Counted from the first letter of the stretch, positions 1-64,000 are shown. The stretch: DNA of 64,000 nucleotides from an uncultured bacterium (GCA_937139605.1 CAKZQG010000039.1:17530-81529); one strand, 5' to 3'. Numbers and translations are program-made. The notes: generated by a model not told the origin, from the letters alone.

Positions 1-114
1 TTAAGAACTAATTTAGAGGTATATAAAGTAGAAGAAGTATTAGATGGAGAATTAACTCCCTTTATTCTTTCTTTCCTTTTAAATAATAAACTTACAAATA
101 TCAATAATATTTAA
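1..114 (+). CDS. 3' end of an unidentified gene
   Basis: An open frame enters from the left edge and ends at a TAA at 112-114, giving 37 residues that finish in TNINNI. It lies 31 bases upstream of frr on the same strand, so it is probably the upstream gene of that operon. In many bacteria that position is held by pyrH, but the visible tail has no glycine-rich GT-V ending of UMP kinase, so I do not assign it. Only the C-terminus is visible and no function can be read from it. Confidence 0.5.
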   Translation, partial: LRTNLEVYKVEEVLDGELTPFILSFLLNNKLTNINNI

Positions 115-145
115 AAAAATAGATAAAAAGGAAGGAGGGTTAAAT

Positions 146-712
146 ATGGAAGATCCTAAAAAAATAATAGAAAATATGAAAAAAGAAATGGAAAACTCTT
201 TAAATTATTTAATAAAAGAATATAAATCTTTAAGAACAGGTAGAGCTAGTCCTTCATTAGTAGAAGATATAAAAGTAGAGTATTACGGAAATATTAGTCC
301 TTTAAAAGCATTAGCAGCGATATCTACACCAGACCCTAAAATTTTACTAATCCAGCCATTTGATAAAAATTCTATACCTTCTATTGAAAAAGCCATCTTA
401 AAAGCAAACTTATCACTAACTCCACAAGTAGATGGAAATGTAATAAAAATAATAATTCCAAGATTAACAGAAGAAAATAGAAAACAATTATCTAAGACTG
501 TAATGCAAAAAGCAGATGAAGTAAAAGTATCCATAAGGAATTCTCGAAGAGATGCAATTGAAAAAATTAAAGATTTATCAAAAAAGCAAAAAGTTATCTC
601 AGAAGATGAAGCTAATAGATATCAAAAAGAAATAGAAAAAATAACAAAAGAATATTTAGATAAAATAGATAAATTAGCTAATGATAAAACTAAGGAAATA
701 ATGACCGTTTAA
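146..712 (+). CDS. frr: Ribosome recycling factor
   Basis: The 188-residue product is the normal length for ribosome recycling factor, which with EF-G splits the post-termination 70S ribosome and frees mRNA and tRNA. The N-terminal helix with LRTGRASPSL (about residues 29-38) and the C-terminal helices with RNSRRDA and the SEDE segment are hallmarks of the family. The start is supported by AAGGAGGG at 132-139, six bases before the ATG. The gene follows an unidentified frame on the same strand and is followed, after about 70 bases, by a PhoU-like gene. Nothing unusual is seen. Confidence 0.98.
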   Translation: MEDPKKIIENMKKEMENSLNYLIKEYKSLRTGRASPSLVEDIKVEYYGNISPLKALAAISTPDPKILLIQPFDKNSIPSIEKAILKANLSLTPQVDGNVIKIIIPRLTEENRKQLSKTVMQKADEVKVSIRNSRRDAIEKIKDLSKKQKVISEDEANRYQKEIEKITKEYLDKIDKLANDKTKEIMTV

Positions 713-782
713 TATTTTATATTTTAAATTAAATAATTTAGTAAAATCAAATAATTTTGATTAAAGAGGTGTATAAATTAAT

Positions 783-1403
783 ATGAAAGGGATTTTAAAT
801 ATAATACCCAAAAATATAGATTTTTTTAAATATTTAAAAAATTGTGTAGAAATAATGGAGATCATTGCTAAAGAATTACTAAATTTTATAGATAATCCTA
901 CTGAGGAGAATTTTAATAAAATAAGAGAATTAGAGCATAAAGCAGATGAAATAGTACATGAATACAGACATAAACTTAATGAATCTTTTATAACTCCATT
1001 AGATAGAGAAGATTTACATCAAATAATAATGAAAATGGACGATGTAATAGATTTTATAAAATCTTCAGGTGAAAAATACTTTTTATATAAACCAAGTTTA
1101 AATAATGATTACATTTATCAGATGATAAAACTATTAATTCAATCTATTGAGTATTTAAAGCAAATAATAAATTTATTATCTAAGCCAAATGAAGAATTAT
1201 TAAAGTTAGTTAGTAAAATATGTGATCTTGAAAGGGAGTGTGATATAATTAATAGGAAAGCTATAGCAGAGCTATTTAACAATGGGAAAGATGTACTAGA
1301 AGTGATAAAACAAAAGGAAATATTATCTCAAATAGAAGAAACTGTTGATAGAGCTCAATTATTAGCTATAACTATTGAAAATTCCATTTATAAACATATA
1401 TAA
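783..1403 (+). CDS. DUF47 / PhoU-like protein
   Basis: This 206-residue all-helical protein matches the DUF47 family (TIGR00153, relatives of PhoU). Family members often sit beside Pit-type phosphate transporters and are thought to modulate phosphate uptake. Visible features are the ELEHKADEI-HEYR segment (about residues 49-62), the LDREDLHQI segment with DDVID (about 75-90), and a second EREC-D repeat near residue 150. Both resemble the acidic metal-binding E/DxxxD motifs of PhoU domains. The start has AAAGAGGTG at 763-771. No phosphate transporter lies next to it here; the next gene is an Amj-type flippase. The family call is firm, the role is inferred. Confidence 0.85.
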   Translation: MKGILNIIPKNIDFFKYLKNCVEIMEIIAKELLNFIDNPTEENFNKIRELEHKADEIVHEYRHKLNESFITPLDREDLHQIIMKMDDVIDFIKSSGEKYFLYKPSLNNDYIYQMIKLLIQSIEYLKQIINLLSKPNEELLKLVSKICDLERECDIINRKAIAELFNNGKDVLEVIKQKEILSQIEETVDRAQLLAITIENSIYKHI

Positions 1404-1451
1404 AAATTGATATAATTAATATAACAATATAATAAAAGGCAATTAATAAAA

Positions 1452-2282
1452 GTGGATATTTTTAATATTTTAATAAATGACAAACGATTAGTTATAATTT
1501 TTGTGATAACATTTTTTATAAACTTTTTATCAGTAAGTTCAGCAAGTTTAAGATTTGCAGGAATAAAAACTAATTCAATAACCACTTCTTTATCTCTTTC
1601 TAATATCATTTTATTAATAACTAGATTAGCTAATTTATTTCAAACTCCGTTTTTAGGGTCCATGATAGACTTAGCTTTTAAATATAATCAAATTGATACT
1701 TTATTATTAAAATTGCATATAATAATTTTTTCTGCTACCTTAGGTACTTTTGTAGGAATTTTATTTTTTAATACTTTTGAAAATATTTTCATAAAATGGA
1801 TTAATTTATTTAATAAAACTTTAAGTATTCCTAAGACTTTTTATTATTTAATATATCCTAAAACTTATTTAGTTATAATAAAATCAATAAGTAAAGTTAA
1901 TTTTTATTTAGATAAAAATGTTTTAAAAGAGGTTCCGAAGATTATAATATTTAGTTCTTTATTTGTGTCAGCGTTTTGGACAACGGGGGTATTATCTGCT
2001 ATGTATGCAAGTGTTTTAGTACCGGAATATGCTAGAACTGCTACAATCTTATCAGGCATTGTCAATGGAATCGCTACCATTTTATTTACCATTTTCTTAG
2101 ATCCAATAATAGCCCATATAACTGATAAAGTTTATAATAATCAAAAGGATATAAAATTTCTATATAACTCAGTATTTTTGATGCTAATATTTACATTGCT
2201 GGGAACTATTTTAGCACAGTTTGTATTAAAACCTGGAGCTTATTTAATTGCTATTATCACTAAATTAGTTGCAACATTTTAA
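1452..2282 (+). CDS. amj: Amj-family lipid II flippase
   Basis: A 276-residue integral membrane protein starting at a GTG. Its N-terminal part reads SLRFAGIKT, then TSLSLSNIILL, then NLFQTPFLG (about residues 32-72), the conserved signature of the Amj/YdaH family (DUF2837). In Bacillus subtilis, Amj is an alternative lipid II flippase that can replace MurJ in peptidoglycan synthesis. Several hydrophobic segments follow, with a conserved pattern near ALLVP-A (ASVLVPEYA) around residue 190. UppP, which recycles the same lipid carrier, lies 740 bases downstream on the same strand, separated by an opposite-strand pilin gene. No MurJ is visible in the window, so whether Amj is the main flippase here is unknown. 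Confidence 0.85.
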   Translation: MDIFNILINDKRLVIIFVITFFINFLSVSSASLRFAGIKTNSITTSLSLSNIILLITRLANLFQTPFLGSMIDLAFKYNQIDTLLLKLHIIIFSATLGTFVGILFFNTFENIFIKWINLFNKTLSIPKTFYYLIYPKTYLVIIKSISKVNFYLDKNVLKEVPKIIIFSSLFVSAFWTTGVLSAMYASVLVPEYARTATILSGIVNGIATILFTIFLDPIIAHITDKVYNNQKDIKFLYNSVFLMLIFTLLGTILAQFVLKPGAYLIAIITKLVATF

Positions 2283-2291
2283 TAATATTTA

Positions 2292-2861
2292 TTAAGGGGA
2301 TATAACAGTTATATCAGCAGGATTTATATCATTAGGTGGTAAGTTATTATTTATTGCTCTTATTTCGAGGTTAGTAGTAGATATTATACAAGAAGTTTCA
2401 GTTGTTCTAATGGTCCCTTTATGGGTATAAGATATTTTTACTTTTACTTCATATAAGGTATTAGAATTAGCATACTTAGAGTAGTTAATAGAATTAATAG
2501 AATAATCATAAGAATTCCCTATTTTATAGTTATAGTTTTTAAGTGTTTGTTCTAAAGTGGAAATAGCATCATTTCTTAAAACCAATTGGTTATTTATACT
2601 ATCAATGTAAAAATATTTGGAAGTATTATTTTGAATTTCATAAGAAATAAGATTTAGAATATTAGAGATATCTATAAATTTTTGATTTATAGTACTTATA
2701 TTTGAACCCCAATAAACTATAACTAACATAGCTAATAACAATACCAATGCTATACTAAATGAAATAACTACTTCTATTATAGTTAACCCTCTGCTTTTTT
2801 TTAGCTCTTTAATTTTTATTTCTTTAATTTTTATAAAGTTAAAAAAATTGATACTCTTCAT
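2292..2861 (-). CDS. Type IV prepilin-like protein (minor pilin)
   Basis: The product carries a class III (prepilin peptidase) signal: a basic leader ending KKSRG, then LTIIEVVISF with Glu at mature position 5, followed by one long hydrophobic helix. After cleavage this would be a membrane-anchored pseudopilin of a type IV pilus or type II secretion-like system. The frame is open to 2942, but I place the start at the ATG at 2859-2861 because AGGAAGG lies eight bases upstream; this gives 189 residues. The globular part is Asn/Tyr/Ser-rich and not assignable to a specific minor pilin. The gene lies alone, opposite its neighbours amj and uppP. Two major-pilin-like genes occur near 14 kb. Confidence 0.8.
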   Translation of the reverse strand: MKSINFFNFIKIKEIKIKELKKSRGLTIIEVVISFSIALVLLLAMLVIVYWGSNISTINQKFIDISNILNLISYEIQNNTSKYFYIDSINNQLVLRNDAISTLEQTLKNYNYKIGNSYDYSINSINYSKYANSNTLYEVKVKISYTHKGTIRTTETSCIISTTNLEIRAINNNLPPNDINPADITVISP

Positions 2862-3022
2862 AAACTTTACCTTCCTATTTATTATTTCATAAAAAATTTT
2901 ATTATTTCCTTTTATTAATATTAAAAAAATTATAACAAACATAATAAGAATTTTCTAATAATTAATTAAGAAGGATAAAACAAATATATAAGTAATTATA
3001 AAATGAAAGGGGTTTAAATTTA

Positions 3023-3808
3023 ATGGATTATATAAAATATGCTGTTCTTGGTATAGTTCAAGCTTTGACTGAGTTTTTACCAATAAGTAGTACAGCACAT
3101 ATTAAAATATTTGAGATTATTTTGAAACTCCCCTACTCTACTACTTTAGATATTTTTCTTCACTTAGGAACATTATTAGCTACTATAATTTATTTTAAAG
3201 ATGTTATAATTAGCTATATTAGAAAATATTTTAATGAAATTATGTGGGTAGTCTTTTTCACTATTATTTTTGCCTTTATAATAGACAAAATATCATATTT
3301 TCAAAGACCAGAACTATTAAGTGTATTTTTATTTGTAAATGCTATATTTTTATTTATTATTGATAAAAATTTAAAAAAAGAGAATCATCTTAATAAAGAT
3401 GTTAAAGCACTTAGTATAATTGATTTATTTTTAATAGGTTTTTTTCAGGGGCTAAGTGCAATCCCTAGTTTATCTAGAAGTGGTAGTACAATCTTTGCTT
3501 CTATTTTAGCTAAGCTTAACCCATATGAAGCTTTTAGATTCTCTTTTATTGTCTCTATCCCAACAATTGCTTTAGCTTTTATCTACGAATTAATAAAATT
3601 CTTTAAAGATAAAACATATTTAAATGAAGATATAAACCTAATAGGGGTTATAATAGCTATTATTTTTTCTTTTATTTTTGGTATAATTGCTCTTAAAATT
3701 TTAGATAATTTCATTAAACAACAAAAAGTATCATTTTTTGTAATATATAATATAGTTTTAGGAGTAATTTTAAGTTTTTATTTAGGATTTTTTATTAAAT
3801 TTTTCTAA
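3023..3808 (+). CDS. uppP: Undecaprenyl-diphosphatase
   Basis: UppP (BacA) dephosphorylates undecaprenyl or decaprenyl pyrophosphate at the membrane, recycling the lipid carrier for peptidoglycan and polysaccharide synthesis. The 261-residue protein has both family motifs: EFLPISSTAH (residues 17-26) and PSLSRSGST (138-146), within about eight hydrophobic segments, at the family's normal length. The start at 3023 has AAAGGGG at 3006-3012. It is transcribed divergently from the prepilin gene upstream and converges on the ion-channel gene. It would also serve the decaprenyl-phosphate-dependent arabinose pathway encoded from 6.9 kb. Confidence 0.96.
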   Translation: MDYIKYAVLGIVQALTEFLPISSTAHIKIFEIILKLPYSTTLDIFLHLGTLLATIIYFKDVIISYIRKYFNEIMWVVFFTIIFAFIIDKISYFQRPELLSVFLFVNAIFLFIIDKNLKKENHLNKDVKALSIIDLFLIGFFQGLSAIPSLSRSGSTIFASILAKLNPYEAFRFSFIVSIPTIALAFIYELIKFFKDKTYLNEDINLIGVIIAIIFSFIFGIIALKILDNFIKQQKVSFFVIYNIVLGVILSFYLGFFIKFF

Positions 3809-3830
3809 TTTTTTAATTACATATATTTTT

Positions 3831-5372
3831 TTATAATATACATATAATAGAATAAACATCATTTAAATTAATTTCTTTTAAACTCTTTAAACAGTCTTGA
3901 TATTTTTTTGGTGAATATAATTTATTAACTAAAGTTTTATATTCGTTATGTTTAGTTATATATCCTAAGATAACTGCATCGTAGGTATTTTTTATATATT
4001 CTATTAAGTCAAAAAGATTATTAACATCTTTTAGTTCATTTTGAGAAAAATTTTTAATATAGAATTCTTTAATTTTATATCCAACAGGGGTAAAGAAGTT
4101 AGAAATAAATAAAGAAGCAGAAGGTAAAAATATTTTCATATTTATTATTTTAGAAATAAGTTCATGTTGTCTAATAACATTAATTTCGTCAATATTAACA
4201 ATATCTGTATTAGTAATAGCTATAACTTTAGTTTTAGAGAATTCTGTTCCTAAAGTTCTTACAATATTAGAAGCAATAAAGGCTGTATTGATATCTTGGT
4301 GATACTCATCAGATTCTCTTTCATCAGGTAATATAAATATTTTTTCTATTCTATCTTTTAGTTTTTCTAGTTCATTATAAAAAGAAGTTTCTAAGATATT
4401 TTTATTAACAATAAAAAAAAATTCTGTAAGATAATGTAAATGTTCTTTTTTTAAAGTACTATTCATCATTTCATTTAAATTATCTACATCATCAGTAGAT
4501 AACTTAGATATTAATACTATTTTTGTGTTTATATTAGTACTATCTATAATAGCATAATATATTGTTTTTATGTATTCTTTAATAATAGAAGTAATCATTT
4601 CTTTATCATAGTTTATAATAATAACTAAGTTTCCATAGGATGGGATATTATCAAAAATATTTAAATTTTTATATCGTTCCATAATAAAAGATGCAATAGT
4701 ACCGATAATACTAGCAAATAATATTCCATTAGCTATTATTAAGAATATACCTATTAAATATTTTTGGGTTTTATCGGGTAATCCTTCTGGAATTTCACCA
4801 GTAAAAACTACATAAAATGCCCATTTCAAAGCTTCAAAAATATCTATTTCTAATATCTGGTTAAGCATAACAGAGCCTACTAAAATTACTAAAACTGTTA
4901 TAACAAAAATCTTTATTATATTTCTTAATAGAAAGTTAATTTCTTTTTCAATAATTCCAAATATTTTAAATATAGTAATTAATCTAATAATTCTAATTAA
5001 TCTAAGTAAAGCTAAATCATGTAAATAAACTGCTTCATTAAATCCATAAAAAAAATGTAAAACAATATAATCAACAGGGATCCATCCAAGTAAAGCTACT
5101 ATATCCCAAAAATATACTTTAAAAAACTTTCTAAAATCCCCTATTGACCAATACCTTATTATCAACTCAATTGAAAATAAACTAAAAAATATAATATCTA
5201 TAAAAAAGTAAATAACCGGATAACTTTTAAAAAAATTAAAATAAAAATCTCTTGTAGTTAAAAATAAAACATACACTATAGAAACTATTGTCAATACATT
5301 ATAAAAAATATTAAATTTTTTATTGTAATTTAAATTAATTAATAGATTAGTTAATTTATCTTTTAGGTTCAT
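3831..5372 (-). CDS. Voltage-sensor-type ion channel with RCK-like domain and atypical pore
   Basis: The 513-residue protein has the layout of a six-helix channel: four hydrophobic segments (about 22-40, 53-73, 84-108 and an S4-like helix at 120-139 with R124, R127, R130 and K136 at three-residue spacing), a re-entrant pore stretch near 182-200, and an S6-like helix at 203-230. A soluble part from about 240 begins like an NAD-binding RCK/TrkA-N fold (NLVIIINYD). The potassium selectivity filter TVGYG is absent; the pore reads VVFTGEIPEGL instead. The ion carried is therefore uncertain. The gene is 11 bases downstream of an acetyltransferase-like gene, so the two are likely cotranscribed. Fold call confident, selectivity not. 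Confidence 0.75.
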   Translation of the reverse strand: MNLKDKLTNLLINLNYNKKFNIFYNVLTIVSIVYVLFLTTRDFYFNFFKSYPVIYFFIDIIFFSLFSIELIIRYWSIGDFRKFFKVYFWDIVALLGWIPVDYIVLHFFYGFNEAVYLHDLALLRLIRIIRLITIFKIFGIIEKEINFLLRNIIKIFVITVLVILVGSVMLNQILEIDIFEALKWAFYVVFTGEIPEGLPDKTQKYLIGIFLIIANGILFASIIGTIASFIMERYKNLNIFDNIPSYGNLVIIINYDKEMITSIIKEYIKTIYYAIIDSTNINTKIVLISKLSTDDVDNLNEMMNSTLKKEHLHYLTEFFFIVNKNILETSFYNELEKLKDRIEKIFILPDERESDEYHQDINTAFIASNIVRTLGTEFSKTKVIAITNTDIVNIDEINVIRQHELISKIINMKIFLPSASLFISNFFTPVGYKIKEFYIKNFSQNELKDVNNLFDLIEYIKNTYDAVILGYITKHNEYKTLVNKLYSPKKYQDCLKSLKEINLNDVYSIICIL

Positions 5373-5383
5373 TTTTAATTGTA

Positions 5384-6718
5384 TTAAATTTTGAAAGTTT
5401 CTATTAAATCTATTTCTTCTTGGAGTTTATTAACTAAAAATGAATATATTACTTTCAGGTAATCTTTAAATATATCGGGGACAATCATGTTTTTGAGATT
5501 AGGGAAATTAAATGGGTAGAAAAATATAGCAATATCTTTTCTAGTATTTTTTTCTTTTAGCATTATAGGAAAATATGCACAAGGTACAAATCCAATATCT
5601 ATTAATATATTATGATAGAAATAATTTTCAGCTTTAGAAACGACTTCTAAGTATCTTCCATCCAATTTATCAATAATAAATGGGATATTATAAAATAGAT
5701 TATAAATTTTTTCTATATCGTTATCTACTTCTAACCCCATTATCGCGCAATGTTTATCAATATAATTAAAATGTAAAAAAACAGAACCTATAGGAGTTTT
5801 TATTTTAAAATTCGGTTTATGAAATGGCATGAATTTAAATCTCAAGGTATTTAATTTCTCTTTATATTCTCTTTCTACGTTATCTACAATTATGTTTATA
5901 TTATCTAAGATAGTTGGTTTAATATTTATTTTTTGGTTTAATATTTTCTGATATTTTTCTTCTAATGTTAGAATATCTTGGATATTTTTTTTAATATTTT
6001 TAATATTTTTTATGTTATAGTGGAGTAATCTATGTAAGTATTTTTGGAGTACTTGATATATTTCATTAACGAGGATATTCATTTTAGTTATTTTTTCTCT
6101 TTTAATTAGTCCTTTATGTGTTAGGTAGATAAATAGAGCGTGGTTTTCATAAGTTAGTACTCTCCTAACGTTGGGGAATATTCCAGCAGGAATGAAGTTA
6201 TTTTTTAATAAAACTTTTTGGGGACTTATTGTTAAAGTTCTTGCTAAAGCGTATATTACTTCTGATTTAATAATGGAATAATTAAATGCTAAATAAAATA
6301 TTATTTCAAATAGTTTATTATTTCTGTATTTTTCTTTAACTACAGCAGCTAACGCTTTTGATAATGAATTCTTTTTATCAACTCTAAATAAAATTGAAGC
6401 ACATACTTTATTTTCATTATCATATACTAACAACCATAAATTATCTTTATTTAATAGAATTTCAGTTAATAGTTCTTCATCAGTTACTTCAGGTAATGAG
6501 TAATTATATCCATAAATTTCTTTATATAGATTTTTTATATCATTTTTGTTATTTATATTGGCTTTTTTAATTTTGAAATTAAGGATTAAAGTGCTTATAT
6601 CAAATTCAAAAAATTCTTTTAGATCTCCAATTAGTATATCTTTATTAGAATTTAGTTCTTTAAAAATCTGATTAATATGATTTATATTTTTATTATAAGT
6701 ATTAGAACCTAAATTCAT
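5384..6718 (-). CDS. GNAT-like acetyltransferase protein, possibly internally duplicated
   Basis: A 444-residue soluble protein I cannot assign to a named enzyme. The N-terminal half resembles a GNAT acetyltransferase: YGYNYSLPE near residue 70, a strand with VCASILFRV near 105, and a closing NNFIPAGIFPNV segment near 175. The C-terminal half seems to repeat the closing element (DIGFVPCAYFPI near 380), suggesting a duplicated GNAT-like fold joined by a helical region rich in Ile, Lys and Asn. The gene is just upstream of the ion-channel gene on the same strand and diverges from the DPA operon. Substrate and function are unknown; the fold call rests on pattern only. Confidence 0.5.
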   Translation of the reverse strand: MNLGSNTYNKNINHINQIFKELNSNKDILIGDLKEFFEFDISTLILNFKIKKANINNKNDIKNLYKEIYGYNYSLPEVTDEELLTEILLNKDNLWLLVYDNENKVCASILFRVDKKNSLSKALAAVVKEKYRNNKLFEIIFYLAFNYSIIKSEVIYALARTLTISPQKVLLKNNFIPAGIFPNVRRVLTYENHALFIYLTHKGLIKREKITKMNILVNEIYQVLQKYLHRLLHYNIKNIKNIKKNIQDILTLEEKYQKILNQKINIKPTILDNINIIVDNVEREYKEKLNTLRFKFMPFHKPNFKIKTPIGSVFLHFNYIDKHCAIMGLEVDNDIEKIYNLFYNIPFIIDKLDGRYLEVVSKAENYFYHNILIDIGFVPCAYFPIMLKEKNTRKDIAIFFYPFNFPNLKNMIVPDIFKDYLKVIYSFLVNKLQEEIDLIETFKI

Positions 6719-6853
6719 AAATTAAATGGTTATAGTAATTTATTTTTATTCTATTATTTATTTTAACAAAACCCAAAAAAACTCCTATTAAATATAACTA
6801 ATTAAAATAGGGAAAAATAGAAAAAAATATAATATTTTAATAAAGGAGTAAAT

Positions 6854-7729
6854 ATGGGTTTTAGTGATTATGTAAAACTATTAAGGATTCATCAATGGGT
6901 AAAAAATTTATTAATTTTTGCTCCATTTTTTTTCTCCTTTAATTACAAAACAGATATTCTTTTAAATTTAATAATAGTTTTTTTTATTTTTAGTATTACT
7001 GCAAGTGCTATTTATGTAATAAATGATATTATAGATTTAGAGTACGATAAAAATCATCCCGATAAAAAAAATAGGCCCTTACCTTCAAACAAAATCACTA
7101 TAAATAATGCCGTTATTCTAATTTTTGTTTTATTATCTTTATCATTATCCATTTCTTTTTTAATTAATAAATCTTTATTTTATCTAGTATTAATTTATAT
7201 AATATTAAATCTAATATATAGCTTATTTATAAAGAAAATAATTATCTGGGATGTAACATTTTTAGCTTCAAACTATATTATAAGGTTGTTAATAGGATCT
7301 ATTCCATTTAATATAGAGTTATCTAATTGGATAATAATAAATACATTTTTATTAGCTATTTTAATTGGTTTTACTAAGAGAAGAGAAGATCTCATTTTAT
7401 TTTATAAAGGTAAAAATACTAGAAAAAATATAGAAAATTATTCCCTAGAGTTAATTAATATATCTATAGCAATAGTAGGCGGATTAGCTATAGTAGCTTA
7501 CCTTATGTACACAACGAACTTAGAAATAATAAAAAAGCATGGGGAATATTTATATCTTACTTTTATTTTTGTTTTAGTAGGAGTAATAAGGTACCTTCAA
7601 TTAGTATTTAATAAAGAAACAAGTGGTGATCCCGCAAAAATCTTTTTAAAAGATAATTTTTTAAAATTAACTATTTTACTATGGTTAATTTCATTTTATG
7701 CAATCCATTACCTAAGTAACAAATTTTAG
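6854..7729 (+). CDS. Decaprenyl-phosphate phosphoribosyltransferase-like (UbiA family)
   Basis: A 291-residue polytopic UbiA-superfamily prenyltransferase. The first catalytic Asp-rich motif lies at residues 57-80: NDIIDLEYDKNHP followed by KNRPLPSNKI. The start MGFSDYVKLLRIHQWVKN is typical of the DPPR-synthase branch (mycobacterial Rv3806c type). That enzyme moves 5-phosphoribose from PRPP to decaprenyl phosphate, the first committed step to decaprenylphosphoryl-arabinose. The assignment is strengthened by context: DprE1-like, DprE2-like and HAD phosphatase genes follow within 60 bases each on the same strand. AAAGGAG lies just before the start. It could use another polyprenyl phosphate, but the pathway context makes DPPR synthase the best call. 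Confidence 0.9.
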   Translation: MGFSDYVKLLRIHQWVKNLLIFAPFFFSFNYKTDILLNLIIVFFIFSITASAIYVINDIIDLEYDKNHPDKKNRPLPSNKITINNAVILIFVLLSLSLSISFLINKSLFYLVLIYIILNLIYSLFIKKIIIWDVTFLASNYIIRLLIGSIPFNIELSNWIIINTFLLAILIGFTKRREDLILFYKGKNTRKNIENYSLELINISIAIVGGLAIVAYLMYTTNLEIIKKHGEYLYLTFIFVLVGVIRYLQLVFNKETSGDPAKIFLKDNFLKLTILLWLISFYAIHYLSNKF

Positions 7730-7774
7730 AAATAATTAAAGCTTTAACATTATTGTCTATGTTTATTATAGTCT

Positions 7775-9067
7775 ATGTTTAAAGAAAAAGAAATCTCAAC
7801 TTGGATATTAAATCCTAAAATAAAAAGTACAGTATATTATCCTGATAATTTCCTGACCATAAAAGAATTAAATAACAATTTAAAAAATTTTTTAGCAATA
7901 GGTAAATTAAGGAGCTATTCAGATTCAATATACTCTACTGTTATTAAAACTACAAAATATAATTACATATTGGACTATAACAAAGAAGAAGGATATATTG
8001 AATGTACCTCAGGAATAACCTTAAAAGAAATAATAGATTTTGTAATAAAAGATAATTATTTTTTATTAATTACTCCAGGTACAAAATATATAACCTTAGG
8101 TGGAGCAATATCAAATGATGTACATGGTAAAAACCATCATATCCATGGTTCATTTAATGAATCTATCATTAATTTACAAGTTTTATTACCTAATAATGAA
8201 ATAGTTACAATAAATGATAAAAATAATGAAATTTATAGAGCTATTGTAGGTGGAATTGGATTAATAGGAATTATTTTAAAATCTAAAATAAAGTTATTAA
8301 AAATTCCTAGCCCATTTATATTACAAAGAAATACAAAAACCCATACCTTCTATCAATTAATTGATAATATCTATAAGTATAATAATTGTACTTACAGCGT
8401 AGTATGGTTGGATTTATTTAACTTTAACGGAAATAAATTAAATGCAATACTCCAAACTGGAGAATTTATAAATCAAAACTATACAAATATAAATCATATT
8501 TTAAAAAGAATTAATAAAAAAATAACTATTCCCCATTTTTTAAGAATAGAAAATCTAATAGTTAAAATTTTTAATTATTTTTATTATTTATTTACTTTTG
8601 AAGAGAAAATAGTTGATTTTAATACTTTTTTTTATCCTTTAGATTTCATTTATAATTGGAATACTTTGTATAAACCTACTGGATTTTTACAATATCAATT
8701 AATAGTTAATTCAGAAGAAGCTTTAGAAAAAATAATATACACAATATATAAATCTAACATAAAGCCATATTTATCTATTTTAAAATTACATAAAGAAGGT
8801 AATAATAATTTTTTGTCATTTCCCATAAAAGGTTTTAGTTTAGCTTTAGATTTTAAATTACAAGCAGGATTATATGACTTATTGGATAAATTAGATAATA
8901 TAGTTATAAAAAACAATGGTAGAATATATTTAGCTAAAGATAACAGGATGGATAAGGATAAATTTGAAAAAATGTATTCAAAAGTAAATGAATTCAAAAA
9001 AATCAGAAAAGAATTAGGAGCTAATAAAAAATATATCTCTTTACAATCTATAAGATTAAGTCTATAA
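7775..9067 (+). CDS. dprE1: DprE1-like decaprenylphosphoryl-ribose 2'-oxidase (FAD)
   Basis: A 430-residue FAD-dependent oxidase of the vanillyl-alcohol-oxidase fold. DprE1 oxidises the 2'-OH of decaprenylphosphoryl-ribose, the first half of the epimerisation to arabinose. The FAD-binding stretch GGAISNDVHGKNHH (109-122) is almost the mycobacterial motif, and the C-terminal YLAKDNR (385-391) supplies the equivalent of catalytic Lys418 as K388. The position matching mycobacterial Cys387, the residue trapped by benzothiazinones, is Ala357 here (GFSLALDF, 353-360). No clear ribosome site precedes the ATG, which sits 45 bases after the UbiA-type gene. A sugar-lactone oxidase is the alternative, made unlikely by the motifs and neighbours. 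Confidence 0.92.
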   Translation: MFKEKEISTWILNPKIKSTVYYPDNFLTIKELNNNLKNFLAIGKLRSYSDSIYSTVIKTTKYNYILDYNKEEGYIECTSGITLKEIIDFVIKDNYFLLITPGTKYITLGGAISNDVHGKNHHIHGSFNESIINLQVLLPNNEIVTINDKNNEIYRAIVGGIGLIGIILKSKIKLLKIPSPFILQRNTKTHTFYQLIDNIYKYNNCTYSVVWLDLFNFNGNKLNAILQTGEFINQNYTNINHILKRINKKITIPHFLRIENLIVKIFNYFYYLFTFEEKIVDFNTFFYPLDFIYNWNTLYKPTGFLQYQLIVNSEEALEKIIYTIYKSNIKPYLSILKLHKEGNNNFLSFPIKGFSLALDFKLQAGLYDLLDKLDNIVIKNNGRIYLAKDNRMDKDKFEKMYSKVNEFKKIRKELGANKKYISLQSIRLSL

Positions 9068-9105
9068 AAACTATATAAAATAAAAATTATAAAATATTTG
9101 ATTAT

Positions 9106-9846
9106 ATGGGTAATAAGTATTTATTAATAATAGGTGGTAATAGCGATATAGCTAAAGAATGTGCAATTGAGTTTGCTAAACACAATTTTAATCTAATATT
9201 AACAACAAGAAATAAAAACAAATTAGAAGAATTTTCTAAAGATCTTAAAAATCTCTATGATATAGACATAATTATAGAAGAATTAGATATACTTGATTTT
9301 TCATATCATTCAGAATTCTGGAATAAAGTTAAAAATTATAACATAGAGGTAGTTTTAATATCTGTTGGGTATTTAGGGAACCAAGAGTTAGCAGAACAAA
9401 ATACCGAAGAAAGTTTAAAAATAATAAATACTAATTATACAGCTTTAGTAAATTTGATAAATATAATCTCAAATGACTTAAAGGAAAAAAGAAACAAAAC
9501 CATCATAGGAATAAGCTCAGTAGCAGGTGATAGAGGCAGAAAAAGTAATTATATTTATGGAAGTGCAAAAGCAGGTTTCTCTTGCTACTTAGATGGATTA
9601 AGACACAAGCTATATAACTATAATATTCACGTTATTACAGTTAAACCAGGTCTAGTTTATACTAAAATGACAAGTCATTTAAAACTTCCGAAATTTCTAA
9701 CTACTACTCCTAACAAAGTTGCTAAAGATATCTATAAAGCATATTTAAAAAAAATAAATACATTATATACTCCTTTTTTCTGGAAAATAATAATTAATAT
9801 TATAAAATTAATTCCTGAAAATATTTTTAAAAAAATTAATTTATGA
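9106..9846 (+). CDS. dprE2: DprE2-like decaprenylphosphoryl-2-keto-pentose reductase (SDR)
   Basis: A 246-residue classical short-chain dehydrogenase. The nucleotide-binding turn is GGNSDIAKE (10-18). The catalytic set is Ser137/Ser138 (GISSVAGDRGR) with Tyr151 and Lys155 in YGSAK, and VKPGLVYTKM follows near 165-175. GISSVAGDRGR and the C-terminal hydrophobic helix are typical of DprE2, which reduces the 2-keto intermediate made by DprE1 to decaprenylphosphoryl-arabinose using NAD(P)H. It lies 38 bases after dprE1 and 38 bases before the HAD gene, all on one strand. It ends with a TGA stop, showing that TGA is used as a stop in this genome. No obvious ribosome site precedes it. Confidence 0.92.
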   Translation: MGNKYLLIIGGNSDIAKECAIEFAKHNFNLILTTRNKNKLEEFSKDLKNLYDIDIIIEELDILDFSYHSEFWNKVKNYNIEVVLISVGYLGNQELAEQNTEESLKIINTNYTALVNLINIISNDLKEKRNKTIIGISSVAGDRGRKSNYIYGSAKAGFSCYLDGLRHKLYNYNIHVITVKPGLVYTKMTSHLKLPKFLTTTPNKVAKDIYKAYLKKINTLYTPFFWKIIINIIKLIPENIFKKINL

Positions 9847-9884
9847 TATATATACTAATTTATAATATAAATTTATAATATACT

Positions 9885-10475
9885 ATGGGTAAAAAAATAG
9901 TGTTTTTTGACTTTGATAATACAATAACTAAGAAAGATACTCTACCAATTTTTTTAAGATATTTATATCCTTTTCATATTTTTATTTTTAAATCTTTGTT
10001 ATTTTTTCCTTTTTATGTACTATTTAAGCTAAAAATAATATCTAATGATTTAGCCAAAAAAATATTAACAAATATTTTTTTTAGGAATTTAAGTTTAGAA
10101 ATTTTTAATAAAAAAGTAGAAGAATTTAATTTAAAAATATTACCTAAGTTAATAAAAGATAAAGCAATAGAATTAATAGATAGATATAATAAAGAGGGCT
10201 ATATAATAGCAGTAGTTACAGGTAACTTTGAGGAAATATTAAAGCTATGGGCTAAAAACAATAAAGTATATTTAATAGGTACAAAATTAGAAATAAGAAA
10301 CAATAAATTTACGGGAAATTTAGCTACTGAAAACTGTACTTCTTACCAAAAAGTTATTAGAATCAAGGAAATTTTTAATCTTGAAGAATTTGAGGAGATT
10401 ATAGCATATGGTGATAGTGAATCTGATTTACCAATGCTTAATTTAGCTAAAAAAAAAGTTTATAAAAAACTCTAA
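9885..10475 (+). CDS. HAD-IB phosphatase, candidate DPPR phosphatase
   Basis: A 196-residue haloacid-dehalogenase phosphatase of the SerB-like IB subfamily. Motif I is DFDNTIT with D9 and D11, motif II VVTGN (near 107), motif III the lysine in SYQKVI, and motif IV YGDSESDLPML near the C-terminus. A hydrophobic cap segment (about 25-48) could put it near the membrane. Making DPA needs removal of the 5'-phosphate from decaprenylphosphoryl-phosphoribose, and mycobacteria use a PAP2-type protein there. As last gene of this operon the HAD enzyme is the natural candidate. HAD-UbiA fusions in other bacteria support such a pairing. Its stop overlaps the stop of the convergent YfhO gene by four bases. 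The role is inferred. Confidence 0.82.
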   Translation: MGKKIVFFDFDNTITKKDTLPIFLRYLYPFHIFIFKSLLFFPFYVLFKLKIISNDLAKKILTNIFFRNLSLEIFNKKVEEFNLKILPKLIKDKAIELIDRYNKEGYIIAVVTGNFEEILKLWAKNNKVYLIGTKLEIRNNKFTGNLATENCTSYQKVIRIKEIFNLEEFEEIIAYGDSESDLPMLNLAKKKVYKKL

Positions 10476-13400
10476 TTTTTATTTTTCTTATAATATTTTT
10501 CCTTAGCTAAAATAATAAACAATATTAGTAAATAGAAAGCGATAGTAACAAAAGGTAGAAAGAAAAATTTGGCATACCAAGGCTCATATCTTAAAATAAC
10601 TTCATATTCTCCTTTTGGTACTATAACTCCCATAACCATTCCATTAACTTTTAAAACAGGTACTTCAGTATTGTTTATGTAAGCTTTCCAGTATTTATAA
10701 TATCCATGATTTATAACTATAAAGCTGTCTTTTAGAGTTTTAACTTTAAAACTTATTTCATTATATTTTTTAAATATATTTTCATCCATTATTTTAGCAT
10801 TTCCAAAATTTAATTTATTTATATTTTCTTGATTTAAGTCTTTATAAATATTTTTATAGGTATAATTTAAATTAGATAAATTAGAATATTTTTTAATTTT
10901 TGCTATTTCAGTTTCTTCTATTTTGGCTTCTTTTAAAATATTAAAATCTAATAAATATAGTTTTTCTCTAAAATCTAATAATCCTTTAACTGTGTTTATT
11001 TTATTAACACTTCTTATTATATTTACGACATTATTATTATAAAAAATAGAGGTTACTCTAAGTATTTTTTTCTGAGAATCTTTACTTTTAATTATTTTCC
11101 TCAAATATTTATGTTCGACAAATTGATAAGAATAGATATTATCATTTTTAAATGAAGGAGCTAAGAAAGGAGGATATAATACTAATTTAATATTTTTCAA
11201 ATAAATTTTTTGATCTTCATTAGTTAGTAATTTTATTTTAAAATCAATAAGCTTTGAATTACTGATATCAAAAACATCAAAATAGCTAAAAGGTATCATA
11301 ACCTTTATATATTCACTATCCTTTTCTTTTAAAGCTTTTAAGTAATTTATATTTACATTACCTAAATAAACTTTAAATTTACTATTATCATAAAGTAATA
11401 TATTTATATTTTTCTTTTTATCTAAAATAAGATTATTGTAATAATTATTCCAATAGTATCTAAATAAATCCAATTTAGGTAATTTAATATCTAAAATTAG
11501 TATTCCAATTATATCAGGGCTATTATAATTTTTTATTTTAAACTCTATTGGATTTTTACTATCAAAAAATATTTCTTTTTGAGAATATAAAATATCATAA
11601 GTTTTTATTAATTTTTTATAAATATTATAATTTACATTATAAATATATTTAAAATTATTGTATAAATTATCTAAAACTTCATTATTTTTATATTCGTTTT
11701 TTGTACAAAATAAATCAATCCTTTTGATAGAATAAAAAGATAAGGGGAGATTAAAATAAAAAGGGAATAAATTATTAAAAATTAATTCTTTCCTATCAAA
11801 TGTAAGTATAGGGTCATAAGAATTAAAAAACATTTCCCTTGTAATAATAGAAATATAATTAACCATAGTTGTTCCGTACATAATTTGGTTATCATTGTAG
11901 TTTAATAATAAAACAGCATTATAGTTTTTGTTATTATTATTTTTAGTATCATTATAAATAAAATAAAAAAGCTTTTTAAATTCTTCATAATTATCTTCAT
12001 TTTTAAACTTATAAATTCCATAAAAATAATATCTACCTTCTAATATAAAAGCTATTATAAAAAAGAGGATAAAAAACAAGAAAAATCTTTTAGCTACTTT
12101 ATTATAAGCTATAAATAAAATTAAAAATATAATTAAAAAAAACAAAGGATAAAAAGTAGTAAATTTTAAAGAAATAATATATGGTATTAAATCAATAGAA
12201 TTATAATACCAAAAATAAATTAGAGCTATAATAATAAATAAAACAAAAGATATTATAAAAAATTTTATAAAAATTAATATATTTTCTTTTATTTTTGATC
12301 TTATAAATAAAATTTCTTTAAGAAATACTCCAATAGAAGTAGCTAAAAGAAACTCAAATATAAACAGTTGTCTTACTGGAGATTTTATATCTAAATAAAA
12401 AGGAATCAAAGTAAAAATATAATGGAATATTGTATTTTTCCCCAAAGACAACAAAAGCGAAAGAAAACCAATAATCATTACAAAACCAATTTTTATAAAC
12501 AGTAATCTATTTTCTTTTATTCTATTATAATATTTATAAATAAAAAATAATAAAGATGGTATAGCTAAAATTGATAAATAATGTACAATTTCAAAGTTAA
12601 CTGTCTTTTCAAAAGTATAAAATAATAATTTATAATAATAATTATTATAAATAAATGGTAGAAAATAATTTATTAATAATTCAAAACTCAAAGAACCGTA
12701 ATTAAAAATAATACTTTTAATATACTCTCTATCAGTTAATTGAGAATATTCTTTAAATATCATATATTGCAACCAAAAGATAGTTAAACTAATCCCTAAA
12801 GCTAAAAACCAATAAAATAATACTTTACCAAAATAATCCTTCTTTATAAACAATAATATTAAAATATATATAAAAGAGTAGATAAAAGTATAAACTATAA
12901 TATTGGGATGTCCTATTAAGACTATTATACCAAAAGATATTCCATAAACTAAAATATTTTTTAAAAAATCTTCTTGCCTAGTTATATTTTTATATATAAT
13001 TAAATGTAAATTATACAAAGACAAAAAGAAATAAGGGATAGAATTATCAAAAGTTAAAAAATCAACATATCCTATACTTGAACCACTAAACGTATATAAA
13101 ATACTTACAATAAAAGAAATTATCCTATTTTTTAATAAAAAATTAATATAATAATATATAACAATTTCTAAAATATATAGATGTAATAATATTCCCAAAT
13201 TATATGCTAAAAAAGGATTAAATTTATATAAAGGTAAAAATATATAGTTTAAGGGATAAAATACACTACTTTGTAAAACTTCTATAAAAGGGTATCCTAA
13301 ATGAGTATAATGCCACCATAATGGCAAATAACCATTACTTATAGTTTCATATAAAAAATACCTATAAGGGAAATAGGTATTTAATCCATCTACTGAATAT

Positions 13401-13519
13401 ATTAATACATTATTAAATATATAAGGATAAAAAAAAATAAAAGGAAATATTAGCATTAAAAAAATATAAAAATAATTACTTCTCAAAAGGACAAAATTCT
13501 CTTTTCTTTTGAAAAACAT
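10472..13519 (-). CDS. YfhO-family large membrane protein (GT-C-like)
   Basis: A 1015-residue protein with about a dozen hydrophobic helices in the first half, a long soluble part (about 500-960) and a final transmembrane helix. The N-terminal YSVDGLNTYFPY with PLWWHYTHLGYPF, and the C-terminal NHGYYKYWKAYI with VPKGEYEVILRYEPW, are features of the YfhO family. Some members are implicated in glycosylating lipoteichoic acid or surface polymers from lipid-linked sugars. It converges on the DPA operon (stop codons overlap) and lies 14 bases downstream of a pilin gene on the same strand. A role in lipid-linked sugar transfer is plausible but not shown by sequence. Family call good, substrate unknown. 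Confidence 0.8.
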   Translation of the reverse strand: MFFKRKENFVLLRSNYFYIFLMLIFPFIFFYPYIFNNVLIYSVDGLNTYFPYRYFLYETISNGYLPLWWHYTHLGYPFIEVLQSSVFYPLNYIFLPLYKFNPFLAYNLGILLHLYILEIVIYYYINFLLKNRIISFIVSILYTFSGSSIGYVDFLTFDNSIPYFFLSLYNLHLIIYKNITRQEDFLKNILVYGISFGIIVLIGHPNIIVYTFIYSFIYILILLFIKKDYFGKVLFYWFLALGISLTIFWLQYMIFKEYSQLTDREYIKSIIFNYGSLSFELLINYFLPFIYNNYYYKLLFYTFEKTVNFEIVHYLSILAIPSLLFFIYKYYNRIKENRLLFIKIGFVMIIGFLSLLLSLGKNTIFHYIFTLIPFYLDIKSPVRQLFIFEFLLATSIGVFLKEILFIRSKIKENILIFIKFFIISFVLFIIIALIYFWYYNSIDLIPYIISLKFTTFYPLFFLIIFLILFIAYNKVAKRFFLFFILFFIIAFILEGRYYFYGIYKFKNEDNYEEFKKLFYFIYNDTKNNNNKNYNAVLLLNYNDNQIMYGTTMVNYISIITREMFFNSYDPILTFDRKELIFNNLFPFYFNLPLSFYSIKRIDLFCTKNEYKNNEVLDNLYNNFKYIYNVNYNIYKKLIKTYDILYSQKEIFFDSKNPIEFKIKNYNSPDIIGILILDIKLPKLDLFRYYWNNYYNNLILDKKKNINILLYDNSKFKVYLGNVNINYLKALKEKDSEYIKVMIPFSYFDVFDISNSKLIDFKIKLLTNEDQKIYLKNIKLVLYPPFLAPSFKNDNIYSYQFVEHKYLRKIIKSKDSQKKILRVTSIFYNNNVVNIIRSVNKINTVKGLLDFREKLYLLDFNILKEAKIEETEIAKIKKYSNLSNLNYTYKNIYKDLNQENINKLNFGNAKIMDENIFKKYNEISFKVKTLKDSFIVINHGYYKYWKAYINNTEVPVLKVNGMVMGVIVPKGEYEVILRYEPWYAKFFFLPFVTIAFYLLILFIILAKEKYYKKNKN

Positions 13520-13533
13520 TAGTAACTAAAAAA

Positions 13534-13965
13534 TTAATATTGAATTACTACTCCTTCTTGAGGAGAAAAAAATACTTTACTAACAGTTCCCCTATTATTT
13601 TTGTGCTTAATTGAAGTATTATAAGTAGGACAGTAAATAAAGTATGATGTTCCATTATTTGATGTTTTATATTCATAAAATTCTTTAGCAACTGGACATT
13701 TATAATCTTTATCTATATATACATTTAAAGGGTTACCAGTTAAGGTTATTACAAAGTCATTAGCAGGGTATTTTCCTTCATAATCATTAGAATACATTTC
13801 CACAACAGAAGCTATATTTTTTAAAATAGCTTGGCAGGCAGTTAATTTAGCAGCATTTCTTGCATTAACAAAATTAGGGATTAAAACTACTGCTAATATT
13901 GAAATAATTGCTATTACTATCATTAATTCTAACAAAGTAAATCCCCTTTTTTTATTAATTTTCAT
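13534..13965 (-). CDS. Type IV pilin-like protein (shorter of a tandem pair)
   Basis: A 143-residue prepilin with a short basic leader KINKKRG and the mature start FTLLELMIVIAIISIL, carrying Glu at position 5. This is the type IV pilin / GspG-like class III signal processed by prepilin peptidase. The mature part keeps LTAC, NDYEGKYP and two later cysteines (YKCPVAK and FIYCP) that probably form a disulfide. The same arrangement is seen in the pilin upstream at 14131-14619. A tRNA-Trp gene lies between the two. It may be a pilus subunit or a major pseudopilin of a secretion system; no assembly ATPase or peptidase is in the window to decide. Confidence 0.9.
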   Translation of the reverse strand: MKINKKRGFTLLELMIVIAIISILAVVLIPNFVNARNAAKLTACQAILKNIASVVEMYSNDYEGKYPANDFVITLTGNPLNVYIDKDYKCPVAKEFYEYKTSNNGTSYFIYCPTYNTSIKHKNNRGTVSKVFFSPQEGVVIQY

Positions 13966-14012
13966 AAGAAACCACCTCTATTGAAATAATAAGGAATAAA
14001 TAAATAAAAAAG

Positions 14013-14086
14013 CAGGGCGGAGAGGATTTGAACCCCCGACCAATGGATTTGGAGTCCACCGCTCTACCAAACTGAGCTACCGCCCT
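14013..14086 (-). tRNA. tRNA-Trp (CCA anticodon)
   Basis: Read on the minus strand, this 74-base stretch folds into a full cloverleaf. The acceptor stem AGGGCGG pairs with CCGCCCT, the D-stem GCTC with GAGC, the anticodon stem GTGGA with TCCAT around the loop CTCCAAA, and the T-arm GGGGG with CCTCT around TTCAAAT, with discriminator G. The anticodon is CCA, so it reads UGG only. CCA is not encoded. It lies between two pilin genes on the same strand, and a T-rich stretch follows its 3' end. Confidence 0.97.
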
Positions 14087-14130
14087 TCATATAAAACCAA
14101 ACAAATACTTTTTTAAAAATTATACTGATA

Positions 14131-14619
14131 CTATTGGAAAGCTCTTGTATTATTATCAATAATTCCTTGTTGTGAATCTAAATATGGGCCTCCTTTTTTA
14201 CCTCCTGCACTCGTATGAGCTGGTGTATTACCTATTGCTTTTGCTGCAGGACAATATATCCAATACATTACTGATTGACTTTGTTGAAATACGTAACTAC
14301 CTTTTTGAACAGGACATTTTGTTTTCTTTCCAATATAATTTGTAGCAAGTGTATTAATAGCATCAGTAGTACTACCTGGATCCGGAAGAGTTGCTGTAGT
14401 TCCACCTGTACCACCAGGATATAACCCATCATAGTCATTAGAGTATGTTTCCACTGCAGTTGATATATTTTTTAGGTTAGATTTACAAGCGGTTAGCCTT
14501 GATGCTTCTCTTGCTCTCATAAAGTTAGGAACTAATACTGCAGCTAATATTGCAATTATTGCTATAACGATCATCAGCTCAATTAAGGTAAAACCCTTTC
14601 TCTTTTTTCTCATATACAT
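14131..14619 (-). CDS. Type IV pilin-like protein (likely major pilin)
   Basis: A 162-residue prepilin: leader MYMRKKRKG, then FTLIELMIVIAIIAIL with Glu5, a textbook class III signal and N-terminal pilin helix. The mature globular part has LTACKSNL, NDYDGLYP, a Gly/Thr/Ser-rich stretch at about residues 68-88 (GGTGGTTATLPDPGSTTDA), and TKCPV with IYCPA cysteines matching the neighbouring pilin. The strong AGGAGGTG site just before the ATG and the canonical signal suggest it is well expressed. It lies about 100 bases downstream of the AftB-like arabinofuranosyltransferase gene on the same strand. The Ser/Thr-rich loop is a possible site of O-glycosylation, which is inference only. Confidence 0.92.
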   Translation of the reverse strand: MYMRKKRKGFTLIELMIVIAIIAILAAVLVPNFMRAREASRLTACKSNLKNISTAVETYSNDYDGLYPGGTGGTTATLPDPGSTTDAINTLATNYIGKKTKCPVQKGSYVFQQSQSVMYWIYCPAAKAIGNTPAHTSAGGKKGGPYLDSQQGIIDNNTRAFQ

Positions 14620-14716
14620 TCACCTCCTTTTCCTCATTATTTTTATACCCAATTTTTTCCAAAATGTACCTTTTTTAGATAACATTTCACACTCAATTTT
14701 TATTGACTTTTGTCAA

Positions 14717-16420
14717 TTATTTTTTATTTCTACAAAACTTCTTGTAGGCTTGATAAGTATCTTTTGGAATTCTAATTTTTGTAAATTTATAAGAATAAAC
14801 AATATTTAATAGAAACTTTTTTAGAGTTAATTTTCCATGAATAGAATCCAATAAATCTCTTAAAACTCCACATTCCATAGCTTTTTTAGCATATAACTCT
14901 TTTTCATTAGTTATTTGACCTATCCTAGCATTGATCCACTCTATGGATAAGGTTTTTTCATGACCAGGCCTTCCTCTTTTATCCACTTTAAAACGAGCCC
15001 CAATAGGATCAGCTATACACCAAAGATCAAAAATATAATACTCACTTCCCAATAAGAATCCGGAAATCCCTATATTCGACAAAGCAACATACTTATCTAC
15101 CTTTATTTTGTTTGTTATTTCATAATCAGTATATCTTTGTTTCAAATTAGCAGCTTGCAGATAAAGAAGAGAACCGCTATAATCTTCTAAAGTAACAGGA
15201 TTTTTTTTATGAGATAATCTAATATAAAACTCTCTTTCATTAGCTATACCATATTCATTGATCCCGTTATATGAAACTCTTAAATAATTAATGCAAATAA
15301 AACACCAGATTAACAATAAAAGTAGCAAGATTTTTTTTAAAATACTTTCATTAATAATGATAGGTGGTAATACAACAAAGAATGCAAAAACAGAAGGTAA
15401 TAAAAATCTAGCATGCATAAAATCCCCACCAATCAAGATAACATACAAAGCATATAATAAACTTGATATCAAAAAGGAAATAACAAAAAATATTAATTTA
15501 TAATCAATTTCATTAATTTCAAGAGTTTTAAATTTTTCATAGATAAAATAAAAAATTAAAATAAATCCTAAAATTATAGGGAAATACAAAAAATAAGTAT
15601 TAAAAAAATCAAGAAAATAAATTATACCTCTATCTATGTAAAAACTAAAAGCACTTTTAGCTATAGCAGTATTAGGTACAATACTTGCAAAATACCCCAT
15701 CCTAAAGATCTGATAAACTAAAGGCAAAAAAACAAATAAAAATAATTTAAATAAAATTAACTTAATATTTATATACATTTTTTCATATTTAAACAAAATA
15801 AATAAATAAAGCAAAATAAAATTAATAAAAAAAATCCCTAAATCAGGTCTTATTAAAACTCCCAAACTTACAATAATTGGTAATATATTATCCTTGTAAA
15901 GATTAGAAATATTATATATAAAGATCCAAAAAACAAAACTTAAGTAAAAAAATACTAATCCAGTTTCTAAACCTGATGTAACAAAATCCCAAAAAACAGA
16001 AATACTAACTATTAAATAGCTACCTATAATAAAGAAATAATTTTTATCATATAGCTCTTTTTTGTATAAAATTTCCAAATATCTTTTCCAAGCTAAATTA
16101 ATAAATAAAATACTTAAAGAAGAAAATAAGATTCCTAAAAAAACTGAGCTATACTCAATACTTTGAGTTATATAATAAAAAATAGTTAATAGAAAAAGCC
16201 ACAAAGGATGAGTATAAACTTCCACTCTTTCTCCAACATTAAAAACAGGACCATATCCATTTAAAAGATTATCAGCAACTCTAAAAGTAATAAAAGCATC
16301 ATCACAAACCCAACGATTAATATACCCTTTATACATTACAATAAAAACAGGAATTAATATAATAATCCACTGAAAAATCCATTTTTTGATTTCATTAAAT
16401 TTATTGTAATTATAATTCAC
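14717..16420 (-). CDS. AftB-like GT-C arabinofuranosyltransferase
   Basis: A 567-residue polytopic protein with the GT-C signature in the first extracytoplasmic loop: RWVCDDAFITFRVADNLLNG followed by PVFNVGERVEVYTHPLW (about 36-74), with the catalytic-type Asp pair D40/D41. A soluble C-terminal region contains IADPIGARF and GRPGHEK (about 465-485). This combination is seen in the mycobacterial AftB group, which moves D-arabinofuranose from decaprenylphosphoryl-arabinose onto acceptors outside the membrane. The DPA operon 4-10 kb away provides the expected donor. It is the gene immediately before the two pilins on the same strand. The acceptor is unknown; pilin, LPS-like glycan or a cell-wall polymer are all possible. 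Confidence 0.8.
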   Translation of the reverse strand: MNYNYNKFNEIKKWIFQWIIILIPVFIVMYKGYINRWVCDDAFITFRVADNLLNGYGPVFNVGERVEVYTHPLWLFLLTIFYYITQSIEYSSVFLGILFSSLSILFINLAWKRYLEILYKKELYDKNYFFIIGSYLIVSISVFWDFVTSGLETGLVFFYLSFVFWIFIYNISNLYKDNILPIIVSLGVLIRPDLGIFFINFILLYLFILFKYEKMYINIKLILFKLFLFVFLPLVYQIFRMGYFASIVPNTAIAKSAFSFYIDRGIIYFLDFFNTYFLYFPIILGFILIFYFIYEKFKTLEINEIDYKLIFFVISFLISSLLYALYVILIGGDFMHARFLLPSVFAFFVVLPPIIINESILKKILLLLLLIWCFICINYLRVSYNGINEYGIANEREFYIRLSHKKNPVTLEDYSGSLLYLQAANLKQRYTDYEITNKIKVDKYVALSNIGISGFLLGSEYYIFDLWCIADPIGARFKVDKRGRPGHEKTLSIEWINARIGQITNEKELYAKKAMECGVLRDLLDSIHGKLTLKKFLLNIVYSYKFTKIRIPKDTYQAYKKFCRNKK

Positions 16421-16478
16421 TATTTCTTTTTCTCCCTAATTTTAATACTTTTTTGTTTTATTTTTTTATTTTATTTCT

Positions 16479-18389
16479 TTAATAATCTTTTCTAATAATT
16501 TTATTATAAACGGATTTAAAAAAGAAGAAAATAAGTAATCCGATTGTTAAGGCCCAAAAAGTTCTTAATAATCCAAATAATACAGGGGTATGTACATGTA
16601 AAAAAGTATCTACAATATCACTAAAAGTTATAAATGAAATTAAAAATAAAAAAGGAATCATCTTAAATTCATAATCTTTCAACTTATTTGTATATTTTAG
16701 ATAAACAAAATATAATAAAAATAATAGAGCAGGGTTACCTATTAGAAACTCTTTAAACCTTGGCCGAGCTATTAAAATATTTTCCAAAATATTCCTTAAT
16801 TCAGTTTCAAACGGAAAAGTAAATCCCATATTCCCACTCCTTAATAAATATACCCCAATAACCCCAAAAATAAATAATATAACAACTATATCTATAACCC
16901 TAACTCTCTTTATTAAAAATAACCTTATTTCCTTATAATTAAATACTAAAAAGATACCTAAAAATATAGGCAAAATAAGCAACAATTTTATTCCACTAAC
17001 TTTATTAATAGCTAAATATAAATTTTGATTAAATAAAACAGCCTGAACAAAAATCCCCAAAATAATAACCCATAAAATTAATTTAAAATAAAATAATACT
17101 ATATTACTACTAAACTCTCTTAAAAATATTTCTCTATAAATAAAAACTACAATTAAAAAGGAAACAAAAAATAAAACCAAAACCTCAAAAATAAACTCTA
17201 CTTTAAATACAAAACTAAGAATAAACAAAATAAATAAAAACAAATTAAACATAAAAAATAAACTCCCATTCAAATTATACCCATTTTCAACTAAAAAATT
17301 ATAATAATAACTAGCAGAAGCAAACGAATAAACAATAAATAAAATTAAAGCAACAAGAGAAACTATTTTTATAAAAGTTAAATATTTATTTATTTCTTCT
17401 AAATTATAGTCTTTATTTATAGTATTAGATAGCTTTAATATATTATCATGAGTTTTTTTTAAAATATTAATATTATCATAGAAATTAAGGTTATCAGAGA
17501 ATCTAAAAAGAATCAATCTACAATTCCTTTCATTAAAAGCTAAATCAATAGAATTCAATATTGCATTAGCACTTTTATCTTTAACAACATAGGTACTAAA
17601 CAATTTTATTTTATTATTAAAAGGTAAATCATAAGCAAACTCTATAGAACCCCTTTGAATATTCTTAGAACTATAATATTCCACAAAACCGAAAATTAAA
17701 TTCTTATTGATAAATAATTCTTTTAATTTTTTAATATAAAAAGGATAACCAGCTACAAAAGGTCCATTAAAGACTATTATATCCCCAGATTTTATATAAT
17801 TTAGTTTTTCAAGATCATAAAAATATGAACTAACCCGCCAAATTATTTTTTTTCCTAAACTTCTATATTTCTCTACTTCTTTTAAAGGGAACACTTCCAA
17901 ATTAGCTACATAATCATAATCTACATCTACTTTTATAACATTCCCTACTTTGCTAACTTTATTAGGAAATATATTAGCTAAGATACTATAAACAATATTT
18001 AAATAATCTAAATCATTGGTATATATAAAAGTTTTATTAATATCAGGATTAAGGTTAGTTTTAAAAGAATTAGAATCTAAAGTAGTTATCCAAAACTTAG
18101 GATTAATTTTTAACTCATTTAGAGAAACTACATCAACTATATTATAATTTTTTAGTTCTTTTAAGCTAAGCGTTTTAAAAGAAATAGCATTTACATTATT
18201 TAAAATTTTTTTTTCAAAATAATCTTTATAATTATAAACATAATTAGAAGAAAAATTAAGATAATCTAAATAATCAACAGCTAAATACTTAGGATTATAA
18301 GTTTTATCTAATAATATTCTAAGAATTAAAAATAAAAAAGATACAAAAAAAACAATCCATCTCATTATTAATAAAAAATTCTTTATCAA
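16479..18389 (-). CDS. DUF5693-family membrane protein
   Basis: A 636-residue protein with one N-terminal hydrophobic segment, a soluble extracytoplasmic region (about 40-340) and about ten transmembrane helices after it. The C-terminal IARPRFKEFLIGNPALL and DTFLHVHTPVLFGLLRT segments are characteristic of the DUF5693 family. That family has no established biochemical function and often lies near envelope-polysaccharide genes. Here it is 58 bases upstream of the AftB-like gene on the same strand, so it may belong to that transcription unit. No catalytic motif can be named; function unknown. Confidence 0.75.
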   Translation of the reverse strand: MIKNFLLIMRWIVFFVSFLFLILRILLDKTYNPKYLAVDYLDYLNFSSNYVYNYKDYFEKKILNNVNAISFKTLSLKELKNYNIVDVVSLNELKINPKFWITTLDSNSFKTNLNPDINKTFIYTNDLDYLNIVYSILANIFPNKVSKVGNVIKVDVDYDYVANLEVFPLKEVEKYRSLGKKIIWRVSSYFYDLEKLNYIKSGDIIVFNGPFVAGYPFYIKKLKELFINKNLIFGFVEYYSSKNIQRGSIEFAYDLPFNNKIKLFSTYVVKDKSANAILNSIDLAFNERNCRLILFRFSDNLNFYDNINILKKTHDNILKLSNTINKDYNLEEINKYLTFIKIVSLVALILFIVYSFASASYYYNFLVENGYNLNGSLFFMFNLFLFILFILSFVFKVEFIFEVLVLFFVSFLIVVFIYREIFLREFSSNIVLFYFKLILWVIILGIFVQAVLFNQNLYLAINKVSGIKLLLILPIFLGIFLVFNYKEIRLFLIKRVRVIDIVVILFIFGVIGVYLLRSGNMGFTFPFETELRNILENILIARPRFKEFLIGNPALLFLLYFVYLKYTNKLKDYEFKMIPFLFLISFITFSDIVDTFLHVHTPVLFGLLRTFWALTIGLLIFFFFKSVYNKIIRKDY

Positions 18390-18426
18390 ATAAAAATTCC
18401 CTTTAAATTTAAGGGAAAAAAAATAA

Positions 18427-18447
18427 AAGGGGCTTAGAAAACCCCTT
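18427..18447 (-). terminator. Intrinsic terminator after the Cys-rich peptide gene
   Basis: On the minus strand AAGGGG, a nine-base loop, then CCCCTT form a hairpin followed by a T-rich run (TTATTTTTTTT). It sits 44 bases downstream of the Cys-rich peptide stop and upstream of the DUF5693 gene, so it would separate these two minus-strand transcription units. Confidence 0.75.
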
Positions 18448-18490
18448 AATTTGATTATTTTTTATTACAATATAATTATAATTTTTAAAA

Positions 18491-18610
18491 TTATTTACCG
18501 CATTTACATTCTTTTCCACTTTCACATCCGCAATTACAACCACTTCCACAATTACAATTTTTCTCCTTCTTATTTGATTTACTTTCTTTCATTTGCTTAT
18601 CTTCTTTCAT
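18491..18610 (-). CDS. Small Cys-rich metallothionein-like peptide
   Basis: A 39-residue frame with a basic, acidic-spotted N-terminal half (MKEDKQMKESKSNKKEK) and a C-terminal half packed with CxC and CxxxC pairs: NCNCGSGCNCGC, then CKCGK, eight cysteines in 22 residues. Such density suggests a soft-metal (Cu, Zn, Cd) thiolate cluster, as in metallothioneins, but there is no clear homology to a named family. Its ATG overlaps the TGA stop of the thioredoxin-fold frame (ATGA at 18607-18610), a sign of translational coupling. The terminator follows 44 bases later. An SEC-C-like motif is less likely because no His or paired CC is present. Confidence 0.6.
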   Translation of the reverse strand: MKEDKQMKESKSNKKEKNCNCGSGCNCGCESGKECKCGK

Positions 18611-19260
18611 TTCTTTTTATTCATATCCATAGAGCATTTATCTTTAGCTTTAGTTAGGTTACAATGATCACACCAACCTACTAATTGTTTTAAATGTCCT
18701 TGATCTAATTTATTTGTTGAACCCATTATAGTATTATTAACTATGTAATAAACAGTAGGATATTCTTTAACCCCTAAGGAAGAAACTAAATTAGCAGTAG
18801 GATACAAAGCCATACTTAATTTATTTTGTTTAACTAAATTAGTTAGCTCTGTTTTTTCAGTTTCTTTCCCATTAACAAAAACAACAAATTGAACATTATT
18901 ATATCCTTTTTTACTAAGCCATTCTTGGAAATTCTTTATTTGAACATAGTCTCTAACAGTTTCTTTATTTAAGAAAAATACTAATGCTTCATTAGATAAA
19001 CTTCAGTTATAATTTTTATTATCAACCAAGTTTAAAAAACTTTGATTAAACCAATTAGAAACATTTAAATTAGCAGCAGCTACTACAGTAGATTCATTAG
19101 AAGTATTCTTAGTTTGACAACATTGACAGTTTTCTGTTTTATTAGAAGAGTGCTTAGATTCCTTATCATGAGCCATAACACTTATGTTAATAAAAGCAAA
19201 TATAAATAATATAGCAATGATTATAATACTTAAGATTCTATAGTCTTTTATTTTTTTCAT
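18607..19260 (-). pseudogene. Secreted thioredoxin-fold-like protein interrupted by in-frame TGA
   Basis: The frame starts at 19260 with a strong AGGAGGTG site, a signal-peptide-like hydrophobic stretch (about 7-30, ending SVMAH) and a Cys-rich NCQCCQ segment. It is cut by TGA at 19003-19005 after DNKNYN. The same frame then stays open to the TGA at 18607-18609. The continuation has a thioredoxin-like pattern, ALVFFLNKE, then FVVFVNGK, then GVKEYPTVYYIVNN (with the cis-Pro-like YPT), and a late GWCDHCN, but no CxxC at the usual N-terminal position. Read through, the product is about 216 residues. A nonsense mutation (for example from TGG), a consensus error or recoding are all possible. Natural function unknown; metal or redox handling is suggested by its Cys-rich neighbour. 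Confidence 0.7.
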
Positions 19261-19456
19261 TAACTAACACCTCCTTTTTAGATTTATAAATCATTTTTCA
19301 ACTATCTCCTTCTGTAGCAATTCATCTCCATCTTTTTATTATTATCACCTCCTTTTTGGTTTTTATGTTTATTTTTTTATTTTTGTATTATTTACACTTC
19401 CATTTTTAATATTTTAGATTTTTTTTATTTCTCCTTTTTTGTTTTATGTTTATTTT
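19261..19456 (-). promoter_or_regulatory. Leader region with four tandem Shine-Dalgarno-like sites and mini-frames
   Basis: Between the LptF/G gene and the thioredoxin-fold gene the minus strand has four spaced purine-rich sites: AAAAGGAGAAA, AAGGAGGTGA, AGAAGGAGA and AAGGAGGTG. Each is followed by an ATG opening a very short frame (M-E-V; M-E-M-N-C-Y-R-R-R; an 18-codon frame starting M-I-Y-K-S-K that overlaps the gene start; and the gene itself). No ordinary gene is present. This looks like an untranslated leader with upstream mini-ORFs, or remnants of lost small genes. Confidence 0.4.
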
Positions 19457-20533
19457 TTATTTTTCAAGGATATATATTAAAATAAATCCGACAAACAGCA
19501 TAATAAAATCGGCTAAAAATGCAGCCAAAAATGGGGGTAATATATTATTTTTACCTAACGCTACAAAAAATGAAAAACTGCTATAATAAAAGAAAATCAA
19601 AAACACACTTAAAAATAAGCCAATAAACCTTCCTTTTCTAGCAAACATAACAGCTAACGGCAAAGACAATATAATTAAAATTATATTAGATAATGGCAAA
19701 CTAAATTTCAAATATAACTGGGTTCTTAAATAATTATCTTTTAATCCAATTTTTTCCATACTTTCTACCTTTTCTTTAAGTTCAGAGTATTTCATCTCCC
19801 ATGGGGTTTTTAGTTCTTCCGTAATTTTATCTACTGATATATCCAAAGGAATTATAAGTTTTTCAAATTTAGTTTGAGATTTAACAAAACCTTTATAAGA
19901 AATATCTGTAATAAATCCATCATATAGAGTTATTTTAAAATCTTTAGCAAGGCCTTTAGTAGCTGTTATTATCCTTGGGTATATCCCAACAGTATTATCT
20001 ATTAGGGTTATATATTTCATTTCCCCTTTGGCTTTATCTATTTCTTTAATGATAATTATTTTACCATCAGGTAATTTAAAAAATACGTTTGATTGTAAAA
20101 AAGCTAAGGGAGCTTTTATTATTTTTTCTTTAACAATTTTTTCAGAAGCACTCATAGATAAAGGAACTATGGTTTCATTTAAAATAAATGAAACAATACT
20201 CAAAAAAAAACCTATAATCAAAAACGGTAAAATTATTAAATAAAATCTTATTCCTAAGATCCTTAAAGAAGTTATCTCAAAATTTGATTCCAATTTAGTA
20301 ATAGAGTTTATAATAGCAAATAAATTAGCTACAGGTATGGCTATAATCAAAAAGGCAGGAATCCTATAAGCTATTATTTTAAAAAAGCTAATTAAATCTA
20401 ATCCTTTAGATATAACTTGATCTACTAAAATAAATAGCATTTCTGATATCATAAATATAATAAACCCAAATAATCCAATAAAAAAAGGTAAAATCATTTC
20501 CTTAGATAAATAAAAAAATAAAGTCTTTCTCAT
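19457..20533 (-). CDS. LptF/LptG-family permease
   Basis: A 358-residue protein of the YjgP/YjgQ (LptF/LptG) family: three N-terminal helices, a periplasmic beta-jellyroll-like domain (about 120-265) and three C-terminal helices. Typical elements are the N-terminal MRKTLFFYLSKEMILPF, the AIPVANLFAIINSI helix and the late LKFSLPLSNIILIILSLPLA segment. With LptB these proteins extract lipopolysaccharide from the inner membrane and pass it to the LptC-A-D bridge. It implies an outer membrane with LPS or a similar glycolipid. No other Lpt gene is in the window; whether it is LptF or LptG cannot be decided. Confidence 0.9.
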   Translation of the reverse strand: MRKTLFFYLSKEMILPFFIGLFGFIIFMISEMLFILVDQVISKGLDLISFFKIIAYRIPAFLIIAIPVANLFAIINSITKLESNFEITSLRILGIRFYLIILPFLIIGFFLSIVSFILNETIVPLSMSASEKIVKEKIIKAPLAFLQSNVFFKLPDGKIIIIKEIDKAKGEMKYITLIDNTVGIYPRIITATKGLAKDFKITLYDGFITDISYKGFVKSQTKFEKLIIPLDISVDKITEELKTPWEMKYSELKEKVESMEKIGLKDNYLRTQLYLKFSLPLSNIILIILSLPLAVMFARKGRFIGLFLSVFLIFFYYSSFSFFVALGKNNILPPFLAAFLADFIMLFVGFILIYILEK

Positions 20534-20632
20534 AAAAATATCCTCATATAAAATATATCATATAAAACAAAACCAAAAGGAAACTACTCCATTTATTAAG
20601 TGTTAAATTAATCATATAAAGATATTAAAATA

Positions 20633-21049
20633 TTAACTTATATCCAAGTTTATTATCTCTTCTATATTCCATTTTTCATTTACATATATTCCAATTAAAG
20701 TTATTTTTTTTTCATTTTTATTAAAAAAATTCTTTGAAATTAAAAAATTATATAAATTATAAACGGAGCTAATAATATCATTTTTATGTTGTTCATAATC
20801 AACAGGGTTCCCTGCGCAATCATAATGCCCAGCTATTATAACATAATTAGAATCATGATTAACTAAAGAAATTCTTATTTTTGTTTCTAATTTTTCAATA
20901 TTTTCTATATTAGTTAAAAATTTATCTATTCCAGGTTCAGTTATCATATCTACATACAGATTATCAATATTTAATTTAGTTTTAAAATAATTAAGGATAG
21001 GTTCAATAGTTCTTCCATCCATACAATTCAAAGCAGTAATAAATTTCAT
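20633..21049 (-). CDS. Small beta-carbonic-anhydrase-like protein
   Basis: A 138-residue protein with the zinc-site pattern of beta-class carbonic anhydrases: C9-x-D11-x-R13 (NCMDGR) and H75-x2-C78 (AGHYDCAGNP). It is much shorter than the usual 190-220 residues and matches the compact putative carbonic anhydrase group, whose activity is not well documented. If active it would interconvert CO2 and bicarbonate in the cytoplasm. It lies 99 bases upstream of the LptF/G gene and 40 bases downstream of the Ca2+/H+ exchanger on the same strand. Fold and metal site are visible; the activity is inferred. Confidence 0.72.
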   Translation of the reverse strand: MKFITALNCMDGRTIEPILNYFKTKLNIDNLYVDMITEPGIDKFLTNIENIEKLETKIRISLVNHDSNYVIIAGHYDCAGNPVDYEQHKNDIISSVYNLYNFLISKNFFNKNEKKITLIGIYVNEKWNIEEIINLDIS

Positions 21050-21089
21050 TTAAAAAACCTCCTTCCCATTTATAATTTATATTTTTATA

Positions 21090-22181
21090 TTAAGGATGCA
21101 GGAAATATAAAATAGATATCATAATGTAGGTAATAACGAACACAACTCCTTCAAACCAATTAGTTTTTCCATCGACTAAAGCAGCAAAAGCAATAATAAA
21201 AGCGGAAAACATTGCAACTATCTCAAAAATATTAAAATTAAGAGCAACATCCATCCCTAAAAATTTCCCAATAATGATTAACAAAGGAGCAACAAGTAAG
21301 CCCACTTGATTACAAGAACTAATAGCTACTTGAAAACTAAGGGAGATTTTATTTTCTCTAGCTACCCAAATAGCGACAGCCCCTTCTGCAGCATTACCAA
21401 CAATCGCCGCTATAATCCCCCCAATAAAAAACTTAGACCAACCTAAAATCTTATGAGTCTCTTCTATAGATTCAACAAACATATGACTACTAAAAGCAAC
21501 AGCTATAGTAGATAAAAGCAAAACAATAATAGAAAATCCTAAAGGCCAATCTGGTTTTTCTGTTAGCTTCTCACCTTCTGGTATAAATATAGATTTATGT
21601 GTTTTTAATTGAAAAATCAACGCAAAAATATAAGTTATTAAAATAATAACAGAAAAATAAAAACTAATATCTATTAATATTTTATTAGCTAAATCGGGGC
21701 TAATAGCTTTATCAAATAACGGGGCTAATGGAATAATAGAAGGAATAGATAAGTAAATTAGAATAATAGCAAGTAGAGTAATATTAGATTGAGTAGCTTG
21801 ATAGCCTATTTTTTGCTCAGGATACTTAGTTCCTCCTGCTATCATAGATAATCCTAATAACAAAAGTAGATTAGCTAACATAGAGCCAATAATAGAAGCT
21901 AAAGCTACCTCTATTTCCCTATTTATTAATGCAATAACACTTATTATAAGCTCTGTTATGTTCCCAAAAGTAGCATTAATAACTCCTGCGATAACAGGAT
22001 TATAATACAATGAAATTTCTTCAGTAGCTTTACCTATAAGAACAACTATCCCTAAAATAGCTAATGCAGAAACAACAAATACTAATACCCCACTAACACC
22101 TAAAAATTTAAAAATAATTAAAATAAGCACTAACAAACTCAGTATAGAAATTTTAGGAGCTTTTCTTAAATAATCTATCAT
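21090..22181 (-). CDS. Calcium/proton exchanger (CAX family)
   Basis: A 363-residue CaCA-superfamily antiporter that exports Ca2+ (or another divalent cation) against protons. Both alpha-repeat signatures are present: GNITELIISVIAL near residue 69 and GNAAEGAVAIWVA near 260, each carrying the acidic residue that coordinates the cation, within about eleven hydrophobic helices. No ribosome site is evident before the ATG. The 150-base region upstream folds into a structured leader (22199-22275), so control at RNA level is likely. A soft-metal specificity cannot be excluded from sequence. Confidence 0.9.
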   Translation of the reverse strand: MIDYLRKAPKISILSLLVLILIIFKFLGVSGVLVFVVSALAILGIVVLIGKATEEISLYYNPVIAGVINATFGNITELIISVIALINREIEVALASIIGSMLANLLLLLGLSMIAGGTKYPEQKIGYQATQSNITLLAIILIYLSIPSIIPLAPLFDKAISPDLANKILIDISFYFSVIILITYIFALIFQLKTHKSIFIPEGEKLTEKPDWPLGFSIIVLLLSTIAVAFSSHMFVESIEETHKILGWSKFFIGGIIAAIVGNAAEGAVAIWVARENKISLSFQVAISSCNQVGLLVAPLLIIIGKFLGMDVALNFNIFEIVAMFSAFIIAFAALVDGKTNWFEGVVFVITYIMISILYFLHP

Positions 22182-22198
22182 GTCTATAGCTAATTTAA

Positions 22199-22275
22199 CA
22201 AAGGTGTATAAGAATATACACCTTTGGCAGACCTATTTTTATCCCGCCAATTTTAAGATTAGCCCTATAGTCTGC
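22199..22275 (-). ncRNA. Candidate structured leader RNA (riboswitch-like) upstream of the CAX exchanger
   Basis: On the minus strand GCAGACTAT pairs with ATAGGTCTGC (one bulged G) to form a nine-base-pair stem. It encloses an asymmetric internal loop (AGG facing GGGATAAAA) and an inner six-base-pair hairpin, GCTAAT with ATTGGC around CTTAAA. Directly after it comes a perfect 12-base-pair hairpin, CAAAGGTGTATA/TATACACCTTTG, with no T-run behind it. The exchanger ATG follows 17 bases later without a ribosome site. I do not recognise a described riboswitch class. A metal or ion sensor would fit the downstream transporter. Confidence 0.5.
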
Positions 22276-22333
22276 AAGCGGTATTAAGCTAATTATATTA
22301 TTAAACTCCCTTAACACACTCTTAAATACTTTT

Positions 22334-23506
22334 TTAAATCTCCTGTGCTTTCATAATATTAAAAATATTTTTATAATTACCTAAAATATAAAAAACTAAA
22401 GCCAAAAAAGATAAAATAAAAGCAACAAAAAACATAAACTTATACCCTAAATTAAATAAAATAGTACCTAAAAAAGAACCAATTAAATTAGATAAAGACA
22501 TAACAGAAGATAACAAGCTTAAAGCAGTAATTTTTTCTTTATTATTTAATATCAAATTTTCTATATTTCCTAAATACAATGAAGAAAATGATAAACCTAA
22601 TAACACTTGTAAAATACATAATAAATGGAAATCTTTAACAAAATAAAACAATATAAAATACAAAGCAGATAAAAAGTATCCAAAAATAACCAATATAAAA
22701 GAAATTAATTTTTTATTTATTTTATAAACAAAAATAGCTAAAAGAGGGTTAGAAAAAGTTTGAACAACAATATTAATAGCATTTAAAATCCCGATAGCTT
22801 TTAAATCCAAGTGATAATAATTAAGCAAAATATAAGTAAAGAATAGCCAAATCATAGCAGCACCGCTATGTCTAAAAACTAAAGGCAAATAAATATTAAT
22901 ATTTTTAAAAAAAATCTTTATAGAATCATTATTATTATCAATAGCTTGAGTATAATTACTTTCATTTTTTTTCAAAATAAACAAAAACAATAAAATAAAT
23001 CCTAAAATATATAAAAAGAATATAGAAATAAACATAAATTTATAGTTATTAACAATAGAGCCAATAAAATAGCCAATAAGAAAACCGAGAGAAGAAATAG
23101 AAACTGTTATTCCCCTATTATTAGATAAAGAGAAACAAGTACCAATATAAAAAGCCCCAGTTAATCCTATTGATAATAAAACAATAATATAATAATAGAT
23201 ATTATCAAAAAGTAAAAGAGAAAAAATTAAAATAGCTTGAAGTATTAAAGCAATTCTGATAAAAGTTATGGTATATTTTTTATATTTGTCAATAATTGGA
23301 GAAATAAAAAACCCTGATAAAACAGATCCTAAAGAATAAAAAGTTCCTAAAATCCCAATATAAGTTTTTTCAACGCTTAAATCTTTAACAATTAAAGGCA
23401 AATATAAATACAAAGTAGAAAAAAAAGAGAAATAAATCATAACAAGATATCCTAAAATAAAATCTCTTAATTTTAAAATATTTTTTACTAATTGATAATT
23501 AGGCAT
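22334..23506 (-). CDS. Major facilitator superfamily transporter
   Basis: A 12-helix MFS-type permease of about 390 residues with the loop-2 signature region LGSVLSGFFISPIIDKYKKY. The frame is open from a TTG at 23536, but I favour the ATG at 23504-23506 (MPNYQL), because AAGGAA lies about ten bases upstream and this start removes an 11-base overlap with the preceding HD-GYP-like gene. The two genes are therefore nearly abutting and probably cotranscribed. No substrate-specific motif is visible, and neighbouring genes do not reveal the cargo. Confidence 0.82.
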   Translation of the reverse strand: MPNYQLVKNILKLRDFILGYLVMIYFSFFSTLYLYLPLIVKDLSVEKTYIGILGTFYSLGSVLSGFFISPIIDKYKKYTITFIRIALILQAILIFSLLLFDNIYYYIIVLLSIGLTGAFYIGTCFSLSNNRGITVSISSLGFLIGYFIGSIVNNYKFMFISIFFLYILGFILLFLFILKKNESNYTQAIDNNNDSIKIFFKNINIYLPLVFRHSGAAMIWLFFTYILLNYYHLDLKAIGILNAINIVVQTFSNPLLAIFVYKINKKLISFILVIFGYFLSALYFILFYFVKDFHLLCILQVLLGLSFSSLYLGNIENLILNNKEKITALSLLSSVMSLSNLIGSFLGTILFNLGYKFMFFVAFILSFLALVFYILGNYKNIFNIMKAQEI

Positions 23507-23525
23507 AAAATAAAATTCCTTTCCC

Positions 23526-24686
23526 TTAATTATCAATATAATTTTTTTCTTTTATAAGCTCAAGGAATACTGGTAGGATATTAGGATCAAATTGATTTTG
23601 GTTTTCTTTTATTAGATCAATAGCTTCTTGTATAGAATAAGCTTTTCTGTATGGTCTTTCACTAATTAAAGCAATAAATACATCGCAAATACGGATAATT
23701 CTTGATCCTAATGGGATTATATTAGATTGAAGTTTATCAGGATATCCAGTTCCATCCCAATTTTCATGATGATGTTTAACTATTAAAACTATATCCGAAT
23801 AGGAATTTAGTTTTTCTAAGATATTAGCAGCAATAACAGGATGCTTTTGAATAATTTCTTTTTCATTATCATTTAAAGGAGTATTTTTAGAAAAAATATA
23901 TTCAGGAATAGAAATATAACCAATATTCATTATTTTTGAAGCATGATAAATTTTATTTATTTCTTCATAACTTAGATTCAATTTTATAGCTAATTCTTTA
24001 GCTAATTCAGCTACTTTTAGGCTATGATTAACTCCATAAGGGTTCCTATTATCAACTATTTTTGAGATATTTTCTATAGTTAATTTAGCAGCACTTATTA
24101 GCCAATCATAGTTTCTTCCAATTAAAACAATTGGTAATAAAACTATTAACCAAACATAAGCCCACCAAATTAATTTTAAATCTATTAAAACCTTAAATAA
24201 CAATAAATTAACTACTAAATTTAAAAATAAATTTCTAATACTAAAAAACAAAACAAATCTTTTGGTATCAATAAAAGATTTTACATTAAAAGAAATATTC
24301 ATAAACTCTATAAATAGATGGTTAATCAAATAAAATAAAAAAATAAAAATAAACGATTGAGTTAATAAAAAAACAGTAGATTCGTTTTTTATAAAGAAAA
24401 GTTTAAATAATATAAAAAGTATAGCTATAGGAACAGTTTCTATAAATAATAAAAATTTAAAAATTTTTTGATTTTTTAGGTTTTTATATTCAATAAAAGA
24501 AAAAGAAATTTTTGAGATTATAATACCTAAGACAGATAAAAAGAAATTATTTAGATAAAAGAAATTAACGAAAGAATATAAATAGAAAGCTTCCGTTAAT
24601 CTTAGGTTGTATATTTTATATGGAGTAAGTAAGTAAAAGAAGTTGGATAAAAAAACCAATAAAGTAAAGAGGATAAAATCAAGCAT
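23526..24686 (-). CDS. Membrane HD-GYP-domain protein with degenerate metal site
   Basis: The 386-residue protein has about six N-terminal hydrophobic helices (1-190) and an HD-GYP domain (about 205-380), the fold of cyclic-di-GMP phosphodiesterases. The GYP segment is intact (HHHENWDGTGYP, 305-316), and His221, His282 and Asp335 are in the expected places. The central HD pair and following lysine are not: the family's HDIGK is MNIGY (253-257). It may have weak or no hydrolase activity and act as a c-di-GMP sensor. It lies just upstream of the MFS gene and just downstream of tRNA-Met. c-di-GMP control of pili or exopolysaccharide would fit the surrounding genes. Confidence 0.85.
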   Translation of the reverse strand: MLDFILFTLLVFLSNFFYLLTPYKIYNLRLTEAFYLYSFVNFFYLNNFFLSVLGIIISKISFSFIEYKNLKNQKIFKFLLFIETVPIAILFILFKLFFIKNESTVFLLTQSFIFIFLFYLINHLFIEFMNISFNVKSFIDTKRFVLFFSIRNLFLNLVVNLLLFKVLIDLKLIWWAYVWLIVLLPIVLIGRNYDWLISAAKLTIENISKIVDNRNPYGVNHSLKVAELAKELAIKLNLSYEEINKIYHASKIMNIGYISIPEYIFSKNTPLNDNEKEIIQKHPVIAANILEKLNSYSDIVLIVKHHHENWDGTGYPDKLQSNIIPLGSRIIRICDVFIALISERPYRKAYSIQEAIDLIKENQNQFDPNILPVFLELIKEKNYIDN

Positions 24687-24709
24687 AATTAAAATTCATA
24701 TGGAGTTAT

Positions 24710-24782
24710 TGGCGGCACGAGGATTTGAACCTCGGACCCAGGGATTATGATTCCCTTGCTCTAACCACTGAGCTATGCCGCC
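24710..24782 (-). tRNA. tRNA with CAT anticodon (elongator Met or Ile2)
   Basis: A 73-base minus-strand cloverleaf. The acceptor stem GGCGGCA pairs with TGCCGCC, with discriminator A; D-stem GCTC/GAGC; anticodon stem AGGGA/TCCCT around ATCATAA; T-arm CGAGG/CCTCG around TTCAAAT. The anticodon is CAT. The first base pair is G-C, so it is not an initiator tRNA, which would have a 1-72 mismatch. A lysidine-modified tRNA-Ile(CAT) cannot be excluded by eye. Confidence 0.95.
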
Positions 24783-24949
24783 TTACCTACTATCTATATT
24801 CTATCTACTACATTAAAACCCTCTAAAAATAATTATTAAAATAAGATAATTTAACTACTTATTAAACAATGACCTAAGATATACAATTCCTGTTGATACT
24901 TTATAAAGATAATTAATATATTAATATATATACTTTTTGCTGATGTTTA

Positions 24950-25780
24950 TTAAAACCAAAGAATACCTATACCACAATTTTCTTGATTATAGTCTTTTAT
25001 TATTTCTTGATATTTTTTATAGCCATATTTATTTTTGTTATTTTTTAATTCTTTCCAGAAAACGGAAGTCCCATCAGAATAATTAGGGGCTATATCGTGA
25101 AAAGCGATTACAGAGTTATTATTTATAAATTTAGAATAAAGTTCAAAGTCTTTTTTTACTGCTTCGTAGCTATGATCCCCATCTATAAATATAAAATCTA
25201 TTTTCCTTCCTTGTAATAATTTTTCTAAATAAGATACTGTATTTTTATCTTGTGAGCTAGCTCTTATTAGATATAACTGCTGATTATCTTTTTTAAAACA
25301 ATTAAATAACTGGATAATCAGATAATCATATTTATGATATTTTTTATTTCCCCAGAAAGGAAGATCTATACTTATAATAGTAGAATTATCAGCTGCTAAT
25401 TTAGTAAAGCAAAACAAAGTCCCACCTCTATAACTTCCTATCTCCAAAATAATTTTTGGATTAATAGATCTAAATATTTTTAATAATTCCAAAAATTCTT
25501 CTTTAATCTGTATAGGAGTAATTAAGGAATCTTCAAAATTTTTAACAAATTGCCATAAATTATCTAAATCATTGAACTCTACATTACTTACATAATCTAG
25601 GAAATTTTTATCATTTAATAATATCATTAATTTTTTTATATAATTTTCATACTCATTATTTATTTTAGAAGAATAAATAAAACTATATAAATTTACTTTA
25701 ATTTTATTAATAAATTTAGTGATTCCAAATTCTCTTAAAATAAAAACACCTTTTCTAATCTTTTTCAATAAATTACCCAT
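24950..25780 (-). CDS. Class I SAM-dependent methyltransferase (cephalosporin-hydroxylase-like)
   Basis: A 276-residue soluble enzyme. Motif I reads PKIILEIGSYRGGTLFCF (about 114-131), binding S-adenosylmethionine. KIDFIFIDGDHSYEAVKKDF near residue 200 is the family's acidic motif with metal-binding candidates D and H, and VIAFHDIAP follows. This pattern is typical of small-molecule or sugar O-methyltransferases in glycan clusters. It is the last gene of the minus-strand run of glycosyltransferases and sugar epimerases from 33.3 kb. A role in methylating a surface sugar is inferred from that context. Confidence 0.8.
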   Translation of the reverse strand: MGNLLKKIRKGVFILREFGITKFINKIKVNLYSFIYSSKINNEYENYIKKLMILLNDKNFLDYVSNVEFNDLDNLWQFVKNFEDSLITPIQIKEEFLELLKIFRSINPKIILEIGSYRGGTLFCFTKLAADNSTIISIDLPFWGNKKYHKYDYLIIQLFNCFKKDNQQLYLIRASSQDKNTVSYLEKLLQGRKIDFIFIDGDHSYEAVKKDFELYSKFINNNSVIAFHDIAPNYSDGTSVFWKELKNNKNKYGYKKYQEIIKDYNQENCGIGILWF

Positions 25781-25830
25781 AAAAACAAACTTAACACACT
25801 TTTGTTTTAACTAATTTATTTTCAATGAAT

Positions 25831-27024
25831 TTATTTTCTAGTTAAAATACTTTCATACAATTTTTTAAATTGGGAAGAAATATTTTTATATGAATAATTT
25901 TCCTTAACAAAATCGGATATCCTTTTTCTATCAAAGTTTTGATAATTTTTACACATAAAGTAAAACGCATTAACTAACTGATCGATATTATTGTTATCAA
26001 TAAGTATTCCATATTGGGGTTTAAGATATTCTTCAGGTCCTCCAGACTTGGTAGCAATAACAGGTAATCCACATAACATAGCTTCTAAAGTAGCAACCGA
26101 AAAAGTCTCTACTTTACTGAACATAACAAAAAAATCATAACTCGGCATTAATTCTTTTAGTTTCTTATTATCTATTGCTCCTTTAAAAAATACATTTTTA
26201 TTTAACAAATCCAATTCATTAGCTAATTTTATTAATTTTTCTTTATCTTTTCCATCTCCATAAATATCAAGTATAATCTTATTATTTTTAAATTCTTCCT
26301 TATAAGTATTTAAAAATATCTTAAATCCATTAAGTAAATTAGAGATATTTTTAGTTTTATCAATCAAATTAGATACTGAAATAATCTTTATTTCATATTT
26401 GAATTTAATACTATTATAATTATTTATTTTTATATTTTCATTTTCTTCAAAAACTACATTAGGGATAATGTAAAATTTATTTTTAAATCCGATTTTTTGC
26501 ATAGCATTTTTTAAAGATTCACTAACACATATTATCCCTTCAGAAAATAAAGAAAACCATTTTATGAATAAAAGCAAAATTTTTTTAATTATATCAAGTT
26601 TGTCTATTTTATTAACTATTCTTGGATAAAAAGTTGAATGTTCTAATATTATAAACTTTATTTTCTTAAAAAATTTAAAATACAGAGCTATAAATAGCAT
26701 AAAAGAAGAGGTAATATTAACTTGAATCAAATCTATTTTTTTGTAATTTTTAGATAAAATAAAAATTCCAATTAATATAGATATAAGGTAAAAAAATACA
26801 TCAAAAATAGGGTGTGTTTTTTTATAGTAAATTATAATAGTGTCAATATTTTCATCTAAGAAGTTATCTATTTTAAAAAGTTTTTTAATTTTTTTAGAAG
26901 GTGCTATATGAAAGGAAATCACATTAGCAAAAAGAGAAACAGCTTTAGCGTGTTTTCTAATAAAAATAGCAGAATTAGGATTATCTAAATTTGGATACCA
27001 CTTGTTTAAAAACAAAATTAACAT
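25831..27024 (-). CDS. Glycosyltransferase family 4 protein
   Basis: A 397-residue GT-B glycosyltransferase. The N-terminal FLNKWYPN with SAIFIRKHAKA is the acceptor-side loop of the GT4 family. The C-terminal domain carries the EX7E-type nucleotide-sugar site, ETFSVATLEAMLCGLPVIAT with GGPEEYL near residue 315-345. It would transfer a sugar from a nucleotide donor to a growing lipid-linked glycan on the cytoplasmic face. It lies one base from the next upstream gene (27026-27949), a tight operon. Donor and acceptor are not predictable. Confidence 0.88.
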   Translation of the reverse strand: MLILFLNKWYPNLDNPNSAIFIRKHAKAVSLFANVISFHIAPSKKIKKLFKIDNFLDENIDTIIIYYKKTHPIFDVFFYLISILIGIFILSKNYKKIDLIQVNITSSFMLFIALYFKFFKKIKFIILEHSTFYPRIVNKIDKLDIIKKILLLFIKWFSLFSEGIICVSESLKNAMQKIGFKNKFYIIPNVVFEENENIKINNYNSIKFKYEIKIISVSNLIDKTKNISNLLNGFKIFLNTYKEEFKNNKIILDIYGDGKDKEKLIKLANELDLLNKNVFFKGAIDNKKLKELMPSYDFFVMFSKVETFSVATLEAMLCGLPVIATKSGGPEEYLKPQYGILIDNNNIDQLVNAFYFMCKNYQNFDRKRISDFVKENYSYKNISSQFKKLYESILTRK

Positions 27025-27025
27025 A

Positions 27026-27949
27026 TTATAATTCCTTTATTAACCTTACTACATAATTATCAACAGATTCCCAAAAATTAGGAAAAGGAACTTTAAGAAT
27101 TTTCGTTAATTCTAATAACTTATCAGTGGAAGGGTAAAATCCAATATTAATTTCACTATTTACATAATCATAATCCAAACCATACTTAGCTTTAAAATAA
27201 TTTAAGATATCCTTAACCATAATATTATCTTTATAAGATAAATTAATTATCAAATTTTGGTTGAAATTCCAGTATAAAATGACTTTATATACAATTTCAC
27301 AAATAAATTCTACCGGCAAAGGGTTAAGATAAGACTCAGGATATATATATATATTCATTTTTGATTTATTTTTAATATGAAAGGCTAAAGAAGGAATAAA
27401 TCTATTTTTTTTTTCGTAAATTCCAAAAGCATAAGATAATCTAAAAATAATGCAATTTATACCAAATACTTCACAAAAAGATAATAATATTTTTTCAGTG
27501 ATAAATTTCGATAAGCCATAATTAGTTGATGGAATAATATTATTTTCTTCAGTGACCAATCCTTGAGCTCCATGATAAACAGCAGTAGAAGAAAAATAAA
27601 TGATTCTAATTCCATTTGTTTTATTATAATATTTCAATTTCTGGAAAATTTTTTTTAAATATTGAGAATCCAATAGAAAAAAAGAATTAAAATTATTAAA
27701 CGCTTTAATACTAGAATTACCAGCAGTTACAATTAAATAATCTATATTAATATCATTTTTTATAAAATCATTAAAAGAGATTTCATTAGGTAATTGTAGC
27801 TTATTATTAAAAAAAACAGGGATTACAAAAAAATTATTTCTAGCAAAGAGAAAATTAAAAATATTTCTACCTATAAAACCTGATGAACCTATTACAATAA
27901 TATTATATTTTTTATTATTTTTATTATTGGTTTTTATTGTATTTTCCAT
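27026..27949 (-). CDS. NAD-dependent sugar epimerase/dehydratase
   Basis: A 307-residue extended short-chain dehydrogenase. The Rossmann turn is IGSSGFIGRNI near residue 20, and the catalytic pair is in NYGLSKF (Tyr and Lys four apart, near 142), preceded by the FSSTAVYHG strand. Enzymes of this fold modify nucleotide-activated hexoses (epimerase, dehydratase or reductase). The gene overlaps the upstream epimerase gene by 16 bases, so the pair is translationally linked and may act in successive steps of one nucleotide-sugar route. The exact reaction cannot be named. Confidence 0.85.
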   Translation of the reverse strand: MENTIKTNNKNNKKYNIIVIGSSGFIGRNIFNFLFARNNFFVIPVFFNNKLQLPNEISFNDFIKNDINIDYLIVTAGNSSIKAFNNFNSFFLLDSQYLKKIFQKLKYYNKTNGIRIIYFSSTAVYHGAQGLVTEENNIIPSTNYGLSKFITEKILLSFCEVFGINCIIFRLSYAFGIYEKKNRFIPSLAFHIKNKSKMNIYIYPESYLNPLPVEFICEIVYKVILYWNFNQNLIINLSYKDNIMVKDILNYFKAKYGLDYDYVNSEINIGFYPSTDKLLELTKILKVPFPNFWESVDNYVVRLIKEL

Positions 27950-28887
27950 TCATCACTATTGTTAATTGATTTATGCCATTCTATAACTTTTAATAACCCC
28001 TGATCAATAGAAACTTTAGGTTTATATCCTAAAGATAGTATTTTATCTATAGAAAACCTTTTTTCTTTAGAAACAAACTTAGTTGGCATTTGGACTATTT
28101 TTATTAAATCTAAAGGTTTATTTAAAATATTTAATATCTTAATAGCAAGATCCTTGGTATAAATATATTCTTGAGTTCCGATATTATAGGCTTCAAATAA
28201 GCCTTCTTTAAATTCATGCTTAGTTAAAACTAAATAAACCCCTTCTATAAAATCATCTATATAACACCAAGCTCTTAAAGAATTTTCATGAACAATTAAT
28301 GGCTTATTTTTTAAAGCATTATATATAAATTGATCAATAGCGGATTTATATTTATTAGGAAAAACCCCAGGGCCATAAATCATAAAAGGTCTTATACAAA
28401 CAGCTTTTAAACCATAATTCTCTACATAATGATTAACTAAAACTTCTCCAAAAAATTTAGAAATAGAATATATGTTCGTTAACATAAAAGGAGATATATC
28501 TAAAGCATCATTCTCTGAAACCATTTTCTCATCAAATTTCCTACCATATATTTCAGAAGTACTAAAATAAATAAGTTTACTCCTATATTCCAAAGCTAAC
28601 TTAATAATATTAATAGTACCAATAGCATTAACGTAAACCATTTTATGAGGATATTCTTCTCCCAAAATTCTACCCACTTCCCCTGCTAAATGAATAATAA
28701 AATCAATATCCGGATTTTCCTTAAAAACTTTCCATAAGTCATAAAATTCTGTTATATCTGCTCTAATATAATCCTCAGAATCTCTAATATGTAGATCCAA
28801 AGCAATTACTTTTATCCCCTTTTTAGTGAGGAAATTATAAAGATTTTGTCCAATAAATCCCAAAGCACCGGTAATAAGTATTTTCAT
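27934..28887 (-). CDS. NAD-dependent sugar epimerase/dehydratase
   Basis: A 317-residue extended SDR: ILITGALGFIGQNLYNFL at the N-terminus binds NAD(P), HLAGEVGR lies near residue 66, YFSTSEIYG provides the catalytic Thr/Ser region, and YSISKFFGE (near 141) the Tyr/Lys pair. RPFMIYGPG follows, as in UDP-glucose 4-epimerase and dTDP-glucose 4,6-dehydratase relatives. It precedes and overlaps the other epimerase gene. The gene begins 53 bases after the GT2 gene stop, with an AAAGGAG ribosome site. Specificity undetermined. Confidence 0.87.
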   Translation of the reverse strand: MKILITGALGFIGQNLYNFLTKKGIKVIALDLHIRDSEDYIRADITEFYDLWKVFKENPDIDFIIHLAGEVGRILGEEYPHKMVYVNAIGTINIIKLALEYRSKLIYFSTSEIYGRKFDEKMVSENDALDISPFMLTNIYSISKFFGEVLVNHYVENYGLKAVCIRPFMIYGPGVFPNKYKSAIDQFIYNALKNKPLIVHENSLRAWCYIDDFIEGVYLVLTKHEFKEGLFEAYNIGTQEYIYTKDLAIKILNILNKPLDLIKIVQMPTKFVSKEKRFSIDKILSLGYKPKVSIDQGLLKVIEWHKSINNSDEWKIQ

Positions 28888-28940
28888 AAATCAACTCCTT
28901 TCTTATTTATCCACAAAAATATTTTACTTATAAAAGAATT

Positions 28941-30200
<1,260 letters not shown>

Positions 30201-30210
30201 TGATACTTAA

Positions 30211-31395
30211 TTAAGCGTTTATTATTTTTTCAATAATACTAATTATATTAGCTAAAACTTTATTTTTATCAAATTTTTTAGCTGTTTCATGTATTTCCTC
30301 AGGTTTTGCAAATACCATCTCATCTATTAATATCTTTCTCAATTTATCTACAAAATCCTCTATATTTCCTTCTTTATACAAATACCCATTAACTCCTTCT
30401 ATTACTATATCTTTAATACCCCCAGGACAATCAGGAGCTAAAAAAGGGATCCCCTTAGCGTTCGCTTCCACTAAAACCATTCCAAAACCCTCATACCTTG
30501 ATGTTAATAATAAAACTTTTACTTCTTTCAAATTTTCATATGGGTTAATTTTAAATCCTTCAAAATCAATTCTTTCAGCTATTCCCAAAATATTAGCTAA
30601 GCTTATTAATTTATTTAAATCTTTTCCTTCCCCTATCACTTTTAATTTCCATTTGCAATCCTTTAATTTACTTAATCCTTTAAGCATAAAAGTTAAATTT
30701 TTTTCAAAGTCACTTATTCTACCTACATACAATAAAATATTATTTTCTCCCCTATCTATTAACTCAGTTTTAGGTTGTATTTCTACGGGATTATATACCA
30801 AATAAACCTCAGCTAAAGGATTTAATTTCAATATAAGATCTTTAATATATGTAGAAATACAAAAAAAATACTTTGTTTTTTTAATCCCTTTTATAACTTC
30901 ATTTTTTCTAGTTTTTCTAAGGAATTTAAGAAATATATTTTTTACATTAACACTAAAAGATAATAAGTCTCCATGATCCCAATAAACTATTGGAATACTA
31001 TAAGACAAATCATTAAAAACTTTATGAATACTATTCAAAAAAATTCCATTTAAAACTAAAATGATATCATAACTCCTTGATTTAAAAAAATCATATAATT
31101 CTTTATATCCGTAGAAAATATCTAAGCCTAAAATACCCTTCAAAGTATAAAATCCACCCCTAAGCCCCCAATAATTAAATCTAAATAACTTATAAATATT
31201 AAAATTTTTATAATCACCAACAAAATAGTAATCCTTTATTTTAGGATTACTTAAATACTTAATAGATAAAACTTCAACCTCATAAAACAAATTATTATTA
31301 TTAATAAACTCCATTAGATTAAATATTACTCTATCCATACCTCCAAAAACTCTAAAATCATAACCTATTAAAATTAATATTTTCTTTCTTTTCAT
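30211..31395 (-). CDS. Glycosyltransferase family 4 protein
   Basis: A 394-residue GT-B retaining glycosyltransferase. GGMDRVIFNLMEF (18-30) is the N-terminal acceptor loop, LLYVGRISDFEKNL the linker into the C-terminal domain, and RYEGFGMVLVEANAKGIPF with GGIKDIV (about 300-335) the EX7E donor site. Ten bases separate its stop from the GT2 start downstream, consistent with one operon. It probably adds one residue to the same surface glycan. Donor unknown. Confidence 0.9.
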   Translation of the reverse strand: MKRKKILILIGYDFRVFGGMDRVIFNLMEFINNNNLFYEVEVLSIKYLSNPKIKDYYFVGDYKNFNIYKLFRFNYWGLRGGFYTLKGILGLDIFYGYKELYDFFKSRSYDIILVLNGIFLNSIHKVFNDLSYSIPIVYWDHGDLLSFSVNVKNIFLKFLRKTRKNEVIKGIKKTKYFFCISTYIKDLILKLNPLAEVYLVYNPVEIQPKTELIDRGENNILLYVGRISDFEKNLTFMLKGLSKLKDCKWKLKVIGEGKDLNKLISLANILGIAERIDFEGFKINPYENLKEVKVLLLTSRYEGFGMVLVEANAKGIPFLAPDCPGGIKDIVIEGVNGYLYKEGNIEDFVDKLRKILIDEMVFAKPEEIHETAKKFDKNKVLANIISIIEKIINA

Positions 31396-31408
31396 TATCT
31401 TAAATATT

Positions 31409-32566
31409 TTATGAATATTTTAAATTATCAATAATTTTTTTAGCAACATTTTCCCAACTATAATTACTCACAATCTTTAAAATATTTTTTCTTTTATTTA
31501 TTATTTCTTGTTTATTATTTAATAAATGTAATAATAATTCCTTTAAAGCTAAGTAATTATAATCAATTACCCAACCTATGTCATATTCTTTTACGATTTT
31601 AGAAACAAATGCTTCTTTATAAGTAATAACTGGTTTTAAATTTTCCAGATATTCTAAAAACTTAACAGGTACTGCTAAAGATAAATAATCATTATTAAAA
31701 AATTGATAGCCCTTAATTTTTTTTAATACAAAACTCTTATAAAATAAAGAAGAAATATCAGATAATTGGTAATATTTTATTAAATCCTTTTTATTAGCTT
31801 CTAAAATTTTAATCAACGGAATACTAAAAAAATATTTATAATTTATTTTTATTTCATTTAAACGAGTTATAAAATATAAAAATACATTATTGACATTATT
31901 TATATGTAAATCTTGAAAACATTTAAACAATTCTATATTATCATATATCCCACCAACATAAATCAAATTTAACATATTTTCATAATAAAAATATTCAATA
32001 TTATTAGGATTAATATTATTTAAAATTAATCCTGGCATTAATTCTATTAAATTTTGTTTATTAACTTTATAAAAAAAAGAAAAAATTTCAAGAAAAGCAT
32101 TAGAAGGCCCAAAGAAAATATCAACAAAATTTTTTAAATAATTAATAGACAAATTTAAAAAAAACTGATATGCTACTTTTTTAAATAAATTCAAAGAATC
32201 TAAAGCACTAGTTAAATGATATAAATCCCTAACAAATAATCCAATCTTTATTTTTTTATTTTTTAAAAAATTAAAAAATTTTATATCATAATTATTAAAA
32301 ATAATAGGGATTCTATTTTTTGAAGTTAATAAAAAAGGTAAATTAGGTAATTCTCCATAAACAAAATCAATCTTTTCTCCTTTTTCTATTAATTTCCAAA
32401 TCTCTTTTATTTTTTTTATTCTATCTTCATAAAATCCATCTATAAAATAAACTATATATCCTAGATTCTCAAAAGCTTTCTTTAAATAAAAAATCCTTAC
32501 ATTATATGCCCTATTTAATTTAGACTCATCAAATGGAACAAAAGTATAAAAAATCATTTTACTCAT
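31409..32566 (-). CDS. Putative GT4-like glycosyltransferase (divergent)
   Basis: A 385-residue protein with the two-domain outline of GT-B enzymes but weak motifs. LNRAYNVRIFYLKKAF near residue 17 resembles the GT4 acceptor helix, NLIYVGGIYDNIEL near 201 starts the second Rossmann domain, and PVKFLEYLENLKPVITY near 300 occupies the donor-site position where GT4 enzymes have the EX7E motif; only part of the motif is kept. It lies 13 bases downstream of the SDR and 13 bases upstream of a clear GT4 gene. Likely a glycosyltransferase of the same cluster, with modest certainty. Confidence 0.65.
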   Translation of the reverse strand: MSKMIFYTFVPFDESKLNRAYNVRIFYLKKAFENLGYIVYFIDGFYEDRIKKIKEIWKLIEKGEKIDFVYGELPNLPFLLTSKNRIPIIFNNYDIKFFNFLKNKKIKIGLFVRDLYHLTSALDSLNLFKKVAYQFFLNLSINYLKNFVDIFFGPSNAFLEIFSFFYKVNKQNLIELMPGLILNNINPNNIEYFYYENMLNLIYVGGIYDNIELFKCFQDLHINNVNNVFLYFITRLNEIKINYKYFFSIPLIKILEANKKDLIKYYQLSDISSLFYKSFVLKKIKGYQFFNNDYLSLAVPVKFLEYLENLKPVITYKEAFVSKIVKEYDIGWVIDYNYLALKELLLHLLNNKQEIINKRKNILKIVSNYSWENVAKKIIDNLKYS

Positions 32567-32579
32567 AACAACAAAATCT

Positions 32580-33269
32580 TTACAAATATTCGCTGATTTT
32601 TATAATTTGCCCTTTAATAAGGGGGTTATTTAAATTAAGGATAAAAAAATTAACAATAAAATTAGCTAATTTTTCTCCTTTTATTTTAGTATTTAATCCA
32701 GGCATTAAAATCGTATTTACACTTATATCTTTATAGTCCTTTAATTCTTTTGTTAATATTTTAGATAGCATAATCTGAGAAGCCCCACTTATAGAAATAG
32801 AACCATAACCATCTAAAGGATCTTCTGCATGATACCCCGCTAAACTCAAATACACCCCCCTACTTAGCTTAACCATATACTTCAAAAACAATTTAGCTAT
32901 AATAAAATGAGTAATAAATCTTTGCTTAAATACATCTAATAAAAACTCAACTTCAGTATCTAAAATTTTCTTAGCATCAAACCAAGAACCCACCGCAACT
33001 ACTACCCCATCCAATCTCCCATAAACTTTATCTACATACTCTATAACCTTATAATTAACACTATTATCCGTTATATCTAAATTAAATATTTTAAGATTAT
33101 CTCTATTACCAACAAAACTTTTTAATTTCTCATATTTCTCCCTATTTCTAGTAGAAGTTAAAACATTAGCATTATAATTTAAGAATTCTTTAACTATATA
33201 GGAACCGACATTCCCAGCCCCACCCGCAACAAATATAACCTTATCCCTTAAATCAATACTTTTCTCCAT
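32580..33269 (-). CDS. SDR-family protein lacking the catalytic Tyr/Lys pair
   Basis: A 229-residue short-chain-dehydrogenase fold. VIFVAGGAGNVGSYIVKEFL (11-30) is the NAD(P)-binding turn and LDGVVVAVGSW the NNAG-equivalent strand. In the active-site region GVYLSLAGYHAE is followed by YGSISISGASQI, where typical SDRs have YxxxK; no lysine is present at the right spacing. It may bind a dinucleotide but not catalyse the usual oxidation or reduction, or may use an atypical mechanism. It is the first gene of the polysaccharide cluster, 42 bases after ftsK. Confidence 0.7.
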   Translation of the reverse strand: MEKSIDLRDKVIFVAGGAGNVGSYIVKEFLNYNANVLTSTRNREKYEKLKSFVGNRDNLKIFNLDITDNSVNYKVIEYVDKVYGRLDGVVVAVGSWFDAKKILDTEVEFLLDVFKQRFITHFIIAKLFLKYMVKLSRGVYLSLAGYHAEDPLDGYGSISISGASQIMLSKILTKELKDYKDISVNTILMPGLNTKIKGEKLANFIVNFFILNLNNPLIKGQIIKISEYL

Positions 33270-33310
33270 ATTACTACACCCCTTTTATATCAATACTATA
33301 AAATAAATAT

Positions 33311-35527
33311 TTAATCCTTAACAGAACTGTTAAAAATATTTTCGATCTCTTCAATAGATTGGATTAAAATTTTTCTAGGTTTGCTTCCCTCTTGAGGACC
33401 AACAATCCCAAATTTTTCTAAGGTATCCATAATCCTACCAGCCTTAGCAAAACCTATCCTTAACTTTCTTTGTAACAAAGTAGTAGAAGCTCTTTTATCT
33501 TCTAATATTATTTTAGCTGCAGCTTTTAATAACTCAGGATCTTCATCATCATCCAAATCTTTACTACCCATATTCAAATTAATGCTACTTAAATCTATCT
33601 TAATTAAATTATCAGGTTTAGGCTGAATAGACCAATACTTAACAATAGTTTCAATTTCTTTTAATCCAATAAAAGCACCCTGAGCTCTAATAGGCCTATT
33701 AGCTCCAATAGGTAAATACAACATATCCCCTCTACCTATCAAATTCTCTGCACCTGACATATCCAATATAACCCGCGAATCAATCTGACTAGCAACAGCA
33801 AAAGCGATCCTAGATGGCACATTAGCTTTAATAATCCCTGTAATAACGTTAGCCGAAGGCCTTTGAGTAGCTATAATCAAATGGATCCCTGCAGCACGCG
33901 CTAACTGAGTTAGCCTAGCTATATGAGTTTCCACTATATTAGAAGATGTCATCATTAGATCCGCTAATTCATCTATAACTATAACCACATAAGGTATCTT
34001 TTCTACATCCTCTAAATTATTATATTCTTGAATATTTCTAACTCTTCTTTCACTAAATAATTTATATCTTTCTTCCATTAATTTAACCATCTGTTGCAAA
34101 GCAGCTGGAGCTTTTTTTACATCTGTAACTATATCAATCACATGAGGTACTCCTTCATATAATATTAATTCAACCATCTTAGGATCTATTAATAATAACT
34201 GTAATTTAGTAGGAGCAAAATTAAATAATAAACTACAAATAATAGAATTAATACATACAGTTTTTCCACTTCCAGTAGAACCAGCTATCAATAAATGAGG
34301 CATCTTAACTAAATCACCTATTACAATATTTCCAGAAATATCTTTACCTAAAGCTAACGGTATTTCATTAGAAGCATTTAAAAACTCATCAGTTAGAAGT
34401 ATATCAGAAAGATAAACAGGTACCGGTTTATCATTAGGTACTTCAATACCGATAGCAGATTTTCCTGGAATAGGTGCTTCTATTCTGACAGCAATAGCAG
34501 CTAACGCTAAAGCTATATCATTTTTTAATCTTAATACCTGAGAAACTTTTATCCCTTTTTCTATTTGTAATTCATAACGAGTAATAGAAGGCCCAGAAGT
34601 TACTTCAATTACTTTAGCCTTTATCCCAAAATTATTTAAGGCATCTTCTAAAATATCACTATAATCTTTTACAGTATTCCCCTTAGGACGAGGGTATATC
34701 TTTGAAACTAAGGTATGTAAAAACTTGGGAGAAGGAATATAATAATTATCAACCTGTCTTATACAGTTTTCCTTAATAAATTCTTCATCTATTTCTATAT
34801 CTAAAGTTAATGAAACCTTATTTTTTTTCTGTTTATTTTCTTTTTCTATAGTATATTCCTTTCCTGATTCATTAATTTCTAAATTATTTTTAGATCCTTT
34901 CTTTTTTACATCATCTAAAATACTCTTTAATTCCACTTCTTTTATATTTTCTTTTTCTTTATTATTACCTATAATAATATTTCTAACAAATTGATAAGAT
35001 CTAATAAAAACTGATCCTAAAAAATCTAAGAATTTTACAAAAAAATTAAAAAACTTAATAAATCCTAAATAAAAAATTATTATAATTTTGTTTATAAAAA
35101 ATGGAATTTTATTATTAAATAAATCATCTAAAGAAATCTCAAAGAAATAAATAAAAGAAATAAAAAATAGAAATATATTAATAAAGTAATTTAGAGTAAA
35201 ACCAACATAATTCTCAATAGTTTTTTTTAAAATAAAACTCTTGGAATTAATATCAGGGAATAAAACAATAAAAGGTAAAACTAAGAATAAACTACTAAAA
35301 AAATGGAATAAAAAATTTCTACTTTCAAAAAATAAGGATACAGAAATTAATATAATAAAAACAGGCAAAGCCCATTTATTAAATCCCAAAAGCCCATCCA
35401 AAAAATTCCTAATATAAGAAAATAATGGATCACTTGATAAATTAAAATAGCTAATAACAAAAATAAAACTTGCTAAAAACAAAAGTAAAAAAAATAAAAT
35501 CTCCCTTAACTTAATCCCTTTACTCAT
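33311..35527 (-). CDS. ftsK: FtsK/SpoIIIE DNA translocase
   Basis: A 738-residue FtsK: four N-terminal transmembrane helices (about 10-150), a short charged linker (about 185-240), the ATPase motor (about 260-640) and a C-terminal winged-helix gamma domain (about 670-735). Walker A is GSTGSGKTVC (about 411-420), Walker B LLLIDPKMVEL (about 443-453), with IATQRPSANVITG and ARIAFAV-type motifs of the hexameric pump. It clears chromosome DNA from the division septum and recruits dimer resolution at dif. A large protein of unknown function is encoded eight bases upstream. The length is typical of low-GC lineages. Confidence 0.97.
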   Translation of the reverse strand: MSKGIKLREILFFLLLFLASFIFVISYFNLSSDPLFSYIRNFLDGLLGFNKWALPVFIILISVSLFFESRNFLFHFFSSLFLVLPFIVLFPDINSKSFILKKTIENYVGFTLNYFINIFLFFISFIYFFEISLDDLFNNKIPFFINKIIIIFYLGFIKFFNFFVKFLDFLGSVFIRSYQFVRNIIIGNNKEKENIKEVELKSILDDVKKKGSKNNLEINESGKEYTIEKENKQKKNKVSLTLDIEIDEEFIKENCIRQVDNYYIPSPKFLHTLVSKIYPRPKGNTVKDYSDILEDALNNFGIKAKVIEVTSGPSITRYELQIEKGIKVSQVLRLKNDIALALAAIAVRIEAPIPGKSAIGIEVPNDKPVPVYLSDILLTDEFLNASNEIPLALGKDISGNIVIGDLVKMPHLLIAGSTGSGKTVCINSIICSLLFNFAPTKLQLLLIDPKMVELILYEGVPHVIDIVTDVKKAPAALQQMVKLMEERYKLFSERRVRNIQEYNNLEDVEKIPYVVIVIDELADLMMTSSNIVETHIARLTQLARAAGIHLIIATQRPSANVITGIIKANVPSRIAFAVASQIDSRVILDMSGAENLIGRGDMLYLPIGANRPIRAQGAFIGLKEIETIVKYWSIQPKPDNLIKIDLSSINLNMGSKDLDDDEDPELLKAAAKIILEDKRASTTLLQRKLRIGFAKAGRIMDTLEKFGIVGPQEGSKPRKILIQSIEEIENIFNSSVKD

Positions 35528-35534
35528 ATTTAAT

Positions 35535-37781
35535 TTATATTAATTTAATTAAGTCAGATATCAAATGATTAATTTTATCTTTAGAACTATCATTTAATTC
35601 TTTAAATTCAGTTAAAGAAACTAGTAATGGAATAATTTTTTCAGCACTCTCTAAATTTTTATCTACAACAAATTGAATAAAATTAATAAAATCATTTATA
35701 CTTAAATTAAAATCTAATAATTCATTTTCAATAAAATATTCTTTTAAGCTCATTTTATTTATTCCAACAGTGGAATATATAATATTAGCTAAAGTATTGA
35801 AATCATAGCCTAAAAGAATAGCAATTAAAGCTCTCAAAAATTTACTAAAATAAGTATTATCAATATTTTTCACAAAATTAAATAAAACATTTATATTATT
35901 AAGATCATTTTTAATATTATTTTCATTGAGTATATAGTCTTCTAATTTTACAAAAAAGTCCTCTTTAAAGTTTTGATCATTTATTAATTTGTTTTTTAAA
36001 TTATCAACTAAATCTTTATCTAAATTAGAAAAATTTTTAATAATTTCATCTATATCAATTTTCTGCTCTTTTTGTTCTATCTCTTTTTGTGCCAATTGTT
36101 GTTGATTTAATGATATACTAGTAGATAAATCTTTATGTTCTTCAGATATAATCGATTCTGTTAATTGATTTTCTAATTCTTTTTGTTTTTCTTTAGATTC
36201 CTTATTTTCTTCTAATTCTTTTTTATTTTCACTAAAAACTATTTTTTCAATTTCTTGCTCTATTTCAGACATTATATCTTCATTATTTTTAGAATCTTGA
36301 ATATCTTTAGTTTCTAAAGATTCTATTTGATTAACTTTTTCTGTAATAACAATATCTGTAACACTTTCAGCATATATATCAGTATCTTTATCAATAGTTT
36401 CCGTTACTTCTTTTTTTTCAATATCTTCTTTAGCTTTTATAGTTTCTTTAGTTTCTTCAATTACTGTTTCTTTAACTTTTAGTGTTTCTGGTACCTCGCT
36501 TGTTTTTATCATTTTTTCTATAGTTTCCTTAGTTTCTATAGGTTCTTGTGCTTCTATTTCTATATTTTGTTTTATTTCTGTATTTTCCTGTGATTCCTTA
36601 ATTTGTTCTATTTCTTTTGTTTTCTCTACTTCTTGTTCTTGCTGAATATGAACTACCCCAACTGGTTTTTCCTCTTTTATTGTATCCATATTAACATCAG
36701 AATATTGAAAATCAAAATTGACTTCATTTAATTCAATGATAGCTTGTTCTTCTACAAAATACTCATTCTCTCCATTACTAATATCAAATCTATTGATTAT
36801 ATCTACCATATCCTCCTTAATAAAAGAATTAATCAGTCTTTTAAAAATTACTCCCCTATAATCAGTAAAGCTATTGATATAATCACTAAAATCCTCTATT
36901 AATTTCTTTGTAAAAATAAATCCTAAAAAGCTTAAAAATAAATTTCTATTTTTATTATACAATTCCTCAAAGTTTAAGAAATAATACAAAATTTTATTTT
37001 TAAAAAGCACTTCCCTTAAGTTATAAAAGAAAATATAAATAAAAGAATCTCTAAAATTATTTTCAATAAAACTTTCTAATTCCTTTAATAATGCTTTATC
37101 TTTAAAATAGAATAATAAAATATATAGTAAAATTATGTAATCAACTTTATATTCTTTAGTATAAGTATCAATAATAAAATTATATAGATTCTTAAGTCCA
37201 TATAAATTAGCAAAAATATTATAATAAATTATTCTATTAAAAAAGTCAGGAGTATCATTTATTTTATTACTTAAAATAGAACTAACAATTTCAATATAAT
37301 TAGGATTGTTTTTTATAATTGAAATTAGATTTAAAAAATCGATAGAATTATCAGCTAAGGTAATTTTATTTATTAATTCTTTTTTAAAATCTTCGTTTAA
37401 AAGATCAAAAGCCAATTTTATAAGATGAAACCTTTTATTAGAATTATAAGAATTATTATTAGCAACTTCCATTATAATATTAGACAGCTCATCTAATTTA
37501 TTTAACTCTTTAAATTTTCTAGATAAACTAATATAATCAAATTCCTGTAATTCTTCGGTTAACAGTATATTTTTTAAAACTTGAATAACCTCATCTATAG
37601 TCAATTTATTTAGAGCCAAATAGCTTAAAGCTTCTAATCTATATTTTATATTTATTTCACTATTATTAAGGATATTAAAAAAAGTACTAAAAGCTAATTC
37701 CTTATTTTCAGTATTTAGCAACATCTTAGCTTTAGTCAATTCTATCTTAACATTTCTTTCCTTTTGTTCTTCTTTACTCAT
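35535..37781 (-). CDS. Large protein of unknown function with E/K/T-rich linker
   Basis: A 748-residue protein I do not recognise. It has an alpha-helical N-terminal part (about 1-350) reminiscent of TPR/HEAT-like solenoids, a low-complexity linker rich in Glu, Lys, Thr and Ile (about 370-572, with runs such as TKETIE and EETKETIK), and a helical C-terminal domain (about 573-748). No signal peptide or membrane helix is evident. It is the upstream partner of ftsK (eight-base gap) and follows pheS by 38 bases, so a role in cell division or as a scaffold is possible but not shown. Its ribosome site is an unusual run of eight G. Confidence 0.55.
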   Translation of the reverse strand: MSKEEQKERNVKIELTKAKMLLNTENKELAFSTFFNILNNSEINIKYRLEALSYLALNKLTIDEVIQVLKNILLTEELQEFDYISLSRKFKELNKLDELSNIIMEVANNNSYNSNKRFHLIKLAFDLLNEDFKKELINKITLADNSIDFLNLISIIKNNPNYIEIVSSILSNKINDTPDFFNRIIYYNIFANLYGLKNLYNFIIDTYTKEYKVDYIILLYILLFYFKDKALLKELESFIENNFRDSFIYIFFYNLREVLFKNKILYYFLNFEELYNKNRNLFLSFLGFIFTKKLIEDFSDYINSFTDYRGVIFKRLINSFIKEDMVDIINRFDISNGENEYFVEEQAIIELNEVNFDFQYSDVNMDTIKEEKPVGVVHIQQEQEVEKTKEIEQIKESQENTEIKQNIEIEAQEPIETKETIEKMIKTSEVPETLKVKETVIEETKETIKAKEDIEKKEVTETIDKDTDIYAESVTDIVITEKVNQIESLETKDIQDSKNNEDIMSEIEQEIEKIVFSENKKELEENKESKEKQKELENQLTESIISEEHKDLSTSISLNQQQLAQKEIEQKEQKIDIDEIIKNFSNLDKDLVDNLKNKLINDQNFKEDFFVKLEDYILNENNIKNDLNNINVLFNFVKNIDNTYFSKFLRALIAILLGYDFNTLANIIYSTVGINKMSLKEYFIENELLDFNLSINDFINFIQFVVDKNLESAEKIIPLLVSLTEFKELNDSSKDKINHLISDLIKLI

Positions 37782-37788
37782 AATTATA

Positions 37789-37796
37789 CCCCCCCC
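37789..37796 (-). promoter_or_regulatory. Homopolymeric G8 ribosome-binding site
   Basis: On the minus strand eight consecutive G lie seven bases upstream of the ATG of the 748-residue protein gene. In DNA this AT-rich such a run is conspicuous. It overlaps the Shine-Dalgarno position and is prone to slippage in replication. Confidence 0.55.
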
Positions 37797-37819
37797 AATA
37801 ATTAATTATATAATTAATT

Positions 37820-38911
37820 TCAATAATAGATAACACTATTTAAGTTATTTTTATAAAAGTACCTAATATCGGATACTTCATATTTAAGCATAGCAATTCT
37901 TTCAATGCCCATACCGAAAGCAAATCCAGTATAATCTTCTAATCCCAAATTATTTAAAATAATAGGATTAATCATCCCACATCCTAATATCTCTAAATAT
38001 CCACTACCTTTACATATGCTACAATTATCATTCTTCCCTTTACATAGAAAACAACTAATAGAAACTTCTGCACTTGGTTCAGTAAATGGGAAATAACTTG
38101 GTACTAATTTAATATCTATATCATTTCCAAACATCAAATTAACAAAATCCTGTAAAGTTTTAATTAAATCTAAGAAGCTAATATCTTTATCAACAGCAAA
38201 CCCTTCTAATTGATGAAATTGGAAACTATGAGTAGCATCTAAATTATCTCTTCTATAACATTTTCCATAAGTAATAACTTTAAAAGGGGGTTTTATTTTT
38301 TCCATTATCCTTACTTGCATATTAGAAGTATGAGTCCTTAAAAGTAAATTATTATTAGATATATAGAAAGTATCCCACATATCCCTTGCAGGATGATATT
38401 TATCAATATTTAAAGCCTCAAAATTATAATACTCATTATCTATTTCAATTCCATCAAATATACTAAACCCTAAACTTAGAAACACATCTTCTAATTCCTT
38501 TATAACCCTATCTATTATATGAGTTTTATTAATAAAATTATCTAAATAATCTACACTTAAATCTAAATCAACATAATATTTAGTTTTAATTTCAAATATA
38601 TTTATTTCATTTAATTTTTCTTTTAAAACATTCTCTATATAATCTTTAAAGAGATTAACTAAGCTTCCATATTCTTTTTTGATAGAGTTATCAACTTTTG
38701 ATATATTGGATAATAAATTATAAACAACCCCTTTTTTTGAAATATATTCTGATTTTAAATTATCAATAAACGCTTTAGCCTCAGATATCTTTTTTAATGA
38801 AATTAGTAAATCCAATTGCCTTATTTTTTGATTAAATTCCTCTTTTTTTAATTCTATCAATTTTTTTAGATTCTCAATGTCATTAAAATAAGAAGTATAT
38901 AAATTATCCAT
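37820..38911 (-). CDS. pheS: Phenylalanyl-tRNA synthetase alpha subunit
   Basis: A 363-residue class II synthetase alpha chain that, with PheT, charges tRNA-Phe. The N-terminal coiled-coil arm (about 1-95) precedes the catalytic core, with PARDMWDTFYI, the YGKCYRRDNLDATHS motif 2 region, HQLEGFAVD, and FGMGIERIAMLKY as motif 3. A Cys cluster (CFLCKGKNDNCSICKG, near 280) followed by LEILGCGM is a zinc-binding insert found in many bacterial PheS. The beta-chain gene pheT, often adjacent, is not next to it or elsewhere in the window. GGGGG lies at 38921-38925 before the start. Confidence 0.97.
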   Translation of the reverse strand: MDNLYTSYFNDIENLKKLIELKKEEFNQKIRQLDLLISLKKISEAKAFIDNLKSEYISKKGVVYNLLSNISKVDNSIKKEYGSLVNLFKDYIENVLKEKLNEINIFEIKTKYYVDLDLSVDYLDNFINKTHIIDRVIKELEDVFLSLGFSIFDGIEIDNEYYNFEALNIDKYHPARDMWDTFYISNNNLLLRTHTSNMQVRIMEKIKPPFKVITYGKCYRRDNLDATHSFQFHQLEGFAVDKDISFLDLIKTLQDFVNLMFGNDIDIKLVPSYFPFTEPSAEVSISCFLCKGKNDNCSICKGSGYLEILGCGMINPIILNNLGLEDYTGFAFGMGIERIAMLKYEVSDIRYFYKNNLNSVIYY

Positions 38912-39019
38912 AAAAATAATCCCCCTAAATTCAATTTATACTATAATTTTTATAAATTAATGAATTTTATTCTCTTAAATATTTTTTAATAAAAAAAATA
39001 AAAACCCTTTATAAAACTA

Positions 39020-42000
39020 TTAGCTAATAAATTTATTAATTATATTAATTTTTGAGCCATTTTTATCTTTAATGACTTCAATAATATAGTTAAATTTTTC
39101 TTTAACTTCAGGAATATGAGTAATAATAGCTAAAACTTTATCAGAAATATTGTTAAAATAATTTTCTAAATATTCCATAACATCGTTTAAGGTATCAACA
39201 TCTAAGGTACTAAACCCCTCATCTATAAACAAACTTTTAATAGGATATTTAGATTTAGAAGAAATTTCACTAATAGCTAAAGCTAAAGATAAAGATGTTA
39301 AGAACTTTTCTCCCCCAGATAAACTCCTTACTCCCCTATCTATACTATACCAATTATCTTTAATAAAAATCTCCATATTTTGATTAATAAACATATTATA
39401 TCTACCCTCTGTTAATTTCTCTATAACTTTATTTGTATTAAAATACAAAAGATCAAAAAGCTTTTTAGATAAAAAAGTAATAACATCAACCCTAGACTTA
39501 GATACAAAATCATTATATAGTTCCTCTAATATTTCATATTCTTGTTTAATTTTATCTAAATTCTCATAAGTATTTTTTAAATCATTTAAATCAACAAAAA
39601 TAATACTTAAATTAAAAATAAAATTATTAATATCTTTACTAAAAGAAATTAAAATTTCTTTTTTATTATTTAAACTATTTTCAATAACCTCTATTTCTTG
39701 CAATAAATTATTTTTAAAATTATTAATATTGTCATTAATAGTTTTAAAAAAACTAAAAACCTTTATAGAATCAGATTTTTCAATATCAAAAGAATAAAAT
39801 CTATCATAAATCTCAGAAAAACTCAAAATAGAATTAATAGAATAATTAAAATTCTTATTAACATCTATTAATTTATTTATTTTTTTATCTAAAATCTCGT
39901 TTATTTTTTTTAAATTAATTTTCAAATTAACTAGATTGTTTAAACTATCTATATTTTTATCAAAATCTAAAATAAATTTATTAAAATCTTTTAAGATAAA
40001 TTCAATTTTTTTAATAAATTCATCAGATTCAAAATCTATTTTATTTTTAATATCTCCTTGTTTAATAATATTTTCAATATAATTAATAAATTCATCTAAA
40101 TAAAGTAAATATTTATTAAAATCTATATTATAATTGAAAGACCCAACAACATTTTTCATATTGATATTTTTCATATTATAATTTTCAAGAAATAAAATAT
40201 CTTCTTTAAGATTCTTTAAATCTTTTATAACTTCATTAAAAATAAAAAGAATATTGTCAAAATTCTTTTTTAAATCTAAAAATTGATTATTTATTAACAA
40301 ATTAAATATTGAATCTAAATTTATTCTTATTTTATTTAAAAAAGCTTGATTTAATTTAGAAAATAATTTAGAATATAAAGTTTCTAAAATCATAAAAACT
40401 TTATCGTTAAATAAATCTTGATTTTTTATAGATAAATCCTTAAATGAACTAAACTCTAATAACTCTTGTAATTTTAAATTTAACTTTTCTTCAATTTTAG
40501 ATATTCTTAAAATTATTTCATTTATGAAAATATTATCAATTTTAAAAGCTTTAAATAAACTAACTATATTAGTATCATTTTGAATATAATTTATAAAATC
40601 TAATAAAATAATAACAGTACTCTTTAAATTATCCAAATTCTTAATGAAATTAGTTATCAAAGTGTTTATATCTTTATAAAGATTATCTATTTTTTTAGTA
40701 ATTAAATTTAGTTCTTGTAATTTAGCATCATAAATCCCTTGAAATTTAGATAAATTAACATTAATTTTTTCCAATTGTTTTTCCTTTACTTTTATTTCTT
40801 TTTCTAAATAAATCTTTTCTTTTTCTTTATCAGATAAATTAATACTTTCTAATAAAGAAAAATCATTAATCTTATTTTTACAAACCAAACATTTGTCAAT
40901 ATTATTTTCTAAAATATATTTTCTTAAACTATTAACATAATCAGTTAATTCCATATATTTTTCTAAATATTCTTTTGATTTTTTAAGCTTTTCTAAATTC
41001 TCTAATAATTCATTATATTCTTTTTTTGTAATTTCAATCTTATAGTTTATTTCTTTGATATTTTTTTTAATATCATTAAAATTATTAAATAAATTAGAAA
41101 ACTCTTGGTATTTTTTTATAAATTCATCAACCTCTAATTCTAATTTATTCAAGTAATTTAGAACTTTATTTAAGATATCAATAAAATTAATTTTATGAGT
41201 ATTTTCAAATTCTTCTTTTAATGAAATAAATTTACTAACACTAAAAACAAACTCTTTAAAATCAATATCTCCTAATTCTCTTTCATAATTTAAATAAATC
41301 TTATATATTTTATCAAAATAATCATTAATATCATTTAAACTTTTATTAAAACCAAGCTTAAAAGCTTCTATTTTACTTATGATCCTATTAAATAAATCCC
41401 GATTATTAAGTAATAATTGTAAATAATTTTTCAGATAATCTTCTTCGAAATTTAGAAATTCTAAAAAATTTTCTTTATCAAAATTTACCAAAATTTGTTC
41501 TACTTCACTTAAAATATTATCAACATTAAAACTAATAAAAATTTGATTAACAAAGTTCCTTAATTCCTTAAATAAACTTAATTCCTTAGTATTTAAATCT
41601 AACTCTTGATTAAATTTATTCAAAACACTTTCTAAATTATCTTTAAATTCAACTAAATTACTATAAAATATATTCAATTTATCTGAATCATTCATTATAT
41701 CTACACTTTCATTATTAAACAAATTAGTAAAATCATTAAAACTATTAAAAATAATTTCAAGACTTTTTAAATCACCAGATTTAATTTTATAAAAATTATC
41801 ATTTATATTTTTAAAATTATCATAAAAATGGTTTACATTTTGAATAATTTTCTTTTTAATAAAATCAATATTATTAATATAATTTTCTATTTGATTTTTT
41901 AGGTTATTGAATTCCTTAGAAACTTTTTCTTTTATTTCATAATATAAATTAAGATTAAACAAATCTAATAAAATAGATTCTCTTTCTTTAGGGGTAGAAA

Positions 42001-42493
42001 GTAAAAAATTATCAAACTGATTTTGAGGTAAAAAAACAACTTTAATAAAATTATTATAAGCTTTTTTAATATCATCAAACCCTAAAATTCTTATTATTTC
42101 ATATTCAACATCTTTTACTTTAACTTTTAAAGGTTCATTATTTTTATATATTTCAGCTACATGCTCTTTTACTCTATTATTTTTAAAATCATATTTCCAC
42201 TCTCTTCTTATTTTATATAAATCATTATTAATAAAAAACTCTAATTCTATTAATGAATGAGATAATTTATTTTTATCAATAGATAATTTAAAAGGAAGTT
42301 CTTTTAAAGGTAAGGAATCATCAAAACCATACTTAGGAGTTCTTTTAAATAAAGCAAAAGAGATTGCTTCTAAGATTGTACTTTTACCACTACCAGTTTT
42401 GCCTGAAATTAAAAATACCCCTTTTAATGGAAACTCTATAAAAACATCCCTAAATGACCCAAAATTTTTTAACTTTAAACTCTTAACTAACAT
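39020..42493 (-). CDS. sbcC: SbcC/Rad50-like SMC-type ATPase
   Basis: A 1157-residue protein with an ABC-ATPase split by two long coiled coils. Walker A is GKTGSGKST (31-39), with a Q-loop near FLPQNQFDNFL. The zinc hook CLVC (C535, C538) sits at the middle. The signature is RSLSGGEKFLTSLSLALA (about 1060-1077) and the Walker B/D-loop is SLFIDEGFSTLD. With the nuclease SbcD it would open hairpins and process DNA ends. No sbcD lies beside it, which is unusual since the pair is commonly adjacent. The coiled-coil parts are extremely Asn/Lys/Ile-rich, as expected from the base composition. Confidence 0.93.
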   Translation of the reverse strand: MLVKSLKLKNFGSFRDVFIEFPLKGVFLISGKTGSGKSTILEAISFALFKRTPKYGFDDSLPLKELPFKLSIDKNKLSHSLIELEFFINNDLYKIRREWKYDFKNNRVKEHVAEIYKNNEPLKVKVKDVEYEIIRILGFDDIKKAYNNFIKVVFLPQNQFDNFLLSTPKERESILLDLFNLNLYYEIKEKVSKEFNNLKNQIENYINNIDFIKKKIIQNVNHFYDNFKNINDNFYKIKSGDLKSLEIIFNSFNDFTNLFNNESVDIMNDSDKLNIFYSNLVEFKDNLESVLNKFNQELDLNTKELSLFKELRNFVNQIFISFNVDNILSEVEQILVNFDKENFLEFLNFEEDYLKNYLQLLLNNRDLFNRIISKIEAFKLGFNKSLNDINDYFDKIYKIYLNYERELGDIDFKEFVFSVSKFISLKEEFENTHKINFIDILNKVLNYLNKLELEVDEFIKKYQEFSNLFNNFNDIKKNIKEINYKIEITKKEYNELLENLEKLKKSKEYLEKYMELTDYVNSLRKYILENNIDKCLVCKNKINDFSLLESINLSDKEKEKIYLEKEIKVKEKQLEKINVNLSKFQGIYDAKLQELNLITKKIDNLYKDINTLITNFIKNLDNLKSTVIILLDFINYIQNDTNIVSLFKAFKIDNIFINEIILRISKIEEKLNLKLQELLEFSSFKDLSIKNQDLFNDKVFMILETLYSKLFSKLNQAFLNKIRINLDSIFNLLINNQFLDLKKNFDNILFIFNEVIKDLKNLKEDILFLENYNMKNINMKNVVGSFNYNIDFNKYLLYLDEFINYIENIIKQGDIKNKIDFESDEFIKKIEFILKDFNKFILDFDKNIDSLNNLVNLKINLKKINEILDKKINKLIDVNKNFNYSINSILSFSEIYDRFYSFDIEKSDSIKVFSFFKTINDNINNFKNNLLQEIEVIENSLNNKKEILISFSKDINNFIFNLSIIFVDLNDLKNTYENLDKIKQEYEILEELYNDFVSKSRVDVITFLSKKLFDLLYFNTNKVIEKLTEGRYNMFINQNMEIFIKDNWYSIDRGVRSLSGGEKFLTSLSLALAISEISSKSKYPIKSLFIDEGFSTLDVDTLNDVMEYLENYFNNISDKVLAIITHIPEVKEKFNYIIEVIKDKNGSKINIINKFIS

Positions 42494-42587
42494 TTATTAC
42501 TATAAATCACAGAAAATTACTATAAATAACATAACCAAAAATAACGATTAATAATAAGAAACTAAAAAAACAAAAAATAAAAAACAT

Positions 42588-43736
42588 TTAGAAAGATAAA
42601 GTAATATTTTTAATATTCTCTAATTCTTTTAATATCACTGAATTAATATCATTAACAATAAGTTTATAGGTAAAATTGATGGAATTTTTAATAGCTCTAT
42701 AATTAGCTCTGCCATGAGTTTTCACAGAAACCCCATTTAATCCAATCATTAAAGCCCCACCATATTCCGAATAATCAAAATAAGATTTAATTCTCCTAAA
42801 TATCCTTCTGGATAACAACCCAATAGCTTTATTAAATATATTTAAAGAAAACTCTTTTCTAATAAAATTAAAAACATACTCCCCTAAACTTTCAAAAGAT
42901 TTCAACATAATGTTTCCACTAAACCCATCAGCAACTACTATATCTACTTTAGAATTAACCACATCGTAAGGCTCTACAAAACCTACATACTCAAATAAAT
43001 TATTATTAATATTAACATAATTACTAATTAATTTATTAGATTCTTTAGTTAAAAGGTTTCCTTTTACATCTTCTGTACCTATATTAAGCAGTCCTAATTT
43101 AGGTAAGGAATTAGAGATAATTTTTTTATAATAAATAGAGGCCATAACAGAGAATTGTAGTAAATATTCTGGTTTGCATTCAGCATTAGCTCCACTATCT
43201 AATAATAATACTGGTTTATTAAAAGGTAAAACAGTTAATAACGCTGGCCTTTTAACCCCATTTAATCTCCCAACAACTAAAATAGAAGTCTCTAAAAAAG
43301 CACCAGTATTCCCAGCGTATAAAACCCCATCCACTACTTTATCCCTTAACAACTCAAATACTTTAACCAATGTATTATCCCTATTTTTTAATATATTAAC
43401 TGGTTTATCCGACATGGAAATATAATTACTACACGGAATAAATTCTATTCTCTTTAATATATCAGTTTCTAAATTTTTATTAAAATAATTATAAATTTTA
43501 GATCTTTTTGGTAATTTATTTATAAAATTGTGGATTAACTTTTGATAATCTATTTTATTATAAAATGTAATTTTTAAATGAAGATCCTTTAAATCATATA
43601 AAGCTAATAAAACACCTTCCATAGTAGAGACAGGCGCATAATCTCCCCCCATTAAGTCAATTCCTATTTTGACTATCTTATTATCTTCTCTCTTATTTAT
43701 ATTTTCTATTTTTTTCTTTCTTCTTAAAAAAAACAT
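42588..43736 (-). CDS. plsX: Phosphate acyltransferase
   Basis: PlsX converts acyl-ACP and phosphate to acyl-phosphate for phospholipid synthesis. IGIDLMGGDYAPVSTMEG (about 24-41) is the family N-terminal motif. GVLYAGNTGAFLE, PVLLLDSGANAEC, GLLNIGTE, VDIVVADGFSGNIMLK and GGALMIGLNG follow in order. The protein is 382 residues, longer than the usual 320-340, through a Lys-rich N-terminal extension of about 22 residues and an insert near 62-100. It follows rplA by 59 bases rather than the common rpmF or fabD/fabH context. Confidence 0.95.
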   Translation of the reverse strand: MFFLRRKKKIENINKREDNKIVKIGIDLMGGDYAPVSTMEGVLLALYDLKDLHLKITFYNKIDYQKLIHNFINKLPKRSKIYNYFNKNLETDILKRIEFIPCSNYISMSDKPVNILKNRDNTLVKVFELLRDKVVDGVLYAGNTGAFLETSILVVGRLNGVKRPALLTVLPFNKPVLLLDSGANAECKPEYLLQFSVMASIYYKKIISNSLPKLGLLNIGTEDVKGNLLTKESNKLISNYVNINNNLFEYVGFVEPYDVVNSKVDIVVADGFSGNIMLKSFESLGEYVFNFIRKEFSLNIFNKAIGLLSRRIFRRIKSYFDYSEYGGALMIGLNGVSVKTHGRANYRAIKNSINFTYKLIVNDINSVILKELENIKNITLSF

Positions 43737-43795
43737 TTTTAATTACAAATTATCTTATAGTTTTTTTAGCTACTTAATTTTTATTTTTATTATTA

Positions 43796-44500
43796 TTAAA
43801 ATTCAAATTTTTCAGCTAAATCCATTAGGATTTTAGTATCTATTTTTAAAGAAGGGGACATTGTAGAAGAAAGGAAAGCAGATTCAATAAAAGTTCCCTT
43901 AGCAGTAGCAGGTTTTGCTTTAATTAAAGTTTTGACTGCTGCTAATAGATTTTCATATAATTTTTCCTTCCCAAAGGATAATTTTCCTAAAGGAATATGA
44001 TAATTTCCTAATTTATCGTTTCTTATTTGAATTTTTCCTTTTTTTAATTCTTCAACAATCTGTTTAATATTATTTCCAACTGTTCCTGCTTTAGGGCTTG
44101 GCATTTTAGGTCCTAAAACTTTCCCTAACTGCTTACCAATAACAGGCATAACATCTAATGTAGCAACTGCTACATCAAATTTAACATTCCCTTTTTTAAC
44201 TTCTTCTATTAAATCCTGAAAACCTACGTAATCAGCTCCAGCTTTCTTAGCTTCATCCGCTAAATCCCCTTGCGCAAATACTAAAACAACTGGAGATTTA
44301 CCAGTACCATGCGGTAAAACCACATTAGTTCTAACTGTTTGATCACTTTTTGTAGGATCTATAGATAATTTCCCATGTAGTTCCAAAGTTTCATCAAATT
44401 TCTTAGGCCAATTATTTAAAATAAAATCAATTGCCTCTAATGGATGATATTTTTTGTTCAAATCTATTTTCTCTAAAACTGCTTGGTATCTTTTACTCAT
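43796..44500 (-). CDS. rplA: Ribosomal protein L1
   Basis: L1 binds 23S rRNA in the mobile stalk near the E site and commonly represses its own operon mRNA. The 234 residues are standard, with LHGKLSIDPTKSDQTVR, VLPHGTGK, and the domain II core AMPVIGKLG-type sequence MPVIGKQLGKVLGPKMPSPK. It sits 42 bases downstream of rplK, the classical L11 operon order. The genes that usually follow (rplJ, rplL, rpoB) are absent; plsX comes next. GGGGG lies before the ATG. Confidence 0.98.
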   Translation of the reverse strand: MSKRYQAVLEKIDLNKKYHPLEAIDFILNNWPKKFDETLELHGKLSIDPTKSDQTVRTNVVLPHGTGKSPVVLVFAQGDLADEAKKAGADYVGFQDLIEEVKKGNVKFDVAVATLDVMPVIGKQLGKVLGPKMPSPKAGTVGNNIKQIVEELKKGKIQIRNDKLGNYHIPLGKLSFGKEKLYENLLAAVKTLIKAKPATAKGTFIESAFLSSTMSPSLKIDTKILMDLAEKFEF

Positions 44501-44542
44501 AGAATTTCCCCCTTATTTAATAAAATAATTTAAATTTTTAAT

Positions 44543-45022
44543 TTATAATTCGACTTCGATACCCATATTTTTGGCTTGGCCTGCTATAATTTTAACAGCA
44601 GTTTCTAAGTTCCTTGTATTTAAATCAGGTAATTTAATTTTAGCTATTTCTAATAATTTATCTTTAGTTATTTTACCGACTTTAGTTTTATTAGGTTGAG
44701 GACTTCCGCTTTCTATATTTAATGCTTTTAATAGTAAAGAAGAAGTAGGTGGAGTTTTAGTAATGAATTTATAAGTTCTATCACTATAAACATAAACTAT
44801 AGCAGGCACTATGTATCCCTGCATTTTAGCAGTTTGAGCGTTATAATTTTTACAAAACTCGGCAATATTCAGTCCGTATTGTCCCAATGCTGGGCCAACA
44901 GGAGGTGCAGGGGTAGCTTTCCCCGCTTCTAAATATAATGTTAAAGTAGCTACTAATACTTTTTGCCCTTTAGGCGCTCCTTTTGTAGCTAACGTAGCTT
45001 TATCTTTTGTTTTTGTTGCCAT
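44543..45022 (-). CDS. rplK: Ribosomal protein L11
   Basis: L11 forms part of the GTPase-associated centre with helices 43/44 of 23S rRNA. The ATPAPPVGPALGQYGLNI segment and the C-terminal KTKVGKITKDKL and ETAVKIIAGQAKNMGIEV are fully typical. At 159 residues it is about 18 longer than usual because of an N-terminal Lys/Thr/Ala extension (MATKTKDKATLATKGAPKG) before the normal start. A GAGGGAG site supports the annotated ATG. The normally adjacent secE and nusG are missing upstream, where a cDPGS-like GTPase gene ends instead. Confidence 0.98.
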   Translation of the reverse strand: MATKTKDKATLATKGAPKGQKVLVATLTLYLEAGKATPAPPVGPALGQYGLNIAEFCKNYNAQTAKMQGYIVPAIVYVYSDRTYKFITKTPPTSSLLLKALNIESGSPQPNKTKVGKITKDKLLEIAKIKLPDLNTRNLETAVKIIAGQAKNMGIEVEL

Positions 45023-45140
45023 ATCCTAATCACTCCCTCTTTTTCCATTATATGTATTCTATATTTACTCTCTTAGTTTATTATTTTAATTTATCCCCTT
45101 TAATTTATATAAAGTAAAATTCTTTATTTATGAAATATTT

Positions 45141-46472
45141 CTAAGTATAAGTTAGGTTTTTGTTTTTTATTTTATTTAATATGATTTCTTCTAAGTCAGG
45201 TTTTGTTATTTCTTCAAGATAATATTCTACAAAGACAGTAGGTTTATTTATATTGATTAAATTAGTTATATCAAATGGAGTAGCTAATATTACCACATCT
45301 GCTGGAGTTCTATTTATTGTTTCTTCTAAATCTTTGAGTTGTTTAGAAGAGTATCCCATAGCCGGTAAAACCTCTCTAACTTGAGTATATTTATCATAAG
45401 TATCTTTAATAGTATCTACTGCATAAGGATAAGGGGATATTATTTCACAGTTATATTTCTTAGCGATAACATAACCAGCACCGTATGCCATTTCCCCATG
45501 AGTTAAAGTAGGTCCATCCTCTACCACTATAACTTTTTTACCTTTTATTAATTCTGGGTTATTTACTTTTATAGGGGAATTAGCTTTAATTATAATAGCA
45601 TTAGGGTTAATAGATTTTATATTATTTTCAACTAAATTAATATTTTCTGGTTTAGCAGTATCTATTTTGTTAATAACAGCTACATTACAAGATCTGGCAT
45701 TAACTTCTCCTGGGAAATAAGTTAATTCATGGTTAGGTCTATGGGGATCAAAAACGGTTATCCAGATGTCAGGTTTAATAAATGGGAAGTCATTATTACC
45801 GCCATCCCAGATAATAACATCTGCTTCTTTTTCGGCTTCTTTTAGGATTTCTTTATAATCAACCCCAGCAAAAACCACATGTCCTTCTTTTATATGGGGT
45901 AAGTATTCTTCGCCTTCTTCAACTGTGCAATTATGTTTTTTAATATCTTCAACAGATGCGAATCTTTGGACTTTTTGTTTTTCAAGATCTCCATAAGGCA
46001 TGGGGTGTCTTATTACGCTAACTTTATAGCCGTTTTTCTTTAATATAGATGCAACTTTTCTAGATGTTTGGCTTTTACCGCAGCCTGTTCTTACTGCAGT
46101 GATTGCGACAACAAATTTATTTGAGTATAAGAAAGTTTTATCTGGGGATAATAGTACAAAATTAGCGCCATTTTTTAGTGCTTTAGATGCTAAATTCATA
46201 ACATATATATGACTAACGTCAGAGTATGAAAAAACTACTTCATCTATTTTATGTTCTTTGATAATATCCTCTAATTTTTCTTCTGGTAGGATAGGGATTC
46301 CTTTGGGGTATAGTTTTCCGGCTAATGATGCTGGGTAGATTCTATTTTCTATTCCTGGGATTTGTGTAGCAGTAAAAGCGATTACTTCATATTCTTCTTT
46401 GTCTTTATAATATACGTTAAAGTTATGGAAATCTCTACCACCTGCTCCTAAGATAACTACTCTTTTTCTCAT
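45141..46472 (-). CDS. Cyclic 2,3-diphosphoglycerate synthetase-like P-loop GTPase
   Basis: A 443-residue protein of the COG2403-type family. An N-terminal Rossmann-like domain (VVILGAGGRDFHNFNVYY, 5-22) is followed by a P-loop, AVRTGCGKSQT (126-136), a VIWDGGNNDFPF motif near 220, and VINKIDTA near 262, as in GTPases. The family is annotated as cyclic 2,3-diphosphoglycerate synthetase by similarity to archaeal enzymes, but most bacterial members are untested. It is frequent in anaerobes and thermophiles. The gene stands alone upstream of rplK. Family call strong, reaction uncertain. Confidence 0.82.
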   Translation of the reverse strand: MRKRVVILGAGGRDFHNFNVYYKDKEEYEVIAFTATQIPGIENRIYPASLAGKLYPKGIPILPEEKLEDIIKEHKIDEVVFSYSDVSHIYVMNLASKALKNGANFVLLSPDKTFLYSNKFVVAITAVRTGCGKSQTSRKVASILKKNGYKVSVIRHPMPYGDLEKQKVQRFASVEDIKKHNCTVEEGEEYLPHIKEGHVVFAGVDYKEILKEAEKEADVIIWDGGNNDFPFIKPDIWITVFDPHRPNHELTYFPGEVNARSCNVAVINKIDTAKPENINLVENNIKSINPNAIIIKANSPIKVNNPELIKGKKVIVVEDGPTLTHGEMAYGAGYVIAKKYNCEIISPYPYAVDTIKDTYDKYTQVREVLPAMGYSSKQLKDLEETINRTPADVVILATPFDITNLININKPTVFVEYYLEEITKPDLEEIILNKIKNKNLTYT

Positions 46473-46669
46473 ATCTCATCTCTCCTATGCTATTATTTAA
46501 AATATCATTTTAAATATAAACTAATAAAAAATATAAAAAACAAGCAATATCAAAAATTATGCCTTATATTTATTTAATTAAATAAAAAACGAATATCTCC
46601 TTTTATAAAATCTATTAATCTATTATACTAATTTCAGATCTTTAGTTATTCTAATTCCAAAGTTTATTC

Positions 46670-47530
46670 TTACTCAGAATCGTCATTATATAAAAAATTT
46701 AACTTTTTATTTTTATCTTTTTTACTAATTTTTATCCATTCTTTTGCTTCTTCTATATCATATCCATACTTCATCCATTTTTTTGCTTCTTTTACATCAC
46801 ATCCAATTGCTTTCCATTCTTCTGCATCATACATACCACATCCAATAGATTTCCATTTTTTCACTTCTTTTATACCATATCCTTCTCCTATCCATTTTAT
46901 TGCTTCATATAAATCACATCCAATATCCTTCCATTCCTTTGCTTCTTTTATATTAAATCCTTCTTTTTTCCATTCTTTTGCTTTATTTACATCACATTCA
47001 ATATCTTTCCACTCTTTTGCTTCTTCTAGATCAATTCCATTTTCTTTCCATTCTTTTGCTTCCTTTGGACTAAATCCAGATTTTATCCATTGCTTAATCT
47101 CCTCCAAATCTCTAATAGAACATCTCACAAATGATAAATATGACTTCAAATCTACTATTTTAATTACCTCTTCTACTTTATCAATTTCTACCCCCAACTT
47201 AATACATTCTTTTAAATCCTCCAAAGAGATACCCAATTTTTTATTAAGATAAGCGATTCTTTTAGCCCCTATCCCATTATCCTCAAAAAATACAGCATCA
47301 CTACAAGAATACCCCTAACTTCTCCATTGATATGCTACCTTAGCTGAAGCTATCCCAGAATTCACCCACTCCTTAGCCTCTAAAGGAGTAAATCCTAAAT
47401 TCTTATAACCAGCAGCTACCTTAGGATCATCTATAACCTGATACCAAATCAACGCCCCTTTCTCAGTAAAACCATTACTCAACCACTCCCTTAAATTAAA
47501 ATCTAAATTATTAACTTTATTACCCTCCAT
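46670..47530 (-). pseudogene. EAKEW-repeat protein interrupted by in-frame TAG
   Basis: One frame runs from the ATG at 47530 (good site GAGAGGGG) to 46670, cut only by a TAG at 47315-47317. The product would be 286 residues made of about 14-residue units with the pattern E-A-x-x-W-x-x-x-G-[FYIC], for example EAKEWKDIGCD, EAKEWKENGID and EAKKWMKYGYD. The stop falls exactly inside a unit, between WRS and GYSCSDA, and the repeat register continues past it. So a single base change (for example CAG to TAG) or readthrough is likely. The downstream part could still start at a TTG at 47236. Such Trp/Gly-periodic helical repeats suggest a binding protein. Function unknown. Confidence 0.75.
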
Positions 47531-47646
47531 AACCCCTCTCCACCTACCAAAACTATTAAATATCTACATTTAAAATAAACAAATAAAAAAAATAAAAACA
47601 AAAAAACCTTCTATTTTTATTTTTATAATTTTTTTATAAAAATCCT

Positions 47647-47715
47647 ATAATCGAAATTATAATGAAATTATAATAAAATTATAATGAAATTACAGTTCAA
47701 ATTATAACTGAAATT
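47647..47715. repeat. Six tandem 11-12 base units (ATAATgAAATT)
   Basis: On the plus strand the sequence repeats ATAATCGAAATT, ATAATGAAATT, ATAATAAAATT, ATAATGAAATT, ACAGTTCAAATT and ATAACTGAAATT without spacers. The array overlaps the last codons of hemB. It is too short and too degenerate to be a CRISPR array; a microsatellite-like expansion in the hemB 3' region is the simplest reading. The remainder of 47531-47646 is A/T-rich with no gene. Confidence 0.6.
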
Positions 47716-48799
47716 ACAGATATTTTTGTATTAAATAAGGGACGATTTTAGAGAAATAAGAGATAGTAATATCAGCTCCTGAACGTTTAATAGCTAATAA
47801 AACCTCTAAAATTAATCTTTCTTCATCTATGAAATTATTAGAATTCTTAATCATAGTGTATTCCCCACTTACATTATAAGCAGCTAAAGGGACATTAATT
47901 AACTGCTTAGCTTGATAAATCACATCTAAATAAGCTAAAGCAGGCTTAACCATTACAATATCCGCACCCTCCTCAATATCCTTTAAAATCCTATTTAAAG
48001 CCTGCTTAGAACTTAAATAACTTATCTGATAAGAAGATCTATCACCAAACTTAGGAGCAGAATTAGCAGCCTCCCTAAATGGCGAATAAAAAACCGAATT
48101 AAACTTAGCAGAATACGCCATTATCCCCACATTAACATACCCTAAACTATCCAAAACCTTCCTTATATAAGCTACCTGGAAATCCATATTAGAACTAGGA
48201 GCAACAAAATCTACCCCCGCCTGAGAATAAACAACCGCCACCTTACCCAATAAATTCAAAGTTAAATCATTATCAACATAATAATCATCATTAATTACCC
48301 CACAATGGCCAGTATCAGTATATTCACATAAACAAACATCCGCAAATAATAAAACATCATCCCTAAACTTCTCCTTTAATAAAGAAATAGCTTTAACTAC
48401 AATACTATCCTCATAAGCATACCTAGCTAACTTATCTTTTCTATACTCCACTCCAAATAAAATAAAATTTCTTACACCTAACTTCAAACACTCCTCTACT
48501 TCATTTAATAAATTATTTAAAGAAATTCTATATATTCCCTTCATAGAAGGAATCTCTTCATTTTCTCCTTCTGCCTTAATAAACAAAGGATAAATAAAAT
48601 TACTAACATTTAAACTAACTTCAGAAACTAATTTTATAATATTTTTATTTTTCCTTAATCTCCTATCCCTCCTAGTTCTATCTATAGAATCAATAATAGA
48701 TTTATGATCAAATAAATCAAAATTATCCCTACTTTTAAAATTATTTTCATTATTTACAAAATCATATTTATTAGATTTCTTAAGATCACTCATATACAC
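47714..48799 (-). CDS. hemB: Delta-aminolevulinic acid dehydratase (porphobilinogen synthase)
   Basis: HemB condenses two 5-aminolevulinate molecules to porphobilinogen in tetrapyrrole synthesis. The 361-residue protein has the N-terminal RRDRRLRKN, the FIKAEGE-type FIYPLFIKAEGENEEI, the zinc-site region DVCLCEYTDTGHCGV, the Schiff-base lysines in the MAYSAKF and MVKPALAYLD segments, and YNVSGEYTMIK. The Cys triplet indicates the zinc-dependent type. An N-terminal extension of about 30 residues is unusual but mild. No other heme gene lies in the window, so it stands alone. Confidence 0.97.
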   Translation of the reverse strand: MYMSDLKKSNKYDFVNNENNFKSRDNFDLFDHKSIIDSIDRTRRDRRLRKNKNIIKLVSEVSLNVSNFIYPLFIKAEGENEEIPSMKGIYRISLNNLLNEVEECLKLGVRNFILFGVEYRKDKLARYAYEDSIVVKAISLLKEKFRDDVLLFADVCLCEYTDTGHCGVINDDYYVDNDLTLNLLGKVAVVYSQAGVDFVAPSSNMDFQVAYIRKVLDSLGYVNVGIMAYSAKFNSVFYSPFREAANSAPKFGDRSSYQISYLSSKQALNRILKDIEEGADIVMVKPALAYLDVIYQAKQLINVPLAAYNVSGEYTMIKNSNNFIDEERLILEVLLAIKRSGADITISYFSKIVPYLIQKYL

Positions 48800-48843
48800 T
48801 CCCCTATCCCATATAATAATTTATAATTAAAATTAATTTATAA

Positions 48844-50697
48844 TTAATTTACTACTTTAATAAAACTCAAAGAAGAAGTATAATAACTAAAAATAATATC
48901 AGATAAGGAATCCTTAACTAAATCCTCTGGAAAAATTTTTAAATATTCATAATAATCCTTTAAAATGAAATTTAAATTACTATCACTACTAACATTATTA
49001 ACAACTAAATTAGAATATTTATTTTTTAATAGATTTAGATTATTAGAATTATTAGAATTTACTGGTATAGTTTCTAAGTTTTGTAAGAATGAAACAAATA
49101 CCACTTGATTTAGTAAAAAAGAAGGATCATAAGAATTCCCAAAACCAGTGATTAGCCTACTTAAAACAGAATCTAAAGATTTAAAAAAGCTATCTACTGG
49201 ATATATCGTATTAGATAAAATCTTAGAAAAAACTCTTTGATAAAAATAATTGGCATCAGGATATAACTTAAATAGCTCCAAAAATTTAGAAACTATATAA
49301 TTCATATATTTTTGGTAATTAGGATCTGATTTATTTAATTTAGTTGAGATTTTAGTAAGTAAAGCTAATCTAAAATAAAAATCCCTAAGCTTTGAATCAT
49401 TATTAAAAGTAGAGAAAAATACCCTAAAAGATATCCTATTTAAAGCATCTAATAAAGAAATAATTTGATTTTTATCATTAGAGAAAGTAGTATCAAAAAT
49501 AGAAGAAAATAAAGGCTTATTCATCATAAAATTCCTTAAATTAGATAACATATAGCTAAAATCAGAATCAATTTTATTAGCATTAATAATATAATTATTC
49601 ATAATAGAAGTTAAAATAAACAGATAAAGATAATCTAATGAATCACCATTAGTAGTTTGCCCATTTTTGATAGAATCTTTTAAATATAATGAAATAGAAT
49701 TAACATAGATTGTAAATAAATTAGAAGCTAAATTCTTTTTTATTTGATCCTTATCAAAAGGAGCATTATTGACTATATTTTTTATTATATTTTCCTGATC
49801 AGAATTTATAATAGAATTATCTAATAAACTGGGATCAACTAACTTAGCTAAATTTAAATTATATGCTAACTTCATTAATTTAGGAGCTTCAATTTGATTA
49901 GTCTTATAAACCACACTAAAATAACTACTTAGTAAATCTATAAACACCCTGTAAAAATCTATATCCAATATCTGTTTATTATTAACATAAAAATCTTTAA
50001 AACTATCCTTTAACGGTTTAATTAACTCAAAACATTCATTAATAAAAGAATCAATATACAAATATAAATCTTTATCAATATAATTTACATTAGATAAAAT
50101 AAAAACTAAAGTTTTAGCTTTAAAATATAAATCAAAAACTTTTGAATAATTATTTATATCAGAATTAACAGGATTTAGAGTAGATAATAAAGGTTTTATA
50201 TTATTTAAGATAAAAGTATTAGCATCCTTAAAAATAGATAAATTAGAAGATTTATCATATTCTAATAATAGCTTATCATTATTTTCTTTCATAAGATCCT
50301 TAACTTTATTAACAACATTGTTATAGTTATAAGAATCTTCATTAGAAATTAGAAAAGCTATATACGATGAAATAGATACTAAATAATTAAAATTCTTTAA
50401 TAATGATAAACTAAATAAACTATAAATAGGACTTAAAACATTAGCTATATCAATATTAGCCAATTTACTATCTTGGATAATATTTTCTAAATTTTGACCT
50501 ATAGCTTTATATACATTAGTGTTATAAAATGAGTAATTATATTTATTTTTAGCAAATATAAAAGTAGAATATAAATCAGAAGAATTCAATGAAAAATTAT
50601 CAATAGTTAATAAATTTTTATCTTCTTCTTTTTTAGGTTTAAATTTATTATATATTTTATTAAAGAAATCTTTTATATTTATTAAAGCTATTTTCAT
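48844..50697 (-). CDS. Large helical protein of unknown function
   Basis: A 617-residue protein with no recognisable domain. It is rich in Asn, Ser, Leu and Lys and predicted largely alpha-helical, with a basic segment near residues 10-26 (FFNKIYNKFKPKKEED). There is no signal peptide and no clear transmembrane helix, although the segment near SLFSLSLLKNFNYLVSI (about 93-109) is hydrophobic. It is 44 bases upstream of hemB on the same strand and diverges from the PriA-like gene. Nothing in the context indicates a role. The continuous 617-codon frame in such AT-rich DNA makes it a real gene. Confidence 0.6.
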   Translation of the reverse strand: MKIALINIKDFFNKIYNKFKPKKEEDKNLLTIDNFSLNSSDLYSTFIFAKNKYNYSFYNTNVYKAIGQNLENIIQDSKLANIDIANVLSPIYSLFSLSLLKNFNYLVSISSYIAFLISNEDSYNYNNVVNKVKDLMKENNDKLLLEYDKSSNLSIFKDANTFILNNIKPLLSTLNPVNSDINNYSKVFDLYFKAKTLVFILSNVNYIDKDLYLYIDSFINECFELIKPLKDSFKDFYVNNKQILDIDFYRVFIDLLSSYFSVVYKTNQIEAPKLMKLAYNLNLAKLVDPSLLDNSIINSDQENIIKNIVNNAPFDKDQIKKNLASNLFTIYVNSISLYLKDSIKNGQTTNGDSLDYLYLFILTSIMNNYIINANKIDSDFSYMLSNLRNFMMNKPLFSSIFDTTFSNDKNQIISLLDALNRISFRVFFSTFNNDSKLRDFYFRLALLTKISTKLNKSDPNYQKYMNYIVSKFLELFKLYPDANYFYQRVFSKILSNTIYPVDSFFKSLDSVLSRLITGFGNSYDPSFLLNQVVFVSFLQNLETIPVNSNNSNNLNLLKNKYSNLVVNNVSSDSNLNFILKDYYEYLKIFPEDLVKDSLSDIIFSYYTSSLSFIKVVN

Positions 50698-50812
50698 AAG
50701 CTTAAAACCATAATACCCCTTACTTTATAGTTAAATAAAATCCTTAAAATATAAAAATCTTCATTGTTAATTAATTGTAAAAAAATAAATAAAAGTTATA
50801 AAACAATTTTTA

Positions 50813-52660
50813 TTGAATTATTATCATATGGAAGAGCTCATATTTTTTATAATATCAAAAAACTTTACTTTAAAAATAAAAAAAGAAATATCTAATGATA
50901 TTTTCAATCATATTTATTTAATTAAACTAAAAAATCAATATTTATATGGTTTTTTTCTTAAAGATAAAGAATTAACAAATATTTATAAAAACTATAATCT
51001 CCCAGTAATAGAATTAAAAAAAATAAATATAATAGATCAAATAAAACTCCAATTCTTAGAGGAGCTACAAAATAATATATTAAATATCTTCAACACGACT
51101 AACTTTAATTATATAAAAATCTTAGAATCATTAATAAAAAAAATAATAAAATTTAATTTAATCTTAAACCTAAAAATAGATAGTAAAAAATATAATATCT
51201 TAAATATTGAAGCTTTAAGGAAAAAATATAATTATGAAGTATATAAAAGTGATATAAACAATGATATAATAAATTTAAAAATAGAGATAAAATCAAGCAG
51301 TAAAAAAGATATAGAAAAAGAAATAAAAAAAATCTCAAAAACCCTAAAAATCCCAAAAAAATATTTTAAAAATAATATAATAGATTACGATTTTAAACTT
51401 AATGAAAATTACAAAGAATTATATTCAACTTTTTTTACATTAAAAACGAATAAAAAAAATCTAAAATATAAATATGAACATAAAATCTTTCCAATATACA
51501 ATTTCTTTGAATTTATAAACAATTTTGAAAATATTTTATCAAAAATTGATAAAAATTTCATAAATAAAAATATAAATAACAAAAAAATAATAGTTTTTAT
51601 ATTTGTAAAGAATGTAGAAAAAAAATTAAAAGAGAAGATATATTTTCTTTTAGAAACAAAAAATACTATATTTTTTATTACATCTTTTTTAGGTTTCCTA
51701 ATGTATAATTACTTTGATTATATTTTAATTTTTGATAGCTATATGTTTGAAAAAGAAAATCTAATCAATAAAACCTTAAATCCAATTAAAAACATAAGCA
51801 AAATATATCTAAATTACAAACAAATAAACGATAATAAAAAATATATAGAACTAATTTATGAAAAATTAAATAACATAATAAAAAAACTTTTCTCTCACAA
51901 TGATTTATTAGAACATATAAAAATAACAGAGATAAATAATAATTTCAATAATTTTGATAATTCAATTGAAGATATAAAAAAAGAATCTAATTGGTGGTAT
52001 TTTACTCAACACACTAAATTTTATTATATCTATTGCAATAACTGCTTAAACAAACCATATTGTGAAAATTGTAATAATATCTTAAAAAGTGATACTCACA
52101 ATGAAAAAATAAATCTAAAAATAAACAAACCAAATTTTAATAAACTATATATGAAACTAAAATATAAAAAAATCAGTTTCTTAGAATTGATAAATAACTT
52201 AATTTTAGAATGTAAAAATTGTAATTTAAAATATAATATATTTAATTGTCAATATTGTGGTTCATTTAATTGGAAAATAAAAATCTTTGATCCCCAAAAA
52301 TATATAGACTATATCCAAAATAAACTAAATATAAAATTAATTAAAATAGATTATAAAAAATTATTTTCTTTTTATTATGATTTAAATTTAAAAATCTCAA
52401 ACGATAAAATAAAGAATATAGTTATGTTTGATTATTACTTCTTAGAGTTCCCATTTATTATAAAAGAACTAAATATAATTATTAACTTATTAGAATTAGA
52501 GAGAATATTTAATCCAGTATATTTTTATTTTATAGAAAATAAAGAGCTCTCATTAATTGAATATCTTTTAAATTTAACCGAAGATTTTAATAATTTCTCA
52601 AACCACTTAAATAATTTATTTATCTTAGAAGAAAAAATTAGAAAAATAAATAATAAATAA
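50813..52660 (+). CDS. PriA-like primosomal protein lacking helicase motifs
   Basis: A 615-residue protein whose zinc-binding region has the full eight-Cys PriA pattern: CNNC-x5-CENC (C408, C411, C417, C420) and CKNC with CQYC (C467, C470, C479, C482) ending CQYCGS. The flanking outline also follows PriA: HIYLIKLKNQYLYGFFL near the N-terminus like the 3'-DNA-binding domain, and a C-terminal FNPVYFYFIENKEL-EYLLNLTEDFNNF like the last PriA domain. Walker A (GKT) and the DEEH box are missing; the DEEH position reads YILIFDSYMFEKE. It probably has a structural role in replication restart without unwinding, as proposed for helicase-deficient actinobacterial PriA. Assigned from pattern. Confidence 0.65.
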   Translation: MNYYHMEELIFFIISKNFTLKIKKEISNDIFNHIYLIKLKNQYLYGFFLKDKELTNIYKNYNLPVIELKKINIIDQIKLQFLEELQNNILNIFNTTNFNYIKILESLIKKIIKFNLILNLKIDSKKYNILNIEALRKKYNYEVYKSDINNDIINLKIEIKSSSKKDIEKEIKKISKTLKIPKKYFKNNIIDYDFKLNENYKELYSTFFTLKTNKKNLKYKYEHKIFPIYNFFEFINNFENILSKIDKNFINKNINNKKIIVFIFVKNVEKKLKEKIYFLLETKNTIFFITSFLGFLMYNYFDYILIFDSYMFEKENLINKTLNPIKNISKIYLNYKQINDNKKYIELIYEKLNNIIKKLFSHNDLLEHIKITEINNNFNNFDNSIEDIKKESNWWYFTQHTKFYYIYCNNCLNKPYCENCNNILKSDTHNEKINLKINKPNFNKLYMKLKYKKISFLELINNLILECKNCNLKYNIFNCQYCGSFNWKIKIFDPQKYIDYIQNKLNIKLIKIDYKKLFSFYYDLNLKISNDKIKNIVMFDYYFLEFPFIIKELNIIINLLELERIFNPVYFYFIENKELSLIEYLLNLTEDFNNFSNHLNNLFILEEKIRKINNK

Positions 52661-52714
52661 TAAACTTTACATAGTTAATACAAATTATTAAATAAAATAA
52701 TTAAATAAAATATT

Positions 52715-52743
52715 TTAAATATTTTACATGCTTTTAGTATAAT
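52715..52743 (+). promoter_or_regulatory. Possible promoter before the small membrane-anchored protein gene
   Basis: TATAAT at 52738-52743 matches the -10 consensus exactly. The 17-base-spaced position 52715-52720 reads TTAAAT, a poor -35. Transcription would start near 52750, about 90 bases before the ATG at 52841. Given the base composition, a chance match is possible. Confidence 0.3.
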
Positions 52744-52830
52744 AGTCCCTGAATTCTAGGCAATAAAAAAATAAATTACATAAAGAAATAGTGAGGAATT
52801 TTAAAAGAAAAATTATAAATAATAAAAAAA

Positions 52831-52837
52831 GGGGGGG
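52831..52837 (+). promoter_or_regulatory. Homopolymeric G7 ribosome-binding site
   Basis: Seven consecutive G directly after an A-run, three bases before the ATG at 52841, occupy the Shine-Dalgarno position of the next gene. The minus-strand gene starting at 37781 has a similar G8 run. Confidence 0.5.
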
Positions 52838-52840
52838 TAT

Positions 52841-53377
52841 ATGAAGTACAAAATACTAAAAAACTTAAAAAAAATAAAAAAACAGAAGGGAATACTTTTT
52901 GATTTTTTAATAAAAAATATAGTAATCTTTTCAGTAATTTTTATATTAGTTTTTAAAATATTTATGATGTATAGCCCATTATCAAGTGATAAAAAATATC
53001 AGGATTTCTATTTACAAGTAAAATATATAATAGATTTATCAAATAATTTTAAACTTGGTTTTGAAAACAAAGAGTACTTAAAAACCCCCACCCTTGAAAA
53101 AGAATTCATCCTAAAAAATACTAACTTAACTACTATTTTTAAACAATACTATATAAAAGATGACAAAATAATATTTACAAATTCTTTTAATACCCCCTCT
53201 TATTTTGAAAATACAAACTTTATTATTGAAACAATAAATGAAAATAATTATATTCCAATAAAGGTGATGATAGATATAGATAATAGTTTAGATGATGGGA
53301 TCCCATCTACAGGAATCATAAAAAGCAATATCAATAACTACTCCATTGGTTGTAAAATAATTATTAATTTATTATAA
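52841..53377 (+). CDS. Small membrane-anchored protein, pilin-like N-terminus
   Basis: A 178-residue protein with a very basic leader (MKYKILKNLKKIKKQKG), one hydrophobic helix (about 18-44) and an extracytoplasmic domain. The leader ending in K-G before a long hydrophobic stretch resembles a prepilin signal, but the Glu at mature position 5 is missing (ILFDF). It is thus either a divergent minor pseudopilin or simply a type II membrane protein. The C-terminal part has YSIGCKIIINLL. It follows the PriA-like gene by 180 bases on the same strand and converges on the AIM24 remnant. Function unknown. Confidence 0.55.
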   Translation: MKYKILKNLKKIKKQKGILFDFLIKNIVIFSVIFILVFKIFMMYSPLSSDKKYQDFYLQVKYIIDLSNNFKLGFENKEYLKTPTLEKEFILKNTNLTTIFKQYYIKDDKIIFTNSFNTPSYFENTNFIIETINENNYIPIKVMIDIDNSLDDGIPSTGIIKSNINNYSIGCKIIINLL

Positions 53378-53392
53378 TTATTTTTATTAAAG

Positions 53393-54045
53393 TTATTTTT
53401 TATAAACAAAATAAGAGGAGAAAGTGGATAAATTTCTAGTTTGAATAAAAACTTTAGTAGGGCCATAAATTTTTAAAACTACGCCTTCCCCACCAAATAA
53501 AAAGGATTTCCAGGAACCAAATTTTTCTATACTGTACTCTGTACTTTCTTTCATAGCAACAAAGTGAAGATTATCTATTATAATAGTTTCGTTACCAACT
53601 TCAACTACCTTTATAGCACCAAAAGTATTAATAAATACTCCACCTGTGCCTTTAAAATTTAGCCAAACTAATTGCCGCCCGGCTATAAACCCCTTAAGTC
53701 CACGCCATTTAACAGATATTTCTACATTACCATGATGTGCTAAATAAGCTCCATCATAAACAATATAAGAATCGTTATTTAATGGGATATAAGCAATATC
53801 CCCTGGTAAAGAAGGAGCAAGATATACTTCACTTTTTTCTAAAGCAGTAAAAGTATTAAAGAAAATACTTTCTCCTCCAAACAATGAACGAGTTACGGTT
53901 TGAAAAACCCCACCCATAGTTTTAGTATCTATTTTAATATTCCCTTTATACATAGCTAAAGGCTAGCAAATAACTACTCATTAGCATCTAATTCAACATT
54001 TAATAAACTATAACCATGGAAAACTCCAATTCCACCCGAATTTAA
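53393..54045 (-). pseudogene. AIM24-family protein with disrupted 5' end
   Basis: The intact part (53953 to 53393, 186 residues) matches the AIM24/TIGR00266 family of beta-rich proteins: KGNIKIDTKTMGG, SLFGGESIFFNTF, LAPSLPGDI, GTGGVFINTFG and FLFGGEGVVLKIYGP. It lacks the family N-terminus. That N-terminus is found just upstream in the +1-shifted frame as GYSLLNVELDANE, followed by TAG (53974-53976) and LFASL. One missing base near 53957 would rejoin it to AMYKGN. An AAAGAGGTGA site at 54046-54055 marks the former start. So the gene carries one nonsense and one single-base frameshift, or sequencing errors. The remaining ORF could still be translated from its ATG. Family function unclear. Confidence 0.75.
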
Positions 54046-54120
54046 TCACCTCTTTACTATTCTACTACCTCTATCTTATTTTTTAAATTAAATCCCATAT
54101 AACAATAAGTTTAGAATTAA

Positions 54121-55182
54121 TTAATCAATAGGGATTAATTGAATCCAGCCTAAAGGAGTATAATCTTCTCTACCTTCGACAACTACCCTCCGAGTTTTAG
54201 GAAATAAAATATTCTTTTGATCTTTATTTCTTAATAAAAAAGTCTTAGATAATTTCCCCGTATTTTTTCCTAATCTTATTAATGGAGTCTCTTTGGTATT
54301 CAATTTTTCTAATTTTTCATATTTTATATAAACTGAATTCAAATGCTTTGATTTAAAATAATTTTTTTCATACTCTATCAAATCCTTAGAAAACTTATAT
54401 AAAGATTCCATATAATTTCTTATTTCTTGAGTAATTGATTGATAATCATAATTAGTAATATTATTTTGTTTTAAGTAGCTTCCTAATTTATCTATATCTA
54501 AGCTTATAGATATTTCAAATTCTGTATTTTCTTTAATTAGTTCCATGAATTCATTTATTTTTCTTGAAGAGAAAAGAAGAGTAACATTTTTAACAAATAA
54601 CACTTTTGAAGAATCTAATATATTAGAATCACTTACTTTTAAATAAGACAGCGATTTTATTCTATGATTTAAATTTCTATGATTTAAATTTAAATCCAAC
54701 ATTTCAGATTCAAATCTGGATACTTCTTTATATTTATAGTTTTTACCAGAAATAAATTGTTGATATTCTTGCTGTTTTTTCTCAATAATAGAATATAATA
54801 TAGCAGTTCTTATAGCCCCCTTGATTGAAGAACCTGGTATATATACTCCCCATACCAATTCACCATTATGAGATATATAATTTTTTATATGTTCTGTAAT
54901 TTCATTTACTGGCCGATTATCCAGTAAATTATAATAACCTATTGAATATTTTATTATCTCATTAGGTTCTGAAATAAATTGCTCTAAATTTAACTCATTA
55001 GGATTAGTTTCTAAATAACTAGTTATTGTATATAACTTTTCTTCAGATAATTTAGATAATAATTTATCAAAATTAATTACATTAATATTATTTTTATCTA
55101 TAAAGAAATCAAAATTTTTTAATAATTTATTCCCGTTAGTTATAGCTAATGGAGTAATAACCTTTAATTTAAATTTTTGCAT
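54121..55182 (-). CDS. csm5: Type III-A CRISPR protein Csm5
   Basis: A 353-residue RAMP-superfamily protein that caps the backbone at the crRNA 3' side of the Csm complex. The N-terminal FKLKVITPLAITNGN and the WGVYIPGSSIKGAIRTAILY segment (about 112-131), with the RAMP G-x-S-x-KG-xxR motif, identify Csm5. It is the last gene of the cas operon, 38 bases after csm4. An AIM24 remnant follows after 75 bases. The length is normal for the family. It contains an unusual short near-duplication, LNHRNLNHR (about 170-178). Confidence 0.92.
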   Translation of the reverse strand: MQKFKLKVITPLAITNGNKLLKNFDFFIDKNNINVINFDKLLSKLSEEKLYTITSYLETNPNELNLEQFISEPNEIIKYSIGYYNLLDNRPVNEITEHIKNYISHNGELVWGVYIPGSSIKGAIRTAILYSIIEKKQQEYQQFISGKNYKYKEVSRFESEMLDLNLNHRNLNHRIKSLSYLKVSDSNILDSSKVLFVKNVTLLFSSRKINEFMELIKENTEFEISISLDIDKLGSYLKQNNITNYDYQSITQEIRNYMESLYKFSKDLIEYEKNYFKSKHLNSVYIKYEKLEKLNTKETPLIRLGKNTGKLSKTFLLRNKDQKNILFPKTRRVVVEGREDYTPLGWIQLIPID

Positions 55183-55220
55183 AATTCCACTTCCTAAAGT
55201 ATATTTTTATTCATAAGAAT

Positions 55221-56243
55221 TTATATAACTTCAATAGGGAATTCCAAACCATATTGCCTTATATTATTCCCTACATCTTTTAGATATCCAATAAATTTAT
55301 AATTATTAATAAAACTTTGGTATTGTTTTATAGATATTATAGAACCTTCTTTAAGGTAAAGAACCTTGTTTTTTAAAACCCCCTTTTTATAGGCCGATTC
55401 ACTATATGATTTATAAGTTTCTAATTCATAAAAACTTTCGCTAAAATCAATAAAATTAATTACTTCAGGATTTACTATTATAGGAGATAAAGTTATAAAC
55501 TTTACTTTACTTTTAGAACTATTTTTATTAGAATTACTATTTTGTAAAATATTCAATACAGCTATTTTTTTAGTTATATTTTCATCAAATTTTATAGATA
55601 TTTTCCCCCATCCTGTATTTTTATTCCCTCCTAAACCTAAATTAGAAGCTATATTCATAATATACTCAAATTCATTTATATAATTATCATCATAAAAATA
55701 AACTAAGAAATAATCATCTATTAATTTTAATAATGCCTCTTCAAAATATAAGTTCTGTGAATAATTATTTATTCTGTTAATAAAATTTTTTGTCAATATT
55801 ATATCCATGTTTTTTATACGTTTTAATTTTCTAAAATCATCCTTTTCTTCTTTTTTTATTATTATATTATTAAAAAATCTTAATTCGTCTATTAATTTTA
55901 AATTTTCATTAGTTTCTATAATATTTTTAAAAACATCAACTGATACTAACTTACATTTATTATATTGTTTAATATTAAATTTTTCTTTTATATTTAGATT
56001 TAGTTGATATTTAAAAAAAGATTGTAAAGATGATAAAGGTTTAGGTAATAATGGGATATTGTTTATAACAGGAAAAGGAGAAGAAATAACAAAAAATGGA
56101 GATGAAGAATACTGTTGTAAAAATTCTAATAATTTTTGCTCACCTCTTATTAAGTAATATGCCCAACAAAATAAACCAAATAATGTATAACTCCTTACAG
56201 ACGTTATATAAGAATAATACTTTATTCTATATACTTTTAACAT
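55221..56243 (-). CDS. csm4: Type III-A CRISPR protein Csm4
   Basis: A RAMP-superfamily subunit (Cas5-like) that binds the crRNA 5' handle and Cas10. Evidence: an N-terminal strand VYRIKYYSYITSVRSYTLFGLFCWAYY with the R-S-x-T-L-F-G pattern, the PFFVISSPFPVINN stretch, and the Gly-rich LGLGGNKNTGWGKISIKF (about 198-215). The frame is open upstream to a TTG at 56315, but that part encodes only KIKVKIKI-type low complexity and overlaps csm3, so I place the start at the ATG 56241-56243 (340 residues). No good ribosome site is near it, so the true start is uncertain. Confidence 0.88.
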   Translation of the reverse strand: MLKVYRIKYYSYITSVRSYTLFGLFCWAYYLIRGEQKLLEFLQQYSSSPFFVISSPFPVINNIPLLPKPLSSLQSFFKYQLNLNIKEKFNIKQYNKCKLVSVDVFKNIIETNENLKLIDELRFFNNIIIKKEEKDDFRKLKRIKNMDIILTKNFINRINNYSQNLYFEEALLKLIDDYFLVYFYDDNYINEFEYIMNIASNLGLGGNKNTGWGKISIKFDENITKKIAVLNILQNSNSNKNSSKSKVKFITLSPIIVNPEVINFIDFSESFYELETYKSYSESAYKKGVLKNKVLYLKEGSIISIKQYQSFINNYKFIGYLKDVGNNIRQYGLEFPIEVI

Positions 56244-56304
56244 AATCTTTAATTTAATTTTTATTTTTATTTTTACTTTTATTTTTATTAATTCCTTAAT
56301 TTTA

Positions 56305-57066
56305 TTAATTAGCAAAAATTGATTTTATATCATCTAGATTTTTAATCATTTTAGTAGAATATGGGTAATTATCAATAGGTTTATATTCAGAATAATTAAA
56401 AAGTAATTCTAATTTAACTTTTCCATATCCCCTTGATCCATTACCACCTAAGTAATCATCATTTAATAAATTAATTCCTTTTTCTAAAATCTGATATAAT
56501 TCAAATTTATCATTTTCAAATATTCTAAAAGTAATAGTTCCTTGGAATTCAGAGAAGGGAATAACTCTTTCAATATGTCTAGGATGTTCAGCCGTACCTT
56601 TTATTCTATTTATTATATTTTCTGTTTTTATTTCAGTATATAATCCATCTAATGCTTCTTCCCATAAATTTATTGAATCTAAGGTAGGATAAAAATCACT
56701 AAATCTTAGTCTTATAGGGTCTTTTAAAGATTTACTCTTATGTGGGCCAAATAATTTACATATATTACATTCTCCACACTCACAAGGGTTCCCATCATAA
56801 ACAAATGCTATAGGCTTACCTGGATTATTTATTGGTTTTTCTATATATTCTAATAACGCACGAATCTTACCCTTTAAAGAAGAACCAGGAATATACGGAA
56901 CATTATACTTTATTTCATTATTCTCAAATATTAAAACCGGGATTTTAATAACAATATTATCTATTCCTCCAATCTCTATATTTTCTTTAGAACCACCTAT
57001 ATGTAAACCCGTTAATACAGTTAATTTATATTTTAACTTTAGAATTCCTTTCAATTTTAAACCCAT
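56305..57066 (-). CDS. csm3: Type III-A CRISPR backbone protein Csm3 (target RNase)
   Basis: Csm3 is the repeated backbone subunit that cuts target RNA every six bases. The 253-residue protein has LTGLHIGGSKE, then IGGIDNIVIKIP containing the probable catalytic Asp (D36), PGSSLKGKIRALLE, a Cys cluster CECGECNICKLFGPHK (about 95-110, zinc site), and the C-terminal GGNGSRGYGKVKLE. All key elements of an active Csm3 appear intact. It is 50 bases downstream of csm2 and followed closely by csm4. Confidence 0.95.
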   Translation of the reverse strand: MGLKLKGILKLKYKLTVLTGLHIGGSKENIEIGGIDNIVIKIPVLIFENNEIKYNVPYIPGSSLKGKIRALLEYIEKPINNPGKPIAFVYDGNPCECGECNICKLFGPHKSKSLKDPIRLRFSDFYPTLDSINLWEEALDGLYTEIKTENIINRIKGTAEHPRHIERVIPFSEFQGTITFRIFENDKFELYQILEKGINLLNDDYLGGNGSRGYGKVKLELLFNYSEYKPIDNYPYSTKMIKNLDDIKSIFAN

Positions 57067-57116
57067 ACAAATCCCCCTTAATTATTATTAGCTTATTATT
57101 ATAATTAATTTTCATG

Positions 57117-57653
57117 TTAGTTTTCTTTTGGATTATAATAAGTATGATAGGCTAAAATTGATTCCAATATTTTATCAAAAACTTCAAAATTTTCTTTATT
57201 TAATTTTTCTCTTAATTTTCCTATAATTACTTTCATAAATTTAAAGAAATTATTATCTATTAGTCCTCTTCCTTTAGAATATGCCAACTTAGGTATTAAT
57301 GATATTATTTTAATAGCAATGCTAATTAACTCTGAAGTATCTTGTTCTTTATGTAATTTATTTATTTTTATTTTAATATTTTTTATTTCATTATAAAATT
57401 TTCTGAATTGTGATTTCTTAAAATCCATCCCTATAGCTATTCCTTCACATATCCCATTAGGTTTTACAAATTCCTCTAAATCCAATTCCTCCAAGGATCT
57501 TATATTATTTATTTTATCAGAAACTTGTTTTAATAAATCTCCATAATGTTTTTGTAAGTCATATCTATTTTTATTATAATATAATCTTATCATCTCTTTT
57601 ATTTTATTTTCCAATTCAGGGTTTAAAATCTTTAATTTATTAAGATTTCTCAT
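57117..57653 (-). CDS. csm2: Type III-A CRISPR small subunit Csm2
   Basis: The position between cas10 and csm3, 178-residue length and mostly helical composition identify the small subunit Csm2, which lines the crRNA-target duplex. A conserved Csm2-like segment is visible in the second half: LIPKLAYSKGRGLIDNNFFKFM (about 114-135 region) followed by FEVFDKILESILAYHTYY. The protein is somewhat longer than typical Csm2 (about 120-150) because of an N-terminal helical extension. AAGGGG and AAGGA precede the start. Confidence 0.9.
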   Translation of the reverse strand: MRNLNKLKILNPELENKIKEMIRLYYNKNRYDLQKHYGDLLKQVSDKINNIRSLEELDLEEFVKPNGICEGIAIGMDFKKSQFRKFYNEIKNIKIKINKLHKEQDTSELISIAIKIISLIPKLAYSKGRGLIDNNFFKFMKVIIGKLREKLNKENFEVFDKILESILAYHTYYNPKEN

Positions 57654-57701
57654 TCCTTAATCAACCCCTTTTTATTATTAATTTTTAATTATTATTAATT
57701 T

Positions 57702-60380
57702 TCAATTTCTTGTTAGCATCAAGGTTATATATAATATAGTATCTAAATTAGTTAAAATTTCTTCTTTTGATAATTCCTTATATCCTTTTTTAAGTAATAA
57801 TTCTTCTAATTTCTCTTTTACTTCTTTATTCTTTATATTTCTTGCCATTTGATAATATATCTTAGGGTAAATCAATGGATTTATTTTATCATCTTTTATA
57901 TATAACTTATAATATTCTAAAATCCTATATACTAAGCTACGAGATATTAAATTATTATTGATATATTCTGCTAATTCCTTAGAAATATCTAATATATTTT
58001 CAAAAGTTATATAGTTTTTAAATTTTTGGACTTGTTGAATATTTAACTCATTCATTAATATATTAAATGAGCTTATATAATTTAAAGAGTTAATCCATTT
58101 ATAAGTTTTATTAAAAATACTTATAGAATCCTTATAAATTAGAAATGCTTTATTATTATAATTTATACTAAATACTGCTTGTTTAGATAATTCTTCTTGG
58201 TTTTTAGAGTATTTTGCTACTTTATTTACCGGTAAATTACTTTTAAATATAAATATTCCAGCAGATAACCCAAAATCATAATTTTCTGATACATACAGAT
58301 GTAATTTTTCTCTTAATTTTAAAGAGAAATCCAATATAAAATTATACGGACCTATAAGAAACAAATCATCTCCTCCAGAATATACTGTATATATTAAATC
58401 TAATTCAAGATTATTATATGACTGCATATATTTTTTAGATTCTTGTTTTATTAGAGTATTAATATATCCTGAAAAGAATAGTTCTAACATTCTACTAAGT
58501 GTAGCAATTCTAGAAAAAGTATATTTATCTGAATCTTGAGAAGAATCTTTACTTCTTAAACCATCACTAAATATTAGGCCTAAATTATCTATATCTGCTC
58601 TTAAAGCAGCTAATTTTTTATCCCCTATACTAAATTCACTTAATATTCCAAATGACATTATTTTTTTTGAATCTAGTAAATTCATTTGTTTCAATTCTTT
58701 TTGCTGTTCTGGAAGTAAATCAAAATTACTTAAAACATAATCCCTTATATCTTTATCTAATAATGGCACAGTACTTGCTATGAACTTAAAACCATTAGAA
58801 ATATTATCCATGCCAAATTCTAAATTATTTATATATAAAACTTCTTCTAATTCATTTAATATGGAATTTTCTCTTATTCTTTCATTTTTTTGGTTATTTA
58901 TATCTATTACAAAATAAATATTTCCCCAGTTATCTAAATCTATTATACTTATATAATCATATTTATTTTCACCTATTTTTAGTTTTTTATTTAGATCAAA
59001 GGAGATATATTTCATATATATCGTTTCTTCTCCTATAGAATTAGATAATTCACATAATTTACATAAATCTTTACTATATATTGGTAATGATTTACAAGAT
59101 TTACATATATCTTTGTGATCATCTTTAAAATCTACTGTCAAGTAGTTCTTAAATAACTGTTTTTTAGCTTTATCTATATTTATTTGTAATTTTTGGACAA
59201 TATCTGAGAAATTTTGACTAATCCCTTTGAGAGTATTTATAGAGAACTCTTGATATGTCATTATTATTCTAAGCTCCATATGAAACTCATCACATAGATA
59301 TTTATTTAATAGATTTTCTATATTATTTAAGATTTCAATATTTTTAGGGGTATTAGCTATTATTATTTGGAATTTTCCACCGCCTATATATAATATATTA
59401 GTTATTGGATAGTTTAGTTCTTTTAATAAGTTTCTACTAACTAATTCTGTTAATAAAGCAACAAGTAAAGATCTTCCTCTTAAGCTTTTAGATATAGAGA
59501 AATCTTCTATAGCTGGAGTCTTTGCTATATTATAAATAAAGTTTTGGATTCCCCCTATATTTCCTTCCACTATTAAAAATACATTCTCAGTATCATCTAT
59601 CATTTTACTATAATTTAGAACTTCTAGATTACCATTACTACTTGAATTATTTTTTATTTGGTAATAATAATCTAAGAGACTAACACTTAGCATTGCGACT
59701 ACTTTAGAATGATCAAATAAAGAGATATCTGAATAATGTCTAGATCTATTTTGGATATCATAAGTAGCAGAAGGTACTGACCATAAATATTTTGCTAATA
59801 AATAATACAAATAATTAAATGATTTTACCCCTTTAAAATTCTGAATATTTTTTATCTCATTATTAAATTCTAAAAACAAGTTTCTATATTGCTGGGAAAT
59901 TATATTATGATTAGCATATAATTTATCAATATCTTTTACAGGGAATATATCATTTTCCAATAGAGATAATTTCGTTATTTTATGAAAATATGGGGGATTT
60001 ATTGAGTTAGCTAAAAATGAGATCCTTTCAAATATTGAATGTAATAAATTTATATCACTTTGTTGAAATCTTTCTCTTTCAGTTGATGATAAATTATCTG
60101 CTAAAGTTAGGATATAGCTTTTTATGTTATTTGGTATAGGGTTATGATGTCTTGCCGATATCTCTTTTAATTCATTAAATTCCAATTCCGTTAAATTTAA
60201 ACTCTCTTTTAGTATTTCTTGTAATTCTGTTAAGTATTGATAAGTAAAATATGCATGCTGATATTTATATATATTTTCTAGATTTTTTTTATCCCAAGTT
60301 GTATAGTAATTAGCTCTTTGGCAAAACTTCCCTATATCGTGTAGTAAAGCAGCTAATGCTATTAAATAAAAATCATTCAT
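57702..60380 (-). CDS. csm1: Type III-A CRISPR large subunit Cas10/Csm1
   Basis: An 892-residue Cas10. The N-terminal HD nuclease domain has LAALLHDIGKF with H14 and D15. A zinc ribbon is formed by CKSC and CKLC (C426, C429, C440, C443). The Palm2 cyclase motif is intact: YSGGDDLFLIG (GGDD at 669-672), so synthesis of cyclic oligoadenylates is expected. RGRSLLVALLTELV (about 298-311) and AALRADIDNLG are other typical stretches. It is the second gene of the operon after cas6. No Csm6, Can1 or other cyclic-oligoadenylate effector is encoded in the window, so the effector must lie elsewhere if signalling is used. Confidence 0.96.
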   Translation of the reverse strand: MNDFYLIALAALLHDIGKFCQRANYYTTWDKKNLENIYKYQHAYFTYQYLTELQEILKESLNLTELEFNELKEISARHHNPIPNNIKSYILTLADNLSSTERERFQQSDINLLHSIFERISFLANSINPPYFHKITKLSLLENDIFPVKDIDKLYANHNIISQQYRNLFLEFNNEIKNIQNFKGVKSFNYLYYLLAKYLWSVPSATYDIQNRSRHYSDISLFDHSKVVAMLSVSLLDYYYQIKNNSSSNGNLEVLNYSKMIDDTENVFLIVEGNIGGIQNFIYNIAKTPAIEDFSISKSLRGRSLLVALLTELVSRNLLKELNYPITNILYIGGGKFQIIIANTPKNIEILNNIENLLNKYLCDEFHMELRIIMTYQEFSINTLKGISQNFSDIVQKLQINIDKAKKQLFKNYLTVDFKDDHKDICKSCKSLPIYSKDLCKLCELSNSIGEETIYMKYISFDLNKKLKIGENKYDYISIIDLDNWGNIYFVIDINNQKNERIRENSILNELEEVLYINNLEFGMDNISNGFKFIASTVPLLDKDIRDYVLSNFDLLPEQQKELKQMNLLDSKKIMSFGILSEFSIGDKKLAALRADIDNLGLIFSDGLRSKDSSQDSDKYTFSRIATLSRMLELFFSGYINTLIKQESKKYMQSYNNLELDLIYTVYSGGDDLFLIGPYNFILDFSLKLREKLHLYVSENYDFGLSAGIFIFKSNLPVNKVAKYSKNQEELSKQAVFSINYNNKAFLIYKDSISIFNKTYKWINSLNYISSFNILMNELNIQQVQKFKNYITFENILDISKELAEYINNNLISRSLVYRILEYYKLYIKDDKINPLIYPKIYYQMARNIKNKEVKEKLEELLLKKGYKELSKEEILTNLDTILYITLMLTRN

Positions 60381-60472
60381 CTATTTATTAATCTTAATTT
60401 TTAAATGATTTTTTATAATTTTTCTCTATTTTTGTTTAATATCCTTTCAAAAATTTTAGATTATTAAATTTT

Positions 60473-61216
60473 TTAGATTATCTGGAACATTCCAAAACCT
60501 TGAGAATTTTTAGCTCCCAAACCTGCATCATATATTTTTTCTATTATTTCAGGTTTATCTGTTGCTAATTCTAATTCTCCCTCTATACCTTTTATTATAA
60601 AATTTTTATATTTTAGGATTTTATTTTTTATATTTATTGGGCTTATTTCTAATTGAAAATCTAAACTAATATTTTTATCTATTATCCCTTGGATTATTAC
60701 ATACTTCTTTTTTATATTTTCTTTTATTAAATAATTAAATTCATTATCGTTTGGAAAAATATAGTTGGTGTATTTCTTGTCATTTTTAATAATTGTTTTA
60801 TATATAGTTATAGGTGATAATGTTTTTATTTTCATTATGTTATCAAACTTTGGATTAGGAACTGTTTTTATCTCATCCACCTTTAGTTTATTTACATTTA
60901 ATTTTATTATCTCGTTTTTTAATAAATTTTCTCTTAGAATCTTTATTATTATTTCAATTGGAGAGGAAATAAATATTGAAATAGTATTTGAGAAAAATAT
61001 ATAATTTTTATAGAGTTTAATTTTATTGGAGAATATTTTAGAAAAAGTAAAGAGTTTTATTGGCTTATTATTATATCTAAATCCTATGTCATGTAAAAAT
61101 GTTGATAATAATTTAGGTAAATTTTTGTATATAATTTTTTGAATTAATTCATTATAGTGTATTGGCAACATAATATCTTTATTATCTGTATTTTTTAGAA
61201 TAACTTCTATTCGCAT
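60473..61216 (-). CDS. cas6: CRISPR pre-crRNA endonuclease Cas6
   Basis: A 247-residue Cas6 that would cut repeat RNA to make crRNAs. Typical elements are the N-terminal IHYNELIQKIIYKNLP and FLHDIGFRYNNKPIKLFTFSKIF stretch, VKTLSPITIYKT-type core (IKTLSPITIYKTI), and the C-terminal Gly-rich GLGAKNSQGFGMF (232-244). A histidine in the LHDIGF region is a candidate for the catalytic residue. It is the first gene of the cas operon, 92 bases before cas10. No array is in the window for it to process. Confidence 0.92.
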   Translation of the reverse strand: MRIEVILKNTDNKDIMLPIHYNELIQKIIYKNLPKLLSTFLHDIGFRYNNKPIKLFTFSKIFSNKIKLYKNYIFFSNTISIFISSPIEIIIKILRENLLKNEIIKLNVNKLKVDEIKTVPNPKFDNIMKIKTLSPITIYKTIIKNDKKYTNYIFPNDNEFNYLIKENIKKKYVIIQGIIDKNISLDFQLEISPINIKNKILKYKNFIIKGIEGELELATDKPEIIEKIYDAGLGAKNSQGFGMFQII

Positions 61217-61278
61217 TACTTTTTATTAATTTTCTTATTTTCAAAAATTCTATACGTTTTAATTCCTTATAAAAAACC

Positions 61279-61308
61279 TATATAAATATACAATATAAAA
61301 ACTATCAA
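61279..61308 (-). promoter_or_regulatory. Possible promoter of the cas6-csm operon
   Basis: On the minus strand TTGATA (61303-61308) is followed after 17-18 bases by TTATAT/TATATA (61279-61285). This lies between the ylxR-like stop and cas6, placing a start site about 55 bases before the cas6 ATG. It would let the cas genes be transcribed separately from dnaG. AT-richness makes chance matches common. Confidence 0.35.
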
Positions 61309-61328
61309 TATGAATACTATCATTTTTT

Positions 61329-61802
61329 TTATTTTTTTGATATTATTTTGATATATATATCTTGAATATTTTTTTTATTATCTAAATAGATTTTTAGCTT
61401 TTCCAAATTTTTAAGTTTTTGCATTTTTTTTAGCTTAGAAAAATAATTATTAATTCTTTTTTGGATTTTATTAATATCATTTTTAATAATACATTCAAAA
61501 CAAAAATAAATACTTCTACTTTTACTTTTCATTAACTCCTTTCTCTTAGATAAAGTATTAACATCATTAAGTTCATTATTAGCTTCATTATTAGTACAAT
61601 TAATTAAAATTATTTTATCCTTAAAAGTTATAACTAAAATATCATTTTTAGCAACAAATAATCGAATTAATTCTTCTTGAGTAAATTTATTAAAACATAT
61701 TATACATGTTCTTACTTTAATATTTTTTACTTTAGTATTTTTCATTTTAGTATCAATTTTATGATTAGTTTTAATATTTTGATTTTCTTTCATTTTTATC
61801 AC
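61329..61802 (-). CDS. YlxR-like (DUF448) protein
   Basis: A 157-residue protein whose core fits the YlxR family: RTCIICFNKFTQEELIRLFV (about 31-50) and later SIYFCFECI (about 97-105), giving the CxxC and C-x-x-C pattern of the fold. YlxR is a small RNA-binding protein normally encoded between nusA and infB, reported to affect transcription of several genes. Here it has a basic Lys/Asn-rich leader and a C-terminal Lys-rich helix, and lies 22 bases downstream of dnaG. The unusual location makes the function uncertain; family membership is likely. Confidence 0.7.
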   Translation of the reverse strand: MIKMKENQNIKTNHKIDTKMKNTKVKNIKVRTCIICFNKFTQEELIRLFVAKNDILVITFKDKIILINCTNNEANNELNDVNTLSKRKELMKSKSRSIYFCFECIIKNDINKIQKRINNYFSKLKKMQKLKNLEKLKIYLDNKKNIQDIYIKIISKK

Positions 61803-61824
61803 TTATAAAAAATAAATAAAAAAT

Positions 61825-63588
61825 TTAATTTTTAATAATTTTGTTTTGTAGTTCCTTAGCTTTTAATAAATCATTATTTTTTAAAGCTTCTTTTATCTCC
61901 TCGAATATTGACTTATTATAAATATTTTTTAAAATATTTATAGAATAATCATATAAGCTTTGGTTATTAGTTTTTGAAATTATTTTTGCAATTATTTTTA
62001 TCAATTCTTCTAATTTTAATTCATATAATAAATAAGAGTTAGGCAAAGTATTATCTTCTTTACATTTTATTAAATGCTCATATAATTTTTCCTCTACTTC
62101 ATTTAGGTTTTTAAAAGCTTCAGTTATTAAATATTCTTTTTCTTTTAATATTTTTAAAAATAATTCAAATTTATAAAAAAAGAAACTCAAAATAAATAGT
62201 TTATCCCCATATTCTTTTATAACTATTTTTTCTAAATTATAAGTAGTATCAGTAAATTGAGTAACTTGAAGGGATTTACTTTGAGCTAATTTATTTTGAA
62301 TATTTTTATTCTCTTTGATATAGTTTTTTATTAATTTTTTTAGATAAGGGATATCTATTTTAGATATATTGGAAAACTTTTTAAGATATTCTTCAAAAAC
62401 TAATAAATTAGATATATAACTTAAATAAGGAATAATTATTTTTTCTAAGAAATTTTGTTTATCTTGAGTTTTTTGGAGTTTATATAAATTCGTAATAAAT
62501 TCAAAAGAGTCTATCGCGTTAATAATTGATTCCTTTAATTCTTCAGGATTACTTACTAATAACTCATTTGGATCTTTATAACCTTTAAATAAACTTATTT
62601 CTACTAAGAAATTATTAGAAATAAAGAGAAGTAGTAATTTAATAGTTGCTTCTGTTCCTGATTTATCTTGATCTAAAATAAGTAAAACTTTATTACAATA
62701 TTTTTTTAATAAATTTAATTGCTCTTGGGATATATTAGTTCCCATAATAGCTACCACATTTTTAAAACCTATTTTATATACAGATAACGCATCAAAATAC
62801 CCCTCCGTTATTATCGCTTTATTCTCCGATTTTATATAATTCTTTGTAATATTTAGGCCATATAGTGTAGAATTTTTTTGTAAGCCTATTGTATTTATAT
62901 ATTTAGGTTCCATTTTGTCATCAATTGCTCTACCCGATATCCCTATAACCTTATTACCTTTAAATATAGGAAAAGTTATTCTACTATTCATTATTTCATA
63001 ATATTTATCTTTACCTTTTTCTACTATCAATCCAGTATTTATTAAATCTTTTATATTTATATTTTTTTTACTTATAAAAGTTAAAGTGTTTTGGATATTC
63101 TTAGGACAATAACCTATTAAGAAAGTTTCTATTAATTCTTTATCAATTCCCCTTGATTCCAAATAATCTAATGCTTTTTTCCCTACTTTAGTTTTTAATA
63201 AAACTTTATTATAATACTCACTAAATAATTTTAATAAAGAATGTGATTTTTCTTTACTTATTGATTCTATTTTTAATTCATTTTCTTGATAATATTTTTT
63301 TAAATCAATATCTAAATTAAGGTAATCAATTAAATAATTAATTGATTCAATAAAATTAATATCTTCATATTCCATTATAAAATTAAATATATCTCCACCT
63401 TTATTACATCCAAAACAATACCATAACCCTTCATTTATATCTACAGATAAGGAAGGATTCGAATCCATATGAAATGGGCAAATAGCCATATACGTACTTC
63501 CTACTTTTTTTAGCTTCATAAAAACTGAATAAAACTCTAAATAATTTATTGTCTTTTTTATTTTAAATACTATATCATTTAAATCCAT
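61825..63588 (-). CDS. dnaG: DNA primase
   Basis: DnaG makes RNA primers for DNA replication. The 587-residue protein has the CHC2 zinc finger C37-x2-H40 ... C58-x2-C61 (CPFH and WYCFGCNKGGD), the RNA-polymerase core with LGLS-type motifs, YCPKN and ISGRAIDDKMEPKYINT (about 223-239), and a Toprim domain with ITEGYFDALSV and LILDQDKSGTEA. The C-terminal part (about 430-587) is a divergent helicase-binding domain. It is the first gene upstream of the ylxR-like gene; rpoD, often next to dnaG, is not seen. Confidence 0.96.
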   Translation of the reverse strand: MDLNDIVFKIKKTINYLEFYSVFMKLKKVGSTYMAICPFHMDSNPSLSVDINEGLWYCFGCNKGGDIFNFIMEYEDINFIESINYLIDYLNLDIDLKKYYQENELKIESISKEKSHSLLKLFSEYYNKVLLKTKVGKKALDYLESRGIDKELIETFLIGYCPKNIQNTLTFISKKNINIKDLINTGLIVEKGKDKYYEIMNSRITFPIFKGNKVIGISGRAIDDKMEPKYINTIGLQKNSTLYGLNITKNYIKSENKAIITEGYFDALSVYKIGFKNVVAIMGTNISQEQLNLLKKYCNKVLLILDQDKSGTEATIKLLLLFISNNFLVEISLFKGYKDPNELLVSNPEELKESIINAIDSFEFITNLYKLQKTQDKQNFLEKIIIPYLSYISNLLVFEEYLKKFSNISKIDIPYLKKLIKNYIKENKNIQNKLAQSKSLQVTQFTDTTYNLEKIVIKEYGDKLFILSFFFYKFELFLKILKEKEYLITEAFKNLNEVEEKLYEHLIKCKEDNTLPNSYLLYELKLEELIKIIAKIISKTNNQSLYDYSINILKNIYNKSIFEEIKEALKNNDLLKAKELQNKIIKN

Positions 63589-63634
63589 ATATAGTTAAAT
63601 TGTAAAATAAAGTTAAAAGATATAAATTATTTTC

Positions 63635-63663
63635 TTTAAATTATTGTTTTTATTGGCTTTCAA
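63635..63663 (-). promoter_or_regulatory. Possible dnaG promoter
   Basis: On the minus strand TTGAAA (63658-63663) is separated by 17 bases from TTTAAA (63635-63640), about 40 bases before the dnaG ATG. Spacing is ideal but the -10 match is only moderate. Confidence 0.35.
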
Positions 63664-63720
63664 AATCTAAGAAACAAAAAATATATCTATTTTATTATTC
63701 TTTTTTATAAATTTTATAAA

Positions 63721-64000
63721 TTATAAATATTTTCTAATAAGGACAGCGATAGCGGGGATCCCCATTGCTAAAGTAAATATCACTCCAAAACCTAATAATA
63801 TTATTCCGCTTATAGCAAATAAAACAGTAAATATTAACTTGAAATAATTTTTAAAGAATATATTCAAAGCAGTTAAAAAAGTGTCTTGTAAAACCAAATT
63901 TATATCTTTTAATTCAAATTTTTTGATAATCTCTTCTTTATTAATGTTTTCAATATATTGATATTGGATTTTTTCATATTCTATTAAACTATTTATAAAA
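63721..64000 (-). CDS. 3' part of a membrane protein gene (truncated by window end)
   Basis: A minus-strand frame enters from the right edge and ends with TAA at 63721-63723, giving 92 C-terminal residues. It has a charged helical region (EYEKIQYQYIENINKEEI) and a hydrophobic segment of about 40 residues (FKLIFTVLFAISGIILLGFG, then VIFTLAMGIPAIAVLI) ending in RKYL. This is probably one or two transmembrane helices at the C-terminus. I cannot identify the family from this fragment. Confidence 0.55.
   Translation of the reverse strand, partial: FINSLIEYEKIQYQYIENINKEEIIKKFELKDINLVLQDTFLTALNIFFKNYFKLIFTVLFAISGIILLGFGVIFTLAMGIPAIAVLIRKYL

Follow-up and report, generated by a model that had tools for sequence, protein, structure and literature searches.

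An AftB-like glycosyltransferase and a predicted D-arabinofuranose donor cassette flank a type IV pilin block in an uncultured bacterium: a possible two-enzyme route to pilin glycosylation

Decoration of type IV pilins with D-arabinofuranose is known from Pseudomonas, where the GT-C enzyme TfpW, encoded beside the pilin gene, adds the sugar to the group IV pilins of P. aeruginosa (PMC11841053, PMC12369383). Its polyprenyl-phospho-D-arabinofuranose donor comes from the RGP80 donor genes, which in P. paraeruginosa PA7 (PSPA7_6245-6251) lie far from pilA-tfpW (PSPA7_5161-5160; PMC12369383). Comparable routes to a lipid-linked pentofuranose, starting from PRPP, operate in mycobacteria and in the three-component pentofuranose systems such as those of Citrobacter youngae O1/O2, which combine a polyprenyl-phosphoribose synthase and a HAD-type phosphatase with a periplasmic GT-C (GT136), the arabinofuranose versions adding a DprE1/E2-type epimerization (PMC11127046). 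In mycobacteria, AftB (PDB 9dlf/9dlh) is the terminal beta-(1->2)-arabinofuranosyltransferase. Finally, proteins of the YfhO type are GT-C enzymes that glycosylate LTA or WTA (PMC8035078), and the Pgf proteins PgfM1/PgfM2 act in the modification of surface proteins (adhesins) in S. mutans (PMC5856776). Pilin D-arabinosylation and donor cassettes of this kind are therefore already known, each separately.

The locus described here shares features with all of these systems. It lies in a window of 64,000 nucleotides, the whole stretch of DNA that was analysed (G000:C39:17530-81529), from an uncultured bacterium with a genome of 1.88 Mb in 45 contigs (G000). On the minus strand, in order of transcription, are genes for LptF/G (19457-20533), a DUF5693 membrane protein (16479-18389; PF18949, E 2.5e-63), an AftB-like GT-C (14717-16420), pilin 1 (14131-14619), tRNA-Trp (14012-14086), pilin 2 (13534-13965) and a large YfhO-like membrane protein (10472-13519). 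Convergent to these, on the plus strand, a cassette of four genes (6854-10475) encodes UbiA, DprE1, DprE2 and HAD-type proteins, and the 3' ends of the HAD and YfhO-like genes share four overlapping bases. The encoded LptF/LptG protein suggests that the cell is diderm and has LPS. Judged by neighbourhood, the arrangement is like that of Pseudomonas in having a GT-C beside a pilin gene together with a polyprenyl-phospho-D-arabinofuranose pathway, the precedent to which the preliminary description had appealed and which the literature bears out; unlike in Pseudomonas, the donor genes flank the pilin block and a YfhO-like protein is present in addition. Compared with the three-component systems, the GT-C here is AftB-like, the cassette lacks a MATE flippase, and judged by location the target would not be an O-antigen. 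The organism also differs from the hosts of AftB in being a diderm non-actinobacterium in which no arabinogalactan setting was seen. A GT87 search of the genome gave no AftC-type match, and on the basis of this family synthesis of an arabinan polymer was rejected as an explanation.

The GT-C gene has a GTG start and encodes a protein of 567 residues for which a Pfam search returned no family match. Over nearly its full length the protein matches the NCBIfam AftB model NF041481 (E 1.6e-54), at 185 bits, far under the equivalog cut-off of 1050 bits, and for this reason we call it AftB-like and not AftB. Its sole PDB sequence match is AftB (9dlf/9dlh; E 8.5e-52), with an identity of ~24%. The AlphaFold model (pLDDT 92.6) has a predicted GT-C fold with a periplasmic cap domain as in AftB, to which it aligns with a query TM-score of 0.83 (Foldseek E 1e-23); the structures ranking after AftB in the PDB are other GT-C enzymes with far lower scores. 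All six donor-contact and catalytic residues of AftB that were mapped, D62, T91, E172, R221, T274 and R372 (PMC12041299), are conserved, as D41, T70, E152, R191, T251 and R338, and the catalytic Asp of the DD motif is preserved. The assignment to the AftB type given in the preliminary description therefore stands, by profile, PDB and fold matches as well as by donor contacts. On the acceptor side, F448, Y449, D541, R560 and H563 of AftB have their counterparts in F398, Y399, D465, R484 and H487, and T524 is replaced by Ser; such residues would suit a sugar acceptor as well as, or better than, Ser/Thr. The equivalents of D541 and H563 are present in 81 of 81 close homologues, and since the conserved residues are common across the family, they speak for an intact enzyme but say nothing decisive about its acceptor. 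When 386 genomes were surveyed with the AftB model, the window protein ranked second (145 bits), after one true AftB (1174 bits), with all remaining proteins at ≤69 bits. On a tree it forms a long isolated branch among sequences from Actinomycetota, Chloroflexota and Myxococcota, so that no donor lineage can be named. No homologue came from viral contigs, and those on plasmids are all distant.

The preliminary description had also placed a complete-looking pathway for the lipid donor near the pilins, and this proved correct, a flippase excepted. The UbiA-family polyprenyl-phosphate phosphoribosyltransferase (6854-7729; PF01040) is DPPR synthase-like, reaching 223 bits with NF008977, slightly under the cut-off of 234. 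The DprE1-like polyprenylphosphoryl-ribose oxidase (7775-9067) matches NF053785 (E 3.8e-85; 287 bits against a cut-off of 500), and the DprE2-like SDR reductase (9106-9846) matches NF053786 (E 1.2e-48; 166 bits against a cut-off of 250) and scores over the cut-off of NF005489. The fourth protein is a HAD-IB phosphatase (9885-10475; TIGR01490, over cut-off), a candidate polyprenyl-phospho-phosphoribose phosphatase. Gathered in one cassette, these enzymes fit the expected pathway from PRPP, with polyprenyl-phospho-D-arabinofuranose as the predicted product. Such cassettes are common: DprE1 matches at E ≤1e-20 occur in 42 of the 386 genomes, and one other locus (L235) has the identical four genes in identical order. 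A search of the genome for GtrA and MATE proteins identified no dedicated flippase, there being no GtrA-family protein and one MATE protein, on a different contig from the locus. We are highly confident that the assignments of the AftB-type enzyme and of the donor pathway are correct.

Both pilin genes said to lie immediately downstream of the GT-C encode proteins with prepilin signatures above cut-off, and they are the top two N_methyl matches of the genome (PF07963; pilin 1, 162 residues, E 3.6e-11; pilin 2, 143 residues, E 8.9e-10). Pilin 1 is probably the major pilin. The genome has 20 prepilin places, and as a rough estimate, not a computed test, a random gene would lie beside a prepilin gene in ~2% of cases, with ~1,900 genes assumed. 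The GT-C stop codon and the start of pilin 1 are 97 bp apart, and the two pilins are separated by the tRNA-Trp gene (CCA; ARAGORN; Rfam RF00005, 67.9 bits), which in the congeneric genome G001 sits between LptF/G and DUF5693. The region upstream of pilin 1, between it and the GT-C gene, is conserved in G000, G001 and G002 whether or not an AftB-like gene is present. It contains an FNR/CRP-type palindrome, TTGACAAAAGTCAA (14703-14716), which starts directly past the GT-C stop codon and is kept in both relatives. The retention of this region irrespective of the AftB-like gene, and its position right against the GT-C stop codon, make a separate promoter for the pilin probable; for the same reason no shared operon is shown for the GT-C and pilin 1.

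Past its N-terminal helix, pilin 1 has the Thr-rich loop noted in the preliminary description, with nine Thr and one Ser in 35 residues. The corresponding loops of its relatives (four proteins in all, including pilin 1) have 7 Ser/Thr in 31, 3 in 32 and 5 in 21 residues, and Ser/Thr make up 20% of the periplasmic part here versus 18, 16 and 24% in these relatives, which lack the enzyme. The loop exists, but its enrichment is modest, and we discount it as evidence of glycosylation.

Fourteen bp past the pilin 2 stop codon begins a gene that the preliminary description had passed over, encoding the YfhO-like protein of 1015 residues. The protein has no direct Pfam or NCBIfam match to YfhO or Pgf models, PF09586 included, and its likeness to YfhO/PgfM proteins is that of a large membrane protein with an indirect profile link: a profile of its family matches (E 7e-16) the protein encoded at L048:5995-8379, which is itself a PF09586 YfhO protein (E 4e-21) resembling streptococcal PgfM1/PgfM2. 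L048 is also the best homologue locus of the window GT-C in the genome collection, and its YfhO gene adjoins an AftB-like gene. One paralogue within the order scores 26.7 bits against the PF09586 threshold of 28.5. The family profile matched no PDB chain, and the structure model is poor, its pLDDT of 53 making it unfit for a structure search. In all three genomes with the pilin pair (G000, G001 and G002), the YfhO-like gene adjoins it. In G002 (locus L046), which belongs to another genus, the order is altered, with YfhO ahead of the pilins, and the genes are still together, which argues that the linkage is maintained. YfhO-like genes of G003, G004 and G005 lie in another conserved context, and no orthologous pilin pair was found in these three genomes. 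We consider the protein a candidate second glycosyltransferase of the pilin locus, differing from the known YfhO/PgfM proteins in sitting with pilins.

The order is represented by seven genomes in three genera, the remaining genomes reached in our searches for relatives sharing the domain level only, and the congeneric comparison is with one further genome of the genus, G001. Its contig L045 is collinear with the window, carrying GT4, LptF/G, DUF5693, pilin 1, pilin 2, YfhO, GNAT, UppP and a pilin-like gene. Missing from it are the AftB-like gene, which in the window separates DUF5693 from pilin 1, and the donor cassette, which in the window lies between YfhO and GNAT. No remnants of either were found there; a K-channel-like gene (3831-5372) is likewise absent. 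The AftB-like gene and the cassette are thus two extra segments, one on each side of the pilin-YfhO block, and may have been gained in G000 or lost in G001. Across the order, the AftB-like gene and DprE1 occur in one genome of seven, G000, absences in the six relatives being read at a completeness of 71-90%. Orthologues of pilin 1 are present in G001, G002 and G006, and the pilin pair is kept in G001 and G002.

Chance or mis-assembly is ruled out as the origin of the locus by the flanks collinear with the congeneric genome and by a composition that matches the window (GC 22.4% for the window, 23.8% for the AftB-like gene and 21-24% for the cassette). That these are the sole AftB-like gene and the sole DprE1 of the genome likewise argues that the gene content of the locus is not due to chance. 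Insertion of foreign DNA in the recent past, through repeats or a mobile element, was also rejected, as a repeat scan gave AT-rich approximate matches only, with no obvious flanking repeats; no integrase was seen among nearby ORFs. Between G000 and G001, the flanking orthologues are 73-92% identical, as opposed to 58% for DUF5693, 60% for pilin 1, 62% for pilin 2 and 40% for the YfhO-like protein, so that the block diverges much faster than its neighbours. In pilin 1 the divergence is concentrated in the exposed domain, with 30-43% identity from alignment column 75 onward compared with 87-100% along the N-terminal helix; the YfhO-like protein has diverged most in its middle region (22-32%).

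A further question is whether AftB-like enzymes accompany pilins elsewhere. No prepilin gene was present within ~9 kb in any of 120 AftB-homologue loci (the 80 closest plus 40 from a broad survey), many of them on contigs shorter than that; as a control, the same pattern-based detector recovered the pilins of all three loci L045-L047. Among DprE1 loci, 2 of 33 (L227 and L259) have a prepilin-like ORF nearby. AftB-like enzymes are therefore not pilin enzymes in general, and a GT-C/pilin pair as a general trait of the family is rejected. The survey is weakened, as a test of the link at this locus, by the closest loci being mostly from Actinomycetota (73 rows on the tree). These bacteria are mostly without such pili. 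A GT-C that in relatives accompanies LPS or cell-wall genes and never pilins had been named beforehand as a finding that would refute the link; what was found counts partly against it, close orthologues of the window GT-C being absent from the survey.

The genes, the enzyme families and the catalytic residues are established, as is the pattern of presence, absence and location around the pilin block, and from these we infer a donor product, a flippase, a role for the YfhO-like protein and a pilin acceptor. UbiA would load polyprenyl phosphate with ribose-5-phosphate taken from PRPP, the HAD enzyme would then strip the phosphate, and DprE1 and DprE2 would invert C2, giving polyprenyl-phospho-D-arabinofuranose. 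A flippase would turn this donor to the outer side of the inner membrane, where the AftB-type GT-C would transfer the D-arabinofuranose, probably capping a glycan put on the pilin by the YfhO-like protein. Of the readings considered we hold this one the likeliest, with the arabinose ending on the pilins and such capping likelier than direct transfer to Ser/Thr, though we give it no better than even odds. The preference for capping derives mainly from the YfhO-like protein, i.e. its linkage to pilins and its resemblance to YfhO/Pgf proteins. The pilin as target, proposed previously from neighbourhood, gains from the AftB-like gene and cassette both flanking the fast-diverging pilin/YfhO-like block while missing from collinear L045, and from the YfhO-pilin linkage in three genomes; this evidence is circumstantial, and the survey of the 120 loci goes against it. 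The full route, in which an AftB-family enzyme caps a pilin glycan placed by a YfhO-family glycosyltransferase in a diderm far from Actinomycetota and Pseudomonas, is put forward tentatively, and we found it not described in the literature searched.

The main rival, possible if somewhat doubtful, is an enzyme that adds D-arabinofuranose to LPS or another surface polysaccharide and lies near pilins incidentally. Polysaccharide is what the characterized relatives act on, namely AftB itself (PMC12041299) and the three-component O-antigen systems (PMC11127046), the surveyed homologues are not adjacent to pilins, and both LptF/G, at 3 kb, and a GT4/GT2/epimerase/methyltransferase polysaccharide cluster (24950-33269), at 8.5 kb, are close to the AftB-like gene. 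Yet the gene and its cassette surround the pilin/YfhO block and are outside that cluster; the congeneric genome, which has neither, still carries the cluster's near end.

Direct O-arabinosylation of Ser/Thr in pilin 1, as by TfpW, would dispense with the YfhO-like protein. By analogy with Pseudomonas this could explain both the GT-C next to a pilin and the Thr of the pilin 1 loop, but we think it unlikely: the retained acceptor-side residues, though common in the family, would suit a furanosyl acceptor, and the pilins have a further candidate glycosyltransferase linked to them. Very improbable, finally, is another surface protein as acceptor, such as flagellin or another pilus component, or a ZomB-like role in motility. 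RefSeq labels two plasmid-borne homologues as ZomB, a flagellar motor control protein, and the genome has, besides its many prepilin places, a gene judged from sequence to be flagellar-rod-like (L278:2314-2787). The ZomB name, however, is an annotation transfer, the homologue on a Rhodococcus plasmid neighbours decaprenyl-phosphate phosphoribosyltransferase and PAP2 genes, i.e. an arabinan setting, and the surroundings of the window GT-C showed no flagellar genes.

If capping of a pilin glycan is what this locus does, an AftB-type enzyme in a pilin role, a donor cassette linked to pilins and a YfhO-like partner would all be new. With pilins as the target, D-arabinose pili would occur in a lineage far from Pseudomonas, made via an AftB-type enzyme. 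Pilin glycans are reported to protect against pilus-specific phages (PMC11841053), and in that case such protection would hint at why the locus diverges so fast. For the enzyme families, the route would provide a testable AftB-family acceptor beyond mycobacterial arabinan, and would suggest that pilin glycosylation can involve YfhO-like partners.

Upstream of pilin 1, an FNR/CRP-type palindrome, TTGAYNNNNRTCAA, is kept in three genomes: at 14703-14716 in the window, at 9427-9440 on the collinear contig of a congeneric genome (L045) and at 10244-10257 on the pilin contig of a genome from another genus (L046). Two such palindromes are found in the window, against 0.28 expected by chance. This suggests that the pilins are under the control of an FNR/CRP-family regulator. 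The tRNA-Trp gene lies between pilin 1 and pilin 2 in the window (14012-14086), whereas on L045 (7130-7205) it is found between LptF/G and DUF5693, positions that fall in the diverging block or on its border.

Elsewhere in the window, a gene for a small exported, Cys-containing protein (18607-19260, minus strand) has an in-frame TGA after 85 residues, followed by approximately 130 further residues of open frame; a pseudogene, a sequencing error and selenocysteine are all candidate readings. A gene for Amj, the alternate to MurJ (1452-2282; PF10997, E 1.7e-67), is close to UppP, and the congeneric genome has Amj too. Judged from translations only, 53393-60380, encoding RAMP-type proteins and a Cas10-like 892-aa ORF, resembles a type III CRISPR effector cluster.

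With regard to the AftB-like GT-C, a hypothetical protein from a 350-kb replicon of Leptospira interrogans (L283:5911-7842) is 58% identical to its DD-motif region across 57 residues; the adjacent gene is hisE. In genome G006, the C-terminal part of a multi-pass membrane protein (L047:5720-6877; partial, cut at the contig end) directly precedes the pilin 1 orthologue (L047:5092-5640). Finally, in genome G166, a prepilin gene (L259:5475-6155) lies ~2 kb from the DprE2/DprE1 genes (L259:7825-10109), with a possible glycosyltransferase in between, and this locus possibly represents an independent link between pentofuranose and pilins.
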